NCBI GenBank assembly: GCA_963575745.1
Contig: CAUYUJ010015024.1
Location: 62,001 to 126,000 of the forward strand
Reading direction: 5' to 3'
Length of the DNA: 64,000 nt
Origin: Prorocentrum cordatum
Lineage: Eukaryota > Sar > Dinophyceae > Prorocentrales > Prorocentraceae
The notes below the pieces were generated by a model, which saw nothing but the letters and a program-made list of their open reading frames with translations, made no database searches and had not been told where the DNA came from. Below are positions 1-64,000 of the stretch, one piece after another (the stretch's first letter is position 1; each line of letters begins with the position of its first letter). The translations under genes and the position numbers were made by a program.

Positions 1-2
1 AG

Positions 3-1906
3 TCAACCAAGCCTGCGCGCGCAAGGTAGACACGCGGGGCCTCTTCCCGTCTGGAGGGTCGGCCTCTGGAGGGACTTCGTGTTCGGCAACTCGGCTGCGA
101 GGCGACCTGGGGGCGCTGACCTTCGGATCGGTCTCGATCGTGGTCGGCTCTGCGGAGACGGAAACAATGGCCTGAATGACCTCCGCGTCCGTGGGGGTCG
201 CGCGTGGAATCTCGGTCTCGATCGGCGTCGGCTCGGACGGGGTCGCCTCTGGCTGAGGCGGGGCCGCCGCAGCTGGCGGCGGTTCGACTGGGACAGGCTG
301 AGCTCCAGGAAGATTGGCATCGGCAGGCTGTGGAGGCAGAAGTCCTTCGCGGCCTGGAAGAAGGTTGCGGCCGTCGTCGACGAAGATGTCGGCCTCCTCC
401 GCAAGGTCATCGGGCGCGGGCCCGGCGTCTCGCTCGTCATGAGGTGGTAGCTGCTCTTGAGAACCTCAATGTCCTTGGCGTCGGGTACCCACTGCTCGAA
501 ACCAATGGCTGGTCGAAGCTGTTCGCGGCTGAAGAGCTCGATGGTCTGACCGACTCTGACCCAAGCGTTGCGGCCGAGTCCGTGTCCTTGATGTCCGCCG
601 TCCCACTGTAGGAAGGTGCAGATGACGAAGCCTGGGCGCGACGACTTGCCGCTGGGGCGCTGCTTGGCGCCCCGGCGCCAGCGTCCAACCTGCTGGCCTG
701 CGACGAGCCTGTCAAGGTCGTAGCGAAGGTGGCGGGTCTTCCTGAGGAGCGACTTCCTCACGTGCTGCTCGTAGCTGAAGTGGGCCGTGTGGATGTTGGC
801 CTCCATGCGGTAGAAGTCGTTGTTCATCACGTGCTGCGACTTAGTGGAGCTGGCGGCGACGGCAAGGCCGTGATCGTCGGATAGCACCTCACCAGGAACA
901 CGAGGAGTCCTTCCCAGGGCGCACTGGTTGGCGGAGCGCCCAGCCCGACGAACTGCATGGTTCTTGGCTTCGCTGACGGCAATGGTGGCCATGTCGACCT
1001 CCTCGGCGGTCTTCACAGCGCAGGCGTCGCAGGTCCGAATCCAAATCCACCTCCATGACGCGTTATGCCTCTCGACGGTCCCGATCCGCCAATGCGCGTC
1101 CGGCGGGCAGTAGGAAACGTTGACCCCGTACGACTCGAGCCGATCTTTGAAATAGCCCATGAAGCTGCCGTCCATGTCGACGGTGATGGCAATCGGCATG
1201 CCGAACGGTAAAGCCCATGCCTGCAAGGAAGGCGGACACGGCTGTCTCTGGGAAGCGGTCGACCACGCGCTTCACGCGGTGGAGGTGTGTGTGTGTTGAG
1301 GCATATAATACCGAGCATGTGGTGCGGCGTGTTGATGACGTCCACGATAATAAAGAAATCGGCCTGGAGGTGTTCGCCGAACTGACCCAGGTACCTAATC
1401 GTCACGGAGATCGGCTTTGGCCTGGCTGGCGGGTGAGTCCGCTCGCAGGCCTCGCACTTCAAGAAGTTGATCGCCAAGTAGACTGATGGCTTGGCCCCCT
1501 GCCAGGCACAGAAGCGTCGGAGATCTTCGCGACCAGCGTGTCCATGATGACAGTAAAGGCGGGCGACCATCGCCTTGATCTCGCGGGGGCACTTGTCGTC
1601 GCTGAGGTTAGGGAACTTGATGCGGCACCCTGCGATAGAGTAGAGGTCGGGATCGGCAGCCTGAACTGGCGGCGCCGGCGGACGCGCGCCCGGCTCTTCC
1701 ACTGGGGGCTCCGCGGCGCTCTCAGGGTGAACTTGGGCAGCAGCAGGTCCTGGCTGCGGCACCTCGGAGGGCAGCTCGCCGTCGGCACTAGCCGACTCAG
1801 GCGCGTTCCCGAAGAAGAAGATGGCGAGGGCGATCGGCTCGCTGAAGCGGTGTCCCGGGCCCGATCCTCCATCATGAGCATCGCCTGAGTGGGGGCAACG
1901 TGCCAC
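3..1906 (-). pseudogene. Copia-like integrase, frameshifted
   Basis: The frame ending at 1013 carries the zinc-binding HHCC region (CHHGHAGREDL followed by CEAC) and then the first catalytic Asp in LQADFF. A frameshift near 1200 moves the rest to the frame 3-1226, which has the second Asp in TVDMDGSF and the catalytic Glu in GTVERHN. The DD35E triad is therefore all present but split over two frames. The downstream part (EQLRPAIGFEQW) resembles the C-terminal integrase region of other dinoflagellate copia elements, then degrades into an Arg/Pro-rich stretch (about 3-400). Cleavage and strand transfer of element cDNA would be its role. It is inactive as written unless frameshifting occurs. Confidence 0.75.
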
Positions 1907-2610
1907 TCGTCAGTGTCGCGGTCGACGTCGACGAACCAGGCGGTGTAGAGCTGGTCGTGGTGGTCCGCGGGTGTGCTGTCCTGAGGGTGCCAGTCGCATC
2001 GGCACTGGTCGTAGCTGGATGTCCAGGCCAGTGAAGCAGGCGATCGGACGGCAACCATATGCTGCACGGCGGTCAGGATGCTGTGTGCGAGCTCCTCGGT
2101 GAAGACCTGAGAGCGGGAAGTATCGCGCCCTTGGACTTCAGCATGACTATGGCTGCGATCGCACCTGCGGGTCACCGACTCCAGCAACTTGGGATGGTTG
2201 CTTACCCACGTCCGCGTCTTACGCATCAGCTCGCCGTTGAGGGCCCTGAGGTTGTAGGGGCAGCTGTCGCCGCGGCCCCAGACGGTGTGGTGGTCCTTCC
2301 AGAGCGGGTCGAACTCGGGCTGATCCCAAGCCTGGCTCCTGTCGGCGTTCTCGAGGAGGAAGTACCCGGCGTTCTTCTGTTGCTCGAGGGCGGCCCATGC
2401 GACGAGCTTGAGCAGCGGACGATCCTCGCCCTGGAGGGAAGCGAGGAGGTCGGGGAAGTCACGGTAGTTAATCGCGTAGTTGTACCAGCACCACTTCGTG
2501 CAGGGGAAGCCCATGATAACCACCAGCGGCTTGGACGTCTTGACGGCGTGGTTCCACCTGCGACGACCAACTACCGTGCCCAGGTCGAAGCCATAGATGA
2601 TGTCGACGGG
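1700..2610 (-). pseudogene. C5-methyltransferase-like domain of element 1
   Basis: The frame 1459-2523, continuing upstream to about 2610, contains the pair GFPCTKWCWYN and FLLENADRSQAW about 50 residues apart. These fit motif IV (Pro-Cys) and motif VI (Glu-Asn) of cytosine-C5 methyltransferase-like folds. It lies between protease and integrase. Incorporation of DNA methyltransferases into dinoflagellate retrotransposons has been published; whether this copy belongs to that family is inference. A weak alternative is that the motif pair is an unrelated retroelement domain. The C-terminal third is Ser/Pro/Arg-rich and frame-decayed. Confidence 0.5.
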
Positions 2611-2799
2611 CTGCAGAGCGGCGAGGCCGAAGAGGTGCGCGCTTGGCGATGGTCCCCTGTCCGGCGAAGCCCTCGAGGATGCGCGCGTGGCGCGGCGCCT
2701 CGGCGTTGACCTGCCGGGCGGTGCTGTCGACGACGCCCCGAACCCTAGCCTCGACCTCGAGCGCGGAGATGGCGCGGTTGAGGTCGCCGATGCGACGCT

Positions 2800-4201
2800 T
2801 CAGAGCTCCTCGAAGCCCTCGTTGGATATCTCCACGTCCGAGTCGTCCTCCTCCATGATGGCGTCGGTCCCCCTGGGGCGGCGGCGCCTGGCTGGCGCCT
2901 GCTTGGGCATCGCCTTGCAGCGGGGCGCCGTGAAGGACTGTGCTGGGACTGAGGGTCTCGAAGATGATGCGCTCGGCGTTGCTGGCAATGCGGCGCCCCT
3001 CGCTGCTATGGCTGCCGGTGACGGCGGCGGCGGCCGCGAGGGGGATGCCCGCGATGACTTGGAAAGGTCATCGGGATACTCGATACACTTGGTGTCGGTG
3101 ACGATCCACTTCCACCTCGTCTGGCACGCTGGCTGCTGGCACCTGGCGCGCCACCCGTGGCGACCCGCGCAGTGCTCCTTGATGGTGGTCACCCCCGTGT
3201 TGGAGTCCTGGTGGTCGCACGGCTCGCGTCTCTTGGGCGCCTTCATGTCCAGGTGGGCCTCGTGCGCCTTCAGACCCCCGGTGCATCCTTTGACGAAGGC
3301 AGCCAGGAGCGGCGTCGCCTTCAGGAACGCGTTCCGAAAGCCCGGGCCCGTCATCAACGAAGCTCGGAAGGCCTGACCTGCACTCAGGGCCGCGTAGATG
3401 AGCGCCCACAAGCGCATGAGAAGGCGTTTCCATCTCTCGCGAATACGTGGCCGCATCCGCCGCGGCGAACTGGCTGGCAATGAAAGGGGCCGAAGGCTCG
3501 GACATGGAAAGATGGCAACTGCTGAAGCTCGGCTGCTTGACCGAAGATGGCTCGAGGGTCGAGTCAGATCGCTCGATCTGGATGGCGCCCTCGGAGGTCT
3601 CGTACTCGGTTAGGCCGTCGTCGGCAATGTCGAAGTGCACGCGTCGCTGGCGTCGTCGTGCGTCCATCTTTGTGGACTCGGTCGCCGAGGTCCCCTGCTT
3701 CAGTTGTGCTCGCTCGAGGTGTCGCTCTCGACGTTGTTCACATTTGATCTTCGCATCGGGGGGTAGGGTGACGTCCTCATCCAAGGTGTCCCAATCCGAG
3801 AAGTCGGGTAACTCGGTTGGGAAATCGGAGATGCACACGATGAGCTGGCCGTTAATGGCCCTCTGAAGCGGGAGGTCGTAGACCCCGATCCCCAAGAAGC
3901 AGATTGCCCCCGCGAACATGTTGATGGAGGCTCCCAAGACGACCATGAACTCGTTGGAGGCCAGTAGGGGAATCGCGAACGACACCTCAGAAGACCTAGC
4001 CCAGAGCGCCACGCCTGCGATGCCTATCGGGTAACCCCATCGGAGGACTGAGTGGATCTCGGGGCCCTCGCCGAACTTGAACCTCTCCTGGGCGGCCCAC
4101 TTAACGAGGGGCGGGGATCTGTCTTCGAGCCTCCGGGCGTGAGTGCCCCCCAAGCGGATCCATGGGCCATCCTCTGGCACGCGGTGTCGGGGATCACTCA
4201 A
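2800..4201 (-). pseudogene. Retropepsin-region and Cys/His linker of element 1
   Basis: The frame from 4201 contains a stretch (VVLGASINMFAGAICFLG and neighbours) resembling the C-terminal half of dinoflagellate copia aspartic proteases. I did not find a clear D-S/T-G active-site triplet in frame, so the N-terminal half may lie in a shifted frame. The frame 2800-3480 adds a Cys/His cluster (CDHQD, EHCAGRHGW, RCQQPAC) that may bind zinc. It sits between gag and the methyltransferase-like domain, which supports the assignment more than sequence alone does. Confidence 0.45.
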
Positions 4202-4204
4202 CTC

Positions 4205-5687
4205 TCACCGTCGAACTCGTCGACATACTCGATTGAATCTCCGACTGCGAGGCCCTTGTAGACTGACTGAGACATCATCCAAACACACATGGTAGAGGAC
4301 GAAGTAACGTGAGCGGAGCTGGCAGGGGCTGAAGCGGAGGAAGAAGAGACCATAGATGTATGAAACGGTTTTCTCTGCCCTCCATGCTTTGCTGGAGGCC
4401 CAACGCGAGAGCAGGAAAGCTTCGGCCCGAGCTTGGCGCCTGGCTTCTTGCAGGCGGCGCCCCCAGCCCAGTGGCCGAGCTCTCCGCAATCCAGGCACGC
4501 CTCCGTCTTCTATCTCTGGTCGATCTGGTCGGCGCCCTGGCGAGGTGCGGATGGGCGAGAGCCTCCTTTCCCCTCGGCGTGAGAAAAACCTCTGGCTTGA
4601 GTGGTCCCCTTCAGCTTCTGAGACGTGATGCTGAGAACGTCGTTCAACGCTGTCATGGCCTCGTGCACTTCATCGAACTCGGCTGGTTCCTGGTCGGCGG
4701 CCTCCTCAACATTGGGCTCATCATCTCTCGGCTGGCCGTCGACCTCATCCTCGTGCTCGGCCGCTTCCTCACCGAGCTGATCCCCCTCGATCGCAACCTC
4801 GGTGGCGTTCACCGCGCGAAGAGGCGGGGGCGGCCGCGGAGCCGACGGCCTGTCCAGCAGGGCGGGGCGGCCGGGCGGCGCAGGTGGATGATGCCGCCGA
4901 GGGCCGCCGCCAGGCTCCTGCCCGTGGCCTCGCTCGCGGTCGTCGCCCGGCGCCCGCTCGCGGCGCGGCCAGACCGCTGGCGGCGCCGCCGCCCTCTCGG
5001 GGTACAGGCGCCCGATGGCATTCATGATGCCGTCGAACTCGTAACTGTGAGAAATCGAAAGAATACCTCGGACATGTTCTTCGCCGAGAAGCGCCGTGCT
5101 CAGCAAGCGGTGCCCGCGAGCCTGGGCGTCTAGAGACTCCGCGATATTGATCTTGACCTGCTTGAGCGCACGCTCAACTCTGATGTGCCTGGTGCAGTGC
5201 GCGTGGAGCTTCTCACCATGGCTCCTCTTGATCCTCTCGTACGCTGCCAGCAAGTCCCCTGTGCGGAAAATCACCTCCTCGCCGAAGGGCGAGCGCATGA
5301 CCTCAACTAAACGTTGGATGCCGCCCTGGGTGGCTCATGTCATCGGCGGGTCGGAGAAATCTCCTTCAGCGCCTCCCCAGTGACGGCATCTCTGAGCTGC
5401 AGCGCCGCTTCAGCGAGCGGCAGGTAGTGCTTGACTCGGAACTTCCAGGCGGCCACCGCATCGCGCCAATGCTCCCAACAGCACGGGTCCGCTCGGCGAC
5501 CCCCCGAGAAAGTCGGGGCCGCTGGCGGTGCGCCTCCGCGCCATCGGACTCCAGGGGCGGGGCCGCGGGGGCAGAGCGGGTCGGCGCCGACCGCGGCGTC
5601 TCCTCGAAGCACCGTTGCTCTGCCCACTGTCACCGTGTTCCGAGGGCGGGTGCGACATCGTGGCGAGAACTCAACTTCACGACGCAC
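4205..5687 (-). pseudogene. Copia-like gag of element 1 with CCHC knuckle
   Basis: Gag begins in the frame ending at 5340 (WEHWRDAVAAWKFRV, the usual N-terminal gag helix region) and continues after a frameshift in 4510-5298, where GHRLLSTALLGEEHVRGIL matches the UBN2-type gag core. A zinc knuckle lies at 4450-4497 with Cys-x2-Cys-x4-His-x6-Cys, two residues longer than the usual CX2CX4HX4C. An acidic, Glu/Asp-rich linker precedes it. Gag would coat the element RNA. At least two frameshifts break the ORF. Confidence 0.65.
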
Positions 5688-5694
5688 GCTACCA
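5684..5694 (-). other. Candidate tRNA primer binding site of element 1
   Basis: On the minus strand the sequence reads TGGTAGCGTGC, starting with the TGG that pairs with a tRNA 3' CCA. It sits just upstream of gag and next to a candidate LTR. The implied tRNA acceptor would have A1:U72, a hallmark of eukaryotic initiator tRNA-Met. It matches the first eight bases of the better-supported site at 53111-53122. Confidence 0.5.
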
Positions 5695-5957
5695 ATGTGA
5701 TCGGACTTCTTTTCACTGCCGCGAGTGGAGCGTGGCCACGGCCTGCAGTCATGCGTATGTAGCTCCCAGCGGGAGCGGAATAAAGACTCGGGCCTCGAGC
5801 CCGGCAGTATAAGATCGCTGATCTGTCTGCTGTGTGTGCTATGCTGAATGCCTGTGGGTCTGTATCTGTTGAGTTATCTATCTGATGTCGCCGGCTGGCG
5901 GCTCTATTAGAGGGGCCCCTCAAGCGGGTTTGAGCGAAACGGCCACGCAACGGCACA
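5695..5957 (-). repeat. Candidate 5' LTR of element 1
   Basis: The stretch begins TGTGATC just outside the primer site and ends GGCACA, giving TG..CA ends with TGTG/CACA inverted termini and a length (~262 bp) like the 265-bp LTRs of the other copia element. The partner LTR is outside the window, so neither the edge nor a target duplication can be tested. Confidence 0.25.
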
Positions 5958-7394
5958 AACCTGAGAGGGGCAACTATGCAAGCTGCGGCAAAACGTTAAA
6001 CACTGATCTCAATAATAGAAGCTGAAAGGCACTCGGGGCCTCTCGAGGCTAAAAGGTGTCTAGCGGGAGGCTGGCATGCTAAAACAGCTCCTGTTTCAGA
6101 GATAGACCGTGTCCCAGAGCACTGGGGATAGGGATCGGCTAAAAGATGCAAGAATCAAACGCAGCTCCACAAAACGGCGGGGTCTGCCCTGGTCTGCGGA
6201 CAACGATTGTCGCCAGCACCCCCCCTCTTGGCCGCGCGGTGGCGCGAGGAGTACTCCCACGGCTGCTTTTCAAACGGGGCCCCAGTGCGATCCAGCCGAC
6301 CCTGGCGGGTTTGGGGGCGCCCTGGGAAGTACTCAGGGGTTCCCGGCTGCTCCAAAAAATAAGCCAGATGAACCCCTCTTGCCCTTTTCTCGATGCGCGC
6401 CAGGAACTGACATGTGCATGGGCACGCGCACCGCCGCTAACGCGCCATCGCCTGGCCTGCTTCTGCTCGGCCGACAGGTCCGCGAAGAAGGGCAGCGCTC
6501 CCGTCCAAACATCCTTCCGAGCGCTATCGTTTCACCTCCTTGTCCCCCAGTCCTCTTCCTGCAGCCTCCTGATGATTCCCCTCCCACTCCCCATTTTAAA
6601 TGCTGGTTGACTGCGACTTCGATTGGATGGTCGAATTACGGGGCCAGGAATCAAAACAACATGCGACAACGATTGGGTTTCGTGCGAAAGCGAAGCTTAA
6701 ATCGCTCACTGTAGTCCGTCAGCTCTGGTCCCTTGAGACCAGTAGCCGTTCCATCACATTCTCACCCGATGGAACCGCCAAAGTGCCGCTCCCGTGCGGC
6801 TGGCCGATTAGGAGGCCAGACCTCAGGGGGGAAACCAAAAGGTACCCATGCCACTACTCCCCGGGCGTTTCCTGGGGTGCGGGGGTCGCCCAGGGTGGCG
6901 CTTTGCTACCTCAGGCACGGTACGAGCCTGCCGAACAGGTCCAGTTGCCCGCTCAACTTCGGCCGGTTGGCCTCAGGGGGCCCCTTCAGCGCCGTCGTCG
7001 CTGCTCTGGATCTTGATGTGCGCGTCCTCGGCGCTGGGCTCCATGCGCAAGCTGCGCTAATTTGCAGTCGACCCGTGTAGCAAGGATGCGCGATAAAGAT
7101 GCAAGGGCCTTGGGCGCCCATTTCGAAGTTTGTCGAGCGGGGCGCGGCCAGCGAAAGTGGCGAAGGATGGGCCCAGGAGGCAAACATGTAAGGGTACCCT
7201 TTGGAAGGTTGCTCGTCTTAACTATGCGGCTTGACTGTGCGCGCCGCAAGATTGCCTGAAGGCCTCAGTGTTGAGCTGCAGAAGCTACCCCTCGTTGCAC
7301 TTTCACGCGCCAGTGTCTGGCCCTCATAGAAGCCCCTTTGCCCTTGATCTCCTCATGTTGTTTCTCTTCTCTTCCTGTTCCTCCTCCTCTTCCT
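5958..7394. other. No recognisable gene
   Basis: Open frames here are short, overlap on both strands and show no domain or repeat I recognise. The sequence is mixed-composition with C/G runs. It may include further flanking or decayed element sequence. Confidence 0.5.
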
Positions 7395-7404
7395 CACCAC
7401 CACC

Positions 7405-7438
<34 letters not shown>

Positions 7439-7672
7439 TCACCATCATCACTATCATCATCATCATCATCATATCATCATATCATCATCATCAGCATCAT
7501 CATAATCATCATCATCGTCATCATCATCATCATCAGCAGCAGCATCAGCATCAGCATCATCGTCGTCATCATCATCACCATCAACATCAACAGCATCAAC
7601 ATCATCATCATCATCATCATCAACAACATCATCATCATCATCATCATCATCATCACCACCATCATCCTCTCC
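7395..7672. repeat. CAC/ATC trinucleotide microsatellite
   Basis: About 280 bp of imperfect CAC and ATC repeats with AAC, AGC and CGT interruptions, flanked by CTCCTC-rich sequence. Apparent ORFs of Ser/Ile/His or poly-Asp across it are artefacts of the repeat. Confidence 0.95.
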
Positions 7673-7918
7673 TCCCACTCCTTCCTCCACCTCCGCTTCT
7701 CCTCCCACTCTTTCCTCATCCTCCTCCTCTTTCCTCGCCCTCCTCCCTACCAGGGCTACTCAGGGTTGCCCAGGATGCAATATCCCGCTGGAGAAGAACA
7801 ACAACAAAATTTATCAAGCCAGCCCAAGCAATAATGGGACCATAATACCACCACGACACCAGCGCCGACTAGGCACGAGAAGCAGCTCTGCGAGCAGTAA
7901 CAGGCAAACATGTTTTAG

Positions 7919-8881
7919 AAAACTCCAGAATCAAAACATAGCAATTTTCTATTGCAATCCTCGCGATATGATGCTGGAGAATCATCCCGCGTGCAGGAGG
8001 ATGGCCCGCAGTGGGCTTTTCCGCTGGAGAAATGACCTCCAAATATTATCCCTCCTCCAACAGTGGACGGAAAATAATCCCATGTCGCCGCGCGCGCCGA
8101 CCAGGCGCCAGCAGGAGTTCCGCCGGCAGTGCTAAGCAGGCGAGTTGGAACAAACTCGCAAATCAAAGCGAAACAATTCCGATTGCAATCCCCATGGGAA
8201 GATGCTCACCAATCCTGCCGCGTGCAGGGTATCCCACAGTGGATTCATCCGCGCGAAAAATAACTCACAAACAGTATCCAGTCCACCAAACAATAAAGGG
8301 AAACCAGTCCAATGCCGCCGCAAACGCCGACCGGGCGCCAGCAGGAAGTTTGCTGGCGATGCTGGGTAGGCGAGTTTGCGCAAACTCACCAATCCAAGCG
8401 AAGCAAATCGTATTGCACCCCCCAAGAGAAGATGCTCTTAAATTCCCCCGCGTGCAGGGTGACCCACAGTGGATGATTCCGCTGGACAAAAACTCCGAAT
8501 CGTTACCCAGCCCGTCCAACAATAGAGGGAAACTAATCCCATGTCGCCGCGCACGCCGACTGGGCGCCAGCACGAGTTACTCCAGTGGTGCTGGGCTGGT
8601 GTGTTTGAACAAACTCGCGAACCGAAGCGAAGCGCGCATGTATTGCCATCCTCATGAGAAGATGTTCACACATCGTCCCGCGCGCAGGGTAACCCACAAT
8701 GGACTATTCCGCTGGAGAAGTAACTCCCAAACATGACCCTGCCCATCCAACAATAAACAGGAACTGGTCCGACGTCGCCGCGCGCGCCGACCAGACGCAA
8801 GAGCAAACTCCCGAATCAAAACGAAGAACGTTTTCGATTGCACTCATCATGAGAAGATGCTCACACATCCTCGTCTCATGA
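7919..8881. repeat. Tandem satellite, period about 230 bp, about four copies
   Basis: Successive units carry the landmark GTGCAGGGTRACCCACAGTGG near 7990, 8223, 8452 and 8685, followed at fixed distances by CCGCTGGA, CCAACAATA, a CGCCGCGCG block, GGCGCCAGCA, AAACTCGC and GAAGATGCTC. The spacing is about 230 bp. The first copy is truncated on its left and the last is internally deleted. No conserved ORF runs through the units, so I read it as non-coding. Confidence 0.85.
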
Positions 8882-8883
8882 GA

Positions 8884-9800
8884 TATGGCGACTTTTCTAT
8901 GTTTGGAGCGTTCAAGAAACGCACATGAACTTGATAACCAAATCGGACAAACAGTTGGGGCTGCACTTTAGATTCGAAAACAAAAAGGCTACGTTTGAAT
9001 TACTGCTGTTTACAACGTTGGAAAATAACGCAAACGGACTTCAAAATCAAATCGGCCACACAATGAAGGTTTCACTTTCGTTCCGAGACCACTACGGCGA
9101 TCTTCTATTCTGGACAACGTTGAAAACGCATGTGAATCTTGAAACCCAACCGGTCACTGTTAAGAGTCCATTCAATTTTCAAAACAACATGGCGACCCTT
9201 CAAATGATATCAATACAAAGCCCGCCACGCGCGCGTCCGCGCGCACGCGATCGGGTGACACCCGGAATCCGGTCAATCACCCGTTAGGGTTCACTTTAAT
9301 TTCCAAGCCAACGTGGCGACTTTTCCATGGATGACAACACGACACCCGCCACGCGCGCGTCCGCGCGCGCGCGATGGGGCGACCCACGCGCGGGCGAGTA
9401 CTCCGAAATCTGGCTGGTCATCGTCGAAGGTTCACTTTCGTTGCCAAGCCAACACGGCGCTTTTCCTGCTCTTGAAGATTTTGAAAAACGCATGTGGGTT
9501 TCATAATCCAGGTCACTGTGAAGGGTTACTTTACTTGCCATGCCAATATGGCAACTTCTCATTGTGGACAACACTAAACTCGCCACGCGCGCGTTGGCGT
9601 TCGGCATTGCCCACAATGGAAACTGGGCCTGGGAACTAATGCAAACCCTGAAATAAAGGTGACCTGCCGGATTATGAATGGCCCGCCGCGGGCGCGCGCG
9701 TGTCGAGTTTTGCATTGTTCGCGATGGGAAAACTGCCATGTTGGCTTGGGAACTAAAGTTAACCCTTAACGGTGGCAGGTTTAATTTTGAAGTGAGCATG
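8884..9800. repeat. Degenerate tandem repeats, roughly 100-150 bp
   Basis: The phrase TGGCGACTTTTC... ACAACGTTGAAAACGCATGTG... TCACTGT.AAGGGTTCACTTT recurs near 8884, 9093, 9189, 9312, 9452 and 9547. At about 9600-9790 related phrases appear in inverted orientation (AACTGCCATGTTGGCTTGG). CG-rich inserts (CGCGCGCGTCCGCGCGCG) interrupt several copies. Confidence 0.6.
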
Positions 9801-9883
9801 CGTTTTCAACGTTCTCAGCGAAAGAGTAACGAATCTGTAACGTTGGCCGACTCGATTTCGAAGCGAACGCGCGTTTGTCACTC

Positions 9884-10027
9884 CTCCTCCTCCTCTCCTC
9901 CCACTCCTTCCTCCTCCTCCTCCTCCCTTTCCTCCGCCCCCTCCTCCTCCTCATCCTCTTCCTCCCCCAGCTCCTTGACGGGGTTAGCCAAGGTAGCCCG
10001 GGGGGCCTTATTCCCGGGGGGGGGGGG
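9884..10027. repeat. CTCC-rich tract ending in a 12-G run
   Basis: Polypyrimidine CTCC/CTTC repeats (9884-9968) are followed by a homopolymeric run of G at 10016-10027. No coding signal is seen. Confidence 0.8.
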
Positions 10028-10204
10028 CCTAACGCTTCCCAGCAGAAGGCAAATGATCTCCGCCGCGACGAGGAGGTTTTGAGACTGGCGTCGCTCACCG
10101 CCGAGAGAACAAGGGGGGCACTAAATCTAAACGCGCGCGCGGGCGACGAGATCGGGGAGCGGGTCTACTACTGGGGGCGTGAGAAGGGAAAAAGGCCTTG
10201 AGAA

Positions 10205-12283
10205 ATGCCATTGGCGTGGGTCCGCACCGGTCGCGGCGGCGCAGTTCAAGACCGACGAGGGCGAGGCGGCGCGCGTCTCAGCGGTCTGGGTCACACGCGG
10301 TTGCGATCTACAGCTGCAGCCTGGACCAGCCGAGGCCGGAGCTCGAGGACGAAGCGCCAGAGCTCGAGGCCAGGCGAGGAGCGGCGACCCATCCGCGCAG
10401 CGCCGTGGAGAAGTAGCGGACACCGAGAGGCACCTTCCACTTCGAGGGCATGTGGGGACAAAGCGACCGCCCCAAGTGTGGCGTCGTCGTCGACGACGCG
10501 GGCGCCGTCGCTGCCGCAGCAGACGAGCCCATGCCCGCGGAGGCGGGCGCGGAGCCGGCTAACGCGCGTCCGCCAGCGAGCGCGCCCGAGGGGGGGCCGC
10601 CGCCATCTCCAAACAGAATTGCGCCCGACTCCCAAGAGAAGAACCCCGCTGCGGAGTCCACCGCGGCCGGCGGCAGCGCCCGCGCCGCTGCGCCTGCCGC
10701 CGAGGCGACCGGGGCCTGCATCGAGCGATTGGCCAAGCGAAGCGTGGAGGCGACGACGTCCTCGACGGCCTGCCGAGCAGGGGGCCCAGGCTGACCTGGA
10801 AGAAGCTGATCGCCGGGGGCGACGACGCCCAGGCCAGCGCCGAGGCGGCCGATAGTGACGAGCTACTTCTGCTCGAGAAATTGGAGAACCGACAGAACAA
10901 ATCCCCCGCCCACGAGCGGAAGGCCCCCAGAGCCGTGGAGCCCAGGCTCTCGCCCGTGGAGAAGCGGCAGTTCAGCGAAGCGAAGCGGGAGGCCCTGGAG
11001 GTCTTCAACCGCAGCCAGGGGCGGGGGTCGATCAACGAGGAGGAGGCAGACCCAGCGGCGCGCTGCCCGCTGAGATCCCCGCTGAAGTGGATGACGAAAG
11101 ACGGACAGCACGTGGCCAACGCGAATGTTCTATGCGAGGGTTTCAAGCTTCGCGACGCTGTCGAGGGCCAGCTCGACAGAGTGCCGCCCGCGCCATCATG
11201 CTGCGGGCTGCCGCGCCGAAGTGGGAGCTGTTCACCGCCGATGTGAAGTCTACATTCATACAGGCAGACGAGGTCAGCCCCCGCGGTCCGAAGCTGCGCG
11301 CGACTCCTATCGAGAAATTGAGGGGCGCACCATCGACCCAGATCGGACTGCAGCCCGGGCAGCTACTGAAGATTATCAGGCCGTGCTTTGGAGACCCGAG
11401 GTCGCTCGAGCTCTGGCACCGCCGCTCTGTCGAAGTCGCGAGGGAGATCAGGATGAAGAATCGCTGGCTCGAAGACTGCTTGCTGGTCAACTTGCGGGCC
11501 GCGAAGCCCAGCGACGACTCGCTCGACGCCTGCGTTATCGACGGCCAGACCTACGCGGTGGACGGTCTGATCGGCCAGCACGTGGACACCTTCCTCGGGC
11601 GCGGAGAGCACGTCGGCGCGGGGGATGATCCGCGCTCCCCCACGGACGACGCGGAAAGCTTCAGTCTTACAGCGAGGTTGGCGACCCTCAACCAGAAGTT
11701 CAGCTTCGGCAACTGGGACGTCGGTCTCGACCTCACCTTCGCCGGCGGCGAGTTGGAGCAGAACGTCAACACCTGCGCGGCCACGCTGAAGTTCGAGAAG
11801 TACTGTGCGCGGTTGAGCCGATCACCATCGAGAAGGTCAGGCGCGCTGACCCGACCAGACCGTTGTCGGCGAGGGAGCTCACCAACCACAGGACGCTCAA
11901 TGGCAAGTTGCAGTGGCCAGCCGCCAATGGAGTGATGATCGCAGCGGCTGCGGTATCGTTCCGTGTAGCCGCCAATGGCAGCGCCACCGCGCAGGACATG
12001 CTGGGCGCGAACATGGACCTGCGTTTCTTGAAGTTCAACGCCGACGTCGGAGTCTACTTTGGATTCGACAAGCCGTGGGGCTCACTTCGCGAGCGAACTT
12101 ACTCTGATGCAAGCTGGGCCAGCCGCCCTGACGGGAATTCCCAAGGATGCGACCAAGTCTTCATCGGACCCGCCGAGGAGCTGGACGTAGGAGCACCTAC
12201 GCCAATCATGGTAATGATGAAGTGGGCTTCGGAGAAGCTGCAGCGGCTTTGCAAAAGCTCGTTTTCCGCGGATGCCCAGCAGC
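10205..12283 (+). pseudogene. Copia-like RT/RNase H (element 2), 5' part
   Basis: Coding pieces lie in several plus frames: a linker around 10450-10790, a frame near 10840-11180 with LKWMTKDGQHVANANVLCEGF (start of the RVT_2 fold), 11087-11935 with TADVKSTFIQADE (motif A) and LIGQHVDTFLG (motif C), then 11863-12283 with LNGKLQWPAANG, FGFDKPW and YSDASWASRPDG (RNase H side). The usual HVDD/YVDD of copia RT reads HVDT, losing one catalytic Asp. At least three frameshifts are present. The ORF stops dead at 12283, where a retroposed mRNA has inserted; it resumes at 21943. Confidence 0.75.
12270..12283 (+). repeat. 14-bp target-site duplication, left copy
   Basis: GGATGCCCAGCAGC is repeated exactly at 21929-21942. 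The left copy ends at the base before the spliced-leader relic, and the right copy begins at the base after a run of five A's. It lies in the RNase H coding region of element 2. Confidence 0.9.
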
Positions 12284-12315
12284 TCCGTAGCCTGGCTCAA
12301 GGCCGTCTGGCTCAA
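12284..12315 (+). other. Spliced-leader relics (one clear, one possible second copy)
   Basis: 12284-12301 reads TCCGTAGCCTGGCTCAAG. This equals the 22-nt dinoflagellate spliced leader (DCCGTAGCCATTTTGGCTCAAG) with four bases, ATTT, missing. It starts exactly at the insertion edge. At 12303-12315, CCGTCTGGCTCAA looks like a second, more deleted leader in tandem. Tandem relics are expected when a retroposed copy is transcribed and trans-spliced again. Confidence 0.8.
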
Positions 12316-12599
12316 ATCTGCGTGCATCAGGGCGCACGGAGGGTTGGGCCTGCCCGCGGGGCACGCGTGCGAGGGCGCAGGCGTGGATGACGGGCGGCGG
12401 CAGGCGGGAGGCCTCCGCAGGCTTCCCGCGCCTGGAGAGGGACGGACGGAGGGAGTCCGCCGCAGCGCGCCGCGCGCGTCGGCGCCGCCACGACGCCCGG
12501 GCCCTTCTCGCGGCCTGGCGTGCAGGCGCGGCTCTCGCCGACATCAAGGGCCGGCATCGAGAAGGGTGGGCAGTGGCTGCAGACTCGGGCGGGGACAGG

Positions 12600-14440
12600 C
12601 ACGTGCGAGAAGGACCACGACCAACGCCAGCTGCACCACGACCAACGCCAGCAGCACCACACCGACTCCAACAACTCCAGCTGCACCACGACAAACGCCA
12701 GCTGCACCACGACCTACTCCAGCAGCAACTCCAGCGGCACCACGAACCACGCCCAACTCCAGCAACAGCACCACGACCATCGCCCACAGCAGCACCACGA
12801 CCAACGTTAACCGCACCACGGCGAATGCCAGCTGCACCGCGACCGATTCCAGCAGCACCAGACCACGACCGACTCCAGCTGCACCACGACCGACCCCGGC
12901 AACACCACGCCCAAGCGACTCCAGCAGCACCACGATCAACGCCCGCTGCACCACGATTGACCCCAGCAGCACCAGACCGACACCAGCAGCAAAGCGAGCA
13001 ACTCCAGCGGCTCCTTGACCAACCAACGACAGACCCCAGCAGCATCGGAACGACCCCAGCAACAGCACGACCAACTCCAGCAGCCCCAGACCGACACAGG
13101 GAGCCCCACGACCAAGTCCAGCAGCACCGCGACCATCCGACGACCGAGTTCAGCAGCTCCAGGGCGACTGCGGCAGCATCAACATCAACCCCATCAGCAC
13201 AACGACCAACCCCAGCAGCACGAGGCACTCTGGAGCCCCACGCGAGCCCCACGGGAGCCCCACGGCAGGGCCTCTTGAGCCCCACGGGAGCCCCACGACC
13301 AATTGTTGCTGCCCTTGGACCGTCGACTGCAGCAGTAGACCGACACCAGCAGCTCCACGACCGACTCCAGCAACTCCACGACCAACCAGCGACCGACTCC
13401 GGCGCCACCAGAGCCACCAACCAGCAGCACCACAACCAACCAACAATCGACGCCAGCGACCAGGCAGCAGCACAGCGGCCAACTTCAGAAGCACTGCGAC
13501 CAGCCCCAGCAGCACGACAGCGTGACGACCAACTACAGCAGCATCACGGCCGCTCGTTGACCAACCCTGGCGTCAACAACGGCACCCCGCCACAATACGT
13601 CGTGATGAAGATCGCTATTGCTGTCGGTGTCCGCCCGCAGGGCTCCCTGGCGTGCGCCTGCAGGTGGCTTGCCAGAACCATGGGACACCTGAAGGACGAC
13701 GACCAACCTGCGACCGCCCCCAGCGCTCCCAGAGCGACCCACCAGCAGCACTCCGACCAACCAGCGACCGACTTCAGCGACCAAACGGCAGCACAGCGAC
13801 CTACGTCAGAGGCACAACGAGCAGCTCCAACAGCACCACGGCCAACTCCAGCAGCACCTGGGCCGACACCAGCAGCACTAGACCGACGCCGGCAGCATTG
13901 CGACCAACTCCAGCAGCGCCGCGATCAACTAGCGACCGACCACAGCGCCGCCATAGCGAGCAAGCAGCAGCACCGCGATCCACCTGCGACCGACCCCAGC
14001 GCCTCCAGAGTGAGCAACCAGCAGCACCGCGACCAACCAGCGACCGACCCCAGCGACCGCCCAACAAAGCCACGACCGACTCCAGCAACGCCGCGGCCAG
14101 CTCCAGTAACACCACGACCGACTCCTGCAGCACCTCGGCCGACACCAGCAGACCTAGTCCAGCACCAGCAGCACCACGACCGACCCCAACAGCTCCACGA
14201 CCAACCAGCGACCGACTCCAGCACCACCAGAGCCACCAACCAGCAGCACCACGACCAACCCGCAACCGACGCCAGCGACCAGGCAGCAGCACAGCGGCCA
14301 ACTCCTGCAGCACTGCATCCAACTCCAGAAGCGACCTGGCCGACGCCAGCAGTCCTAGACCGATTCTAGCAGCACCACGACCAACCGGCGACCGACCCGA
14401 GCACCATCAGAGCGAGCAACCAGGAGCACTGCGACCACCA
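12600..14440 (+). repeat. Irregular Gln/His/Pro/Thr-coding minisatellite
   Basis: Short GC-rich phrases such as CCAGCAGCACCACGACC and CGACCAACCAGCGACCGAC recur every 30-60 bp without a strict longer period. All three plus frames stay open for long stretches (660 codons in the longest) because the repeat lacks stops. The composition matches the better-ordered array at 15650-18000, and both belong to the retroposed copy. Confidence 0.7.
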
Positions 14441-14689
14441 TGCAGCCGACTTCAGCAACCAAGCAGCTGCACTACGACCAACCCCAGCACGTGGTCATCA
14501 GACGACGGGCGCGAGCAGCGGCCAGACTCCGGCGAACGAGGAGGCCCGCTCCGGTTGTGGAGGGACGGACGGTCGGCTCGACACGTGGGGCGGCTGCTTA
14601 TCGGACGCGGGCGGCCTCGAGGCCCCAGAGGGCACTCCTACTTGAGCCTGCTTCGGGAGGGGATCCGTGCTCTCCCACGGGATGCCGTG

Positions 14690-15641
14690 CGACTGCCCAG
14701 GAGACTCGAGATCATCGAGCCCTACCTGATGTCGGACCAGCATCGCAGCGACACGATGACGAACCACGTTAGCAGCCTGAATGAGATCACGAGCGTGGCC
14801 ATCGAGCTCGGCGTCGAGCAGTTCGACATCATCACAAAGCCCTCGTGCTTGGAGGACGAGAACATGGGTGGGATCTTCCTGTCTCTAGAGCAACGGCTCC
14901 GGGGGATCGGCGTCGCCATGCAAACGATCGGCAACCAGGAGGTGCATCGCAGGTAACTATTGGACAGTCGACTTCGACACGCACTCGGTGAGCTTCGATG
15001 TCGAGTTTGGCTTGCATATGTTCGAATGGCACCCACCCGGCGCGCCGCAGGCCCTCTGGCACTGTCGCCCAAGCACGGTGGAGATCTTCCTGGTAAAAGG
15101 AGCGGCGCCAGGATGCCGGGCGCAGCCGGCCGAGTCGGACCAGCGCGGACATGTCGACGAGGGGGGGTATCGGTGGCTGCGGCGCAAGCTGGCGCAGGTA
15201 GCGGCCCTGGAACCACGGATGCTGCGCGGGGAGGTCACGCCCAACTCGGCTCAGCAACGGCTTCTGGCATTTGGCCTGGAGCTGCGCGCGCGAGCCGCGA
15301 CCGAGGCGAGGCGGCGCGGGGGGCTCACTCTCAGGGACTTCGAGGTCATAGCTGGTGATTGGGAGTGCCCCAACCCGCTTTGTGGCAGACTCAATCCCGC
15401 TCGCGCGGACAGGTGCCATGCTCGCAGCCGTTGCGTGCGCACTGGTGGGCGTCTCAGCTGCAAGACCCCGCGGCCCGAATGGGGAACGTGCGAGCAAATT
15501 CGCGGGGAAATGCTGGCCCGCATGACGTGGGCGGCTCGAGTGTTGCAGAGATGGCTACGTCGTCGATGGCCGCGGCATCTGCAGGTGAGCTGGCACCGCC
15601 AGGAAGCCCAGGATCGGCGACGAGGGCCGGGGTCAGACTGA
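14690..15641 (+). pseudogene. Unique coding block with RanBP2-like zinc finger
   Basis: Between the two minisatellites lies non-repetitive coding-like sequence: a frame to 14956 (about 80 residues with helix-like composition) and a second frame 14988-15641. The latter contains GDWECPNPLCGRLNPAR followed by two further Cys at about 15411 and 15432. The spacing W-x-C-x4-C-x3-N-x6-C-x5-C approximates the RanBP2-type finger (W-x-C-x2-4-C-x3-N-x6-C-x2-C), with a longer last loop. RNA binding would suit a PPR-associated protein but is inference. Confidence 0.4.
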
Positions 15642-15649
15642 CGCCGCGA

Positions 15650-18000
15650 CCGACGCCAGCAACGACAACCGACTCCAGCACCACGACAGACTACAGCGGC
15701 GCCGAGGCGAGGGACCGGCGGATGCGGCTGCGGAGGCGGTGGAGGCGGCTGCGGAGGCGGCGGAGGCGGCGGAGGCGGCGGAGGCAATCCTGGCTCCACC
15801 TTTCCAGCAGCACCAGACCAGACCAGCGCCAGACCAACCCTTGCTCCACCCCTCCAACAGCATCAGGCCAGCACCAGACCAGAGGAGGCTGAGGAGGAGG
15901 AGGAGGAGGAGGCCAACGAGGACGGGGGCAGCGGCAACACAGTGGGAGGAGCGGGGAGGGACGACAGAGGCGGCGCCGACGGGGGGGGCGGCAGCGGCGC
16001 ACGTGCGGAGGGGGACCGCAATGGGCCACAGTACCCCGACGAGAGTCCAGCAGCATCAACACCAACCGCAGCTGCACCGCGACCGACTCCAGCTGCACCT
16101 GACCGACACCAACAGCACCACCACCTCCAACTCCAGCAGCAACGCGACCACCCGGCGACCCACTCCAGCAGCACCGTTGCGACTCCAGCAGCATCCGCAC
16201 CAACCCCAGCTGCACCGCGACCGCCTCTTGCAGCGCCGGACCGACACCAACAGCACCACAATCAAGTCCAGCACCACCACGACCAACCAGCGACCCACCC
16301 CAGCAGCACCAGTATGACTCCAGCAGCATCAACGTCATCACCAGCTGCACCACGACCGACTCCAGCAGCCCCTGATCAACACCAACACCACCACCACCAC
16401 CACCACCAACAACTCCAGCAGCACCACGACCAACCAGACACCCACTCCAGCAACGCCAGTGCAGCACGACCGAGTACTGCAGAACCTGACCAACACCAAC
16501 TGCTCCCAGCCCCAGCTGCACCACAACCGACTCCAGCAGCATCTGACCGACATCAGCAGAACCGCCACCAACCCCAGCAGCGCAACGACCAACCAGCGAC
16601 CCACGCCAGTAGCACCAGTGCGACTCCAGCAGCGCCAACGCCATCACCAGCTGCACTACGACCCACTCCAGCAGTACCTGACCGACACCAACACCACCAC
16701 CAACTCCAGCAGAACCGCGACCAACCAGCGACCCACCCCAGCAGCACCAGAGTGACTTCAGCAGCTTCAACACCAACCCCAGCTGCACCACGACCGACTC
16801 CTGCAGCACCCGACCGACACGAACAGCGCCACCGCCAGCTCCAACAGCACCGCGACCAACCAGCGACCCACCCCAGCAGCACCAGTGTGAGTCCTGCAGC
16901 ATCAACACCAACCGCAGCTGCACCGCGACCGACTCCAGCTGCACCTGACGACCGACACCAGCAGCACCACCACCACCAACTCCAGCAGCACCACGACCAA
17001 CCGGCGACCCACTCCAGCAGCACCGTTGCGGCTCCAGCAGCATCCGCACCAACCCCAGATGCACCGCGACCGACTCTTGCAGCACCGGATCGACACCAGC
17101 AGCACCATCACCAAGTTCAGCAGCACCACGACCAACCGGCGACCCACCCCAGCAGCAGCAGTGCGAGTCCTGCAACATCAACACCAACCGCAGCTGCACC
17201 GCGACCGACTCCAGCTGCACCTGACCGACACCAACAGCACCACCACCTCCAACTCCAGCAGCAACGCGACCACCCGGCGACCCACTCCAGCAGCACCAGT
17301 GCAGCACGACCGACTCCTGCAGTACCTGTCCAGCACCAACAGCACCACCACCAATTCCAGCAGCACCACGACCAACAAACGACCCACTCCAGCAGCACCA
17401 GTGCGACTCCAGCACCATCAACGTCATCACCAGCTGCACCACGACCCACTCCAGCAGTACCTGACCGACACCAGCAGCACCACCAGCAATTCCAGCAACA
17501 CCGCGACCAACCAGCGACCCACTCCAGCAGCGCCAGTGTGACTCCAGCAGCATCGACGCCATCACCAGCTGCACCACGACCGACTCCAGCAGCCCCTGAC
17601 CGACACGAACAGCACCTCCACCATCTCCAGCAGCACCACGACCAGCCAGCGACCCACCCCAGCAGCACCAGTGCAGCACGACCGACTCCAGCAGTACCTG
17701 AACGCCACCAATATCACCACCACCAGCTCCCGCAGCACTACGACCAACCAGCGACCCACTCCAGATCAACGCCACCACCAGCTGTACCACGACCGACTCC
17801 AGCAGCAGCTGACCGACGCCAACAGCACCACCACCAACTCCAGCAGCACAACGAGCAACCAACGACCCACTCCAGCAGCACCAGTGCGACTCCAGCAACA
17901 TCAACGTCATCACCAGCTGCACCGCGACCAGCAGCACCAGTGCGACTCCTGCAACGCCGCGACCTACCAGCGACCCACTCCAGTAGCACCAGCGCGCGAA
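15650..18000 (+). repeat. 45-codon (about 135-bp) coding minisatellite
   Basis: Around 15-17 units encode variants of QxQQHHDQPATH-SSTSATPAAS-TPxPAAPRPTPAAPDRHQQHHH. Most units are 132-135 bp, so the reading frame is kept; small indels move it among the three plus frames. Substitutions often preserve Gln/His/Pro/Ala character. Apparent minus-strand ORFs (Trp/Cys/Gly-rich) are complements of the repeat and not genes. Confidence 0.85.
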
Positions 18001-20943
18001 AAGGGCGAGCAGTCGTAGCGGGCCCCATCGCCGCTCAGCGCGAGGCGGCCGGTGAAGCTGGAGCCCGACATCATGAGCCACAACACGGTGCAGCCGGCCC
18101 TACCGCTGCACAGAGGGATGTGGGTAGTGAATCCGGAGCCCGACGTCATGATCTACAGCACCCCGGTGAGAGCGTGCGAGAAGTGCGAGCAGTGGTCGCG
18201 GGGCCTACCGCTGCACGGCGAGATGTGGACGGTGAAGCTGGAGCCCGACACCATGAGCTACAGGGCCCCACGATCAGCGCGCGCGCGGGAAGTGCAGTAG
18301 AGGCAGCAGACCCCATTGCAACTCAGCGAACTGCGGTAGCCGAAACCGGAGCCCGCCATTATGAGCCAACGCGCCCCTGGCAGCGCGCGCGAGAAGCGCG
18401 GGCAGTGGCATCCAGCCCTATCGCTGCACAGCGAGACGGGGGTGATGAAGCCGGAGCCCGACATCACGAGCTACAGCGCCACGACGAGCGCGGGCGAGAA
18501 GTGCGAGCGGTGGCAGCCAGCCCCACTGCTGCTCAGCGAGGTGTGGGTGGTGAGGCTGGAGCCCGACATCATCATGAGCTACAGCGATCAGGACAGCGAG
18601 TGCGAGAAGTGCTGGCAGTGGCAGCCAGCCCTATTGCTGCTCAACGAGATGTGGGTGGTGAAGCTGGAGCCAGCCGTCAAGAGCTCTGGCACTCCGATCA
18701 GTGCGCGCGTGAAGGGCGAGCAGTGGCAGCGGGCCCCATCGCCGCTCAGCGAGAGGTGGGTGGTGAAGCTGGAGCCCGACATCCGAGCCACAACACGGGG
18801 CAGCCGGCCCTATCGCTGCACAGAGAGATGTGGGTGGTGAATCTGGAGCCCGACGTCATCAGCACCTACGGCACTGTGAACAGCGCGTGCGAGAAGAGCG
18901 CGCGTTGGCAGTGGCAGCCAGCAGCGGCGCTGCTGAGCGAAATCGTGGTCGTGAAGCTGGAGCCCAACATCAGCCGCTACAGCACTGTGATCAGCGCCTG
19001 CGAGAAGGGGCAGCGGCAGACAGCTCTGGATCGGCTCAGCGAGAAGTTGGGAGTGAAGCTGGAACCCACCATCATCACCTACGGCACTGCGAACAGCGCC
19101 TGCGAGAAGAGGCGGCCTCGGCAGTGGCAGCAGGCCGCGACGCTGCTGAGCGAGATGCTCGTGTAGAGGCTGAAGCGCGCAGCACCACCGACCATGAACA
19201 GCACCGCCACCCAGCAGACCCAGACCAGCAACGGCACCACCGACCGACTAGCAGACCCACCGATCAGCAACACCACCAACCAGCAGGCTGACCGACCAGC
19301 TGGCCCAGGGCGAAGCGTAGCAGCGGCCCCTGTCAACGTGGAAAGTGTGGCTGAGTCAAGTCTCCGGAACCTTTGCCGGGAGGCGGCTGCGCTGCTGGGC
19401 CATCAGGGCCAGGGCCTTCCGGCCTGCCTCGACCCTTACTGGAGCCCAGACGAGGCGCGACGGCGTGCAGAGGCAGTGCTCCAGCGCGTGCGAAAACAGC
19501 GAGCAGTGGCAGCCAGCCAGGTCGTTGCTCAGCGAGAGATGCAGCAGGGGCATCGACCAGCAGCAGCACCGACCACCGACCAGCAGCACCGACCAGCAGG
19601 GGCGCCGACCAGCAGCAGCACCGACCAGCAGCGCCGACCAGCAGCAGCGGCGCCGACCACCGGCCAACTGCAGCATGCACTACCAGCAGCAATGCCGACC
19701 ACCGAGCAGCAACACCGACCAGCAGGGGCGCCGACCGGCACAGCACCGACCAGCGGCGCCGACCAGACGCAACACCCACCACCGGCCGGCTGCAGCAGGA
19801 ACGCCGACCAGCAGCAGCACCGACCACTGACCAGCAAAAGCGAGAGAGAGAGAGAGAGAGACGGCAGTAGTAGAGTGGTGGGAGAAATGGGGGAGAAAGG
19901 CAGTGGATGCTCGGGGGGGAGACGGCATTGGCGGCGAGGGCAGGGGGGGCGGCAGTGGAGCGGCGGGAGGAATGGGGAGGAACGGCAGTGGAGGCGCGGG
20001 GGACGGCAGTGGAGGCGTGGGCGGTGGCAGGACGGGGGGGGGGGCAGTCGTGGCGGCGGTGGCGGCGGTGGAGCAGCAGTGGCAGCTGGCCCTGGCGCTG
20101 CTCAGCGAGACGCTGGGATCGAAGCTGGGGCCCGCTATCATCACCTAGGGCATCGTGAACAGCGCGTGCTAGAAGAGCACGCGTTGACACTGGCAGCCAG
20201 CAGTGGCACTGCAGAGCGAGATCGTCGTCGTGAAGCTGGAGCCCAACATCATCACCTACGGCATCGCGAACAGCACGTGCGAGAAGAGCAGGCGTTGGCA
20301 GCAAGTTGTGGCGCTGCTGAGCGAGATGGCAGTCGTGAAGCTGGAGCCCAACATCAGCCGCTACAGCACTGTGATCAGCGCCCGCGAGAAGGGGCAGTGG
20401 CAGCCAGCTCTGGCTCGGCTCAGCGAGAGGTTGGGGGTGAAGCTGGAGCCCACCATCATGATCTACAGCGACCAGAGCAGCGCGTGCGAGAAGTGCTGGC
20501 AGCGGCAGCGGGCCCCATCGCTGCTCAGCGAGATGTGGGTGTTGAAGCTGGAACCCGCCGTCAAGAACTATGGCACTCTGGTCAGAGCGTGCGAGAAGGG
20601 CGAGCAGTGGCAGCGGGCCCTATCGTTGCTCAGCGAGAGGCGGGTGGCGAAGCTGGAGCCCGACATCATGAGCCACAGCACGGGGCAGCCGGCCCTACCG
20701 TTGCACAGAGATGTGGGTTGTGAAGCTGGAACCGGAAATGGTGCGATTGGCCACTGCGCCCCGACCAGCGATTGCGAGAAGTGTTGGCAGTGGCAGCCGG
20801 CCCCACCGCTGCCCTGCGAGACGTCGGAGCCGAAGCTGGAGCCCGACATCATCACCTACGGCACTGTGAGCAACGCCTGCGAGAAGAGGTGGCTTCGGCA
20901 GTGGCAGCAGGCTGCGACGCTGCTGAGCGAGATGCTCGTGTAG
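18000..20943 (+). pseudogene. Decayed pentatricopeptide repeat (PPR) array
   Basis: Units of about 35 residues (105 bp) recur, typified by MWVVKLEPDIISY and ISACEKGEQWQRALSLLSE. Clear units lie in frames 18052-18300, 18361-18840, 18800-19166 and 20203-20943. A segment around 19170-20140 is not PPR: it holds Gln/Thr/Pro repeats, a GA microsatellite and a G-rich tract. PPR proteins bind organellar RNA one base per repeat. The consensus is the near-identical type common in dinoflagellates rather than the diverse plant type. Frameshifts and stops make it non-functional as written. Confidence 0.8.
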
Positions 20944-21928
20944 AAGCTGGAGCCCGCCATGATCAACCTCACATGCGAGGAGGGCGGGCAGCGGCAGCCA
21001 GCCCTGGCGATGCATCAGACCTAGCGGTCCCCTCCGACGACGATGACTTGTAGCTCCGCGCGCGCGTGAAGGGGCGGTCACTGTCGCCCCCGCCGCGCGG
21101 CCCGGGGACCCCCGCCTCGTCCCCCTGAGAAAGGTGCCGCGGTGCCGCGCGAGGAACAGCGTACTGTCTTTAGTCCGCGCTGACCGTGGAACAAAAAAAC
21201 TCCCCTCGGATCCCTCCCGGGCAGGGCGGGCTGCCGGGTTCACGTGCCCCTGGATCGCGGGGGTGATCGTCCTCTGTGCAGCTCCTCCCTGGATTCTTCT
21301 GCCACGCTGGCGATGTTCATCCCCGCCAGCATGGTTTGTCACACTGAGTGCGACGCTCACCACGCTTTGACAGCGGGTGACTGGGGCCAGGCCCTCAGGG
21401 TTCGCCACAGGGCCGGCGCCCCACGTGCTCGGGATGGTGGGCCTTGGGTGCCCCGTGGTCGCTTCGGAGTGGTTCAGCCTTCCGTCAGACGCTGTGTCCC
21501 CTGGACCCGTCCCAGCCATTCAGGCAAGTCTTCGACGTCACCTCGGCAGCTTAGCCCACCCGGCTTGCATACACCGTTGGTGCGGACCTGGACTTGGCGC
21601 CCCGCTGGCGACTCGTTCATCGTTCACCTCGCCTGTGCGACCTCCAGGCGTATAAGGCGTGTAGGGATCTACGCTTACGTCCTCGCGCTCTCCGAGTGGT
21701 TCACGCCGCAGGGCGTACATAGAATTTTCTGGCATTTTGTCAGACTGCACGTTGCCCGAGCTTCCCTGGGTGCCCTCAGCCTGTCAGCCTCACCGCGCGG
21801 CTCAGCAGCTGCTTTGTGAGCGGGCCCGGCCAGCCTGCTGCGCGCCTAATAGCTAATTAGGCCTGTTTCCGCGCCCCGGACAGCTTCTGACTCCGCCTGC
21901 GCCTTCGCTTGCGGACGCGACCGAAAAA
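20944..21928 (+). other. 3' untranslated part of the retroposed mRNA
   Basis: After the last PPR unit and its TAG the sequence loses coding character for nearly 1 kb and ends in CCGAAAAA at the insertion edge. I see no canonical AATAAA, which agrees with dinoflagellate genes generally lacking it. Confidence 0.55.
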
Positions 21929-21942
21929 GGATGCCCAGCAGC
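21929..21942 (+). repeat. 14-bp target-site duplication, right copy
   Basis: GGATGCCCAGCAGC, identical to 12270-12283, directly after the five-A tail. Confidence 0.9.
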
Positions 21943-22640
21943 CGCGCTGGGTGTGGACGCGCTCGTGTTGGTGAAGATCGATGTGGCACTCAGCCTCCGG
22001 CCCGACCTGCCCACGGAGGAAGCGATGACGTAATTAGGTCAACTGCCATTCATCACGGACGCCAAATGCCTGTACGACGCCTCGCGTAATGCGACATCTG
22101 ACCTCGTGGTTACCGAGACATGCACCGTCATCGAAGTCAAGATCGTGAGCGAGCAAATGCTAGAGATCGACGCGGTCTGGAAGTGGGTCGACACGCAGCA
22201 GCAGCTGGCCGACGGGCTCACAATGTTCAGCAATCGCCAGACGCTGGCAGACATCTTCAGACGCGGGGTGCACTCGCTGAAATATGACCCGACCTTCGTG
22301 GCAGGGGAAAAGCTCACCAAACGACACGTGGAGCAGCGAGAACGTGAGCTGGAGCACTCTGGCGACGATTTCGCGAACACCGGGAAAACGGAACAGTCGA
22401 AGCAAAAGCGCAGAGGCCATTTTGGCGCCAGCGGCCGCACGCTAGCGGCAGCGATCGCAGCAGGGACGCCCACGATTACACAGGGCCTCGTGAAGACGAC
22501 CCTGAACGTGTCCAGCGACGTGAACTCGGAGAGCGAGCACGACCTGATGGCGATCTTAGCGCTGGCAACGCTGTGAGCCCTGCTATTCGGAGTGCTGGTT
22601 GGAGCATGCCTAGGAGTGAAAGTGGGCCTGTGGCTTAGTT
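21943..22640 (+). pseudogene. Copia-like RNase H C-terminus (element 2), 3' part
   Basis: Resumes the domain broken at 12283: GVDALVLVKIDVALSLRPDL, then FITDAKCLYDA, KWVDTQQQLADGLT and LADIFRRGVHSLKYDP, the standard end of a copia RNase H. A TAA interrupts near 22030. After a TGA at 22574-22576 the frame continues with a hydrophobic segment (ALLFGVLVGACLGVKVGLWL) and stops at 22639, so the intact protein probably ended in a membrane segment. A one-base shift separates it from the left part even after removing the insert. Confidence 0.75.
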
Positions 22641-22651
22641 AACAAATTAAG

Positions 22652-22860
22652 ATGAATGAGCCCATGGATACGATACTGACGTTGCGCGGTGGAGCCAACG
22701 ACTCCAACGACAAGGACGATGACAAGAAGAACGACCAACCTGACGAACAGGAGGCACACAGCACGGAGAAGTCTACCACCGCCACGCCATCGACCAGGCG
22801 CAGAGCGACGGGTGGGGGTACTGATAGATGCCTCCCAGGTGGGGTCCGAGTAGATGGGGT
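22652..22860 (+). CDS. Short unassigned acidic ORF start
   Basis: A frame starting MNEPMDTILTLRGGAND follows element 2 by about 10 bp and is Asp/Lys/Glu/Gln-rich. It runs into the palindromic repeat at 22865, so its end is not original. It may be a residue of element 2. I do not recognise it. Confidence 0.25.
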
Positions 22861-22864
22861 CGGC

Positions 22865-23007
22865 GGATCACGCCGCATTGGCGATGCATCGCCGATGCAT
22901 CGGCGATGCATCGGCGACGTCGGCAATGCATCGGCGACATCGGCGTGGACAAAATCTGGCCCTACATCCAGCCGTATCGCCGATGCATCGGCGATGCGGC
23001 GCGATCC
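22865..23007. repeat. MITE-like palindromic repeat, copy A
   Basis: Ends are inverted: GGATCACGCCGCATTGGCGATGCATC on the left against the complement of CGATGCATCGGCGATGCGGCGCGATCC on the right. Multiple CGATGCATCGG phrases fill the arms. The centre reads CGTGGACAAAATCTGGCC. Flanks before the left end also match copy B (24733), so the mobile unit may extend 20-25 bp further left. Confidence 0.7.
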
Positions 23008-24732
23008 TCGCCTAGAACTGCGTACTTCTGCTCGAACTATTGCGAGAATTCCCGTAAGGATTCTACGATGCCTGCTGGCTGTGAGGCGGGAGCACCGCCG
23101 CCGACGAAGCGTGAGCGGTGTGATGAGACCATGACCCATCTTTTTCCCTTTGGAGTAAAGGTGAGGAGCGAACGCTCACCTGTGCTGATAATGAAAAAGA
23201 TGAAGACCATGCTTCGAGCAAGGCTGGCGTCATTGCCGATTTCGTAGGCACTCGTGCTGTGCAAATTCGTGCTAGAGGAAGTTTCCGTAGGTGCCGGGCT
23301 TGTTTCACTCTAGTTCGTCTGTCCTGGACGTTCACAATTCCCGAGAGTTAGAACTTGTATTGTTTGGCTAGGTTTCTGGACTAGGTGTCCTAGGAGCCCT
23401 CCGTTGTAGCTTTGTGGCGATCTTTGTTTTGGGAGATATCGATACTAACTCCATATTCCGCCCGTGTCAACTCGAATCCCCCTTGGTATTGCTTATGTTT
23501 GTATACTTGTGTACATTAGCACAAAGCAGTGTAGAGGAATATTGATTTGCAGATGTTTATGCAGTTATCACGTTAGTCATTCGAATGCCATTTGCTGACC
23601 GAAGGGCCCCCGAGTCAGGTAAAAGCTGCTTATCTACTCACAGGAAAAAATCATCACGTTTCTCAGAGTTGGTGTTCATTCCCGCGTAGACTTCGTGTGC
23701 TGCCGTTGGTTGATACTCCCGACCCTGCTTCCCTCGCTTCCTCCATCCCCCTTTTGTATCCCTATTCTTGATTCGTATCTACTCCTGAGTCCACACTCGT
23801 TCGTATCCTTTCTTATCCCTCTCCTGATATGTTCCCCTTGGCAGGCCGATGGCCGCCAAATCCAGGTGGCCCCATCCTACCTCATCATCACTTTTAGTCT
23901 CAGCACGTTCTGTGGTCCGCGCTGCAAGATGCAGTGGCTGGAGCTGGACGGAGCGCGCATCCCGCGCGGAAGGCCGACGTGTCGTTTTCGCCTCGGCGCC
24001 GCGCTGATCTTGCTAGAGAACTGTTGCCCCGCTGGGGCCCGGCGCGCATTTGTCGCAAGCAACTTCGTCGACGCGGGTGCGGGCGAAAACGTAGCTCTCG
24101 CCTCGGCGCCGCGAGCAGACTTCGCTTGAAAGTGGCGCTCCCGCTTCGACGCGTCGCAAATGTTGCACTTGTTCATTTTTGGGGGGCCCTCGCGAGTGTG
24201 CGACTTGTCGTCCTCGCTCAAATTCCGTGCGCATTTGGCTCGGAAGTGGCGTTCCAGCGCGGGCTCGGCGCATGGCTCATTCGCCGAAGCGCAGCAACGC
24301 GGCAACGGCAGCGGGGCCGCGCGAGAGCGGGCGAAATGCCGACCTCGCCCAAGCGCCGCGCTGTTTGTGAGTGAACGTGGCACTGCTGAGTCAAGTCAGC
24401 GCAGCGCATGCTTCGTCTTCGCTTTACCCATCGGAAATATTCTCGTCACCAAGTCGTCGGAAGAGGGACTGCGCGCGAGCGCGCTCCGTTTGCGAGGTGA
24501 GAACGCGTTCCAATCCAAGTATCAAATTGCGCCTCAATGTATTATTATGTTGTGGGAAAGAGGGTGGGATCAAGTAGGCGGGGCCCTCTGAGTCGCTCGA
24601 CCTCGCTAACTTGACCCTCATCCTACAACTCCTCACTCTCCCTGCTCCCCCCCGCTCTCCCCACCGCCTGCCTCTCCCCCCCCCCCCAACCCTGGAGGCC
24701 GTTCTGATGGGGCTGCAGTGGACGGAGTCAGG
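23008..24732. other. No recognisable gene
   Basis: AT-richer than its surroundings between 23150 and 23900. From 23930 to 24370 a phrase CGCCTCGGCGCCGCG and GGAAGTGGCGTTCC recur two or three times, suggesting old duplications. No domain or long unshadowed ORF is seen. Confidence 0.5.
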
Positions 24733-24843
24733 GGATCGCGCCGCATCGCCGCATCGCCGATGCATCGCCGACGTCGGGACGGAGAAATTCGGGCTCCAAA
24801 TCGCGCTGATCCGCCGATGAATCGGCGATGCGGCGTGATACTC
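24733..24843. repeat. MITE-like palindromic repeat, copy B
   Basis: GGATCGCGCCGCATCGCCGC on the left pairs with the complement of GGCGATGCGGCGTGATACTC on the right. The centre (GACGGAGAAATTCGGGCTCC) is related to that of copy A at 22865. It is shorter than copy A through loss of internal CGATGCATCGG units. Confidence 0.65.
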
Positions 24844-24849
24844 GAGTCC

Positions 24850-25150
24850 CGTTTTGGCGGCCTGAACACCCTCCCTCCCCTCCTCCTTTCTCGCCCTCTC
24901 CCGCTCCCTCCCCCTCCCCTCTCCCCCTCACCTTTTTCCATCGTCCGCCATCCCTCGTCCTCCCTCGGCCCCCCCCCGCTCCCTCCCCCTCCTGCGTTCC
25001 TACCTCTCTGCCCCCCTCTGTCCTTCTTTCCCGCTGAGAGGAAAGGAGGAAGGGCAGGAGACTCTCCCTCCCTGGTCTCCCTTCCCTCCCTTTTCTGCCC
25101 CTCTCCCCCTCCCACTCCTACCCCTCCTGCTTCCCCCCAGGTTCTCCTGT
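24850..25150. repeat. CTCCC-rich polypyrimidine tract
   Basis: Roughly 300 bp of C/T-dominated plus strand with short G-bearing interruptions. No coding evidence. Confidence 0.85.
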
Positions 25151-25189
25151 CCCTCTTTCAACGAGAAGGACGGCGCGGAGCACGAGCCG

Positions 25190-25913
<724 letters not shown>

Positions 25914-26202
25914 AGGCAAGGCGAGCCTGAGTCCGCCGGGGAATCGGGGCCTGGAAGGCCGGCGCGGGCGGGCCGGGGCCCTCATTTGCAGATGTGGAAC
26001 TTGTGGTCAGTGCTGTGTACGTGGCGTAGGAACGCTTGTTTCAAATTGCTCCATTGAGTGCTGTCCTGTGCCAGTGTCAATCATCGCTCGCTTCAAACAT
26101 GTTTGCTAACAGACCCCCGTGTCTGCGGATTGCTTGCCGGAGGTCGTGGATGTCCGACTCTCACGTCGCAACAAATCGAGCCCATTTGAGTCGGAACCTG
26201 CA

Positions 26203-26932
26203 GAATACCTTCAACCATTCCGCCAACATAAATAATCAAGATCGTGAACTCGAGTCGACAAGGCGGAAAATGGAATCGGATCCAGGGTCGGGAAGGCGGG
26301 ATGGGAGCTGGAGTCGGAGAACCGAGAAATGGAATTGGAACCGGAATCAGTGAGACGGGAACCGCAATCGAAGCCGGAGACGGAGAGATCGGACGGGCGC
26401 TGGAGTCGGAAACCAGGGAGCTGGAATCGGAGCTGGAGTCGGAGAAAAGGGCGCCGAAATTGGGAACGGAGTCTTAAAAATGGACGGGAGCTGGAATCGT
26501 GAAATCGGGGGCCGGAACCAGGGCTGGAGTCGGAGAGATGGGAGCCGGAGTCGGCACCAAAAGGAGACATTCAAGCATTCCTGTCAACATACATAATCTA
26601 GATCGTGAGCCGGACTCGGGAAACCTTCAACCATTCCTGCAAACATAAAGATCAAGATCGTGAGCCGGAACCGGAGAAACGGGAGCTGGGATCGGAACCG
26701 GGGTCGGGGAGATGGGATGGGAGCTGGACTCGGAGAAATGGGAACCAAAGTCGGAGCCGGAATCGGAGAAATAAGATCTGCACTCGGAACCGGAATCGAA
26801 AAGATGGGACGGCCGCTGGAGTCGGAAAGCGTGCTGGTATCGGAAAGGTGGGCGCCGAAAGAGTGTCGGAGAGATGGGGCGGGAGTTGGAGACGAAAACA
26901 GTTTCGGAGATAGGGGAGCCCCTGGGTTCAAA
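26203..26932. repeat. GGAGTCGGAGAAATGGGA-type minisatellite
   Basis: Loose repeats of about 18-25 bp built on GGAGCCGGAATCGGAGAAA. A distinct phrase, CCTTCAACCATTCC.GC.AACATAAA.ATCAAGATCGTGA, occurs near 26210, 26570 and 26620 and marks a longer-period unit. A related block, including CGGAGAAATAARATCTGC, recurs at 30960-31100 inside the neighbouring LINE region. Confidence 0.75.
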
Positions 26933-27533
26933 TCAGCTGGTTTTATTGGAGCCTCTTTGGGGAAGGGACAAGTATCCTTCCATGTAGCTGAGAAAGCCGT
27001 CCTCCAAGCCGTTCCACAATTGTGCGTGTGATGCCATATCTACCCATTGGATGTCGCATTGGTATGCTGTAGCACTTTTAACAAACGACACTATGCCATC
27101 ATCCCAAGTCTTTCGCTGACCGCCGCGCCGTCGTTTTGCTCGTCGTGCGTGGTGCACGTTCGGGTCCCAAGGTATACAACGCCTCGTCCATCTGTCGGCG
27201 CTGTGGCCTGCAGCCCGGGATACGTAGTGTCACTTCCTCGCCATGCGCTCCGCGATAGTTATGGCATCGTAGGTGCTCCTGCGTATGAAGTCCACCCAGG
27301 GCTCCAGGCCATCGTTGTTGGCATCGTCGTTTCTGCTGCGTGGACCAAGGTCGTGCTGGTTGCCGGCGCCGGCGGCTATGATGACGGCTCGGGGTGTTGC
27401 GTTGCCGCTTTCCTGCAGGGATCGTCTTCTCGGCACGCCCACGATCAGGCGAATCATCTTCCGTTGTGTCCTCCGCAGCGAGAGGAGCAGGTCCTTGGTT
27501 AGAGCCCACGAACAATACCCGTACGTAACGCAA
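26933..27533 (-). pseudogene. LINE ORF2 C-terminal region
   Basis: After a frameshift near 27530 the frame reads KMIRLIVGVPRRR, then a stop at 27230, then WDPNVHHARRAKRRRGGQRK in the same frame. This resembles the C-terminal part of APE-type LINE ORF2 proteins. It ends at a TGA at 26933. Confidence 0.6.
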
Positions 27534-28812
27534 GGTGTGATTGTGCCGTTGAAAAGTCGTAGTCTGCTGCGAAATGGAAACCGTTTGTTCGTGAGTTCGT
27601 TCCGTAATTAGTCCATCCTGCGGCGATCCTGTTTGATAGTTCGTGCTCGTGGAAATTGTGGAACGACAATTTCCTGCCTAGGTATGTTGTGCTGTGGTCG
27701 TGGTGCAAGATGTCGATGCGTGCGTCGTCCAACCTGATATGCGTTATTGTTATTCCCCTCCGCCGGCTGACGTTTGTAAGGATATTGGTCTTGCCGGGGT
27801 GGAGTGACAATCTGCAGCGCGATGCCTGGCATTTGAGGTCTCGTAGCACACAAGAAAGCTGTCGTAGGTTCGCGGCGTACAACAAGACGTCGCCCGCGAA
27901 GCGTAGGTTGGTGATGCTAGTGCCACTCGCGTAGCCAAGCTTGATGCCAAACCTCTTTCGATGTCAAATTGCCTTGGGTTGCAGGGAAGTGTGTTCTAAC
28001 AGCGCGTTGAACAATAATGAGCTGAGCGGATCTCCCTGTTTCATTCCACGCTGTATGTCGACATGTCGGCTGTTAGTGTCTGTCCTGACCGTGGCTGGCT
28101 GGTTGCAGCACATCTGCTGTAAGAAAGTGATATATGCATCAGGGATGTGTTGTTGTCGTAACGCTTCCAAAAGTTTGCTGTGGCTCACGCAGTCGAACGC
28201 TCTTGAAAAGTCGAGGGCGGCTGCCCAGAGAGGTAGCTGCCAACGATCTGACTGCTCGCACAGTATTGTCGCGGTAAGAAGGTGGTCTTCGGTGCCGTAG
28301 CCACGTCTGAAGCCAACTTGGTCGGGGCTTTGTTGCGCGTCGAACGCGAACTCGAGCCGGTTGCATATGAGTCGAGACATGAGCTTGCAAAACTGCGGGA
28401 TGATTGCGATTGGTCTGTAGCTTTGTGGTAACTTGGGGTTGCCAGACTTGTATATAACTGTGATCGTCGTGCGTTTCCATTGGTCGGGCGGCGGGCGATT
28501 TGGAATGATGATGTCGTTGTAGAGCTGAAGCAAGTAATGCTCAGTGGTGGCGCCCCCTGCTTTGAGCAACTCTGCTATGAGGCCATCAGTGTCGCTGCGC
28601 TTGCCATTCTTCAACTGTTTTATGGCCCTCAGTAGTTCTTCCATCGTGAATAATGGGATGTTGGGTTCAGCTGACGATGTAGCGGCGCTGTTCTCCTCGC
28701 TGTCGTTCTCTTGTTTCTGGTAGAGTTGCTCGTAGAAGGTCGCGAAGACGTCGGCGATGCGTGTGCTGTCAGTATCCTCGTCGCCTGTTGGGGTAGTCAT
28801 TGATGAAATCAT
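27534..28812 (-). pseudogene. LINE reverse transcriptase (RVT_1)
   Basis: Motifs appear in order: AIKQLKNGKRSDTDGL, SYRPIAIIPQFCKL, DQVGFRRGYGTEDH, the motif A Asp in AALDFSRAFDCV, motif B in QRGMKQGDPLSSLLF, and motif C as FAGD at 27889-27900 in place of FADD. The FAGD change removes one metal-binding Asp. A TGA at 27964-27966 splits the domain between motifs B and C, with both halves in one frame. The enzyme is dead on two counts. Confidence 0.85.
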
Positions 28813-29194
28813 GTTTTCGTCTAGCAGACTTCACAACGGCGATGTTCCTGAGGCATTTGAATTGGCAAATAATGGTATCTAATGTTGCGTTATCGCGGGC
28901 CCGCTTGATGGTGCGAAGGTGTCTCGGGATTAGCTACGTCGTTGGACGATTAGCTCGCGTAATTTCGCAGTGCCGACCGCGCGTTCGCGATGTTCTTCGT
29001 GCGCTCGGACAAGGGCGTCGCTGATGCGGGCGCGCCTGTCATTTGCGTCAACTGCACAGTCGTAGTCGCCGAGTCAGTGCTGCAAGCGCTGCTGGAAAAG
29101 TGGGTCGGCGGCATGCGGGAATGAAGATAGATGGGGTGTTCGTCGCTTGCGTTTGCTCCTTCTGCGTGTCTTTGCGTCGGGGAAGACATTTCAC

Positions 29195-30000
29195 TCAAAA
29201 TGCTTGATGGTCGAAGCCGAGGTCCGGAGTATGAGTGGCAAATGCGTCGAGCATCTGGTTGCGGCGGTTCTTGTCGATGAGAGCGTAGTCAATTTGCCGC
29301 TGGGTTGGATGCTCGCCACTGCTGGTGCACGTAAAAGTGTTGTGGTTGTGTTTGTGGAACATAGCGCTCGTGATAAGCATTTTGCGCGTGTTGGCCCATG
29401 CCCGTAACCGCGCCCCGCGCGTGTTGCAGTCTCCCATTACATGCGCTCCCACAATTGGTCTTCGGCTTGTGCTGTGATTTGCATCGTCGTCCGCGTTGTT
29501 GGGGTGCTTTCCGACTTGGGCATTGAAATCTCCAATGATAATTGTGGTTCGTTTCTGGTGGACGGCGTCGTCGTGAATGGCGGTCAAATAATCGTATAAT
29601 CTTTTGGACGTGAATGTCGGCGTAGCCGGAATTCGGGAAACACGCGGCCGCCACTCTCACCCTGCACTCGTCAATGTCGAGGTTGATGTAGGCGATGCGC
29701 TCGTCGATGCGTGTGAAACGCTTGATGCTGCGTGCGTGCCGATGGTGGGTCAAGAAAACCACGCCCCCTGATGCGGCGGCGTGGCCGGCTGCCGCAAAGA
29801 CATGTGATCCCAGCTTCGTAGTCCACATCTCGCGTTGTTCAGTCCCCCACATCTCGTTGATTGCCACGATATCCCAAATGTCTTTTCCTAATTCGTAGAT
29901 CAGAAAGTCGATCGAGTCGTCTGTAGTAAGGCTCCTTGCGTTTTTGTGGATGATAGTAAATGTTGGGTTGTGGTCGCAGTCGGTCGTTGGAGGCTGGAGG
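29195..30000 (-). pseudogene. LINE apurinic-type endonuclease domain
   Basis: Two frames joined by a shift near 29590. The first holds HKNARSL (catalytic Asn), AINEMWG (catalytic Glu) and SGGVVFLTHH. The second holds IIIGDFNAQVG (Asp, Asn), QIDYALI and LGFDHQAF (Asp-His). All key endonuclease/exonuclease/phosphatase residues are visible. It would nick target DNA. Upstream the frame runs into the Pro/Ser-coding repeat array. Confidence 0.8.
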
Positions 30001-30800
30001 TCGTAGCGCTGGTTTGGCGGGGGGCTGGATTTCGACAGGTGCAAGTGGATATGGAGAGTCGGATGTTGCATGCTGGAGGTTGGATTGCTGAGATGGTGTT
30101 GGCTGGGGGTCGATGGGTGGAGGCGGGGGCAAAGTGTTGGATGCTGTAGGTCGGAAGTCGGTAGGTTGGGTCGGTGAATCTTGAAGGTCCATGGTTTAGG
30201 AGAGTTGTGGGGAGTCAAGTGCTGGAGGCTGGAGGTCGAAGTGTTGAGTTCGCGGACGCTGGAGGTCGATTGGTGGGGGTGGGCATGAGAAGTCGATTGT
30301 TAGAGGCTGGAGGTTGGATTGTTGAGCTGGTGGTGGCTGGGTGACGGTGGGTGGAGGTGGGAGTTGGACGTCGGATGCTGTAGATTGGGGGTCGGCGCGT
30401 TGAGTCGGCGAAGCTTGAGGGTCGATGGGTTGGGAGAGCGGTGGGAAGTCGAATGCTGGAGCCTGGAGGTCGGAGCATTGAGTTGGCGGGTGCGGAGGGT
30501 CGACAAGTCAAGGTGGACGCGGGAAGTCGGGCGATGGAAGATGGAGCCAGGAATGCCGGACTGGCGGCAGCTCGAGGTCGAGAGGTGGAGGTGAGAGTAA
30601 AAGGGCGAACGTTGGAGGTTGATGGTTGGAATGCTGAGCCGGTGGATGTCGGAGGTCGATGGGTGGAAGTGGTGGCAGGAGGTCGGATGCTAGTGGCCGG
30701 AGGTCGGAGTGCTGAGCTGGCGGAGGTTGGAATCGAGAGAGGGATCTGGAGTCAGGGACAAGGTTGAAAGCAGGAGTCGGGATGTTGGGAATCTTCTTGT
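30000..30800. repeat. GGAGGTCG-type minisatellite inside the LINE
   Basis: Irregular tandem copies of about 30-45 bp built on GCTGGAGGTCGGAGTGTTGAG. The minus strand reads as Pro/Ser/Thr-rich protein (repeats of RPPASxxST). It lies directly upstream of the endonuclease and may be an expanded N-terminus of ORF2. Confidence 0.7.
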
Positions 30801-30929
30801 CGTCGTAGTCGGGAAACGTCCTCGGGCGACAAATCTCCTGGGAATGAGGTAAGACGTGTCGTGAGCCTAAAGGGACATCTCCAATAACATTCATATTTTT
30901 GCCCCGTCCGCCCCCTGCTGATTGGGTTG

Positions 30930-31460
30930 TGTCAGCGTGATTTACAAGCCCAGGGTACGAGGTGAGAGTGGGGGGTTGGAGGTCCGAAATGGGGGCAGGG
31001 GTCGGAGAAATAAAAATCTGCTCTGAAGCGGGAGTCGGAGAAACAGGAATCAAAGAAGCTGGGGTCGGCGAAACCGGGAGAGAATGCTGGGGACATGGGT
31101 CCGCAAATCCTGGTGCACGTAGAGGCTCTGGGCCGCGAGGTTGGAGGTCGGAGGGGGTGAGCCAGAGTCGTATGGGTAAATCCCTGTCCGGAAAGTGGGG
31201 TCCGCGTCGCCGGCGTAGTCGATGCGTCCGCAGGCGGTGATATGCAAGCATGTGCAGCCAAAGCCTCCATGCCGGAGCCGTGGTGGCAGGAACCGATACT
31301 GGTAGAAACAAAACTATCGGTGGCATCCAGTCCATCCGTGCATGTAAAAACTGAAATCGGCACCTGTATCCCGGCGGTGGTACTTTTGCCCACTTCCGTA
31401 GTCGGATGCGAAAATGAAGATGAAAATGATGATGTCGAGTGTATGCTGGATCCTTGAGGG
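30930..31460. repeat. GGGGTCGGAGAAA-type repeats inside the LINE
   Basis: Contains GGTCGGAGAAATAAAAATCTGC and related phrases shared with the minisatellite at 26203-26932, in the same orientation. No convincing coding signal. Confidence 0.6.
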
Positions 31461-31502
31461 AACATCGAGGTGGGATCAGGAGTCAGAGAAGGGTAAGGAA
31501 GA

Positions 31503-31829
31503 CTATATATACACACCTGTAGCTGTAGGGGTGGACTTAAAAGTAGTTTCGCCCCTGGCGTCCTCCCTCGCAACTGGGTGCATACATTCCGTGGCGGTGG
31601 ACATGTCGGTGGCTTTGCCCGTAATCTCCACGTCGCAAAATTCAAAATAGTTGCCATTCGTTTCCAATGTAGATTGTGGTTGGTCGGCTCTGGCACTGGT
31701 GTCCAGTACTATCACGCAAGAACCTGTATCCAGTGCCCGCCGCGTGTCCTTGCCCTTGGATTTGCCTGTTGGCGCACCCTTCATTCCGAGGCGGGACCGA
31801 TATATAATGGAGTCGCATTTCTCGGTCAA
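31503..31829 (-). CDS. Unassigned 108-residue ORF
   Basis: The frame starts near MTEKCDSIIYRSRLGMKGAP and has normal amino-acid balance, unlike the repeats around it. A pair LDTGSC and VLDTSA is reminiscent of an aspartic-protease triplet (D-T-G), but no flap or second motif is visible, so I do not assign it. It may be part of the LINE or of an older insertion. Confidence 0.3.
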   Translation of the reverse strand: MTEKCDSIIYRSRLGMKGAPTGKSKGKDTRRALDTGSCVIVLDTSARADQPQSTLETNGNYFEFCDVEITGKATDMSTATECMHPVAREDARGETTFKSTPTATGVYI

Positions 31830-31845
31830 GGCGATCAGCTTCTCA

Positions 31846-31859
31846 TGGTAGTAGTAGTG

Positions 31860-31899
<40 letters not shown>

Positions 31900-31910
31900 C
31901 ATTAATAGCC

Positions 31911-31952
<42 letters not shown>
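31846..31952. repeat. TAG trinucleotide microsatellite
   Basis: About 100 bp of GTA repeats with one interruption near 31900. Confidence 0.95.
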
Positions 31953-31956
31953 ACTG

Positions 31957-33319
31957 TTAAAGCTCTCCCCAGATCTGCCACACTTCCTCCCGCTCGCGGT
32001 GAGTAGTGCCATCGCGCGCACGTACAGTGAGCGCCAGCTGGCCGCCAACATGGACTTGATACGGAGCACAGTCGTTGACTCTGATGTTGTACTCGTTGCG
32101 GGGCGGGTTGTACATCAAGAACAACTGAACGAAAATTAGAACCTGGGGGAACGCGAACATGGAGAGGGGAGATCAAAAAACAAGCCGTAAAATTGTACTC
32201 GTTGCCCATATCATGTTTGAGCAAATACTTAACGCCAAAAGCAAAGCTACGGGCTGCTCGTTCACACGGTTCTCTATCCTGTGATGCCCAACTGTGTTGG
32301 AACCCCGTTGTAAGCGTTTGCTCCGGAAGAAAACTACGGCGGTGTCTCGCTCTAGCAAATCGCCAAACTCCACGAATTAGATGTTACGAAAATCCCCTTT
32401 AGCATACAAATTCTTGGGAATGGGGCTGCTCATGTTGGCTGGCGAGCTGTTCCTGGATGAACTCGGTCGCGGCGGCCTCGGACTCGAAGTTATCCAGGTT
32501 ACCGATGACCGCTGTGACGGAACGAACGCTTGCCGTTGTAACGGTATTCGTCTGCTGCCTTCTGGGAGTAGCCGGATCGTAGAGTATGATTCCCGTAGTC
32601 TTTGAAATCATGTTTGATATTGTCGATGTGTTCTTGCATCGTTTTTCCATGTTAGTCATCCTCATCTGGACATGAAAAGCATCGAAGTCTTTCCTCATAT
32701 TCCCAAGTTGTGACTTCAGCGGTGCAGTGGCGTCGTCAAGGTCCTTGCGGGAGACGCCGTGTTTCTTGATGGCCGCGATGTCTTGCTGGATTGGGTGAAG
32801 CTGGGTGACAATCAAATTCGCGATCGCACTTAATGTAAGTGGTTCTTCTGCTGATCCGGATGCGCCTGTTCCTAAGAAGGGCATAGGAGTGGGTAGCTGA
32901 AGTCGGCCTACAACACCTGCATGTGAAGCTGTGGAACCTTCAGTGGGGTCTCCTGTGTCAAGTCTGGCTATGACCTCTATCCCGTCCAATTCATGCAATG
33001 GGCTGTTAATCCTTTGTTGGTTTGCCTCTGGCCGCGTTGGAGTACTGAGAACGTGACATTCGGGCATCCCCGCCAAGAATGGTGGCACGAGAGATCGGGA
33101 TATACTGTGGTAGGAATCGTAAGCGTAAGCGGAACCTAAGTGGAAACCTTGGGGCCTTGAGCCATCGTCGTCGTCGTCGTCGGTGTCGTCGTCGTTGTCT
33201 TTCGTCGTCGTCGCCTCCCCTCGCCGTCGGCATAGTCGCCCATCGCCGTCGACGGCGGCGATGACGCTTGGCCTGAGGGTTCCCAAACGGTCCAGCGTCC
33301 ACGCCGACCAGTGACTCAA
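31957..33319 (-). pseudogene. LINE ORF1-like nucleic-acid-binding protein
   Basis: The frame 32399-33319 has an acidic N-terminal repeat, a predicted helix/coiled-coil stretch (about residues 180-240, LDDATAPLKSQLGNMRKDFD) and an RRM-like start (SVTAVIGNLDNFESEAAATEF). After a stop the frame at 32173-32373 continues with VEFGDLLERDTAVVFFRSK and a further frame at 31957-32160 follows. The layout (coiled coil, then RRM-like, then C-terminal domain) is that of LINE ORF1 proteins, which bind element RNA. Assignment rests on architecture and position. Confidence 0.5.
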
Positions 33320-33384
33320 ATGTGATTCGGGGTAAACGGGCCGTCCTGGGACTTCGTTTGTTCTCCGAAGATGTCAGCTGGGTG

Positions 33385-33584
33385 CCTGGGGCTGGAAAAA
33401 GGAAATGAGCAACACCCACGCTCTGGCCAAAATGTTCATCTGCTTGGCCAATATTCTGCAACTTTGGCTGTATCCTTGCTTGCTCAGCTGTGTCCAGCCG
33501 TGGCGACGAGGGCCCCCCCTCAGGCCAACTACCATTCCCTCAACTGGCCCTTCTCTGAGCTAATTCTCCCTTGGTGCTGCGGCA
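33385..33584. other. No recognisable feature
   Basis: Two hundred bases between the LINE and the palindromic element with no repeat or coding signal that I can identify. Confidence 0.5.
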
Positions 33585-33859
33585 CTGAGGCGGTGACCGA
33601 CCGTGCGGCGAGGTCCTCGCGAACTCGGTCGTCGCACGGTCGGTCTAGAAGAAGAGAAAACGGCATGGAGCAGATGTTTGGCGCTCCGCGCGGATTTCTT
33701 GGATCCGCGCTGGGCACCCCCTGGCGCGCGGGGTTGCAGATCAAAGAGGTCCACGCGGAGCACCAAAAGTTTATGTTCATGTCTTGTTTCTTCTTCTGGA
33801 TCGACCGTGCGACGACCGAATTCGCAAAGATCTCGCCGCACGGTCGGTCACCACCTCAG
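33585..33859. repeat. 275-bp imperfect palindrome (MITE-like)
   Basis: The left arm from CTGAGGCGGTGACCGACCG matches the complement of the right arm ending in CGGTCGGTCACCACCTCAG. Matching continues through CTCGGTCGTCGCACGGTCG and AGAAGAAGA for about 75 bp, then more weakly to the centre. Both arms translate to related peptides (GRRTVGLEEE and GRRTVDPEEE), as expected for inverted copies. The centre holds the dispersed phrase GCGCGGATTTCTTGGATCCG. Confidence 0.8.
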
Positions 33860-34500
33860 TAGAGCAGCGCCGAGGGAGAAGCAGCTCAGAGAAAGGCTAG
33901 TTGAGGGAATGGCGTTTTTTCTTCTTCGATGGTCACCATGCAACTTTCGGAGCGCTGGCCTGCGGCGGCGGCGGCGCCACCTTGGGCGGAGCTGGCAGGG
34001 GCGGCGGCGGCCCTGCCGGCGAGGCTGCGTCCGCATCTGGCGGCGGCGCCGGCACGCTCCTGCGGGGGCGGCCGGCCGCCGTCGCCGAAGGAACTCGCCG
34101 TCAGCGCCAGCACGAGCAGGATCCTCCTCTTTCTTCTCTTTGTCCTCCTCCTCCTCCTCCCCCTCGCATGATCACATTGCTCACCCTTGACCAACCTGTG
34201 CATCACCATGTTCATTCACCATGTTCACCGCGTTCACCCAGGATGGATCTCGTCACGTCCCCTCACCATGACCATTACCATGATCATGGTCACCATCACG
34301 GCCATCATCATCACCATGATCATCATGTTCTCGCATGGCCTTCAAACTCCTCTCCCTGTGGCTGGGCCCGAAGCCATGGCACCAGTGGAGAGCAGCAGTT
34401 GCCTCGACCGCACATCGCATATAACAGCGGAGCGATGGTCCACCAAGTCAAGCGGGAGCTGAGGAAACCATCGCCGACGCGGCTACCTGCCCTGTGCTAG
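33860..34500. repeat. G/C-rich block and CCATGATCA-type His-coding repeats
   Basis: 33940-34110 is GGCGGC-rich without motif. 34180-34340 has recurring TCACCATG, CATGATCATGG and CATCACC phrases that read as His-rich peptide on the plus strand. No gene is assigned. Confidence 0.5.
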
Positions 34501-34533
34501 CGGAGGACGGCATAATTATATTCATTCGAAGCT

Positions 34534-34634
34534 GCGCGCGGATTTTTTGGATCGGCGCTGGAGCCCCCTCCCTGGCGCGCGGGGCGCGCCGGGGGTGCTG
34601 TCCACCGCCAATCCAAAAAATCCGCGCCGGGCTC
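34534..34634. repeat. 100-bp palindrome with GCGCGGATTTTTTGGATC arms
   Basis: The arm GCGCGGATTTTTTGGATCGGCG (34536-34557) pairs with CGCCAATCCAAAAAATCCGCGC near 34607-34628. The centre GGCGCGCGGGGCGCGCC is itself palindromic. The left half matches 33692-33738 and part of 60925-60970. Confidence 0.75.
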
Positions 34635-34768
34635 CGAAACCTGATGCTTATGCCGTTTTCTGCTTTTTCATTCAGCGAAGGCGACAGATCCGTGCAGCCA
34701 AGACAAGTGCTTGCGGCCCGCCGAAAGCTAGGGCGGGTGAGTCGTGCGCCAGGTTAGACAGGGAGGGA

Positions 34769-34833
34769 GGCTTGAGCGACAAATATACGGACATCTGTGA
34801 TTCATCTCTTGCACATTCTAAGGACAAGTCGGA
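34769..34833. repeat. Terminal direct repeat of outer retroelement, left
   Basis: 65 bp from GGCTTGAGCG to AAGTCGGA, about 88 percent identical by eye to 56700-56764, in the same orientation. The shared core is CGGACATCTGTGATTCATCT. The two copies bracket all coding parts of the tyrosine-recombinase element. Confidence 0.75.
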
Positions 34834-35011
34834 AATTCCCAACGCGTCCATATGTTTTACAGAACTCTCATGTGTGTCATCCGCATGTGGCGACCTTGCT
34901 GACAGCACAACTCCGAAACACACACGCCGGCGTGAGACACACACACACAACGCACATGACAGATCCGTGCCGACCTTCGAGGCACCAGAAGTCGCCATCG
35001 GTTCTCAGCCG

Positions 35012-35760
35012 TCAGCGCGGCCCGGGGTCATTCGCACGGAAGGGGTACAGGCGGAGGGTATGCCGAAAAAACACGATCGAATGCAGCGTCATGGAACACA
35101 TCGGCCATTCGATTTGAGAGCATCTGGGGGTAGGCGGCAGCACGAGCAGTCCAGTGAATGCCCAGGCCGTCTCGACCCTGGAGAATCCGGTGCTTCTTTC
35201 CAGAGAACGAGCAGATGCCACGGACAGCTTGCAACGCTTACACAATTCGCCGGCTCTCGGCAGCAGGAAGCACCTCAGCCTAGTAGGTTCACACAAGGGA
35301 GTGCCCCAGCCGCAGCAATTAGTGACACTGTCGCGGACCCCGGGCCAGCGGAGAACCTGAACGGCAGCTTCAATTTTCCACATGTCGGATGACTGAGGAT
35401 TCTCCTATAAAAAAGTACCCGCATCTGCTTGCAGCAAATAGAAATCTGAATGGACACCTGAAACAGTCTGTTGCCCTCGTCTACTATACTCTGCATATGG
35501 GGAGGGAGAGAGGGGAGGCCACAGGGAGCTGGCGACGATCTAATTGCACGATGGCCTCCCCGGGCAATGGGGAATGATTTGCACGGCGCGCCTGCCAGCA
35601 ACCCGAGACATTTGTCGGACTTGAGGATTCGTGCGATGCGCTTCAAGACGGGAGGCCTCAAAGTCACCTCGGGGCCTTGGATCACATCGAAAGAGTCGGC
35701 TCTGAAACCGCGACGGCGCAGCGACTTGGAGAAGTGTTCAGGGCCTGAGAAGATTTCCAT
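35012..35760 (-). pseudogene. C5-methyltransferase-like domain of the outer element
   Basis: Motif I is EIFSGPEHFSKSLRRRGF; motif IV region is LLAGAPCKSFPIAR with the Pro-Cys pair. After a frameshift near 35400, the frame 35012-35383 contains VTNCCGWGTPLCEPTRLRCF and a Cys-containing tail like those of related dinoflagellate proteins. It follows the recombinase. Methylation of element DNA is the plausible role. The copy has no single intact frame. Confidence 0.6.
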
Positions 35761-35796
35761 GGCGAAAAAACTAGTGTCTCTTGGCGCGGGGACCGC

Positions 35797-36290
35797 TCAA
35801 GCGTTGGCGGATAGCGAGGCGGCGGCGGGCAGCGAGGGCAGCTCGGCCTCGGCCTGGAGGCAGTAGCTCTTGGCCGAGGGCTCCATCAAGCTCCGCGCAG
35901 CTTGGATGAGGCCCCGCTTCTCGTAGCGCCTGACCGAGCTGGGCCGACGCCGCCTGCCTCGCCGCCGCACCTCCTGCAACGAGATCCTTTCCGTGAAGCG
36001 GTCGATAGACGCGCCGCTGTGCCGAGCCGTGCACAGCGCGGGCATCAGCTTGTCCAGGCACAGCGCATGGGTCGCGCGCTCGAACATCTCCTCGGCCTCC
36101 GTCATGGTGCAGCTCCAGAGGGAACTGCTGGGCGGGCCCTGCGCCAGCCATGCCAGGAGGCCCCCTAGCCAGGGCCGCGCAAAGTCCACTGTCTCGTCCA
36201 TCTCGCCAGTCTTGCTGGGCCTCTTCATGTAGTCGGGGTTGATGTGGATTGTTACCTTGGGCATCTGCGCACGATGAGGGATGACCTGGC
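35797..36290 (-). pseudogene. Tyrosine recombinase domain of the outer element
   Basis: In the frame ending at 35797: PSKTGEMDETVDF (beta-hairpin Lys region), MTEAEEMFERAT, then RHSGASIDR and, about 20 residues on, RRRRPSSVRRYEK. This spacing of a His/Arg box followed by a terminal Tyr matches YR enzymes of DIRS-like elements. The usual Trp of RGRW reads Arg here (RRRGRRRR). It would circularise or integrate the element DNA. Confidence 0.65.
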
Positions 36291-36649
36291 CACGCGTCAA
36301 GCGGAACGCCTCGCCTGTCTCAAACGGGCGTGGCGCGAGCCCCGGCGCGTCGGCCTCCGAGGCGCCAAGGGCTGCAGGGGGGCCCGCGTCGCTGGGGGGG
36401 CCCCAAGCGCACTGCGCTTCAGTCGCCTGGTCGGCAGGGGCGCCGCGGCGCAGCGGGGCCGCAGCGGCCGCGCCGGCCCCGGGGCGGTCGAGTCCAGGCG
36501 GGCCCGCGAGGGCCGCGGACAAGCCGATGCCGTGCCGACTGTCGCCCTCGGGGCCCCGGGCCGAGCCGCGGCGGCGACGGAGCTGTCGCCCCCGCGCCGC
36601 GGTCTCGCGCCAGCCGGCCCCAGGTGCAGCGCGCCCTCCAGCACCTTCG

Positions 36650-37226
36650 CGGGCGCGGTTGTCACGGTCGGCCGCATTGAACTCGCTGGGAACCCATCGT
36701 CGATGCATGCGGGCCCCCGAAGCGAGAGTCAGAGCGGCCCCTCGGCGCAAGATATTGAGCAGAAATGTATCACGGAAGCGTCCTTCAGATAGAGCAAATG
36801 CGCGTGCTAGGTTGCCCCCCGAGACCGCGCGCCTCTTCCCCCAGGAGTCCGCGTCCGACAAGATCAGCTCCGCGGCGTGTAAGTCTCCTCTTGCTTCCTT
36901 GCGATGCATAGGCCCCTTCCCAAAAAGCGGCGAGTAGTGCATGGTCGCCCAGGTAATGCGGCGGATGGCGTGCGTCGACGCTTCAGGGAATTTCGTTAAT
37001 TCGACCCCCTTGCAATAGGACAGGCGGGTGTGCATCGAGCTCGGCGACCTCGGCCGCGCGGGCCGCGCTGTCGCGCGGCCGCCAGCCCCCGTCGGCCTCG
37101 CGTGCGCGGCGGAAGCGCCACCGCTCGTGCCAACGACCAGCTCTCTGCGCGTCCGACAGCTCCCACTCGCCCACGACAGATGCGCGGCCCGTCCCGCAGG
37201 CGTCCGCCATGACAACCTTTGTGGAC
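36650..37226 (-). pseudogene. RNase H domain of the outer element
   Basis: Begins at the copia insertion edge with STKVVMADACGTG (first catalytic Asp), then GRWHERWRFRR. It continues in another frame with ARGDLHAAELILSDADSWGKR, FRDTFLLNILRRG and RRWVPSEFNAAD, which is the typical end of this RNase H. The last codons before the insert are on the right flank at 53393. Confidence 0.7.
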
Positions 37227-37231
37227 CACTC
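37227..37231. repeat. Target-site duplication CACTC, left copy
   Basis: CACTC recurs at 53388-53392. Joining the flanks with one copy gives the coding-strand junction GCC GAG TGG TCC ACA, in frame on both sides. Alignment ambiguity means the duplication could be 3-5 bp. Confidence 0.85.
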
Positions 37232-37497
37232 AGTCTGAAATGACTATGGTAAGTCAAATAGCATCCGATTCCATGGGAAGCGGATGGCAGATAGCGTCCA
37301 AAGCCATGCTGTGTTGGTTCAGTATGGGGAGTGGACGGATAAGATAGGATAAGATCGATGTAGTGATCTTTCCAGCACATAGCGAACACACGCAGTGTCC
37401 GGGCAAATAGGGCGCGCGTGCCTTGAGCCAAAGGCAACGGCGCGCGAGCTATACTCCCGATCCTCTATAACATCCCCCAAAGAGCTACCCTTAAAGT
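37232..37497 (-). repeat. 3' LTR of the 16.2-kb copia element
   Basis: 266 bp, about 95-96 percent identical to 53123-53387 (11 substitutions and one 1-bp indel counted by eye). It begins AGTCTGAAAT and ends CTTAAAGT on the plus strand. The ends are not TG..CA. The next two bases CA are also shared by both copies, which permits an alternative end at 37499. Confidence 0.9.
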
Positions 37498-37952
37498 CAG
37501 GAGGGGAGGAGACGGTGAGTATAGCCGCGCAGCCGTTAGGCTCTACAAAGGCCGCGCGCGCAACTATTTGCAAGAAAAACAGTGCGTATAGTCTGGCCTA
37601 ACACCAGGCTGTAAGGCGAGTTTCCTCGCAAAGCATTTTCACGCATACGCAAGATAGCCCCTTGGACATCAAAGGGCTATCGGCCCGGCTAGAGGTGAGC
37701 CAAACAGGCTATACCTCTCCAAGCAAAAAGGTATTAAAGGAAAGAGCCTGAATCAATCTGAACAGGCTCGTTGCCAAGCTTGAAAAGTCAGGCTCGTTTC
37801 CGAGCAACTAGGAGGGCGCCTCTGTGTTAGGCGCCCGTACTGGCAAACTGGACCGCGGGGGCAACAAGGACAGACTAAAACTGATTTGACTTAGGCTTAC
37901 TTCTGTCCTCAGGACCCCGAAAGGGAACAAACTGCTTCACGTCATATTTGAA
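37498..37952 (-). other. 3' untranslated region of element 3
   Basis: Lies between the RNase H stop (37953-37955) and the 3' LTR. It holds three GNRA hairpins (37616, 37766, 37792), a GGGCGCC/GGCGCCC hairpin (37814-37836) and an AGAGGT/ACCTCT hairpin (37691-37718). Directly inside the LTR the coding strand is pyrimidine-rich (TCTCCTCCCCTCCTG) where a polypurine tract would be expected. Confidence 0.7.
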
Positions 37953-40125
37953 TTACTGAGTGCCTGACACCACTTCCAAAAGCGGCTCCCGATCGAAACT
38001 CCCCTTTGTATGCCCATCTGCGGTCATGTCTCTAGTATCACACCACTGCACGTTATGCACTAGACCTATATCCATGAGCTCATGGTATCCAGCTGATATG
38101 TCCCAGCAAAGTCCGTTCCGTCGGTATATTAAGATCTTTGCTGGATAGCGATTTGTATACAGACTCAGCGTCTATAGCAAGGGAGACTTTGATAGCTAGG
38201 CCTCCAACTTCACGCATATCTCGTAGTGGTCGTGGAGCAAGTGCCCCTGCCTTGAGCTCGTGGAGAGTGATGAGCGTGGGATAACATTCATCGAGATTGC
38301 GTGCAGCTGCAAGTGCCTCAGCGGCATAGCTGGACCTCACCTGCAATCGGTGTGTTTTGCATAGTCCGTCGCAAAGGTGAATGACGGATTTGCCTTGAGG
38401 CGAGTTTCCTCGCCGTAATACGTTAGCCCCACGGATGCCGCAGCCCTTGGTCTCATCGTCTTCCTCCCCGGTGAGCTTCCGATACCCCGAATCACTGTGC
38501 ATGTCTACTTCATTCGTCGGTTTCATCTGGGGGGAGGTGATGCGTTTCGGGCTGCTGATCAGCTTTCGCGTCGCAGCATACAGTCGTCTGACTTGTAAGT
38601 TGGTGGGCTCTTGGATCTTCTGGAGAGAGACCACATACACCATAAGCCAGACTTGAATAAGAAGGGCATAGGCGAGAGCTCCACGCAGGCTAACGATTAT
38701 GTCGGTGATGAGTTTGGTAGCTTTGGCGTCAGCCGCCGCTCCCGTAAGTTCAGGGTGTGTGATAGGACGTAGTTGTATAATGTACTCGTCATGATCCATG
38801 ATCACATCCCCTTGTTCATTCTTAGTGTAGCGAACGGCGCAGTTCGTATAATAATGTCTGTTGAGTTTGAATTTGCCAAACACCTTCTCGACACGTTGTA
38901 CACAAGCATCTACGTTTTTCTCTAGGCCTGTCATGTTGATATCGTCGACATGTTTTGCCGTTAACAGATCCTGACTGAATTCAAGCTCAGGATCGTAACT
39001 TGTCGGCGTGAGGCCTATTGCTCGTGTAGTCGTACGAAGCTTGAGGGAGAACGCTCTTGGGGCGCCCCTTGTACCCGTTCCTGGCTTGAGGCGCCCGAGG
39101 CAGTGTCGGCTTTCATCGTGAGAAGAGAAGCCTGGTAGTGCACGAAGCACCTGGGCACTTCCTGGTGGAGTGAAGCAAACCATGCGAGTTTCCTCGCCGG
39201 TGGCATGAGCAAGTTCCTCATAGGTCAGACCTTTGAGGAACGCTTTGTCGACATCCATAGATGCTAAGATCCATCCTGGATGACATGCCGCCTCACTTGC
39301 CAGGGGCCTCTGGGACTGTCTTCGAGCAGTTCCTGAGAAAGTTTCTACATCGAACGCCTCCGTGTCCATGAATCCGCGAAGGACAAGTCTGAGACGGATG
39401 GTTTTGACGTTCTCGGTGCCTGCCTTCACAAACTTCCACTTGTATACATACCTGGATGTCATGATGTTGGAAGCTGTAGATAGGTCATACACCTCAACGC
39501 ACCGGTTATCAAGCCAGATCTTGAGTTCGGTGTACAAAACTTCACTAACCTCTTTAGGGTGTGCTGCTATATCGGCTTTGGTGAGTAAGTCGTCTTCCTT
39601 GACTGACACAGCACGTTTAGCAGCCGATGATACATATACTCTCATCGTTGCGACCATATCAGTTTCAAGCTGTGGAAGTTGGGTCTGATCCAACACTGCC
39701 TTTGACATTTCTGGTGTGAAACCTAACTCAACATATGGACCATGTTCATCACTGTCAAGAGAATAGCCCTCGTCAGGTGTAGTCGAGCATAGAGAGATAA
39801 GACAGGGCTCTTGTGGTTCAGGCTCGTCTCCGAGCATTTCCGACACTACGGCATCTTCCTCGTCCACGGATGCTGAGACCAAAACACATTGGTCGGGCAG
39901 CATAGTTGTTGGGACGCAGTAGAGATGATCGTCGGTAACCGCTGTGGGATGAAGGTCCATACGTAACTCATCGTACCACTCCTCCATCATCATAGCCTCG
40001 ATGTCATGTTCCTCGCGTTCTTCGTAGATTGTAGACAGGCGACCTTCACTTGGTGATGAAGCACCTGAAATGTCTGGTGGAGGCCTGTCTCCGGGCTGGT
40101 CGTGTCCTCCAGGCGTTGGGCCCAA
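37953..40125 (-). pseudogene. RT/RNase H of element 3
   Basis: The frame ending at 38080 holds RYVYKWKFVKAG, the motif A Asp in LASMDVDKAFLKGLTYEEL, AKHVDDINMTG as motif C (HVDD, common for this group) and the RNase H start VDMHSDSGYRKLTGEEDDE. A stop at 38080 breaks the RNase H; one base further the frame continues with WCDTRDMTADGHTKGSF and ends at 37953, completing the domain. RT catalytic residues look intact. The frame opens at TTG (40125) inside an acidic linker, so the true start is upstream in the polyprotein. Confidence 0.85.
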
Positions 40126-40207
40126 GTGCTGATACTTGGCAAGGTCATCATGGAATCCGAGGGAAGGAACATGTGACGTCAGGCACTGGATGAGTCTGGA
40201 GTGAGTG

Positions 40208-40612
40208 CTACCAATGATTTGAGATGTTCAGGCCGGTGCCCACACACTCATAATAGTGGAAGGCTGGGTTGACATCGTTGTCGTAGTGGCTCAGTGTAGA
40301 CCCGGTGGCGTACTTTACTGCAGGTAAATTAGACACGCTCTTGGCCAATCTCACGGCTACTACACGTTCAACTCGGATATAATTTCGCACGAGATACTGT
40401 AGTGCAAGATGTACGCGCGGGTGGAACTTGCTGTCGTCCGAAAGATTGAGGTTTCCCTCGTAGTCTGGAATATAGCCAAAGACTTTGGCAGGTTTCCCTG
40501 CACCAAGGTGTGCCACATATGTAAGGACGGTTTGCATGGCCATGTTGCCCATGCCAAGTTCCCTGGTAAGGAGGCATTCAATGTATAGCGTGTGGCGAGC
40601 ATCAGGGTACAT
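40208..40612 (-). CDS. Unassigned polyprotein segment between integrase and RT
   Basis: A 134-residue open frame starting MYPDARHTLYIECLLTREL, with balanced composition and one GNRA hairpin (40488). It lies where copia polyproteins carry the linker between integrase and RT. No domain recognised. Confidence 0.4.
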   Translation of the reverse strand: MYPDARHTLYIECLLTRELGMGNMAMQTVLTYVAHLGAGKPAKVFGYIPDYEGNLNLSDDSKFHPRVHLALQYLVRNYIRVERVVAVRLAKSVSNLPAVKYATGSTLSHYDNDVNPAFHYYECVGTGLNISNHW

Positions 40613-40730
40613 TACAATTACCTCACGTTATCCTGCCTTGACGACGAGGTTCTTGTTCAGGCACGTTACGGATCACAAGAAACGGGCCATTCCAGCCTCC
40701 ATGGTCGTCCTTAGTGGCTGTAAGCCAGTG

Positions 40731-42430
40731 TTAGTCGACCAAGTCCCCTGCTGAGTAAAGGCGAGCACCATCTGGGGCCGTCTTAGCCCTGAGAGCACGA
40801 TTTGTCTTAGCTACCGCCGTGGCTTGAGTTATTGCTTCCAGGCTAACTTCCCTCACGCGGCGTTCTCGTTCGTGGCCTGACGTCCCGGGCCCCTTAGGGA
40901 AGTCGAGGGTGTCGGGGACAGGAAGAAAGGAGGGCTGTCGCCCAGTGCGTGCCTGGCATGGCGATACTCCGTTGTGAAACGTGAGAGCGTTGGTGACGAA
41001 GATGCCTTCAGCCAATACTCTAGTAAATACAACAGGGATGTTGTGTCTGTTCAGCTCTTCCCCAATCATATGGAGAGTACCCCTAAGAATGCCGTTGCGT
41101 GACTCGGTCGAGGTCGCGCGTTGGCCAGGCGCTCGGATACGAAGTGCCGTACCCTTGTTCGCCATCATGACCTTGGCAGTGTCATTGTTGAGGGCGCCTT
41201 CTCCATCTGAATACAAGACTTTGAAGGGTCCATGATAGGCAATCCAGCAGTAGTGGTCGGCGTCGAGTATAGTGTCACGTTCTCTATCAGAAATCTCTTG
41301 GCCTGCTGCCAGGCGGATACATCGGTCCATAATATGAAATACTGTTCGTCTCTTGTGAAACATGAGATCTACTTCGCCTTCGTCAAGCCAATTTCCAGGA
41401 AGGCTTGCGGAGGGTAGCGTAGAATTTCCTGGACGTTCCCATGCTCTACATTCCCGACATGTGTCACAGATTTCTTTGATCATATTTAATCGAACGCTGT
41501 CCAGTCCCACTTTGTCTAGGATCAGCCTCATCTTGGGTTCCTTCGCATGATGCCACCGCAAGTGCAATTTACGGAGTTCCTTTTTGACTACGTGAGGTTC
41601 GTGACTACGGAGGTTTTGCAGACTGTGTTGGATGTCAAATCTTGTCCAGTCGGGCAGCCGTGGAGCCCCAGAGCCGGTTGAGGCAAGAGGGTTCCTCGTG
41701 GCTCTCCGCAGTCGGTCTCCTTCGTCGACTGCATCTGGTGGCGGTGGTACGCCTTGTAGGCGACCACGGCGGGCCGCTACTTGCGGCGGCTCGCCTGAAG
41801 ACGCGGAGGGCGTGTTTCCACGCTCGGGCGCGTCTCGCAGTATGTCGTAACTGCTGGCGCCAGATGTAGGATCTGTATTCCCAAAGGCTCGTGGTCGCGG
41901 TGGCCTGGCGTGAGCGCCCTGACGACCGCCCGATGCCGAAGATTGGCCCTCCCCAGGCTTCGGCAAGGGCTTCCACCAAGCCGGCGCATTGCTGCCCTCG
42001 GGGTCATGATCATCTGGGAGTCTGAACGGCTCGGCAAAACGGCATTTGCAGGGCTCAGTGTCGAGGTGGTTCTTAACACCCTTGCTTCTCGTAAGGTCCC
42101 TTTGGCATGCAGGACATGGCCAGTATACAGAGATAGAGTCATGATACTTACACTGTGTAGGATCTCTGTTGTGACTGGGACTGTCCTTTCGGGCATTGTC
42201 GACGCATGCCGGGCATGTAGCCAATTTTGGGATGATACGATCGCCGATGCGTCTCATACCTTCTCCTGGTTCAGCTTGATCAGGGAGGTCAGCAGGGTAA
42301 GCATGCGCAGTGCGTGTAGGCGCGTCTCCGCGCGTGGTGTCGATGGCTTTCGCTAAATAGACGGCTTCCACAAAGGCAGACGGCAGTCGTCGAGTGTATT
42401 GTGCCAGTGAAAGCTCCGTTGCACGGTTGT
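40731..42430 (-). CDS. Integrase of element 3
   Basis: One open frame (40731-42668) contains a Cys/His cluster upstream (CPACQRDLTRSKGVKNHL, TEPCKC), then the HHCC zinc region (HLRWHHA to CDTCREC), first catalytic Asp in EVDLMFHKR, second in LYSDGEGALNND and Glu in STESRNGIL. DD35E is complete in one frame, so this part could still be functional. The C-terminal stretch (RVREVSLEAITQATAVAKTNRALRAK truncated here to its head RVREVSLEA) leads into the RT linker. Confidence 0.8.
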
Positions 42431-42975
42431 GCGTGCACATGCTGACCAGTGCATTTGAGTCGCTCAAAGGGTTTAAGAATCGTCTCGTCGTTGCTGGTGA
42501 TATTTGTCGGCTTCTTGATATAGTCACCAGCCGTATCTTTAAGTCCCGTCGCACATTGGTCGATGTGTACGGTTGTGAGATGTGGTCGATTGGCAAGTTC
42601 TTTCCAAGGGGAAATATCGCCCACCCATGTTCCTGTGGGTTGTTCGCGTACAAACCACCTCCGTGCATTATCTTGAGTAACAGCTATTTTGCCACAATCA
42701 GTTATGTGTGGCAAATCTTCTTTATGATGCTGCTCCCAAGTGCTATGGTTGGCTTTGTAGTTGTAGTAGGATGGTGGTCCTGTGGTGCGGCAACTGGGCT
42801 GTAGTATGGCTACTCGTACGTGGCATACTGCGAAGTAATGGTCTACAGCTCGCTGCACCGAGGGATCTCCAAGGTCGACGCATGTGGTCTTGTCTAAGTT
42901 GCCTCCTGAAGAGAGACCCCTTGAGAAGGCAAGCTCTGAAATGCCACCCTCACCTCCGCAAAGCTCCAACATATC
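42430..42975 (-). CDS. C5-methyltransferase-like domain of element 3
   Basis: In the frame 42289-44340: MLELCGGEGGISELAFSRG fits SAM-binding motif I, ILQPSCRTTG fits the catalytic Pro-Ser-Cys of motif IV, and FVREQPTGTW sits where ENV of motif VI is expected. The order and spacing match C5-methyltransferase-like folds with diverged motif VI. A frameshift near 42430 joins it to the integrase frame. A TA microsatellite (43015-43036) lies just upstream in frame. Confidence 0.6.
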
Positions 42976-44850
42976 CACGCAATTAATGTGACCATAGCAT
43001 AGAGTAGCTACTATGCTATATATATATATATATATGTCCGCGTGTGTGTCGGGCATAGATGTGGGGAGGGTAAGGAACAGGTCATCTTCCTCATCTGAGC
43101 TTATCAGCTCAACAGGAACGTCAGTGCTCCAGGTCGCCATAAGATCCTGTCCGAGTCCTGACAAGTCGTCACCGCAATCATCGCTTCCGTCTGCAACGTG
43201 CTTTTTGATGCGGCGAGGCTTGATGCCTGCCTCCTTTTCGGCTTTGAGCCTTTTCTTCTGTTTGATACGCGACTCCGTAGGTAAGACTTGCTCGTCTTGT
43301 TCACCGGTCTGTGTGCCCATCGTCGTTGATGAGTGGGTACCTGCTTTAATCGCCAGAGTCGGGAGGGGACAAGGACAGTCATCTATGATGACGCGTCTAG
43401 GTTTCTGTGGTGATTGAGTAGGCTCGTTTCCGAGCATGACCGTTTCCTCGGGCTGCCAGTACATCCGTGGACTGATGTTGGCAACCCCTGTAGGTAGTGG
43501 TGCATGCCAATCATATCCTGTTGGTTGATCGGCTACTGCGATATCCTGAATAATCGCGTTGGTATCCAGGTTGATTGTTCCACGTCGGATGACATCAGAC
43601 CATTTCGGTCCTCCTTTATTGGTCGTCACATAGTGATGTATGTTGTGATCCGTACGTGTATAGGTGTTCAAGTATATCAGCACGTTTCCGTGCGTAGTGC
43701 TGCTCCCAGGATTTTGGTCGTTGAGGTGACGGATAAGTGTGCTGCGTATCTGAGCTATCCATTCAGCATGTCGCACCGCTTGGCCGTACCAATCCAACAC
43801 ATGTTGTGGTATCGCCAATTTGCACGTACATGCCCACAACTCAGAGCTAATCGGTATTGATGTGGCTACCTGCATATCGGTACCACTCGGTGTATTGTCT
43901 TGCATATTAAACCTGATACCGAAATGACATAACCGCATCCGTACTACCGTCAACTTAAGATCTTCCAGAGTATCACGTATTGGGGGTAGCTTCCAAACGT
44001 ATCCTGGGGGGCCAAACGCAATGATTTTCATGCGGAGCTTCTTGGCTGTTGTCAGAAGGTTTTGCATGCGAGACCAGTGTGGGGCTACTCTCTTTCCTGG
44101 GGTTCGTACGTGCCAGTCACCCGGGGTACTAACCCATATTAGAGCATAGTCCCCACTGATCACTGCACCCAGGTAATCTGTGCCCACAGTCGTCATGAAC
44201 TCATTGCGGGAAATGCGATCACAGATATAACCTCGGGTGCGGAGGTCAGCGCAAGCCTCTCTCGCATCTTCGATGACGAAAGCTCTTTTAGCATGGCAGG
44301 TTGCCCCGCTGTCCTTGTTACCCCCTGGCCTTTCAGCCATTCGGCAAGGCGACGAGGGGGCAGCGTCGCCCTGCCATCTTCAAGATAAAGAAGATGCGCC
44401 TGCAACGTCTGCCAGCATCTGGGCTTCCCTCAGATGCTGGAGCTCAGCCCTGCAGCGCGCGGTAGCCTCAGAGGCGGATTGTTCCGCAAACGTGGCCAGC
44501 GTGGACGGATTATCCACTAGCTGCTTCAATGGGCCTTTCGGCCTTGCGTCGTTGACCGTCTGCAGCTCATGGTTCGAGTATCCCAGCACTATCTTCCGGC
44601 GGGACCGTGCAGCATCCATGGGTACAAGTCCGCCATGCTGGGCCAGTGTCCTTGCTACGAAGCAATCGAACGTCTCCAGATCATCGATGCTGTCGCCTCT
44701 CATCGTCGCTTTGGCGAGTGTCGCCAGCAACCCCTGAGGCAGTATTCCCTTTAATTGTTGGCGCTCTTGCGCAGGGGTCGGCTCGCCTGTCAGCACCGTC
44801 TGGAACGATGTTGTACTTGTGCTCGAGGCGGTTTGCCCCGCGGCTCCAAA
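42976..44850 (-). CDS. Polyprotein linker between protease and methyltransferase-like domain
   Basis: Continuation of the protease frame after stops at 44851 and 44380; the frame from ATG 44340 is then open. It includes a segment with alternating hydrophobic residues (YALIWVSTPGDWHV, MKIIAFGPPGYVWKLPP), a Lys/Arg-rich tract (RIKQKKRLKAEKEAGIKPRR) that could be a nuclear localisation signal, and an acidic tract. The repeat-encoded IYIYIY precedes the methyltransferase-like domain. Function unknown. Confidence 0.5.
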
Positions 44851-46245
44851 TCAATCACACCTGATTGACAGATGTCCTGATGGCAACTTCGTTGTCGGCA
44901 TGATCTTGGAGCCCTCGGGGAGTTCCATCTTGACCTGTCCCTTCCCAGGGAATATCAGCTTCTCCTGGCCTCGTTCGATCACAATGATAGCGCGCTTGTC
45001 CTGCGTACTGTCGAGGCCCAGGATAGCTGGCAAGTCCTTGCCACAGCCTGACACAATATTAGTCTTGTACGAGTCGAGCTGGGTCGAACCCTGGTACTCG
45101 CAGGCAATGCTGAAGGTGCCCATGGTATCAGCTGGGGCCGGCCCCTCGCCCACCCCGTTGATGTTCAAACGAGAACGAGGTTCAAACGTACAAGGACGAT
45201 TATGTGCCTCAGCAGCCTGGACGAACTTGCGGCTCGTATTTTCTCCAATTATGTTAATCTTCGAGCCCGCGTCTATGAGGATTGAATTTCCACCATCCTC
45301 AAGAAAGGTCTTACTAGGCTGCTTGATGTGCACTGTCTCTGAAGTGCCGGCTGCGCTGCCTGGCGGGTTTCCCCGCATTTCGGTCGTGCTCCTTGGCGGG
45401 TTTCCCCGCGTCGTGCTGGCACCTGGCCTTCCTGCGGCCATGCGTGCCAGGTCGATGTACTGGAAGTACGACACGTTCTGGGCTTGAGCGCCCTGTTCCT
45501 CCCGCCAGTTGGCATACTCATCACGTATGCTCGTGTACTGTTCGCGGGAAGTACGCCGCGTCAGCGTCAAGTACGAATGAAGGGCGATGTCCTGTAATCC
45601 CTCATTCGTAAGGTGGTCCCTGCATTGCAACCACTCGTCAAACTCATTGTTCGTTGCTGAGAGCTCGACGGCCCTGACTGCTGTTGCCGCTGTCGCCACT
45701 GAAGAGTCTGAGAGATCGAACAACTCGCTCTCAGGATTATCGGCGTCCAGCATGAACGCGTTGTGCGCAGTGTCCATCTGGGTCTGGAAGTGGCGAACAC
45801 GCAGTTCTCGAAGCTGTTCAGGGTCTATTGGCAGCTCGGGCCCACCCCCACCTTGGGGTGACATTGGAGGAGCCACCTGACCAACTCCAGGCTCGTAATG
45901 AGTTGGAGGAATCGACGCAGGCGGGGTGTTGGGCAGGTTTCCCTGCTGTGGCGCCGTCATCGGGATAAGCTGGTCGAAGTATCCCGTCTCCATCGGCGTC
46001 CTCACCTCCTCCGGCGGGTTTCCCCGCTGTTGGGACTGTGCTGTCTGCCTGTCCAGCATGCTGGCTGTCATCTCCTCCACCATGCTCCTCAACTCCCGCA
46101 GCTCCCTCGCTGCCTGTTCGGGAGCCTGAGTGAAGGAGCCGGTCCATGGAAACGATGGCGCTATGATGCCTGGCGCTCGGCAGATAGCACATACTGGTTG
46201 CTGAGGATCTCCTTTCTCGCTGATTCGCAACATGGCCCACCACAT
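44851..46245 (-). CDS. RING C-terminal half, coiled region and retropepsin of element 3
   Basis: The frame opens with the last zinc pair of the RING finger (CAIC, 46180-46191), then a likely coiled coil (ARELRELRSMVEEMTASM) and a Pro/Gly-rich spacer carrying four hairpins. The retropepsin starts at ILIDAGSKINIIG with the catalytic Asp at residue 325 of this frame (plus 45271-45273). The triplet is D-A-G instead of the usual D-T/S-G. LPAILGLDSTQDKRA and SGHLSIRCD complete the fold. Stop at 44851. Confidence 0.75.
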   Translation of the reverse strand: MWWAMLRISEKGDPQQPVCAICRAPGIIAPSFPWTGSFTQAPEQAARELRELRSMVEEMTASMLDRQTAQSQQRGNPPEEVRTPMETGYFDQLIPMTAPQQGNLPNTPPASIPPTHYEPGVGQVAPPMSPQGGGGPELPIDPEQLRELRVRHFQTQMDTAHNAFMLDADNPESELFDLSDSSVATAATAVRAVELSATNNEFDEWLQCRDHLTNEGLQDIALHSYLTLTRRTSREQYTSIRDEYANWREEQGAQAQNVSYFQYIDLARMAAGRPGASTTRGNPPRSTTEMRGNPPGSAAGTSETVHIKQPSKTFLEDGGNSILIDAGSKINIIGENTSRKFVQAAEAHNRPCTFEPRSRLNINGVGEGPAPADTMGTFSIACEYQGSTQLDSYKTNIVSGCGKDLPAILGLDSTQDKRAIIVIERGQEKLIFPGKGQVKMELPEGSKIMPTTKLPSGHLSIRCD

Positions 46246-46336
46246 TCGAGTTCCAGCACTCCTCGTGGAACTGGTGGTTGCACCTCAAGCGGTAGATGCT
46301 TTCCCTCGGCTGAAACTCCTCGAGGCATACCGCGCA
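46180..46336 (-). CDS. RING-H2 zinc finger, split by a frameshift
   Basis: First six ligands lie in the 45818-50341 frame: C1336, C1339, C1354, H1356, H1359, C1362 (CAVC ... CNHQFHEEC). The last pair, CAIC, lies one frame over at 46180-46191. Spacing is C-x2-C-x14-C-x-H-x2-H-x2-C-x~27-C-x2-C, a standard RING-H2. RING fingers usually act as E3 ubiquitin ligases; the target here is unknown. The shift near 46240 may be decay, sequencing error or programmed frameshifting. Confidence 0.8.
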
Positions 46337-49300
46337 GGTGTCTTCCATGCCAGTATAGATTTCCACATCTGCCGCCCTAGGGCACACCCGCCGCTGCCGC
46401 TCCAGGACTGTTTCGGAGCCCATTAGAGCAGCTGGAGGATCTCCTGCGGGAGCCAGTACCTCCGGCGCTACGGCGACCACTGCTGGAGAAGCTGCCGTTG
46501 TGGAGGCTGCGGGCGACACGGCTGGCGAGTTTCCTCGCATAGGTGAGCCCCTGTTCCTCACGACCTCAAGTGCAGCTGCGCGTGCTTGGTCACGTACGCT
46601 CTGTACTGCCTGCCTGCGCCTGAAACACGCCTGTTGAGTGTGGTACGTCTGCCTGATGTAATCTGGTACTCCCCTACTGCCTGATGATATCGAATGGGCA
46701 GTAGGCTGGACGGCCACCTCTGGCGCTGTTGGTGCGGGCATGAAGGCCATGTGCGGATGCATGGACTGATCACTGCAGCGCACATTCGTGAGGCTATGGA
46801 ACTGATCCGCCGTCTCGCGAACAAATCTGTTCGGGACTCTAGACCCGTCTGGGTACAGTGGCGGATCCATTGGTGCTGGCGCTGGCCTCTGGCCCTGAGC
46901 CATGCCCGGATGAGCATTGAAGGCCGGGATAAAGGCTCGTTGCCGAGCAGGGTCACGCGGGTTCGGACCCTCTGGCTCCCAGGACCAGGCTGGCCTCCAC
47001 CTCTGACCGCTTGGGTGGGGAAGGTTGTGACTCTGCACCTGTTGTACCGCAGCTGCCACCCTTGCGCGGTAGTCGTCAGGCACTCCAGCAGCAGTAGTTT
47101 GGCCAGCAAAAGGTCGGTGGTGTATTGGAGTGCCGGGCAGGTTTCCCCGCAGACTCGTTGGCGTGCCAGGTGGCATCATGTTCAGAAGAGCTGTGCCATG
47201 CTCAGCTCTGGCCGCGGCGATCCGCTCCATGAGAGTGCCATTCGTGGCAGACCGACCAGGAGTCCCAAACGGAGACTGTGCTGGTGGTGTCGCCACTGGG
47301 GCCATGCCCCTCGGTGTGTGCATGCTATGCGAGGGGCTCCCTGGCATCTGCTCAAATCGAGCAGGCTCTCCGAAGATGCGGCCGAACGTTTGCGGGTCTC
47401 CCTGCGGTTCGGGCATGTCGTTTCTGAATCCATTAACGGGCAGGTTTCCTTGCATGGCCTGGCGGTTACGCGTCACCATGGCGGACATAGCTCCCTGACC
47501 TGCGGCCCAGGGATCTTGCTGGCACAGTCTGTCCGCTAACTGTTCCACCTGCTCAGGATTTAGAGCGGCCGCGATCTGATCCAGATCTGAGGTGCTGATG
47601 ACCTGCCAAGATATGGCCCTAGGCCCTTGGTTTGGAGCACGGCTTGGAGCCGCGCTTCCTGCCTCACTCTCGTTGATCATGAGGATCTGGTGGATGTCGG
47701 GGTGGTTTCCCAGCACTGTTGGGCTGTAATGGTCCCCTACTTCTCTTTGATCATGAACCGCATGAGGCTCATTAGCCTCTCGGTCAAGAGACCATCTGTG
47801 CTTGATGCTACCACTGCCCACAGTGTTCCACCTGCTCGGGGCCGTCATCATGGCAGTGGAGACGCGTGCAAGGCGATCGCCCAAATATTCTGGGTTCCGC
47901 CATTGCTTTCCCGTGGCAAATTCTTCCACGTGTGTAATATAATACGGCTCAATAATGCCGTATTTTCCTTCTGATAGGAGAACCCCATTGTCGGACCAGC
48001 AAAACGCGATCCCGTCCTTCAGGGCTTGGTGCCAGTCCACAAAAATAACGATCTCGGAATCGGGGCCCCGTCCGCTCTGCACGCCGCGACGACGAAGCGT
48101 CGTCGCAAAATGGATGTGTGAACGGCCAGTCCCTCTCTTCTTGGTGTTGTGTTCTTTACGACAAGAGAGGCCATGCCACATGATGCCCTCAAAGGCCGCC
48201 CATCGTGCACCATGCAAGGCAACCTCGGGGCATGGGGCCGGTCTCCCGGCAGGATTGTCGTGCAGTACAATGTACTTGTACAACGACCACGGGGCCTTGA
48301 GCGTCCACGAGTGCCCTTGCGAGGCACGGATGAAGATGTCGGATTTGCCAGAATCCCGCACCAAGACCTTGAACTGCAGACGCTGCTTCTCCTCACCGTC
48401 CGACTCGCGGACGTGGACGATCGCCACCATGATGGCAGCCATCTGATCAACCGTTCTGTCGTAGAAGATCTCGGCGAAAATCTTGGCCTCACCCAGTCTC
48501 GGGTTATACCCGTCCTGTCTCGTACGTCCGTTGTGCCACGGAAACTCGCGTGCGAGCTCATCGAGATTGATCCATCCATCATGATCGTCGAACGTCTCAA
48601 GGCTCCACGCGGCACTGCGTGGTCTGTCAGGCGCGTGTCTGCAGATCCTGTTGAGGCATTTACTAAGCTGCTTGAGTGTATGATTACTTCTCGGAACAAT
48701 ACCTTTCTGCCGGCAGCTCTCCATGAATGCCTCATCCACCGAGCGTATCGGTGGAAGATTCCGCAGGGCACGTCGACCATTGATTAGCGCCTGACTCCCG
48801 CTAGTAGAGGAAGTGCCCCCCGGGCGATGCAGCTTATCCTCCGGCGGGTTTCCCCGCAAAGGAGCCTCTGTCACCGAAGAGGCTGCGGCTCCTAAGGAGG
48901 AGGATGCTGCAGCTGCAGCGCCTGGCGGGTTTCCCCGCAGTGTTTCTCGGCTGGCGCTGCCCTTGATCTTAGGCACCCAGGTGCCCCTAGATAGAGCACC
49001 TTCCTCAGACCTCTTGGAGCGCGTCGCCACAGGCGAGGCCGGCGTAGGAGTAAACCCTGTACGCTCGAAGGCCTTGGCCTTGCCAGCGATAGAGCCGCTG
49101 CGGCTAGGCTGTCGTCTGCGGATCTCCACGGAGTCCTGAGGTTGTTGCCTAGGGTCGGGTCTCTGTGCCGGAGTTGCTCGAGTCGGTGACTTCGGCGTTT
49201 CAGAACGAGGCATCTCCATCTGCACATCTAACCCGAGTTCCTCTGAGCGGGCCGACGTTTCCTGTCTCTCCCCCAGAGGCGTCCTGGGTGCACGTGTTTC

Positions 49301-50341
49301 GCTTTTGGCCTTCGGTTGGAGTGGGGGCTCCCTTGCCCCCTGCATATAGATCTTTTGGGACTCCAGCAGCATTTGGCGAGTTGCCTCGCGGGTGCGTTCG
49401 TCTGCCACTCGCCTGCGCTCCGCATCTGCTGCGGCTCGCTGAGCCGTCTGTTCATCGTCATCCATCATCTCTGGCTGTTGGGCCTGACTGGAGACGCCAG
49501 GCGGGTTTCCCCGCATTCCAGGAAGGCGATTGAGCGCATCTTTCTCTTCCTGGGTCATAGGCGCGAGTCCCCTCGGAGGCTGGGCCTCCTCGGCCATAGG
49601 GCTTCTGTGAGCCGTGGTTCCGAGACGACGGTTGATCTCGTCGATCTCTGCTTGAGTCATAGGAACCAACGGTGGATGACCCTCCTTTGCAGGAGTGCGG
49701 CCTCTATTCGGGCTCAAGCCCTCGTTGAGCCCTACAGGACACCCAGGCCTGTGTTCCTGGAATGGCTCTGAGCACGGCCCACAGACTGCGTTGGGCCTGT
49801 AAAGCTTGCGCGCCGCAATGATAGTCCGCAGCTGCGTGCGTACTGCCTCTATCTCAGGACGACGAATGTTCGTCGCGAGCTGGTAGCCACCCCGTATGGA
49901 CCCGCCTTGGGCATCCCTGTAGGCTGGGTTGCCTTTTCCAAAAGCAGAATGCTCACCCGTTTGACGCCTAGGGTCGTTGTAGGCGAGCAACTGACCCCCT
50001 CGTCGAGCGGCATGCTCTGATGGGCCTGCTTGCCTCCATTCGCGTGGGGGCCGTGCTTGAGGGTGAGGGTCGCCCCTAAGGCGTGGATGCGAGCGAGACC
50101 TCCTGGCATGCTCATCAGATGAAGCCGCCGACGCAGCCTGAGCAGGAGCCGACGGGGGTTCCTGCGGGGCCGCAGGCGGCGCATCTTGGGCAGGCAGGTC
50201 TCCCTGCTGACTGGAGTCTGGCACAATTGGCTCTTGTGCAGGTGGTGGTGCGTCAGGACTGTCGGGGCTGAAATCCACCTCCTCGTCTTCACCATTGACT
50301 TCCATCGTGAGATGGTGGTCTCGTCCTCGCACATCCCACAA
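46240..50341 (-). CDS. Large polyprotein region with RNA 2'-phosphotransferase (Tpt1/KptA-like) domain
   Basis: An open frame of about 1,370 residues to the frameshift. Residues 1-530 are Pro/Gln/Arg/Glu-rich and disordered, with repeated hairpin-encoded RGNPP. Residues about 545-810 form the Tpt1 domain. Residues 830-1330 are again Pro/Gly/Gln/Met-rich, then the RING. The frame starts at TTG, so the real start lies in the upstream gag frame via another shift near 50400. Placed after gag and before the protease, the region would be released as one or more separate proteins. Confidence 0.8.
47900..48720 (-). CDS. Tpt1/KptA RNA 2'-phosphotransferase domain
   Basis: Motifs in family order: LSKCLNRICRH (R568, H569), DHDGWINLDEL, IRASQGHSW (R672, H677), HGARWAAFEGIMWHGL, RSHIHFA (R740, H742, H744) and FVDWHQALKDGIAFCWSDNGV. 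These are the signatures of the NAD-dependent enzyme that removes a splice-junction 2'-phosphate from RNA, producing ADP-ribose cyclic phosphate. The Arg-His-Arg-Arg active-site set appears complete. The domain is uninterrupted by stops over 270 codons. Some family members also ADP-ribosylate RNA ends. Confidence 0.85.
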
Positions 50342-50399
50342 CCATCACCCTCTTCATCTTCTGACATAGGATTGCCGATGACGACGGTCATCGGTCCAG

Positions 50400-52878
50400 C
50401 CGGGACGGGCAGGTTTCCCCGCTGTACAAGCGTCTGAGCATCGCTTGGCTGCCCCGGCGTCGGCGGTACGGTGGTCGGTTCAGGCTCGTTACCGAGCATA
50501 GTGTACCTCAAGATGATCATGATCATGTGTAGGCTGCCCGATAACATTTCGCATGGCCGTGTGGTTGGGCTGTAATCCCATCGCCTGGAGACCCCATCCC
50601 GGCGGAGGGAGAGCCTGACCGCGCATGGAGATGGCCCTTTCGAGGGCTTGGCGCCATCTCCCTCTGGAATACCGAATACCACACATGTCGTTGCACGTCC
50701 TCAGGGTGCACGCTATCAATGAGATTAAGGGCCGCTAGCACTAACTCCGAGTCGTCACAGGCATCGGTGTCTTGTAGCATCATGTGGCCACTTTCGACAC
50801 TCTCTTGACTCTCGGGATATGCTACGACCAGTACAGCGTGCATCTGCATGAGGGTATGCAGTATCGCGTGCGGTCCGTACTCGCCTGGAGCTAGCGTGCC
50901 AGGTGGTACGTATGGGTTCCCTGGCACGCCCACGGTGAATGCTTGAGACTCTAATTCCATCAGATCAGCATAATTTGGAAGATATACTGGAGTGGGCCTG
51001 CTTCCAGGCATAAGGTCGGGTTGATGTCGAAGGTTGTGGTCAACCTCCGAAGGTGAGGCCTCAAGAGTGATCTCCTCGTCACTGCTCTCGTAGGCCATGC
51101 TGTTGCCTGGGTTACCGGACATCCAGTCGAAGAAAGATAAGGGCTGGTTTCCCAGCGTTCCATTCTCCACAGGCGTAAGCTCGATATTTCCGAGAACAAA
51201 CCTGCGGAGGTACTCGAGGTAGTACGCGTACAGTCCATGGCCGCACGCCTCGAGCTCATCTAAGTTGTCCATGCTGCTGGCCCAAGTGAAAAATATATGT
51301 TCCGCGGCCCCGAAATCTTGGAGGCTCAGATATCCAATAAATGGTTCACTTGAGCCGAAATGGACTTCGGTCGATCTGCCCTTTCCATTTCCCTTCGCTG
51401 GACAATCTTTTACAAAATGATCGGCACTATCACACTCAGGGCACTTTAGGATCTGACCGTCTCTCCCTCGCGGGTTTCCCCGCCTACCTTAACCTTTGCC
51501 TGAGGTATCTCCACGGCCTTTTCCACTGCCTTTCCACCCGAAAAATATTTCATCCTACTGATCATCTGAAAGCCTCTGGAGGAAAGCCGAGATGCCTCGT
51601 CCGTTCAACCTGCGGCGACTCCGTTTGCCTTTACCTTTTCCTTTGAAGCTCCTCCGTATCCTCCTCCTAACACGACGCACTGGTTTTCGTGTGAACCCCC
51701 ATCCACCTACGCTTTGCCTCTTGTAATGACCAGAACAGGTGTTCGGCACGCTGGTTGTCCCCTTCCATTTGCATGATATCTGACCAATCTAGGGGTTCGA
51801 TACCATCTGATGATATGGTGTCGGTGCCGGTGCCGGAGCCGAAATCGTCATTACCTAGGTAGGTGGATACACCGTCGTTTAGGGGATTCGCTTCACCCCA
51901 CAAGGAACGGTGTGGTTGAGGTTCTCTAGGAGGAGGGCTGGCTGCCCAGCTTGGTTGTGGTCGATCCCCTGTTAGTAGGGCAGTAGACTCTCCAGGATCG
52001 TCGGCCCATATGCTGGAGGGCCCGTTGCCAGGCTGAGCATCAGTAGTTAAGGTAGTATAGAAATTTCCACTACCAGTTCCCCTTCCCCTTCCAAACACTG
52101 ATCCTATGTTGCCAGGAGACCGTTCTGACAAATGGCCTATCGAACGCATCCTCTCGCACAACTCATCATGCTGTTGTTGTGTTCGGGGCATTTGGTGGTT
52201 GAGCGGCTGCAAGAGTTGCATGGCTCGCTGGTTGCCGACGCCTAGGGCGCGGAATAGGATAGTAGTGAGCAGTTGGAAGTTGGGAAGGTCAAACCCCACC
52301 GACTGTGCCTCAAGGCGGGCCATCTCGAACCGAGTGAGGGTTACATCGATTCGTTCTCCGTGAGGTACATGAAAGTCGATGAGCTGTGTGCCTGAAGTGA
52401 GCTGGCGCTCATCTTCCAGGCGTTCGAACTTCATGCTTAAGAGGAACATAATGTAGGTTACTGGGTCGGTGTGGACACCATCGATGTCCGCACCGTGGTT
52501 TATAATGTCAGGTGGTACCCCCATGGCGAGCGTCCTCGCTAGGCCACCCAGGCCGCGTTGTATGGCGGCTGCTTGGGCCTGTGGCGTCATGCGTCCGCTT
52601 GCGACGTTAAGCCACGCGTTGACCTCATAGACGTACTCGCGGAAAGGCACGTTGCCTTGAGGGTCCCAGTATGGGCCATGTGTTTGCCCAACTGTGCTGT
52701 TGTCTCCTCGGCGCATGCGTCCGATTGCTGCCCCCAGCGCAAACCATATGATGGCGAAAATAACCAACCCAAGGCTGTGAAGATATGGGTGGTTATCAGG
52801 CGCGTTGCCGCGCTGGGGTAGCGCCTTGTCATGTCTTCGAGGCGCCTTATCTTGCGGGGTTCCCCGCCTCTGCTTCAA
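50400..52878 (-). pseudogene. Gag of element 3 with CCHC zinc knuckle
   Basis: The frame 51667-52878 starts at TTG, with a hydrophobic segment at residues 36-53 (LGLVIFAIIWFALGAAIG), then the UBN2-like core FREYVYEVNAWLNVASGRMT and YIMFLLSMKFERLEDERQL. A shift near 51690 leads to a basic tract (RRSFKGKGKGKRSRRR), stops at 51555 and 51490, and then a frame with the CX2CX4HX4C knuckle at 51402-51443 (CPECDSADHFVKDC). It continues as an acidic region to 50523. Gag here would bind the RNA; the hydrophobic segment is unusual. Confidence 0.75.
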
Positions 52879-52989
52879 GTGCTGCGCTGTTGGCTCATTG
52901 CCGAGCGGTTGGTAGTAGCGTGGTGATGAAGCGTATATGGTACCAATGTTGTTGTCTAGACGTCGTGCCTCTCGCGTTGCTTCTCGCTC

Positions 52990-53122
52990 TTATATTGACC
53001 CTCGTAAATGTAGTTGGAGCGCTGGCGCAGGGTGGTAGTTGGTCACGAAGATCGTGCCGGATAGCGTGAGGACAAGAAGAGCAAGAGCTGACCACACGAG
53101 AGTGCGGCCAGCGCCGCTACCA
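52990..53122 (-). other. Leader of element 3 with a second hydrophobic coding segment
   Basis: Between the primer site and gag the minus strand is open in the gag frame and reads LVWSALALLVLTLSGTIFV before a TGA at 52990. Whether it is translated is unclear, since the frame runs back into the LTR. If joined to gag it would give two membrane-like segments. Confidence 0.35.
53111..53122 (-). other. Primer binding site of element 3
   Basis: Coding strand reads TGGTAGCGGCGC directly after the 5' LTR with no spacer. It is complementary to a tRNA ending GCGCCGCTACCA. The implied acceptor has A1:U72, as in eukaryotic initiator tRNA-Met. Confidence 0.8.
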
Positions 53123-53387
53123 AGTCTGAAATGACTATGGTAAGTCACATAGCATCCGATTCCATGGGAAACAAATGGCAGATAGCGTCCGAAGCCATGC
53201 TGTGTTGGTTCAGTATGGGAGTGGACGGATAAGATAGGATAAGATCGATGTAATGATCTGTCCAGCACATAGCGAACACACGCAGTGTCCGGGCAAATAG
53301 GGCCCGCGTGCCTTGAGCCAAAGGCAACGGCGCGCGAGCTACACTCCCGATCCTCTATACCATCTCCCAAAGAGCTACCCTTAAAGT
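53123..53387 (-). repeat. 5' LTR of the 16.2-kb copia element
   Basis: 265 bp, matches 37232-37497. Contains a run AAGATAGGATAAGATCGATG and the phrase CGAACACACGCAGTGTCCGGGC that could be promoter or R-region sequence; nothing decisive is visible. Confidence 0.9.
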
Positions 53388-53392
53388 CACTC
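53388..53392. repeat. Target-site duplication CACTC, right copy
   Basis: Partner of 37227-37231; followed by GGCGTCGAGG of the interrupted outer element. Confidence 0.85.
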
Positions 53393-54444
53393 GGCGTCGA
53401 GGTCAGAGCCGAGCGCGATCAGCAGCCCGCGGGAGATCTCAAGCTCCCGCCGCGCCGACGCCGAGAGGGGCCTGCTGGACAAATTAGCACGCGGTGCTGA
53501 AGCAGCCCAGGCTCTCGCGCCGACGCGGCGCGGCGAAAGTGCAGTGGCCGACGACGCGCTCGATGTCACGGCTGGTGGCGCGAGGCCGGCGCTGCGCAAG
53601 ATAGTCGAGTCCCGTGTAGAGCTTCCAGTGCCGTCGCGGTGCCAGCGTGGCGCGCGCTGGAGAGCCCTCCAGCTGCCCGCCAAGCACCGTCGCGTTCTGG
53701 GCCGCGTCGGTCTCGTCAGGAACGGCCAGGCCCGCGCCTTCCAGGGCCCTGGAGGCCTCGCGCCTGACCTTGGTCACGGCCTCGGGGTCGGTGCCTGCCG
53801 CGAGGACGTTGTCCGCGTAGAGGGGGCGGATGGGCCCCTCGAGCGGGCTGGGGGCTGGCGCGAAGCCGACCGCCCGAAGCTCGGGCCCCGGGGCGCAGCA
53901 CTGGTCCAGCGTCCGCTCGTGAGCTTTCTGAACGAAGAAAAGGGCCCAGCTCCATCCCGCGGGAACGACGGCAAGCTGCGGGCAGAGGCAGGCCTTGGGC
54001 GGGGCGCGCCGCCCGTCGAGCCTGCCGATGCCCAGCTCGCCCGCGGTGACCTTCGGCAAGCAGAAGTACGGCCGCAGGTAGGCCGGCAACTTGTGCTGGT
54101 AGAACGCGTTCTGGACGCCCACCCCCGCGAAGTAGAGGGGCGCGCCCTTCGGCGCCTCGAGGCCCGCGGGGCCCGCGGCGGAGAACGAAACGCTGGTTGC
54201 TGCGCATGCAATCCAGCGCCACCCTGATCCGCTCGTCCTTCTTGGCCGCGAAAAACGCGGAGACGCCCTCAATCCCCCCCTTCCCCACGACGAAAACGCG
54301 CCGCGAGATGCCGGACTTGATGGATTCAAGAGCGGCCTGCTCCGCCCCAGCACAGCGCCCATGTGCAACGTGGGCTCCCATCTCTGTCTCCGCGGCTTCG
54401 TCGAAGCTCGGCGGCGGCGGCAGCATGGCATGGTCGAGGTCCAA
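53393..54444 (-). pseudogene. Reverse transcriptase of the outer (DIRS-like) element
   Basis: The frame 53484-54431 holds GVQNAFYQHKLPAYLRPYF (motif A region), VVPAGWSWALFFVQKAHER (motif B) and RPLYADNVLAAGTD (motif C, Y-A-D-N). It ends with RDIERVVGHCTF. In related dinoflagellate proteins motif A usually starts D-V-Q-N; here the Asp position reads Gly, so catalysis is doubtful. A frameshift near 53500 moves the end to another frame that joins the RNase H across the insertion. Confidence 0.75.
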
Positions 54445-54453
54445 GAGAGAGCA

Positions 54454-56736
54454 TCACTCGCTAGCGCCCGGCCGATCCGCGCGCCACTGGGGCTCGTTTT
54501 CCCAATCGGGCCAACTCACGAAGTGCGGGGCGTAGGGCCTCAGCGGCAAGCTGTTAGTCGTGTCGTTGTGAAGACATGGGCGGCCCAAAAGCTCTGAACA
54601 GGCTTCCTGGGCCGACGAGGTCGGAGGGGCGACCATCTTGCGATGCAGCCCGCGAGCGCGTCGAAGTAAAAGATCATACAGCTGCGAGAGGCGCCCTGGT
54701 GCCACCCGCGGTGCGGCGTAGCCCCCAAGCATGTTGAGGCGCCCCGCGGTGCCCCGAGTACGCTGCTCGATAAGCTGGGCGCGAGACAGACGGGCCCGAG
54801 CCGAACGGGATAGTTCAGGCGGCGGGGGTGAAGCAATTGGCGACGCGGGCACCGCGAACTGCAGCGTGCCATCGCCAGGGGACTGGACATCAGCAGGTCT
54901 TCTGAATCTCCGTCTCCTTTGCCAGCCGCTCGGTGGCGCACACGGCTGCGCCTGGTGCCGCAGCAACGCCCCGGCGGGCGCTCTGCTTCGAGCGGCCGAT
55001 GCAATGCTCGACGCCCTCGATCTTCATGCTTCTCACGGTCTCCCCGATCAGCTGGTAAGCCCGCGACGCCACCTCCATGCTGGCAAAATTGGAGCCGTCA
55101 GCCTGGCCGTAGGTGACGGCCATCGCGATAGCGAAACCGAACAGGTCGTGGATGCGCGCGGCCGCCGAGTCCTTCGTGCAGCCACTCTCCGGCATCCACC
55201 TGGCATGGCGGCCATCGGGGGTGCCGCCATGGTCTGCGATGTAGTCGCATAACCACTCGAAACTACGCTCGCCCACGAGAAGGAAGTCGTCATGTGCCCC
55301 CTGTCTCATGGCCGACACCGCCTCGCAGAATTCGCGGCGCCGGCGGCCCTCCCGCGCGCGCTGGCGAGGGCCGAGGAGGCGAGCATCGTCATCGGCAAGC
55401 TTGTCCAAGACCTCGGCCGGCAGCGGGACGGGGTGGAGCTCAATCGGCACGACGGAGCCGCCCCCCGCGCGGTAGAGCCCACTCTCCCCCCAGACCACGT
55501 CGCCAGCCTTTGGGGCGACCTCGCCCAACTGCTGGCACTCGTTCGGGGCCGTCTTCAGCGCGAACCAGGCCGAGCCAGGGGGGCGGCACTCCTTGGCGGA
55601 AAGCAGCGCAGCGCCAGGGCCGACCCTTGAGGTCGCAGCGCCCCCGACCTCGCCGTCGGCGAGCGCTCCAAGCCCCTCGGCGGCCCCGCCAGGCGGGGGC
55701 GTGTCGGGCCCCGGCGCCTGGCCCGCGGGCGGAGCGCTGGGCGCGCCCCAAAGCACGGCCGCTGGCGGGCTCTTGCGCCATACGCGGCGCACGAACCCTG
55801 GCACGTCGGCGAGGCTGATTGTCATGCTCTGGGGAGGCCGGCCACCGTCGCGCATGAAGGCAGTTGGCTCGCCTTCGACCCCACCTGCAGCGCGCGCGGC
55901 TAGGCGCGCGTCCCGAAAGAGTTGGATCATGTCGTCCTCACTCGGGTACTCGTGGAACCTGTAGACCCGCCCTGCAGGGCGGAGAGCAGGTCGGTGTCGC
56001 CCCCATCGTGAGGGACGCGCGGCTGGGCCCGTCCCCATCGGGCCCGGCCGCCATCTCCTCGGGGTACACGTCGCCGTCGGGCGTGAGGCACGTCCAGCAG
56101 GTGTGGGGGAACAGCCCGGCGGACGGCCACAGCAGCAGCCGCTCGTGCCCGACATTCGGGTCGTCCTCGTAGTAGAAGGTGACCACCCTTCCCAGCACGA
56201 GCTCATTGAAGAACGCCTCCGCCTCGGCGCCGCTCCCGTCGCTCGCGACGAGCGTCAGGTTCGAGGGCAGCGGAGCCATGGCGACGGAGAGGGGCCGTGA
56301 TGCACAGGCCACACTGACTCAGCACCGCGGTCAACACCACCCCGAACGCGTGCAGCAAGAGCGAGTCGAACTCCTCGGGCAGCACGGGCCTGGCGGCGCG
56401 AAGCTCGGTCAGCTCCGCCGACAAGTTGGACAGCGCAATCTGTACCTGCCCCAGCGCAGTGTGGCACTGGCTGAGGTTAGCCGCGTGCACCGCGGCGAGC
56501 TCGGCCTCCCGCCTGGCGGCCAGCTGAGCCGCGAGGGAGGCCCGACGGTCCCAGTCGTCAGGCGGGCTGCCCCCGCCGCCCGTGCGCAGCAGTCCAGGCT
56601 GCCACGCGTCCAGAGCACACCAGACGCAGACCAGCAACCACGATGGCGGCCGGAAGACAGCAGGGCGCATACGTGTCAGGTGCTCCCTGAGGTGAAAAAG
56701 GCTCGAGCGAAAAGTATGCGGACATCTGTGATTCAT
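54454..56736 (-). pseudogene. N-terminal region of the outer element
   Basis: A first frame (56203-56736) starts in the terminal repeat with MNHRCPHTFRSS, then a likely coiled coil (AAQLAARREAELAAVHAANL). The second (55938-56312) has VTFYYEDDPNVGHERLLLWP; the third (54890-56206) includes YRFHEYPSEDDMIQLFRDARL, GGSVVPIELHPVPLPAEVLDKL and FEWLCDYIADHGGTPDGRH. These resemble the long N-terminal part of this dinoflagellate retroelement family, of unknown function (gag-like by position). Confidence 0.5.
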
Positions 56737-56764
56737 CTCCTACACGTTCTAAGGACAAGTCGGA
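56700..56764. repeat. Terminal direct repeat of outer retroelement, right
   Basis: GGCTCGAGCG to AAGTCGGA; matches 34769-34833. Confidence 0.75.
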
Positions 56765-57100
56765 TCCACACCCTGTCTGAAGACGCCAAACAGAAAGGCG
56801 TGAAGGATGGTTACGGAGTGAAACTGGTTGTGAGGATCATGCGGGCGCGCTTCCGCACGTAACCCTATGCCGTGAACGTAACATTGCGGTTCCGAGAACG
56901 TCGGAATCACCTCCTGATCAGTGAGCCCCACCTACCTTTACATCTTCTCGCCCAGGCCCTGGGATTGGCATGTCAAGCGACAGCGTAACGATGCCGGACC
57001 GGGTCGAGAAAGGACCGTCTGCAACTGACGCATGCTCCTCCACGCATCCAACGTTGCATCCGAGGCTTGGGAGTGTGGCGCATGTGCAACGAGGGCGCCC
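56765..57100. other. No recognisable feature
   Basis: Flank of the outer element. No coding signal or repeat is evident. Confidence 0.5.
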
Positions 57101-57262
57101 GACTCACACTCACACACACACACTCAGACTAATCACGCTCAGACTCATCATGCTCATAACCAGACGCACAACCCACTCACACTCGGACCATTCACTCCCA
57201 GACTCACTCATACTCAAACTCACCCACACTCAGTCTCACCCACATCCAGATCTGCCGCCGTG
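57100..57262. repeat. CACTCA/CACACA low-complexity tract
   Basis: Irregular CACTCAGACT and CACTCACAC repeats. Confidence 0.85.
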
Positions 57263-57299
57263 CCTCGGGCACGAAATGGGGTGCCCCACGGCTCATGTA

Positions 57300-58440
57300 G
57301 CCCTGAAAAGTGAGGAGGCTTTGTGAATGTCTTGAGGGCCCGGACCCCCAGTTTCCGTGGCGCTGCCGGGGTTTCTCGCGCGGGCCTCTGCGACGGTCCC
57401 CAGCAGAGCCCCAAAACGAACCAAGAAAGCTCCGGGAGGCCGCCCAGACTGTCCAGGAGGGCCCAGAATCGCCGAAAGATCGTTCCAAGACGCCCACGAT
57501 AGCCTCTAGACGGCGGAAGATGCGCCAAAGACGCCCCAAGAGGCCTCCAAGAGCACCCCCTAGAGAGCCCCACGAGGCAACAATCAGAGATTTGGTTAAA
57601 TGGTTTTTGAATGACTTTGGCGTTCTCACCTTTTCGGCTTCTCGATGTTCCAAGACTGCCCAGGAGGTCCGCCATACATCGCCCCAAAACAACCGAAGAA
57701 GCTCCAAGAGGGCCCCAACACGGCCCAAGAGGGCCCCCAGAGGGCCCAAGTTGCCTCCAAGACGGCCCACGAGGTCCCCAAGACAACTCCAAGAGGTGGC
57801 CTGGATCGGGGACCCGAACGGACATTTCGAGCCCCGCGGCACCGAGAGGCCACCAGGCGGCCACAAGAGCTTCCCAAGAGGCCCCCAAGAGACCCCGACA
57901 AGTCCCCAAAACTGCAAACTGCCCCCCAGAGGCCTCCGAGAGCGCTCCGAAGAGACCACAACGAGCATCCCCGAGTACCCTGACCCACAACCCAGGCCCG
58001 GTGGAGGGATGGGCCGAAGGCTATTCGATCCGCCGCCCCCTGTTGGTTTGCCACAGGGGTGCCTGGCGGGCTGAATTCTATCGCTCTTGGTTTTAGTTAT
58101 TTGTCCAAGAAAATTCTCCCCCAAGGCTCTGGCCCGTCCCGCCGGCCACCCGAAACGGCGCCCAATTCTCACAAACAAATCCCCTCAAGATTTCTTTCAA
58201 GACCGCCAAGATGGCCCAAGATGGCCTCTAAGAGGCCCCCAAGATGGCCAAAAAGGCCTCCAAGACGGCCAAAGAGAGTCCAACATACTTCCAAGTCCGC
58301 CCAAGAACCCGCGAAGACGGTGTCTCGAGAGGTTCGCCTGTTTCTAGACCCCTCTGCGGGCATAGCACGCGGGCACCCCCATGGGGAGTCGCGGGAGGAG
58401 ACCTACGGCCTACCGTTGTCATGCCCAGGCCTGCTCGGCA
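57300..58440. repeat. CCAAGAGGCC-type minisatellite
   Basis: Over 1 kb of degenerate 10- to 33-bp units such as CCCAAGAGGCCCCCAAG and CCAAGATGGCC. The minus strand stays open for 324 codons and would read as LGGLLGASWGPLG-like repeats; the plus strand reads as PKRPPRGP. I take both as repeat artefacts. Confidence 0.75.
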
Positions 58441-58475
58441 GAAGATAGCCCCCAAACTCCAGAACATCTAAAACC

Positions 58476-58476
58476 T

Positions 58477-58524
<48 letters not shown>
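58476..58524. repeat. GAC trinucleotide microsatellite
   Basis: About 16 near-perfect GAC repeats followed by GAGCGCGCTGCGCTC, which is palindromic. Confidence 0.95.
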
Positions 58525-58525
<1 letters not shown>

Positions 58526-59860
58526 CGCGCTGCGCTCCAAACAAAAACACTTTCGCGCACGAGCCTGGCGAGGCACACGGCGCCGAACCCTCGAACATCC
58601 CAAACCCTCCGCGAATAGAGAGCAGGCCGACCCCCCCCGCTCATGTCTGGCGGGGCCGCGGGCATGGATGCGCTCGTCGGAGCCGCGGGCGTGGAAGTGC
58701 CCGTCGTCCCGCACACGTCGAAGGTCTGCCGGGGGGCAGCGTTTTTGATCTGCCTCCGGCCGCCGCCCCTCCTCTCCGCTACCCGGCCGGCTCGTCTCCT
58801 CCACCCCCCCCTCCGCCCCCTCCTCCCCCGGGAACTCCGCCTCTGTCCTCCTCGGCCGCCTCCTTGCATGGATTATCCGCGATCGGTAATAGAGAATACA
58901 TTCGTAGTCGCGAGCGAGCGTTCCATGGCGAGCCAAACTGAACGCAACATCCGCTGCATTCCATACTCGTGGTGACGCTGTCAAACTTAAACCGCCCTAA
59001 GTGGCACCTAGCGCATCTGCATATGGCACCTGGAACTTTCTCGTTTTTGGGCAAATTGTCCTCGACGCAGCGCGGCCGTGAACCGATGAGGACGGACTCT
59101 CCCTACAGAAACCTCGGCGAGAGCATCCGCAAGGTATTGCTTTCTCCTCGATCCGTATTGGGCACTGTTGGGGCCAAGTGTCATCTTGCAATCATGACGG
59201 ATCATTTTGGAAACGCGCCACTTGCTGCCGTTGCTGCTGGCGGTGCGTAAGCATTGCTCCCGCCCCGAGCCCTGCTCCTGGAGTTCTAAGGAGATCGCCG
59301 GGGCACCCGGAGGCCTCCGGAGACCCGAGAACGTCCTGAAACCACTGTCCGAGAACCTCCCCTTCGATCCTCGAGGGCCCGTGGCAGGTGCTTTCGACGT
59401 TGCTGCTGCTGCTGCTGTTGCTGTTGCCGCTTGGCAGAATCCCATTAACATGTTGAAAACTATGTTTTATCAAGGGTTCACCCAAGCGCGATCGCAAGCA
59501 TGTGTGACAACTCGTGTAACGCAAACGTGTGTCAATATATGTGTGTCGAGGCCCGCGATTTTGATCCCTACGACACCAAAGGTTTCGGAAAGATTCCCGC
59601 ATGTGCGCGGCGACGACGCGAGCGTGCGCAGTTCGTCATCTTTGTCGCAAAGTATAATTGCGACAGCACGCGCGCAAATGCGTTGGAGCGATTTCGACAT
59701 GCGCGCGCGAATGGCATCCTTGGTAGCTTTTGATGATCAGGTTGAAAGCAAATGGTTCCCATAAGAACCTGCGAAAGCGCGCATTTATTTCAACTATACA
59801 TCGTTCTGGGAAACCGTATGGTTTAGAAGTTGTTAGGGTACCCAGCTTTGAAATAGCTAC
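58525..59860. other. No recognisable gene; short GCT run
   Basis: Mixed sequence with a GCTGCTGCTGTTGCTGTTGC tract near 59400. A phrase GCATG.GCGCGGCGACG...GTGCG.AGTTCGTC...TTTTGCAA at 59598-59650 recurs at about 59920-59970, indicating an old duplication of roughly 320 bp. Confidence 0.5.
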
Positions 59861-59862
59861 GG

Positions 59863-59922
59863 CCCTTGAAATTCTTGAAGGATTTCGGCATGCCCTTGAA
59901 ATCCTTGAAGGACTTCGGCATG
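59863..59922. repeat. Two tandem 30-bp units
   Basis: CCCTTGAAATTCTTGAAGG... and CCCTTGAAATCCTTGAAGG..., both ending TTCGGCATG, with two differences. Confidence 0.9.
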
Positions 59923-60238
59923 CGCGCGCGGCGACGCGCGCGTGTGCACTTCGTCCCGTGTTTTGCAAGGAATGTGGGAAACTCATGCTTGTTGATAAAT
60001 GAATGTGCGCGCGTATTTCGTTTGCAGAGGATGAGGGGGATTGCCATTTTGGCTGGGATGATATGAGTTCATATGTCGGATGGACGATGGGGCAAAATCG
60101 CATGTAAATTGCGATACGCGAAAGGGTACAATACCGTGAAGTCGGGGGGGGAGAGAGGGGAGATCCTATTACTCATTCGGACAGAAGAACTTGTGTGACG
60201 CAATCTATGTTGACAATCTATGTCGTGCAATCGACGAG

Positions 60239-60430
60239 GCGGCGACGGCGACGACAAAGCCGCTGGACCGCCACACAGGCCCAGACGACAGGCGGCGACG
60301 AGGCGGCGACGAGGCGGCAACGGGGCGGCGACGGCGACGATATAGCCGCTGGACCCCCGGACATGCCCAATCGACAGGCGGCGACGGCGACGACAAAGCC
60401 GCCTTACCGCCACACACGCCCAGTTCCTTT
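60239..60430. repeat. Three copies of a ~53-bp unit with GGCGAC runs
   Basis: GCGGCGACGGCGACGA followed by AAAGCCGC, then a CCACACA/GGACATGCCC phrase, starting at 60239, 60325 and 60378. Extra GGCGACGAGGC copies separate the first two. Confidence 0.8.
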
Positions 60431-60474
60431 TCCCCACGTAAGAACCTCTAAGTGCAAGCACCACTTAGGGAATC

Positions 60475-60562
60475 TCTCTCTCTTGTTCTTTCTCTCTGTC
60501 TCTCTGTCTCTCTCTCTCTCTCTCCATGTATATGTATATATATATATATGTGTATTATGTAT
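60475..60562. repeat. TC and TA dinucleotide microsatellites
   Basis: CTCTCTCTGTCTCTC run followed by CCATG and a TATATATATA run, ending near the palindromic TATACATATATA. Confidence 0.9.
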
Positions 60563-61700
60563 ACATATATACTGTGGCGACAGACCGTCATAGGGGGGTA
60601 AACAAGCGATCCGTCTCGCAAGACGCCTGCCACTCCCGCATGATCGTGACGCACATTGGCGCGGCTTTCGCTGGTGGTACGGACATCGTGCCTGTCTTTA
60701 GTCGGACCTGGGCCAGGATAACATCCTTCAAGAACACGAGACCCTCCGCTGGCCAAAAACACACAGAGCATCGAAGGGTACCCCCCCAGGATGCACACGA
60801 ACACCCAACAAGCACGACGAACACTAGGGTACCCTCCCCGAACCGATCTCGATCTTTATACCTCGGTCCGCCTGTGTCCCAGCAGGAACACCACACTGCA
60901 TAGAGAAAATCTGTCCGAGATCTGTGCGGATTTCTCGGATCCGCGCTGGACCCCTCCCTCGGCCGTGCGCATCCTGGGTCAGGGGCCGGAAGCGCCGCGA
61001 CGTGGCAAGAGGCCGAGGCAATCCTTCCACGCCGCTGCCCCACCTCGAGAGGCTGACGCTGGCTGCGACACCATCGTGGGGCCCGAGCCATCCGAGCTCG
61101 CTCACCATGGATCGGCGGCGCCCCCAAAGGGGGGGCGCGAGGGGGGCGGGCTGCTCAGAGGGCGGCGGGGCCTCTGAGAGGGCAAGGGGGCTTCTCAGAA
61201 TGCCCTCCCAGTAGTCTTCAGGGCCTTCCAGGAAGGCCCCTACTCCGCAATCTTAGAAGGCCGCCGCCGAATGGACCTCCTCAACCACGGCTTCGCGGCG
61301 CGGATGTCTCATGGTGACGGGCCAAATCTCCGATGTCGCTGGGCCAGCCCCGGAGGAGCGTGCAGCTCTTTGCACACGAGAGCCGAGGGACCGAGATTCG
61401 TGGTTCGCAGCGCCTCGGCTGCGAGGGGGAACGATAAGGGGTTGCTGGCTCAGGTGGGGAAACATCGATCTGGAATCGGCGATGCATTGCCGAGAGATCA
61501 GCGATAGGCGCCTGACAGCGAATCCGCACGCTCCTGGGCGGGGTGGGCTATTAAGCCCTTGTCGGCGATCAACGAGCGATCGGGGGTCGATGCGTCACCC
61601 CCTGAGCCTATCACCATTCCTGATTGTTTTCGGCCTATATGTGGGGCCTTAGGCGCCTGTTCGGGAAGATCCAGACACCCACTGGAACGCTCTCGGCGCA
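60563..61700. other. No gene; one dispersed-repeat match
   Basis: 60925-60970 (GTGCGGATTTCTCGGATCCG followed by CGCTGGACCCC) matches the phrase at 33692 and 34536. 61105-61195 is G-rich. 61450-61600 has weak CGGCGATGCATTGCCGA similarity to the MITE at 22865. No coding domain seen. Confidence 0.5.
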
Positions 61701-61706
61701 TCTGCT

Positions 61707-61860
61707 GGAACGCATCCCAAAGCTGGAAAACCACCGAGAACCGACGAAACGCCCGAACACCTCGAACCTGGAGCCTCTACCTCCCTTAACGTTGCCCCTG
61801 AGAGCGGGAACGCATCCCGAGGCTGGAAAGCCTTCGAGAACCAACAAAAACGCCCGAGGC
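61707..61860. repeat. 100-bp tandem duplication
   Basis: GGAACGCATCCCAAAGCTGG...GAGAACCGACGAAACGCCCGA at 61707 recurs as GGAACGCATCCCGAGGCTGG...GAGAACCAACAAAAACGCCCGA at 61807. Confidence 0.8.
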
Positions 61861-62538
61861 TGGAATCATTCTCTGAGGCGCTCAAGCTCCAACTGCGGGC
61901 GGATCTCCACCATTGACGGTGGCCCAGAAGACCATTGCGGAGTGGCTCACCGATGTCGCCCAGGCTTCGGCGCTGGGCGTCTGACCGAGTCGTCGCTCGA
62001 GCGGGCAAGGACTGGTGGCTCTTCTCAGCGTGCGCGTGGGACTATTTGGGCGATGGCGTGCACGCCGCTGCTTCACCCGCCTTCCTGTTCCTCCGCAACC
62101 GCTCCCTTTCCTCCGCCCATGCCCTGGTGCCAATTCGCAATCGCGCACCCCGCCCTCGGCCGACCCACGCCGTGCGAGCGCCAGCGCTGCGACAATGAGT
62201 GCACGCCGCTGCTTTTCGCAGCTGGGCGCGCATGGTCGCCAACCAATGGTGGATCGACGGGGTCCGCGCGAACCGGTGAACAAGCTACAGCTGACCTCGT
62301 TTCCGGGCGCACCACAGCCTACGACATCCAGCAATTCGGACGCTGCTTGGCCCGAAGACGTGTTGGCTAGCCTAGCGCCCTTGCTTTTCCGAACAGCGCA
62401 TCCATTGACTATCCGCGAAAACCACGAACCATGCACATCACAACCATGACCAGGCGGGCGATCAGCCAACACGGAACACTCCCACCTCGCACTAACCCCT
62501 CTCTGTACCTTCGCCCCCTAGTTCCCCTCCTCCCTCTA

Positions 62539-62570
<32 letters not shown>

Positions 62571-63669
62571 CGCCGCCGTCGTCGTCGTCGTCGTTGTCGT
62601 CGACTCCCTCCTCCTGTCCTATTTGATGTTGCCACATGTCCTGGATAGACCTGACACTCGAACATCGCAAGATCAGAGAGCGCGGGGGGGGAGAGGACTG
62701 CAGAAGATGGTTGCCGCTGAACCCATAGTGGTCGTTGCCGTGCGTGGAAAGTGCGCCTTGGCTCCAACATGCACTCTCAAACGTAGTTGTTGCCTGCCTG
62801 CCTGTCTGACATCGCAAGGCAACTCGAAGTGAGCAAATGACGTGGATACCAGAAGGTGCAATGAGGAGGAAGAGGGCGAATGACCAACGAGCATGACCAG
62901 GTCGAGGGTGCTGAGGATGAGGTGAAGAGACATACATTCGAATGCAGATGAGGGCGCGCTGCAGGCAAGCCCTGCCGCCTCGCAACAGTAGCTCTTCTTC
63001 AAGTCGGACCAGCCCCTCTCCCGCCGCGCGAACCCAGCCTGTTAGGGAGTGGAACGCGGTCGCACAGAGAAGGCTGGGTGGATTCCTCCACCAACCTCGC
63101 CTCTCATCCGCCTCCTCCTCCTCCTCCTCCTCCTCCTGCTCCTCCTCCATGCTCGCAGGGGATTTTGCCAATCGCGCGCACGGCACCATCGTAGGTGTTG
63201 AGGTTGACCGCCTTATGCGGATGTCCTGTTCTGTCCTCCTCCATGCCCTCTGCCCATTGTTGCCTGCCCCCCTGTTCTCTGCTCTCTGCCACCCCAATGC
63301 CTCCGCCCTGCTCCTCCAGCCTCCTCCTCGCACGGGGGCTGAAGCGAGGGCCCAATGTTCCCCATCACCAGGACGACATGATAAATCGTGCTGTGAAGAC
63401 CAGAACACAAGTTGAGACGAATCGCTTCATCGTAGAGTCGTGCAACTCTCGACGTGAGATACATTGTATGTGTGCTCCATCTTGTGATTCTCAATGTAGT
63501 TCGTTTGAATCCGCCGGCTCCCGTTGGGCCCAAAACGCTGCGTGGCGGAGGCAGTCCTGTTCCATGCGCCACTGTTACTTCACAAATTACTCCGTGTTGG
63601 AGTAATGAGAAACCTCGCGAGGGGGGTGCCGAAAACCTAGCTAAACATCCACCCTGGGAATTCGCAAAA
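61861..63669. repeat. GTC and CTCCTC microsatellites in unassigned sequence
   Basis: GTC repeats at 62535-62603 and CTCCTC repeats at 63104-63140. The rest shows no domain; ORFs overlap on both strands. The phrase TGCACGCCGCTGCTT occurs near 62057 and 62202, a small duplication. Confidence 0.55.
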
Positions 63670-63999
63670 CATCTTGGGGTAACCTGGGACACTTGCAACA
63701 TTCAGCAAACTCGCGCCCCCCAAGCCACAACACATCGTAAAGTACTAAAGGTGCGCGCCCACAAGGCCGAACCCCCTTTGTTGATTACGACAGGTTCGCG
63801 CTCCCCATGTCACACTCCGTAGTGCACTACGTCATGCTCGCGCTCGCCAAGCCACAATCAATTGTAACTGACTGCATATTCGCGCCCAAGCCACAATCCC
63901 GCATTCATTGCAACAAGTTCGTGCCCCCGAGGCCACAATCCGTAGTAGTTTACGCCATGCTAGCGTTCCCCGAAGCACACTCGTAATCCATAAAGCAGA
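63670..63999. repeat. Degenerate ~42-bp tandem repeat reaching the window edge
   Basis: Units start CGCGCCCCCAAGCCACAA at about 63712, 63754, 63797, 63839, 63881, 63920 and 63962, with the second half varying around TCGTAGTACACTACGTCATGCT. The array continues past 63999. Confidence 0.8.
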
Positions 64000-64000
64000 A

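Follow-up and report, generated by a model that had tools for sequence, protein, structure and literature searches.

The question raised by this locus is why one retrotransposon carries a small, nearly uniform RNA hairpin again and again through its genes. The window, i.e., the whole 64-kb stretch of DNA analyzed, contains on its minus strand a very abundant LTR retrotransposon of 16,158 bases, in a genome of 4.13 Gb that is probably that of a dinoflagellate. The hairpins occur on average once per 0.35-0.5 kb, each with a GC-clamped stem of 5 bp and a G-N-N-A tetraloop.

The host element

The element has the pair of LTRs of a Ty1/copia-type element, 267-268 bp in length (Table 1). Its reverse transcriptase (RT) is of the RVT_2, copia type according to its sequence, with a match of 25.4 bits that lies under the curated cut-off of 31.6; PF07727 is present in 36 of the 56 homologues of the RT-RNaseH ORF. 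None of the curated Rfam families matched anywhere in the window at gathering scores.

Table 1. Hairpins and other features of the window element, ordered 5′ to 3′ along its sense strand.
Feature	Position	Strand	Remark
5′ LTR	53123..53389	-	95-97% identity with 3′ LTR
Probable primer binding site TGGTAGCGGCGCT	53110..53122	-	adjoins 5′ LTR; presumably resembles initiator-Met tRNA site
Gag-like open frame	51670..52989	-	440 codons; no match in Pfam search
Decayed copy	52893..52906	-	intact hairpin in 2/2 full siblings
Decayed copy	52854..52867	-	intact hairpin in 2/2 full siblings
GCGCG-GCAA-CGCGC	52800..52813	-	strict motif
GCCTG-GCAA-CGGGC	52020..52033	-	strict motif; G-U pair
Decayed copy	51937..51950	-	intact hairpin in 2/2 full siblings
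GCGGG-GAAA-CCCGC	51470..51483	-	strict motif
CCHC zinc knuckle CPECDSADHFVKDC	51402..51443	-	pattern-based; Pfam knuckle only E=0.19
GCTGG-GAAA-CCAGC	51143..51156	-	strict motif
Decayed copy	50996..51009	-	intact hairpin in 2/2 full siblings
GCTCG-GTAA-CGAGC	50484..50497	-	strict motif
GCGGG-GAAA-CCTGC	50409..50422	-	strict motif; G-U in window copy, A-U in 2/2 full siblings
GCAGG-GAGA-CCTGC	50194..50207	-	strict motif
GCGGG-GAAA-CCCGC	49501..49514	-	strict motif
GCGAG-GCAA-CTCGC	49376..49389	-	strict motif
GCGGG-GAAA-CCCGC	48925..48938	-	strict motif
GCGGG-GAAA-CCCGC	48844..48857	-	strict motif
Tpt1/KptA RNA 2′-phosphotransferase domain	47966..48394	-	PF01885, E=4.8e-22
GCCGG-GAGA-CCGGC	48237..48250	-	strict motif; within Tpt1 domain
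GCGGG-GAAA-CCTGC	47137..47150	-	strict motif; G-U in window copy, A-U in 2/2 full siblings
GCTCG-GCAA-CGAGC	46935..46948	-	strict motif
GCGAG-GAAA-CTCGC	46525..46538	-	strict motif
RING zinc finger	46256..46336	-	PF17123, E=1e-8
GCGGG-GAAA-CCCGC	46014..46027	-	strict motif
GCAGG-GAAA-CCTGC	45933..45946	-	strict motif
GCGGG-GAAA-CCCGC	45396..45409	-	strict motif
GCGGG-GAAA-CCCGC	45363..45376	-	strict motif
Decayed copy	44828..44841	-	intact hairpin in 2/2 full siblings
GCGGG-GCAA-CCTGC	44296..44309	-	strict motif; G-U; at DSGATCH stretch, which we take to be a protease-like motif
GCACG-GAAA-CGTGC	43680..43693	-	strict motif
GCTCG-GAAA-CGAGC	43422..43435	-	strict motif
Integrase-region open frame	40734..42683	-	by eye like first part of homologue P0002, upstream of RT; no Pfam integrase match
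GCGCG-GAGA-CGCGC	42320..42333	-	strict motif
GCGTG-GAAA-CACGC	41810..41823	-	strict motif; no hairpin at that place in second family
GCAGG-GAAA-CCTGC	40488..40501	-	strict motif; second family GCGGG-GAAA-CCCGC, AGKPA encoded in both
RT-RNaseH open frame, Ty1/copia type	38083..40227	-	RVT_2 E=1.3e-5; 56 homologues
Decayed copy	40083..40096	-	hairpin in 27/30 loci
GCTCG-GAGA-CGAGC	39822..39835	-	strict motif; second family GCAAG-GCCA-CTTGC; variable linker beside alignment gap
GCGAG-GAAA-CTCGC	39184..39197	-	strict motif; RT core; second family without hairpin, equal length
GCGAG-GAAA-CTCGC	38400..38413	-	strict motif; RNaseH; second family GCGTG-GCCA-CACGC
GCTCG-GAAA-CGAGC	37792..37805	-	strict motif; 3′ of pol stop
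GCTTG-GCAA-CGAGC	37766..37779	-	strict motif; G-U; 3′ of pol stop
GCGAG-GAAA-CTCGC	37616..37629	-	strict motif; between pol stop and 3′ LTR
3′ LTR	37232..37499	-	95-97% identity with 5′ LTR

Number, pairing and loops of the hairpins

Both strands of the 64 kb were scanned for the strict motif GCNNG-GNRA-CNNGC with both middle pairs standard. The minus strand carries 31, between 37616 and 52813, all in the element and all sense; the antisense strand of the element has none. The initial annotation had given about 29 hairpins in 37616..52906. The observation stands, but the count is 31 and the end at 52906 belongs to a decayed copy. It had also seen none elsewhere in the window, where one exact match is in fact present on the plus strand (59926-59939). 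Its proposed comparison with shuffled sequence gave no equal density: in 200 dinucleotide shuffles of the 16,158-base element, the mean was 0.025 strict motifs and the maximum 1.

The stems are fully Watson-Crick in 26 cases and contain a G-U pair in the five that had been announced, and the middle positions take 12 combinations, where at least nine had been proposed. All four loops described earlier are found (GAAA 20, GCAA 6, GAGA 4 and GUAA 1). Spacing is irregular, the gaps being consistent with random placement (KS p=0.28). The base directly 3′ of the hairpin is a C in 28 of the 31.

This pairing is not circular, since a pattern search without the pairing rule returned 34 matches in the window copy, 31 of them paired. 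The same search gave 34/36 and 34/35 in two siblings, and the shuffled-arm control for the three copies had means of 8-9 paired and a maximum of 17. GC-ended 14-mers of the window copy with a non-GNNA loop are paired at the level of chance (2/57; shuffled mean 2.18).

A second abundant family in the same genome, with a pol 62% identical in nucleotides to that of the window family, carries 47 GC-clamped GNNA hairpins on its sense strand, mostly with GNCA loops and including 7 GNRA. Here, 38 of 42 GCNNN-GNCA-NNNGC matches are paired (shuffled mean 18, maximum 25). This family does not keep strictly to the loop and strand rules: among 79 cases with non-GNNA loops, 10 are paired (shuffled mean 3.56, maximum 9), and the antisense strand has 5 paired GNNA 14-mers (4/7 GNRA, 0/4 GNCA, 1/2 GNTA) against the 47 in sense. 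The Tpt1 and RING domains, and by pattern the CCHC knuckle, are found in both families. In a more distant copia-type family of the genome, no GC-clamped GNNA hairpin was found in the 2.4 kb fetched, a small sample.

Genome-wide, in counts inflated by the copy number of the elements, GCGAG-GNRA-CTCGC occurs 6,584 times versus 445 for its backwards control, and the swapped version with unpaired arms 617 times versus 1,795 for its own. GCGGG stems were counted 16,925 times with a GNCA loop (control 995), 12,621 times with GNRA (control 1,932) and 1,434 times with GNTA (control 463). In context, the hairpins are predicted to fold only moderately well, with a mean stem probability of 0.72 in the window element and 0.44 in the second family; with shuffled flanks it is higher (0.79 and 0.69).

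Conservation and turnover

The hairpin sites of the window family are kept at the same places in siblings, and they diverge less than their surroundings. With sites picked in a third copy, hairpins differ at 18/476, 18/476 and 11/434 positions versus 322/4171, 235/4126 and 331/3953 in the flanks. Across 30 loci (window copy included), the mean divergence of 8 hairpins is 0.021 versus 0.047 in flanks (control-window p=0.008), and at third codon positions 0.025 versus 0.055. An extra inserted piece is present at the 37616 site in one of the two full siblings.

The alignment of sibling copies had been suggested as a check. Every stem variant among the 30 loci is one-sided and none is two-sided, so compensation is visible between families only. 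There, three of the six pol sites of the window family (40488, 39822 and 38400) are common to the second family, and their stems differ but remain paired, with four two-sided pair changes and none broken. At the AGKPA site (40488), two third positions changed together, both synonymously. The orthology of the 39822 site is less sure because of the variable linker with its adjoining gap. At the other three, the second family lacks a hairpin, which shows that the sites turn over. The RT-core hairpin (39184) was built by substitutions without a change of length, and near 40083 a 9-base gap relative to the second family spans most of the loop and the 3′ arm.

A proposed RNA signal read by the element's own protein

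Of the two explanations first offered, a structural RNA code and a proliferating palindrome, the former is favored by the low divergence, the two-sided changes between families, the loop and strand preference and the RT-core hairpin. From these comparisons, selection on the RNA shape of the hairpins is well supported. What would be selected is the folded RNA: the first loop G, the last loop A and the outer GC pairs are fixed, the inner pairs drift in a matched fashion and the coding phase is largely free.

On this basis, the hairpins could well be dispersed recognition sites on the sense transcript of this copia-type LTR lineage; we infer a function as packaging signals, and we consider this reading evenly poised. 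An RNA-binding protein encoded by the element would bind each transcript at many of these sites. The most likely candidate is the Gag part and its CCHC knuckle, with the Tpt1 part in second place. Binding may select the 16-kb RNA and condense it into a virus-like particle, comparable to the dispersed packaging signals of some RNA viruses. The GNRA and GNCA preferences of the co-resident families might then reflect a diverged binding specificity, which would limit cross-packaging. A broader proposal, which we regard as possible but somewhat doubtful, is that a class of LTR retrotransposons writes an RNA "address" through its coding sequence, in dozens of GNNA mini-hairpins that a protein encoded by the element would read. 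The loop dialects (GNRA, GNCA, perhaps GNTA) would form an orthogonal packaging code, by which high-copy relatives share a cell without cross-packaging.

Dispersed packaging signals are described for MS2, satellite tobacco necrosis virus, parechovirus 1 and hepatitis B pregenomic RNA as many short stem-loops on one RNA with a common recognition motif (as outlined in PMC6281560 and PMC5431903). The element resembles them in its many stem-loops with a common loop motif (31 strict GNRA; 47 GNNA in the second family) and in sites kept with compensation among relatives, at three of the six pol sites, the other three not being shared. Unlike the viral motifs, which vary around a common core, its hairpins show much greater uniformity, have a GC clamp and belong to an LTR retrotransposon. 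As in Ty1 and Ty3, its RNA would enter Gag particles. In yeast Ty1, however, the cis sequences required lie close to the two ends, where about 380 nt on the 5′ side and 357 nt on the 3′ side are enough, according to the account in PMC4974528. Dispersed internal signals are thus no general property of LTR elements; the hairpin sites here span the whole element. No described equivalent of dispersed GNNA mini-hairpins was found in the literature searched.

Alternative explanations

A live rival, although an unlikely one in our estimate, is a mutational origin without function. Template switching in small inverted repeats during reverse transcription or replication would make perfect stems in one event and then keep repairing them, giving compensation without selection, and GNRA loops would favor the switching. 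Such patterns, with perfect short stems, paired changes and GNRA loops enriched among instantaneous compensations, are reported in RNA genes (PMC8794818), as a mutation mechanism and not as a motif repeated along one transcript. The 9-base gap near 40083 is what a switch could leave. Alone, however, this process does not account for a GC clamp that stays fixed, a second family that prefers GNCA, the strong strand bias or the lower divergence of whole hairpins. Repair should also produce matched changes about as often as reversions, against the absence of double changes in the 30 loci, and the distant family lacks such hairpins in its small sample. Similarly improbable is that the hairpins are selected in another role, such as transcript stability or export, escape from small-RNA silencing, pacing of translation or presentation to the Tpt1 domain. 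All evidence for selection fits such a role equally well, and the domain occurs in both hairpin-bearing families; yet no sequence pointer leads to a specific pathway, and the diverged loop preference would fit a cognate protein better.

The proliferating palindrome, a tiny selfish unit copied inside the element and tolerated, fits poorly, and we hold it to be quite improbable. It agrees with the second family, where tandem units are spaced 18, 24 and 30 bases apart and differ in number between copies: C2 and C83 have three units at the 30-base spacing and C1 two, C83 and C1 being 99% identical in RT, and at the 24-base spacing C2 has four and C83 two. The inserted piece at 37616 points the same way. 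Against it stand the sites shared among window-family siblings, the unchanged length at the RT-core hairpin, the strand bias and the diverse yet matched inner combinations. An origin in short peptides (AGxPA, RGNxP) selected in the protein, of which the palindrome would be a by-product, is already disfavored; it fits poorly too and is hardly credible. The initial annotation, which noted at least two reading frames, held that peptides could not explain the hairpins. This applies to pol, where all three codon phases are used inside one frame (AGKPA, GEETR, RGNSP), and to the three sites beyond the stop codon of pol, a stop that could be placed in 23 of the 30 copies. It does not extend to the 2306-aa ORF of the second family, where codon phase is not free, since all 29 hairpins share one. 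A[GE]LPA peptides also recur at locus L055, where some stems are broken. Residues of the AGxPA-type peptides nevertheless co-vary according to base pairing (G..P, E..S, A..A), and the paired synonymous changes at the AGKPA site escape a peptide explanation.

If the packaging reading is true, LTR retrotransposons would join certain RNA viruses and hepatitis B virus, the cases described to date, in assembling specifically through many dispersed RNA signals, here in the form of uniform hairpins readable by eye. Codon choice would also yield markedly to RNA structure, even inside the RT core. Two high-copy families with two loop preferences in one genome would show, as in a natural experiment, how competing relatives come to differ in RNA-protein specificity. 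If the hairpins are instead self-templated by reverse transcription, they would be a clear example of covariation in RNA that has no function, and a warning for methods that discover RNAs by covariation.

Short mobile palindromes of bacteria and organelles (REP-type, GC clusters) are likewise small GC-rich hairpins in many copies. The hairpins described here differ from them in that they belong to a single element lineage, lie mainly on one strand, follow a loop rule and show covariation of the inner pairs. Hairpin-forming inverted repeats also proliferate in the dinoflagellate Amoebophrya, whose introner elements are introns with inverted repeats of 8-20 nt and direct repeats at the exon borders, as characterized in PMC7789003. 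Identity with introners was rejected: the RT-core and AGKPA hairpins are translated inside a conserved protein and align without a gap.

The Hairpins of the Window Copy and Their Maintenance

The sense RNA of the window retrotransposon carries 31 GCNNG-GNRA-CNNGC hairpins whose two middle pairs are both standard, against 0 on the antisense strand, one match elsewhere in the 64 kb and a mean of 0.025 in shuffled element sequence. The dispersed set of about 29 described in the initial annotation is thus confirmed, at a density far above shuffling and with a strict count of 31, and its statement that none occur elsewhere has to be corrected for one exact match outside the element. Circularity was avoided by tallying pattern matches without any pairing rule and then shuffling the 3' arms among them: 31 of the 34 matches are paired (arm-shuffled mean 9.2, maximum 17). 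Among GC-ended matches whose loop is not GNNA, only 2 of 57 are paired, which is chance level; stem and GNNA loop therefore belong together in this copy. The base directly 3' of the hairpin is C in 28 of 31. Regular spacing was looked for and not found, and Rfam gave no match in the window.

The copy lies in an assembly of 4.13 Gb (21,875 contigs; window GC 59.8% by base counts), and its coding sequence is split into many frames. Three of the 56 RT-frame homologues carry an organism name (Polarella, Symbiodinium and Amphidinium), which makes a dinoflagellate the most likely host, and no relative was found in the viral contigs scanned with the RT frame.

Coordinates of the features, and sequences of the hairpin sites shared by the two families
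Feature	Position	Strand	Description
LTR retrotransposon	37232-53389	minus	LTRs of 267-268 bp
Window-element parts		minus	Gag-like frame, CCHC knuckle (by pattern), Tpt1/KptA and RING domains, copia-type RT
Tpt1/KptA, RING finger downstream	47966-48394	minus	Inside polyprotein
Same, second family	L010:1895-8812		ORF of a fetched locus
G-U pairs	50409; 47137		A-U in both full siblings
Unshared hairpin	near 40083		At 9-base length difference
Shared site 1			GCAGG-GAAA-CCTGC (window family) / GCGGG-GAAA-CCCGC (second)
Shared site 2			GCTCG-GAGA-CGAGC (window family) / GCAAG-GCCA-CTTGC (second)
Shared site 3			GCGAG-GAAA-CTCGC (window family) / GCGTG-GCCA-CACGC (second)
Hairpins of locus L055	C19:65401-65800		AGLPA peptides
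Direct repeat, 66 bases	34768-34833; 56699-56764		89% identical, flanking the retrotransposon
Tandem repeats, ~105 bases	18090-20960		'KLEPNIITYS'-like unit

A 1.5-kb RT query returned 1,567 first-look candidate siblings, of which 40 were scored (91-100% identity). Thirty loci, window copy included, were compared over 4.5 kb each; loci L001-L008 and L012-L018 were left out of later analyses. Eight family-level hairpins occupy the same places, each in 21 to 29 of the 30 copies. Three of the eight are situated past the pol stop, whose place could be fixed in 23 copies (no search motif was found in 7). In two full-length sibling pieces all 31 places align, 22 being unchanged in both and nine changed in at least one; at six places the window copy is broken and siblings have the hairpin. 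The two listed G-U pairs, of five in all, look like recent one-step changes, since both full siblings have A-U.

A divergence test with sites picked in the window copy (7 and 8 differences in 434) was biased and was replaced by one with sites chosen in a third copy. Hairpins then differ at 18/476, 18/476 and 11/434 positions, compared with 322/4171, 235/4126 and 331/3953 in the flanks, the second contrast being the weakest (0.038 against 0.057). Across all 30 loci hairpins diverge by 0.021 on average and flanks by 0.047; control windows rich in GC average 0.034 and are as low as the hairpins in 0.8% of draws. Because every stem variant within the 30 loci is one-sided, recent change looks like purifying selection together with post-insertion decay and does not resemble an active repair of stems.

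A Second Family With a Different Loop

A cluster of pattern matches on contig C1 led to a second family, which proved to be a related element; its 40 scored copies, of 3,060 first-look candidates, are 99-100% identical to the C1 element in RT. It encodes Tpt1 and RING domains and, by pattern, a CCHC knuckle. Among the literature matches listed, no case of a Tpt1 domain in a retrotransposon is named.

This family has 47 sense GC-clamped GNNA hairpins, the third loop base being C in 38, A in 6, T in 2 and G in 1. When no pairing is demanded of the pattern, 38 of the 42 GCNNN-GNCA-NNNGC matches turn out to be paired (shuffled mean 18, maximum 25). The loop and strand rule is tempered here by paired non-GNNA loops (10 of 79; shuffled mean 3.56, maximum 9) and five paired antisense GNNA 14-mers. 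Within the inner stem GG predominates at the outer two positions, and the base that closes the loop changes in step with its partner (GGG/CCC, GGA/TCC, GGC/GCC). Units spaced by 30 bases number three in contigs C2 and C83 and two in C1, and those spaced by 24 bases four in C2 and two in C83; local duplication therefore contributes to hairpin growth in this family.

One pol copy per family (L054, window family; L053, second) was codon-aligned over 4,116 bases (62% nucleotide, 66% amino acid identity). Three of the six window-family hairpins are common to both, with the same sequences in the window copy as in L054. Four pairs differ between the families, each on both sides, and none is broken. 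The orthology of site 2 is less sure because it lies in a variable linker beside an alignment gap; without it, two two-sided pairs remain. Both changes at site 1 are synonymous (peptide AGKPA), and at sites 2 and 3 the loop is switched as well, GNRA against GNCA. At the unshared RT-core hairpin the second family reads GEKER, with substitutions only and no length difference, which excludes the insertion of a unit at that place; a further unshared hairpin coincides with a 9-base length difference between the families.

Genome-Wide Occurrence

The genome search proposed in the initial annotation was run as pattern counts on both strands, with the pattern read backwards as control and copies, not independent events, counted. 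GCGGG-GNCA-CCCGC occurs 16,925 times (control 995), and the same stem with GNRA 12,621 times (1,932), with GNTA 1,434 times (463; mixed, some in tandem repeats or other sequence) and with any loop 63,186 times (40,489; each palindrome found on both strands). In an arm-swap test, paired GCGAG-GNRA-CTCGC gives 6,584 (445) and GCGAG-GNRA-CGAGC, unpaired through the swap, 617 (1,795). An initial whole-genome search without pairing (112,050 and 113,179 against 74,774 and 74,818) picked up largely background, with Watson-Crick pairing at 12 of the first 100 places.

The trait seems bound to one retrotransposon lineage, since no GC-clamped GNNA hairpin occurs in the small sample, 2.4 kb fetched, of a more distant copia-type family (contig C5091; 49% identity to homologue P0028). 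GCGGG hairpins with GCTA/GTTA loops in three further loci (L055; L061 and L062, in 34-36-base tandem units) may belong to a further element with hairpins or be simple tandem repeats.

Possible Role of the Hairpins

The invariant G..A of the loop, the GC clamp, the preference for one strand and the matching stem arms point to an RNA shape that is recognised, and the different third loop base of two families co-resident in one genome suggests a cognate protein. Gag, with its knuckle, would be the natural candidate for this putative hairpin-reading protein. Having many such sites would promote the specific packing of the long element RNA, as viral models describe (PMC6281560). The weak points of this packaging reading are irregular spacing, site turnover between families and modest predicted folding in context (mean stem probability 0.72 in the window element and 0.44 in the second family, below shuffled flanks). 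The main competing explanation is self-templated mutation, a process that according to PMC8794818 can both make and mend GNRA stems; taken alone, it leaves the GC clamp, the preference of the second family for GNCA, the strand bias and the lowered divergence unexplained.

Selection on the peptide, dismissed in the initial annotation, is indeed ruled out as sole cause. One observation fits such selection: in the 2306-aa ORF of the second family all hairpins (29 of 29) share a codon phase. Against it as sole cause, the hairpins in the RT ORF of that family take phases 0, 2, 2, 2, 0 and 1; the family's residue series AGxPA, AExSA and AAxAA follow base pairing; the AGKPA pair changes are synonymous; and sites persist in non-coding sequence past the pol stop. 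Since the pol sites are translated as part of conserved protein, excised mini-introns are ruled out there. No description of an equivalent of dispersed GNNA mini-hairpins was found among the literature matches listed.

Among the 56 homologues, RGNTH in P0001 and RGNAP in P0002 at the RNaseH place and HGNVT repeats in P0026 are suggestive matches of low specificity, not counted as evidence. The metagenome protein P0026 carries tandem HGNVTSD HGNVTSD RGNATTE SEETRHD in its RNaseH region; judged from the protein sequence alone, these would be compatible, in another species, with hairpins whose outer pair is U-A.

Elsewhere in the window, which has no tRNAs, a direct repeat flanks the retrotransposon on both sides. 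The unit of the tandem repeats, read by eye, seems to encode a peptide that we take to resemble pentatricopeptide-type repeats.
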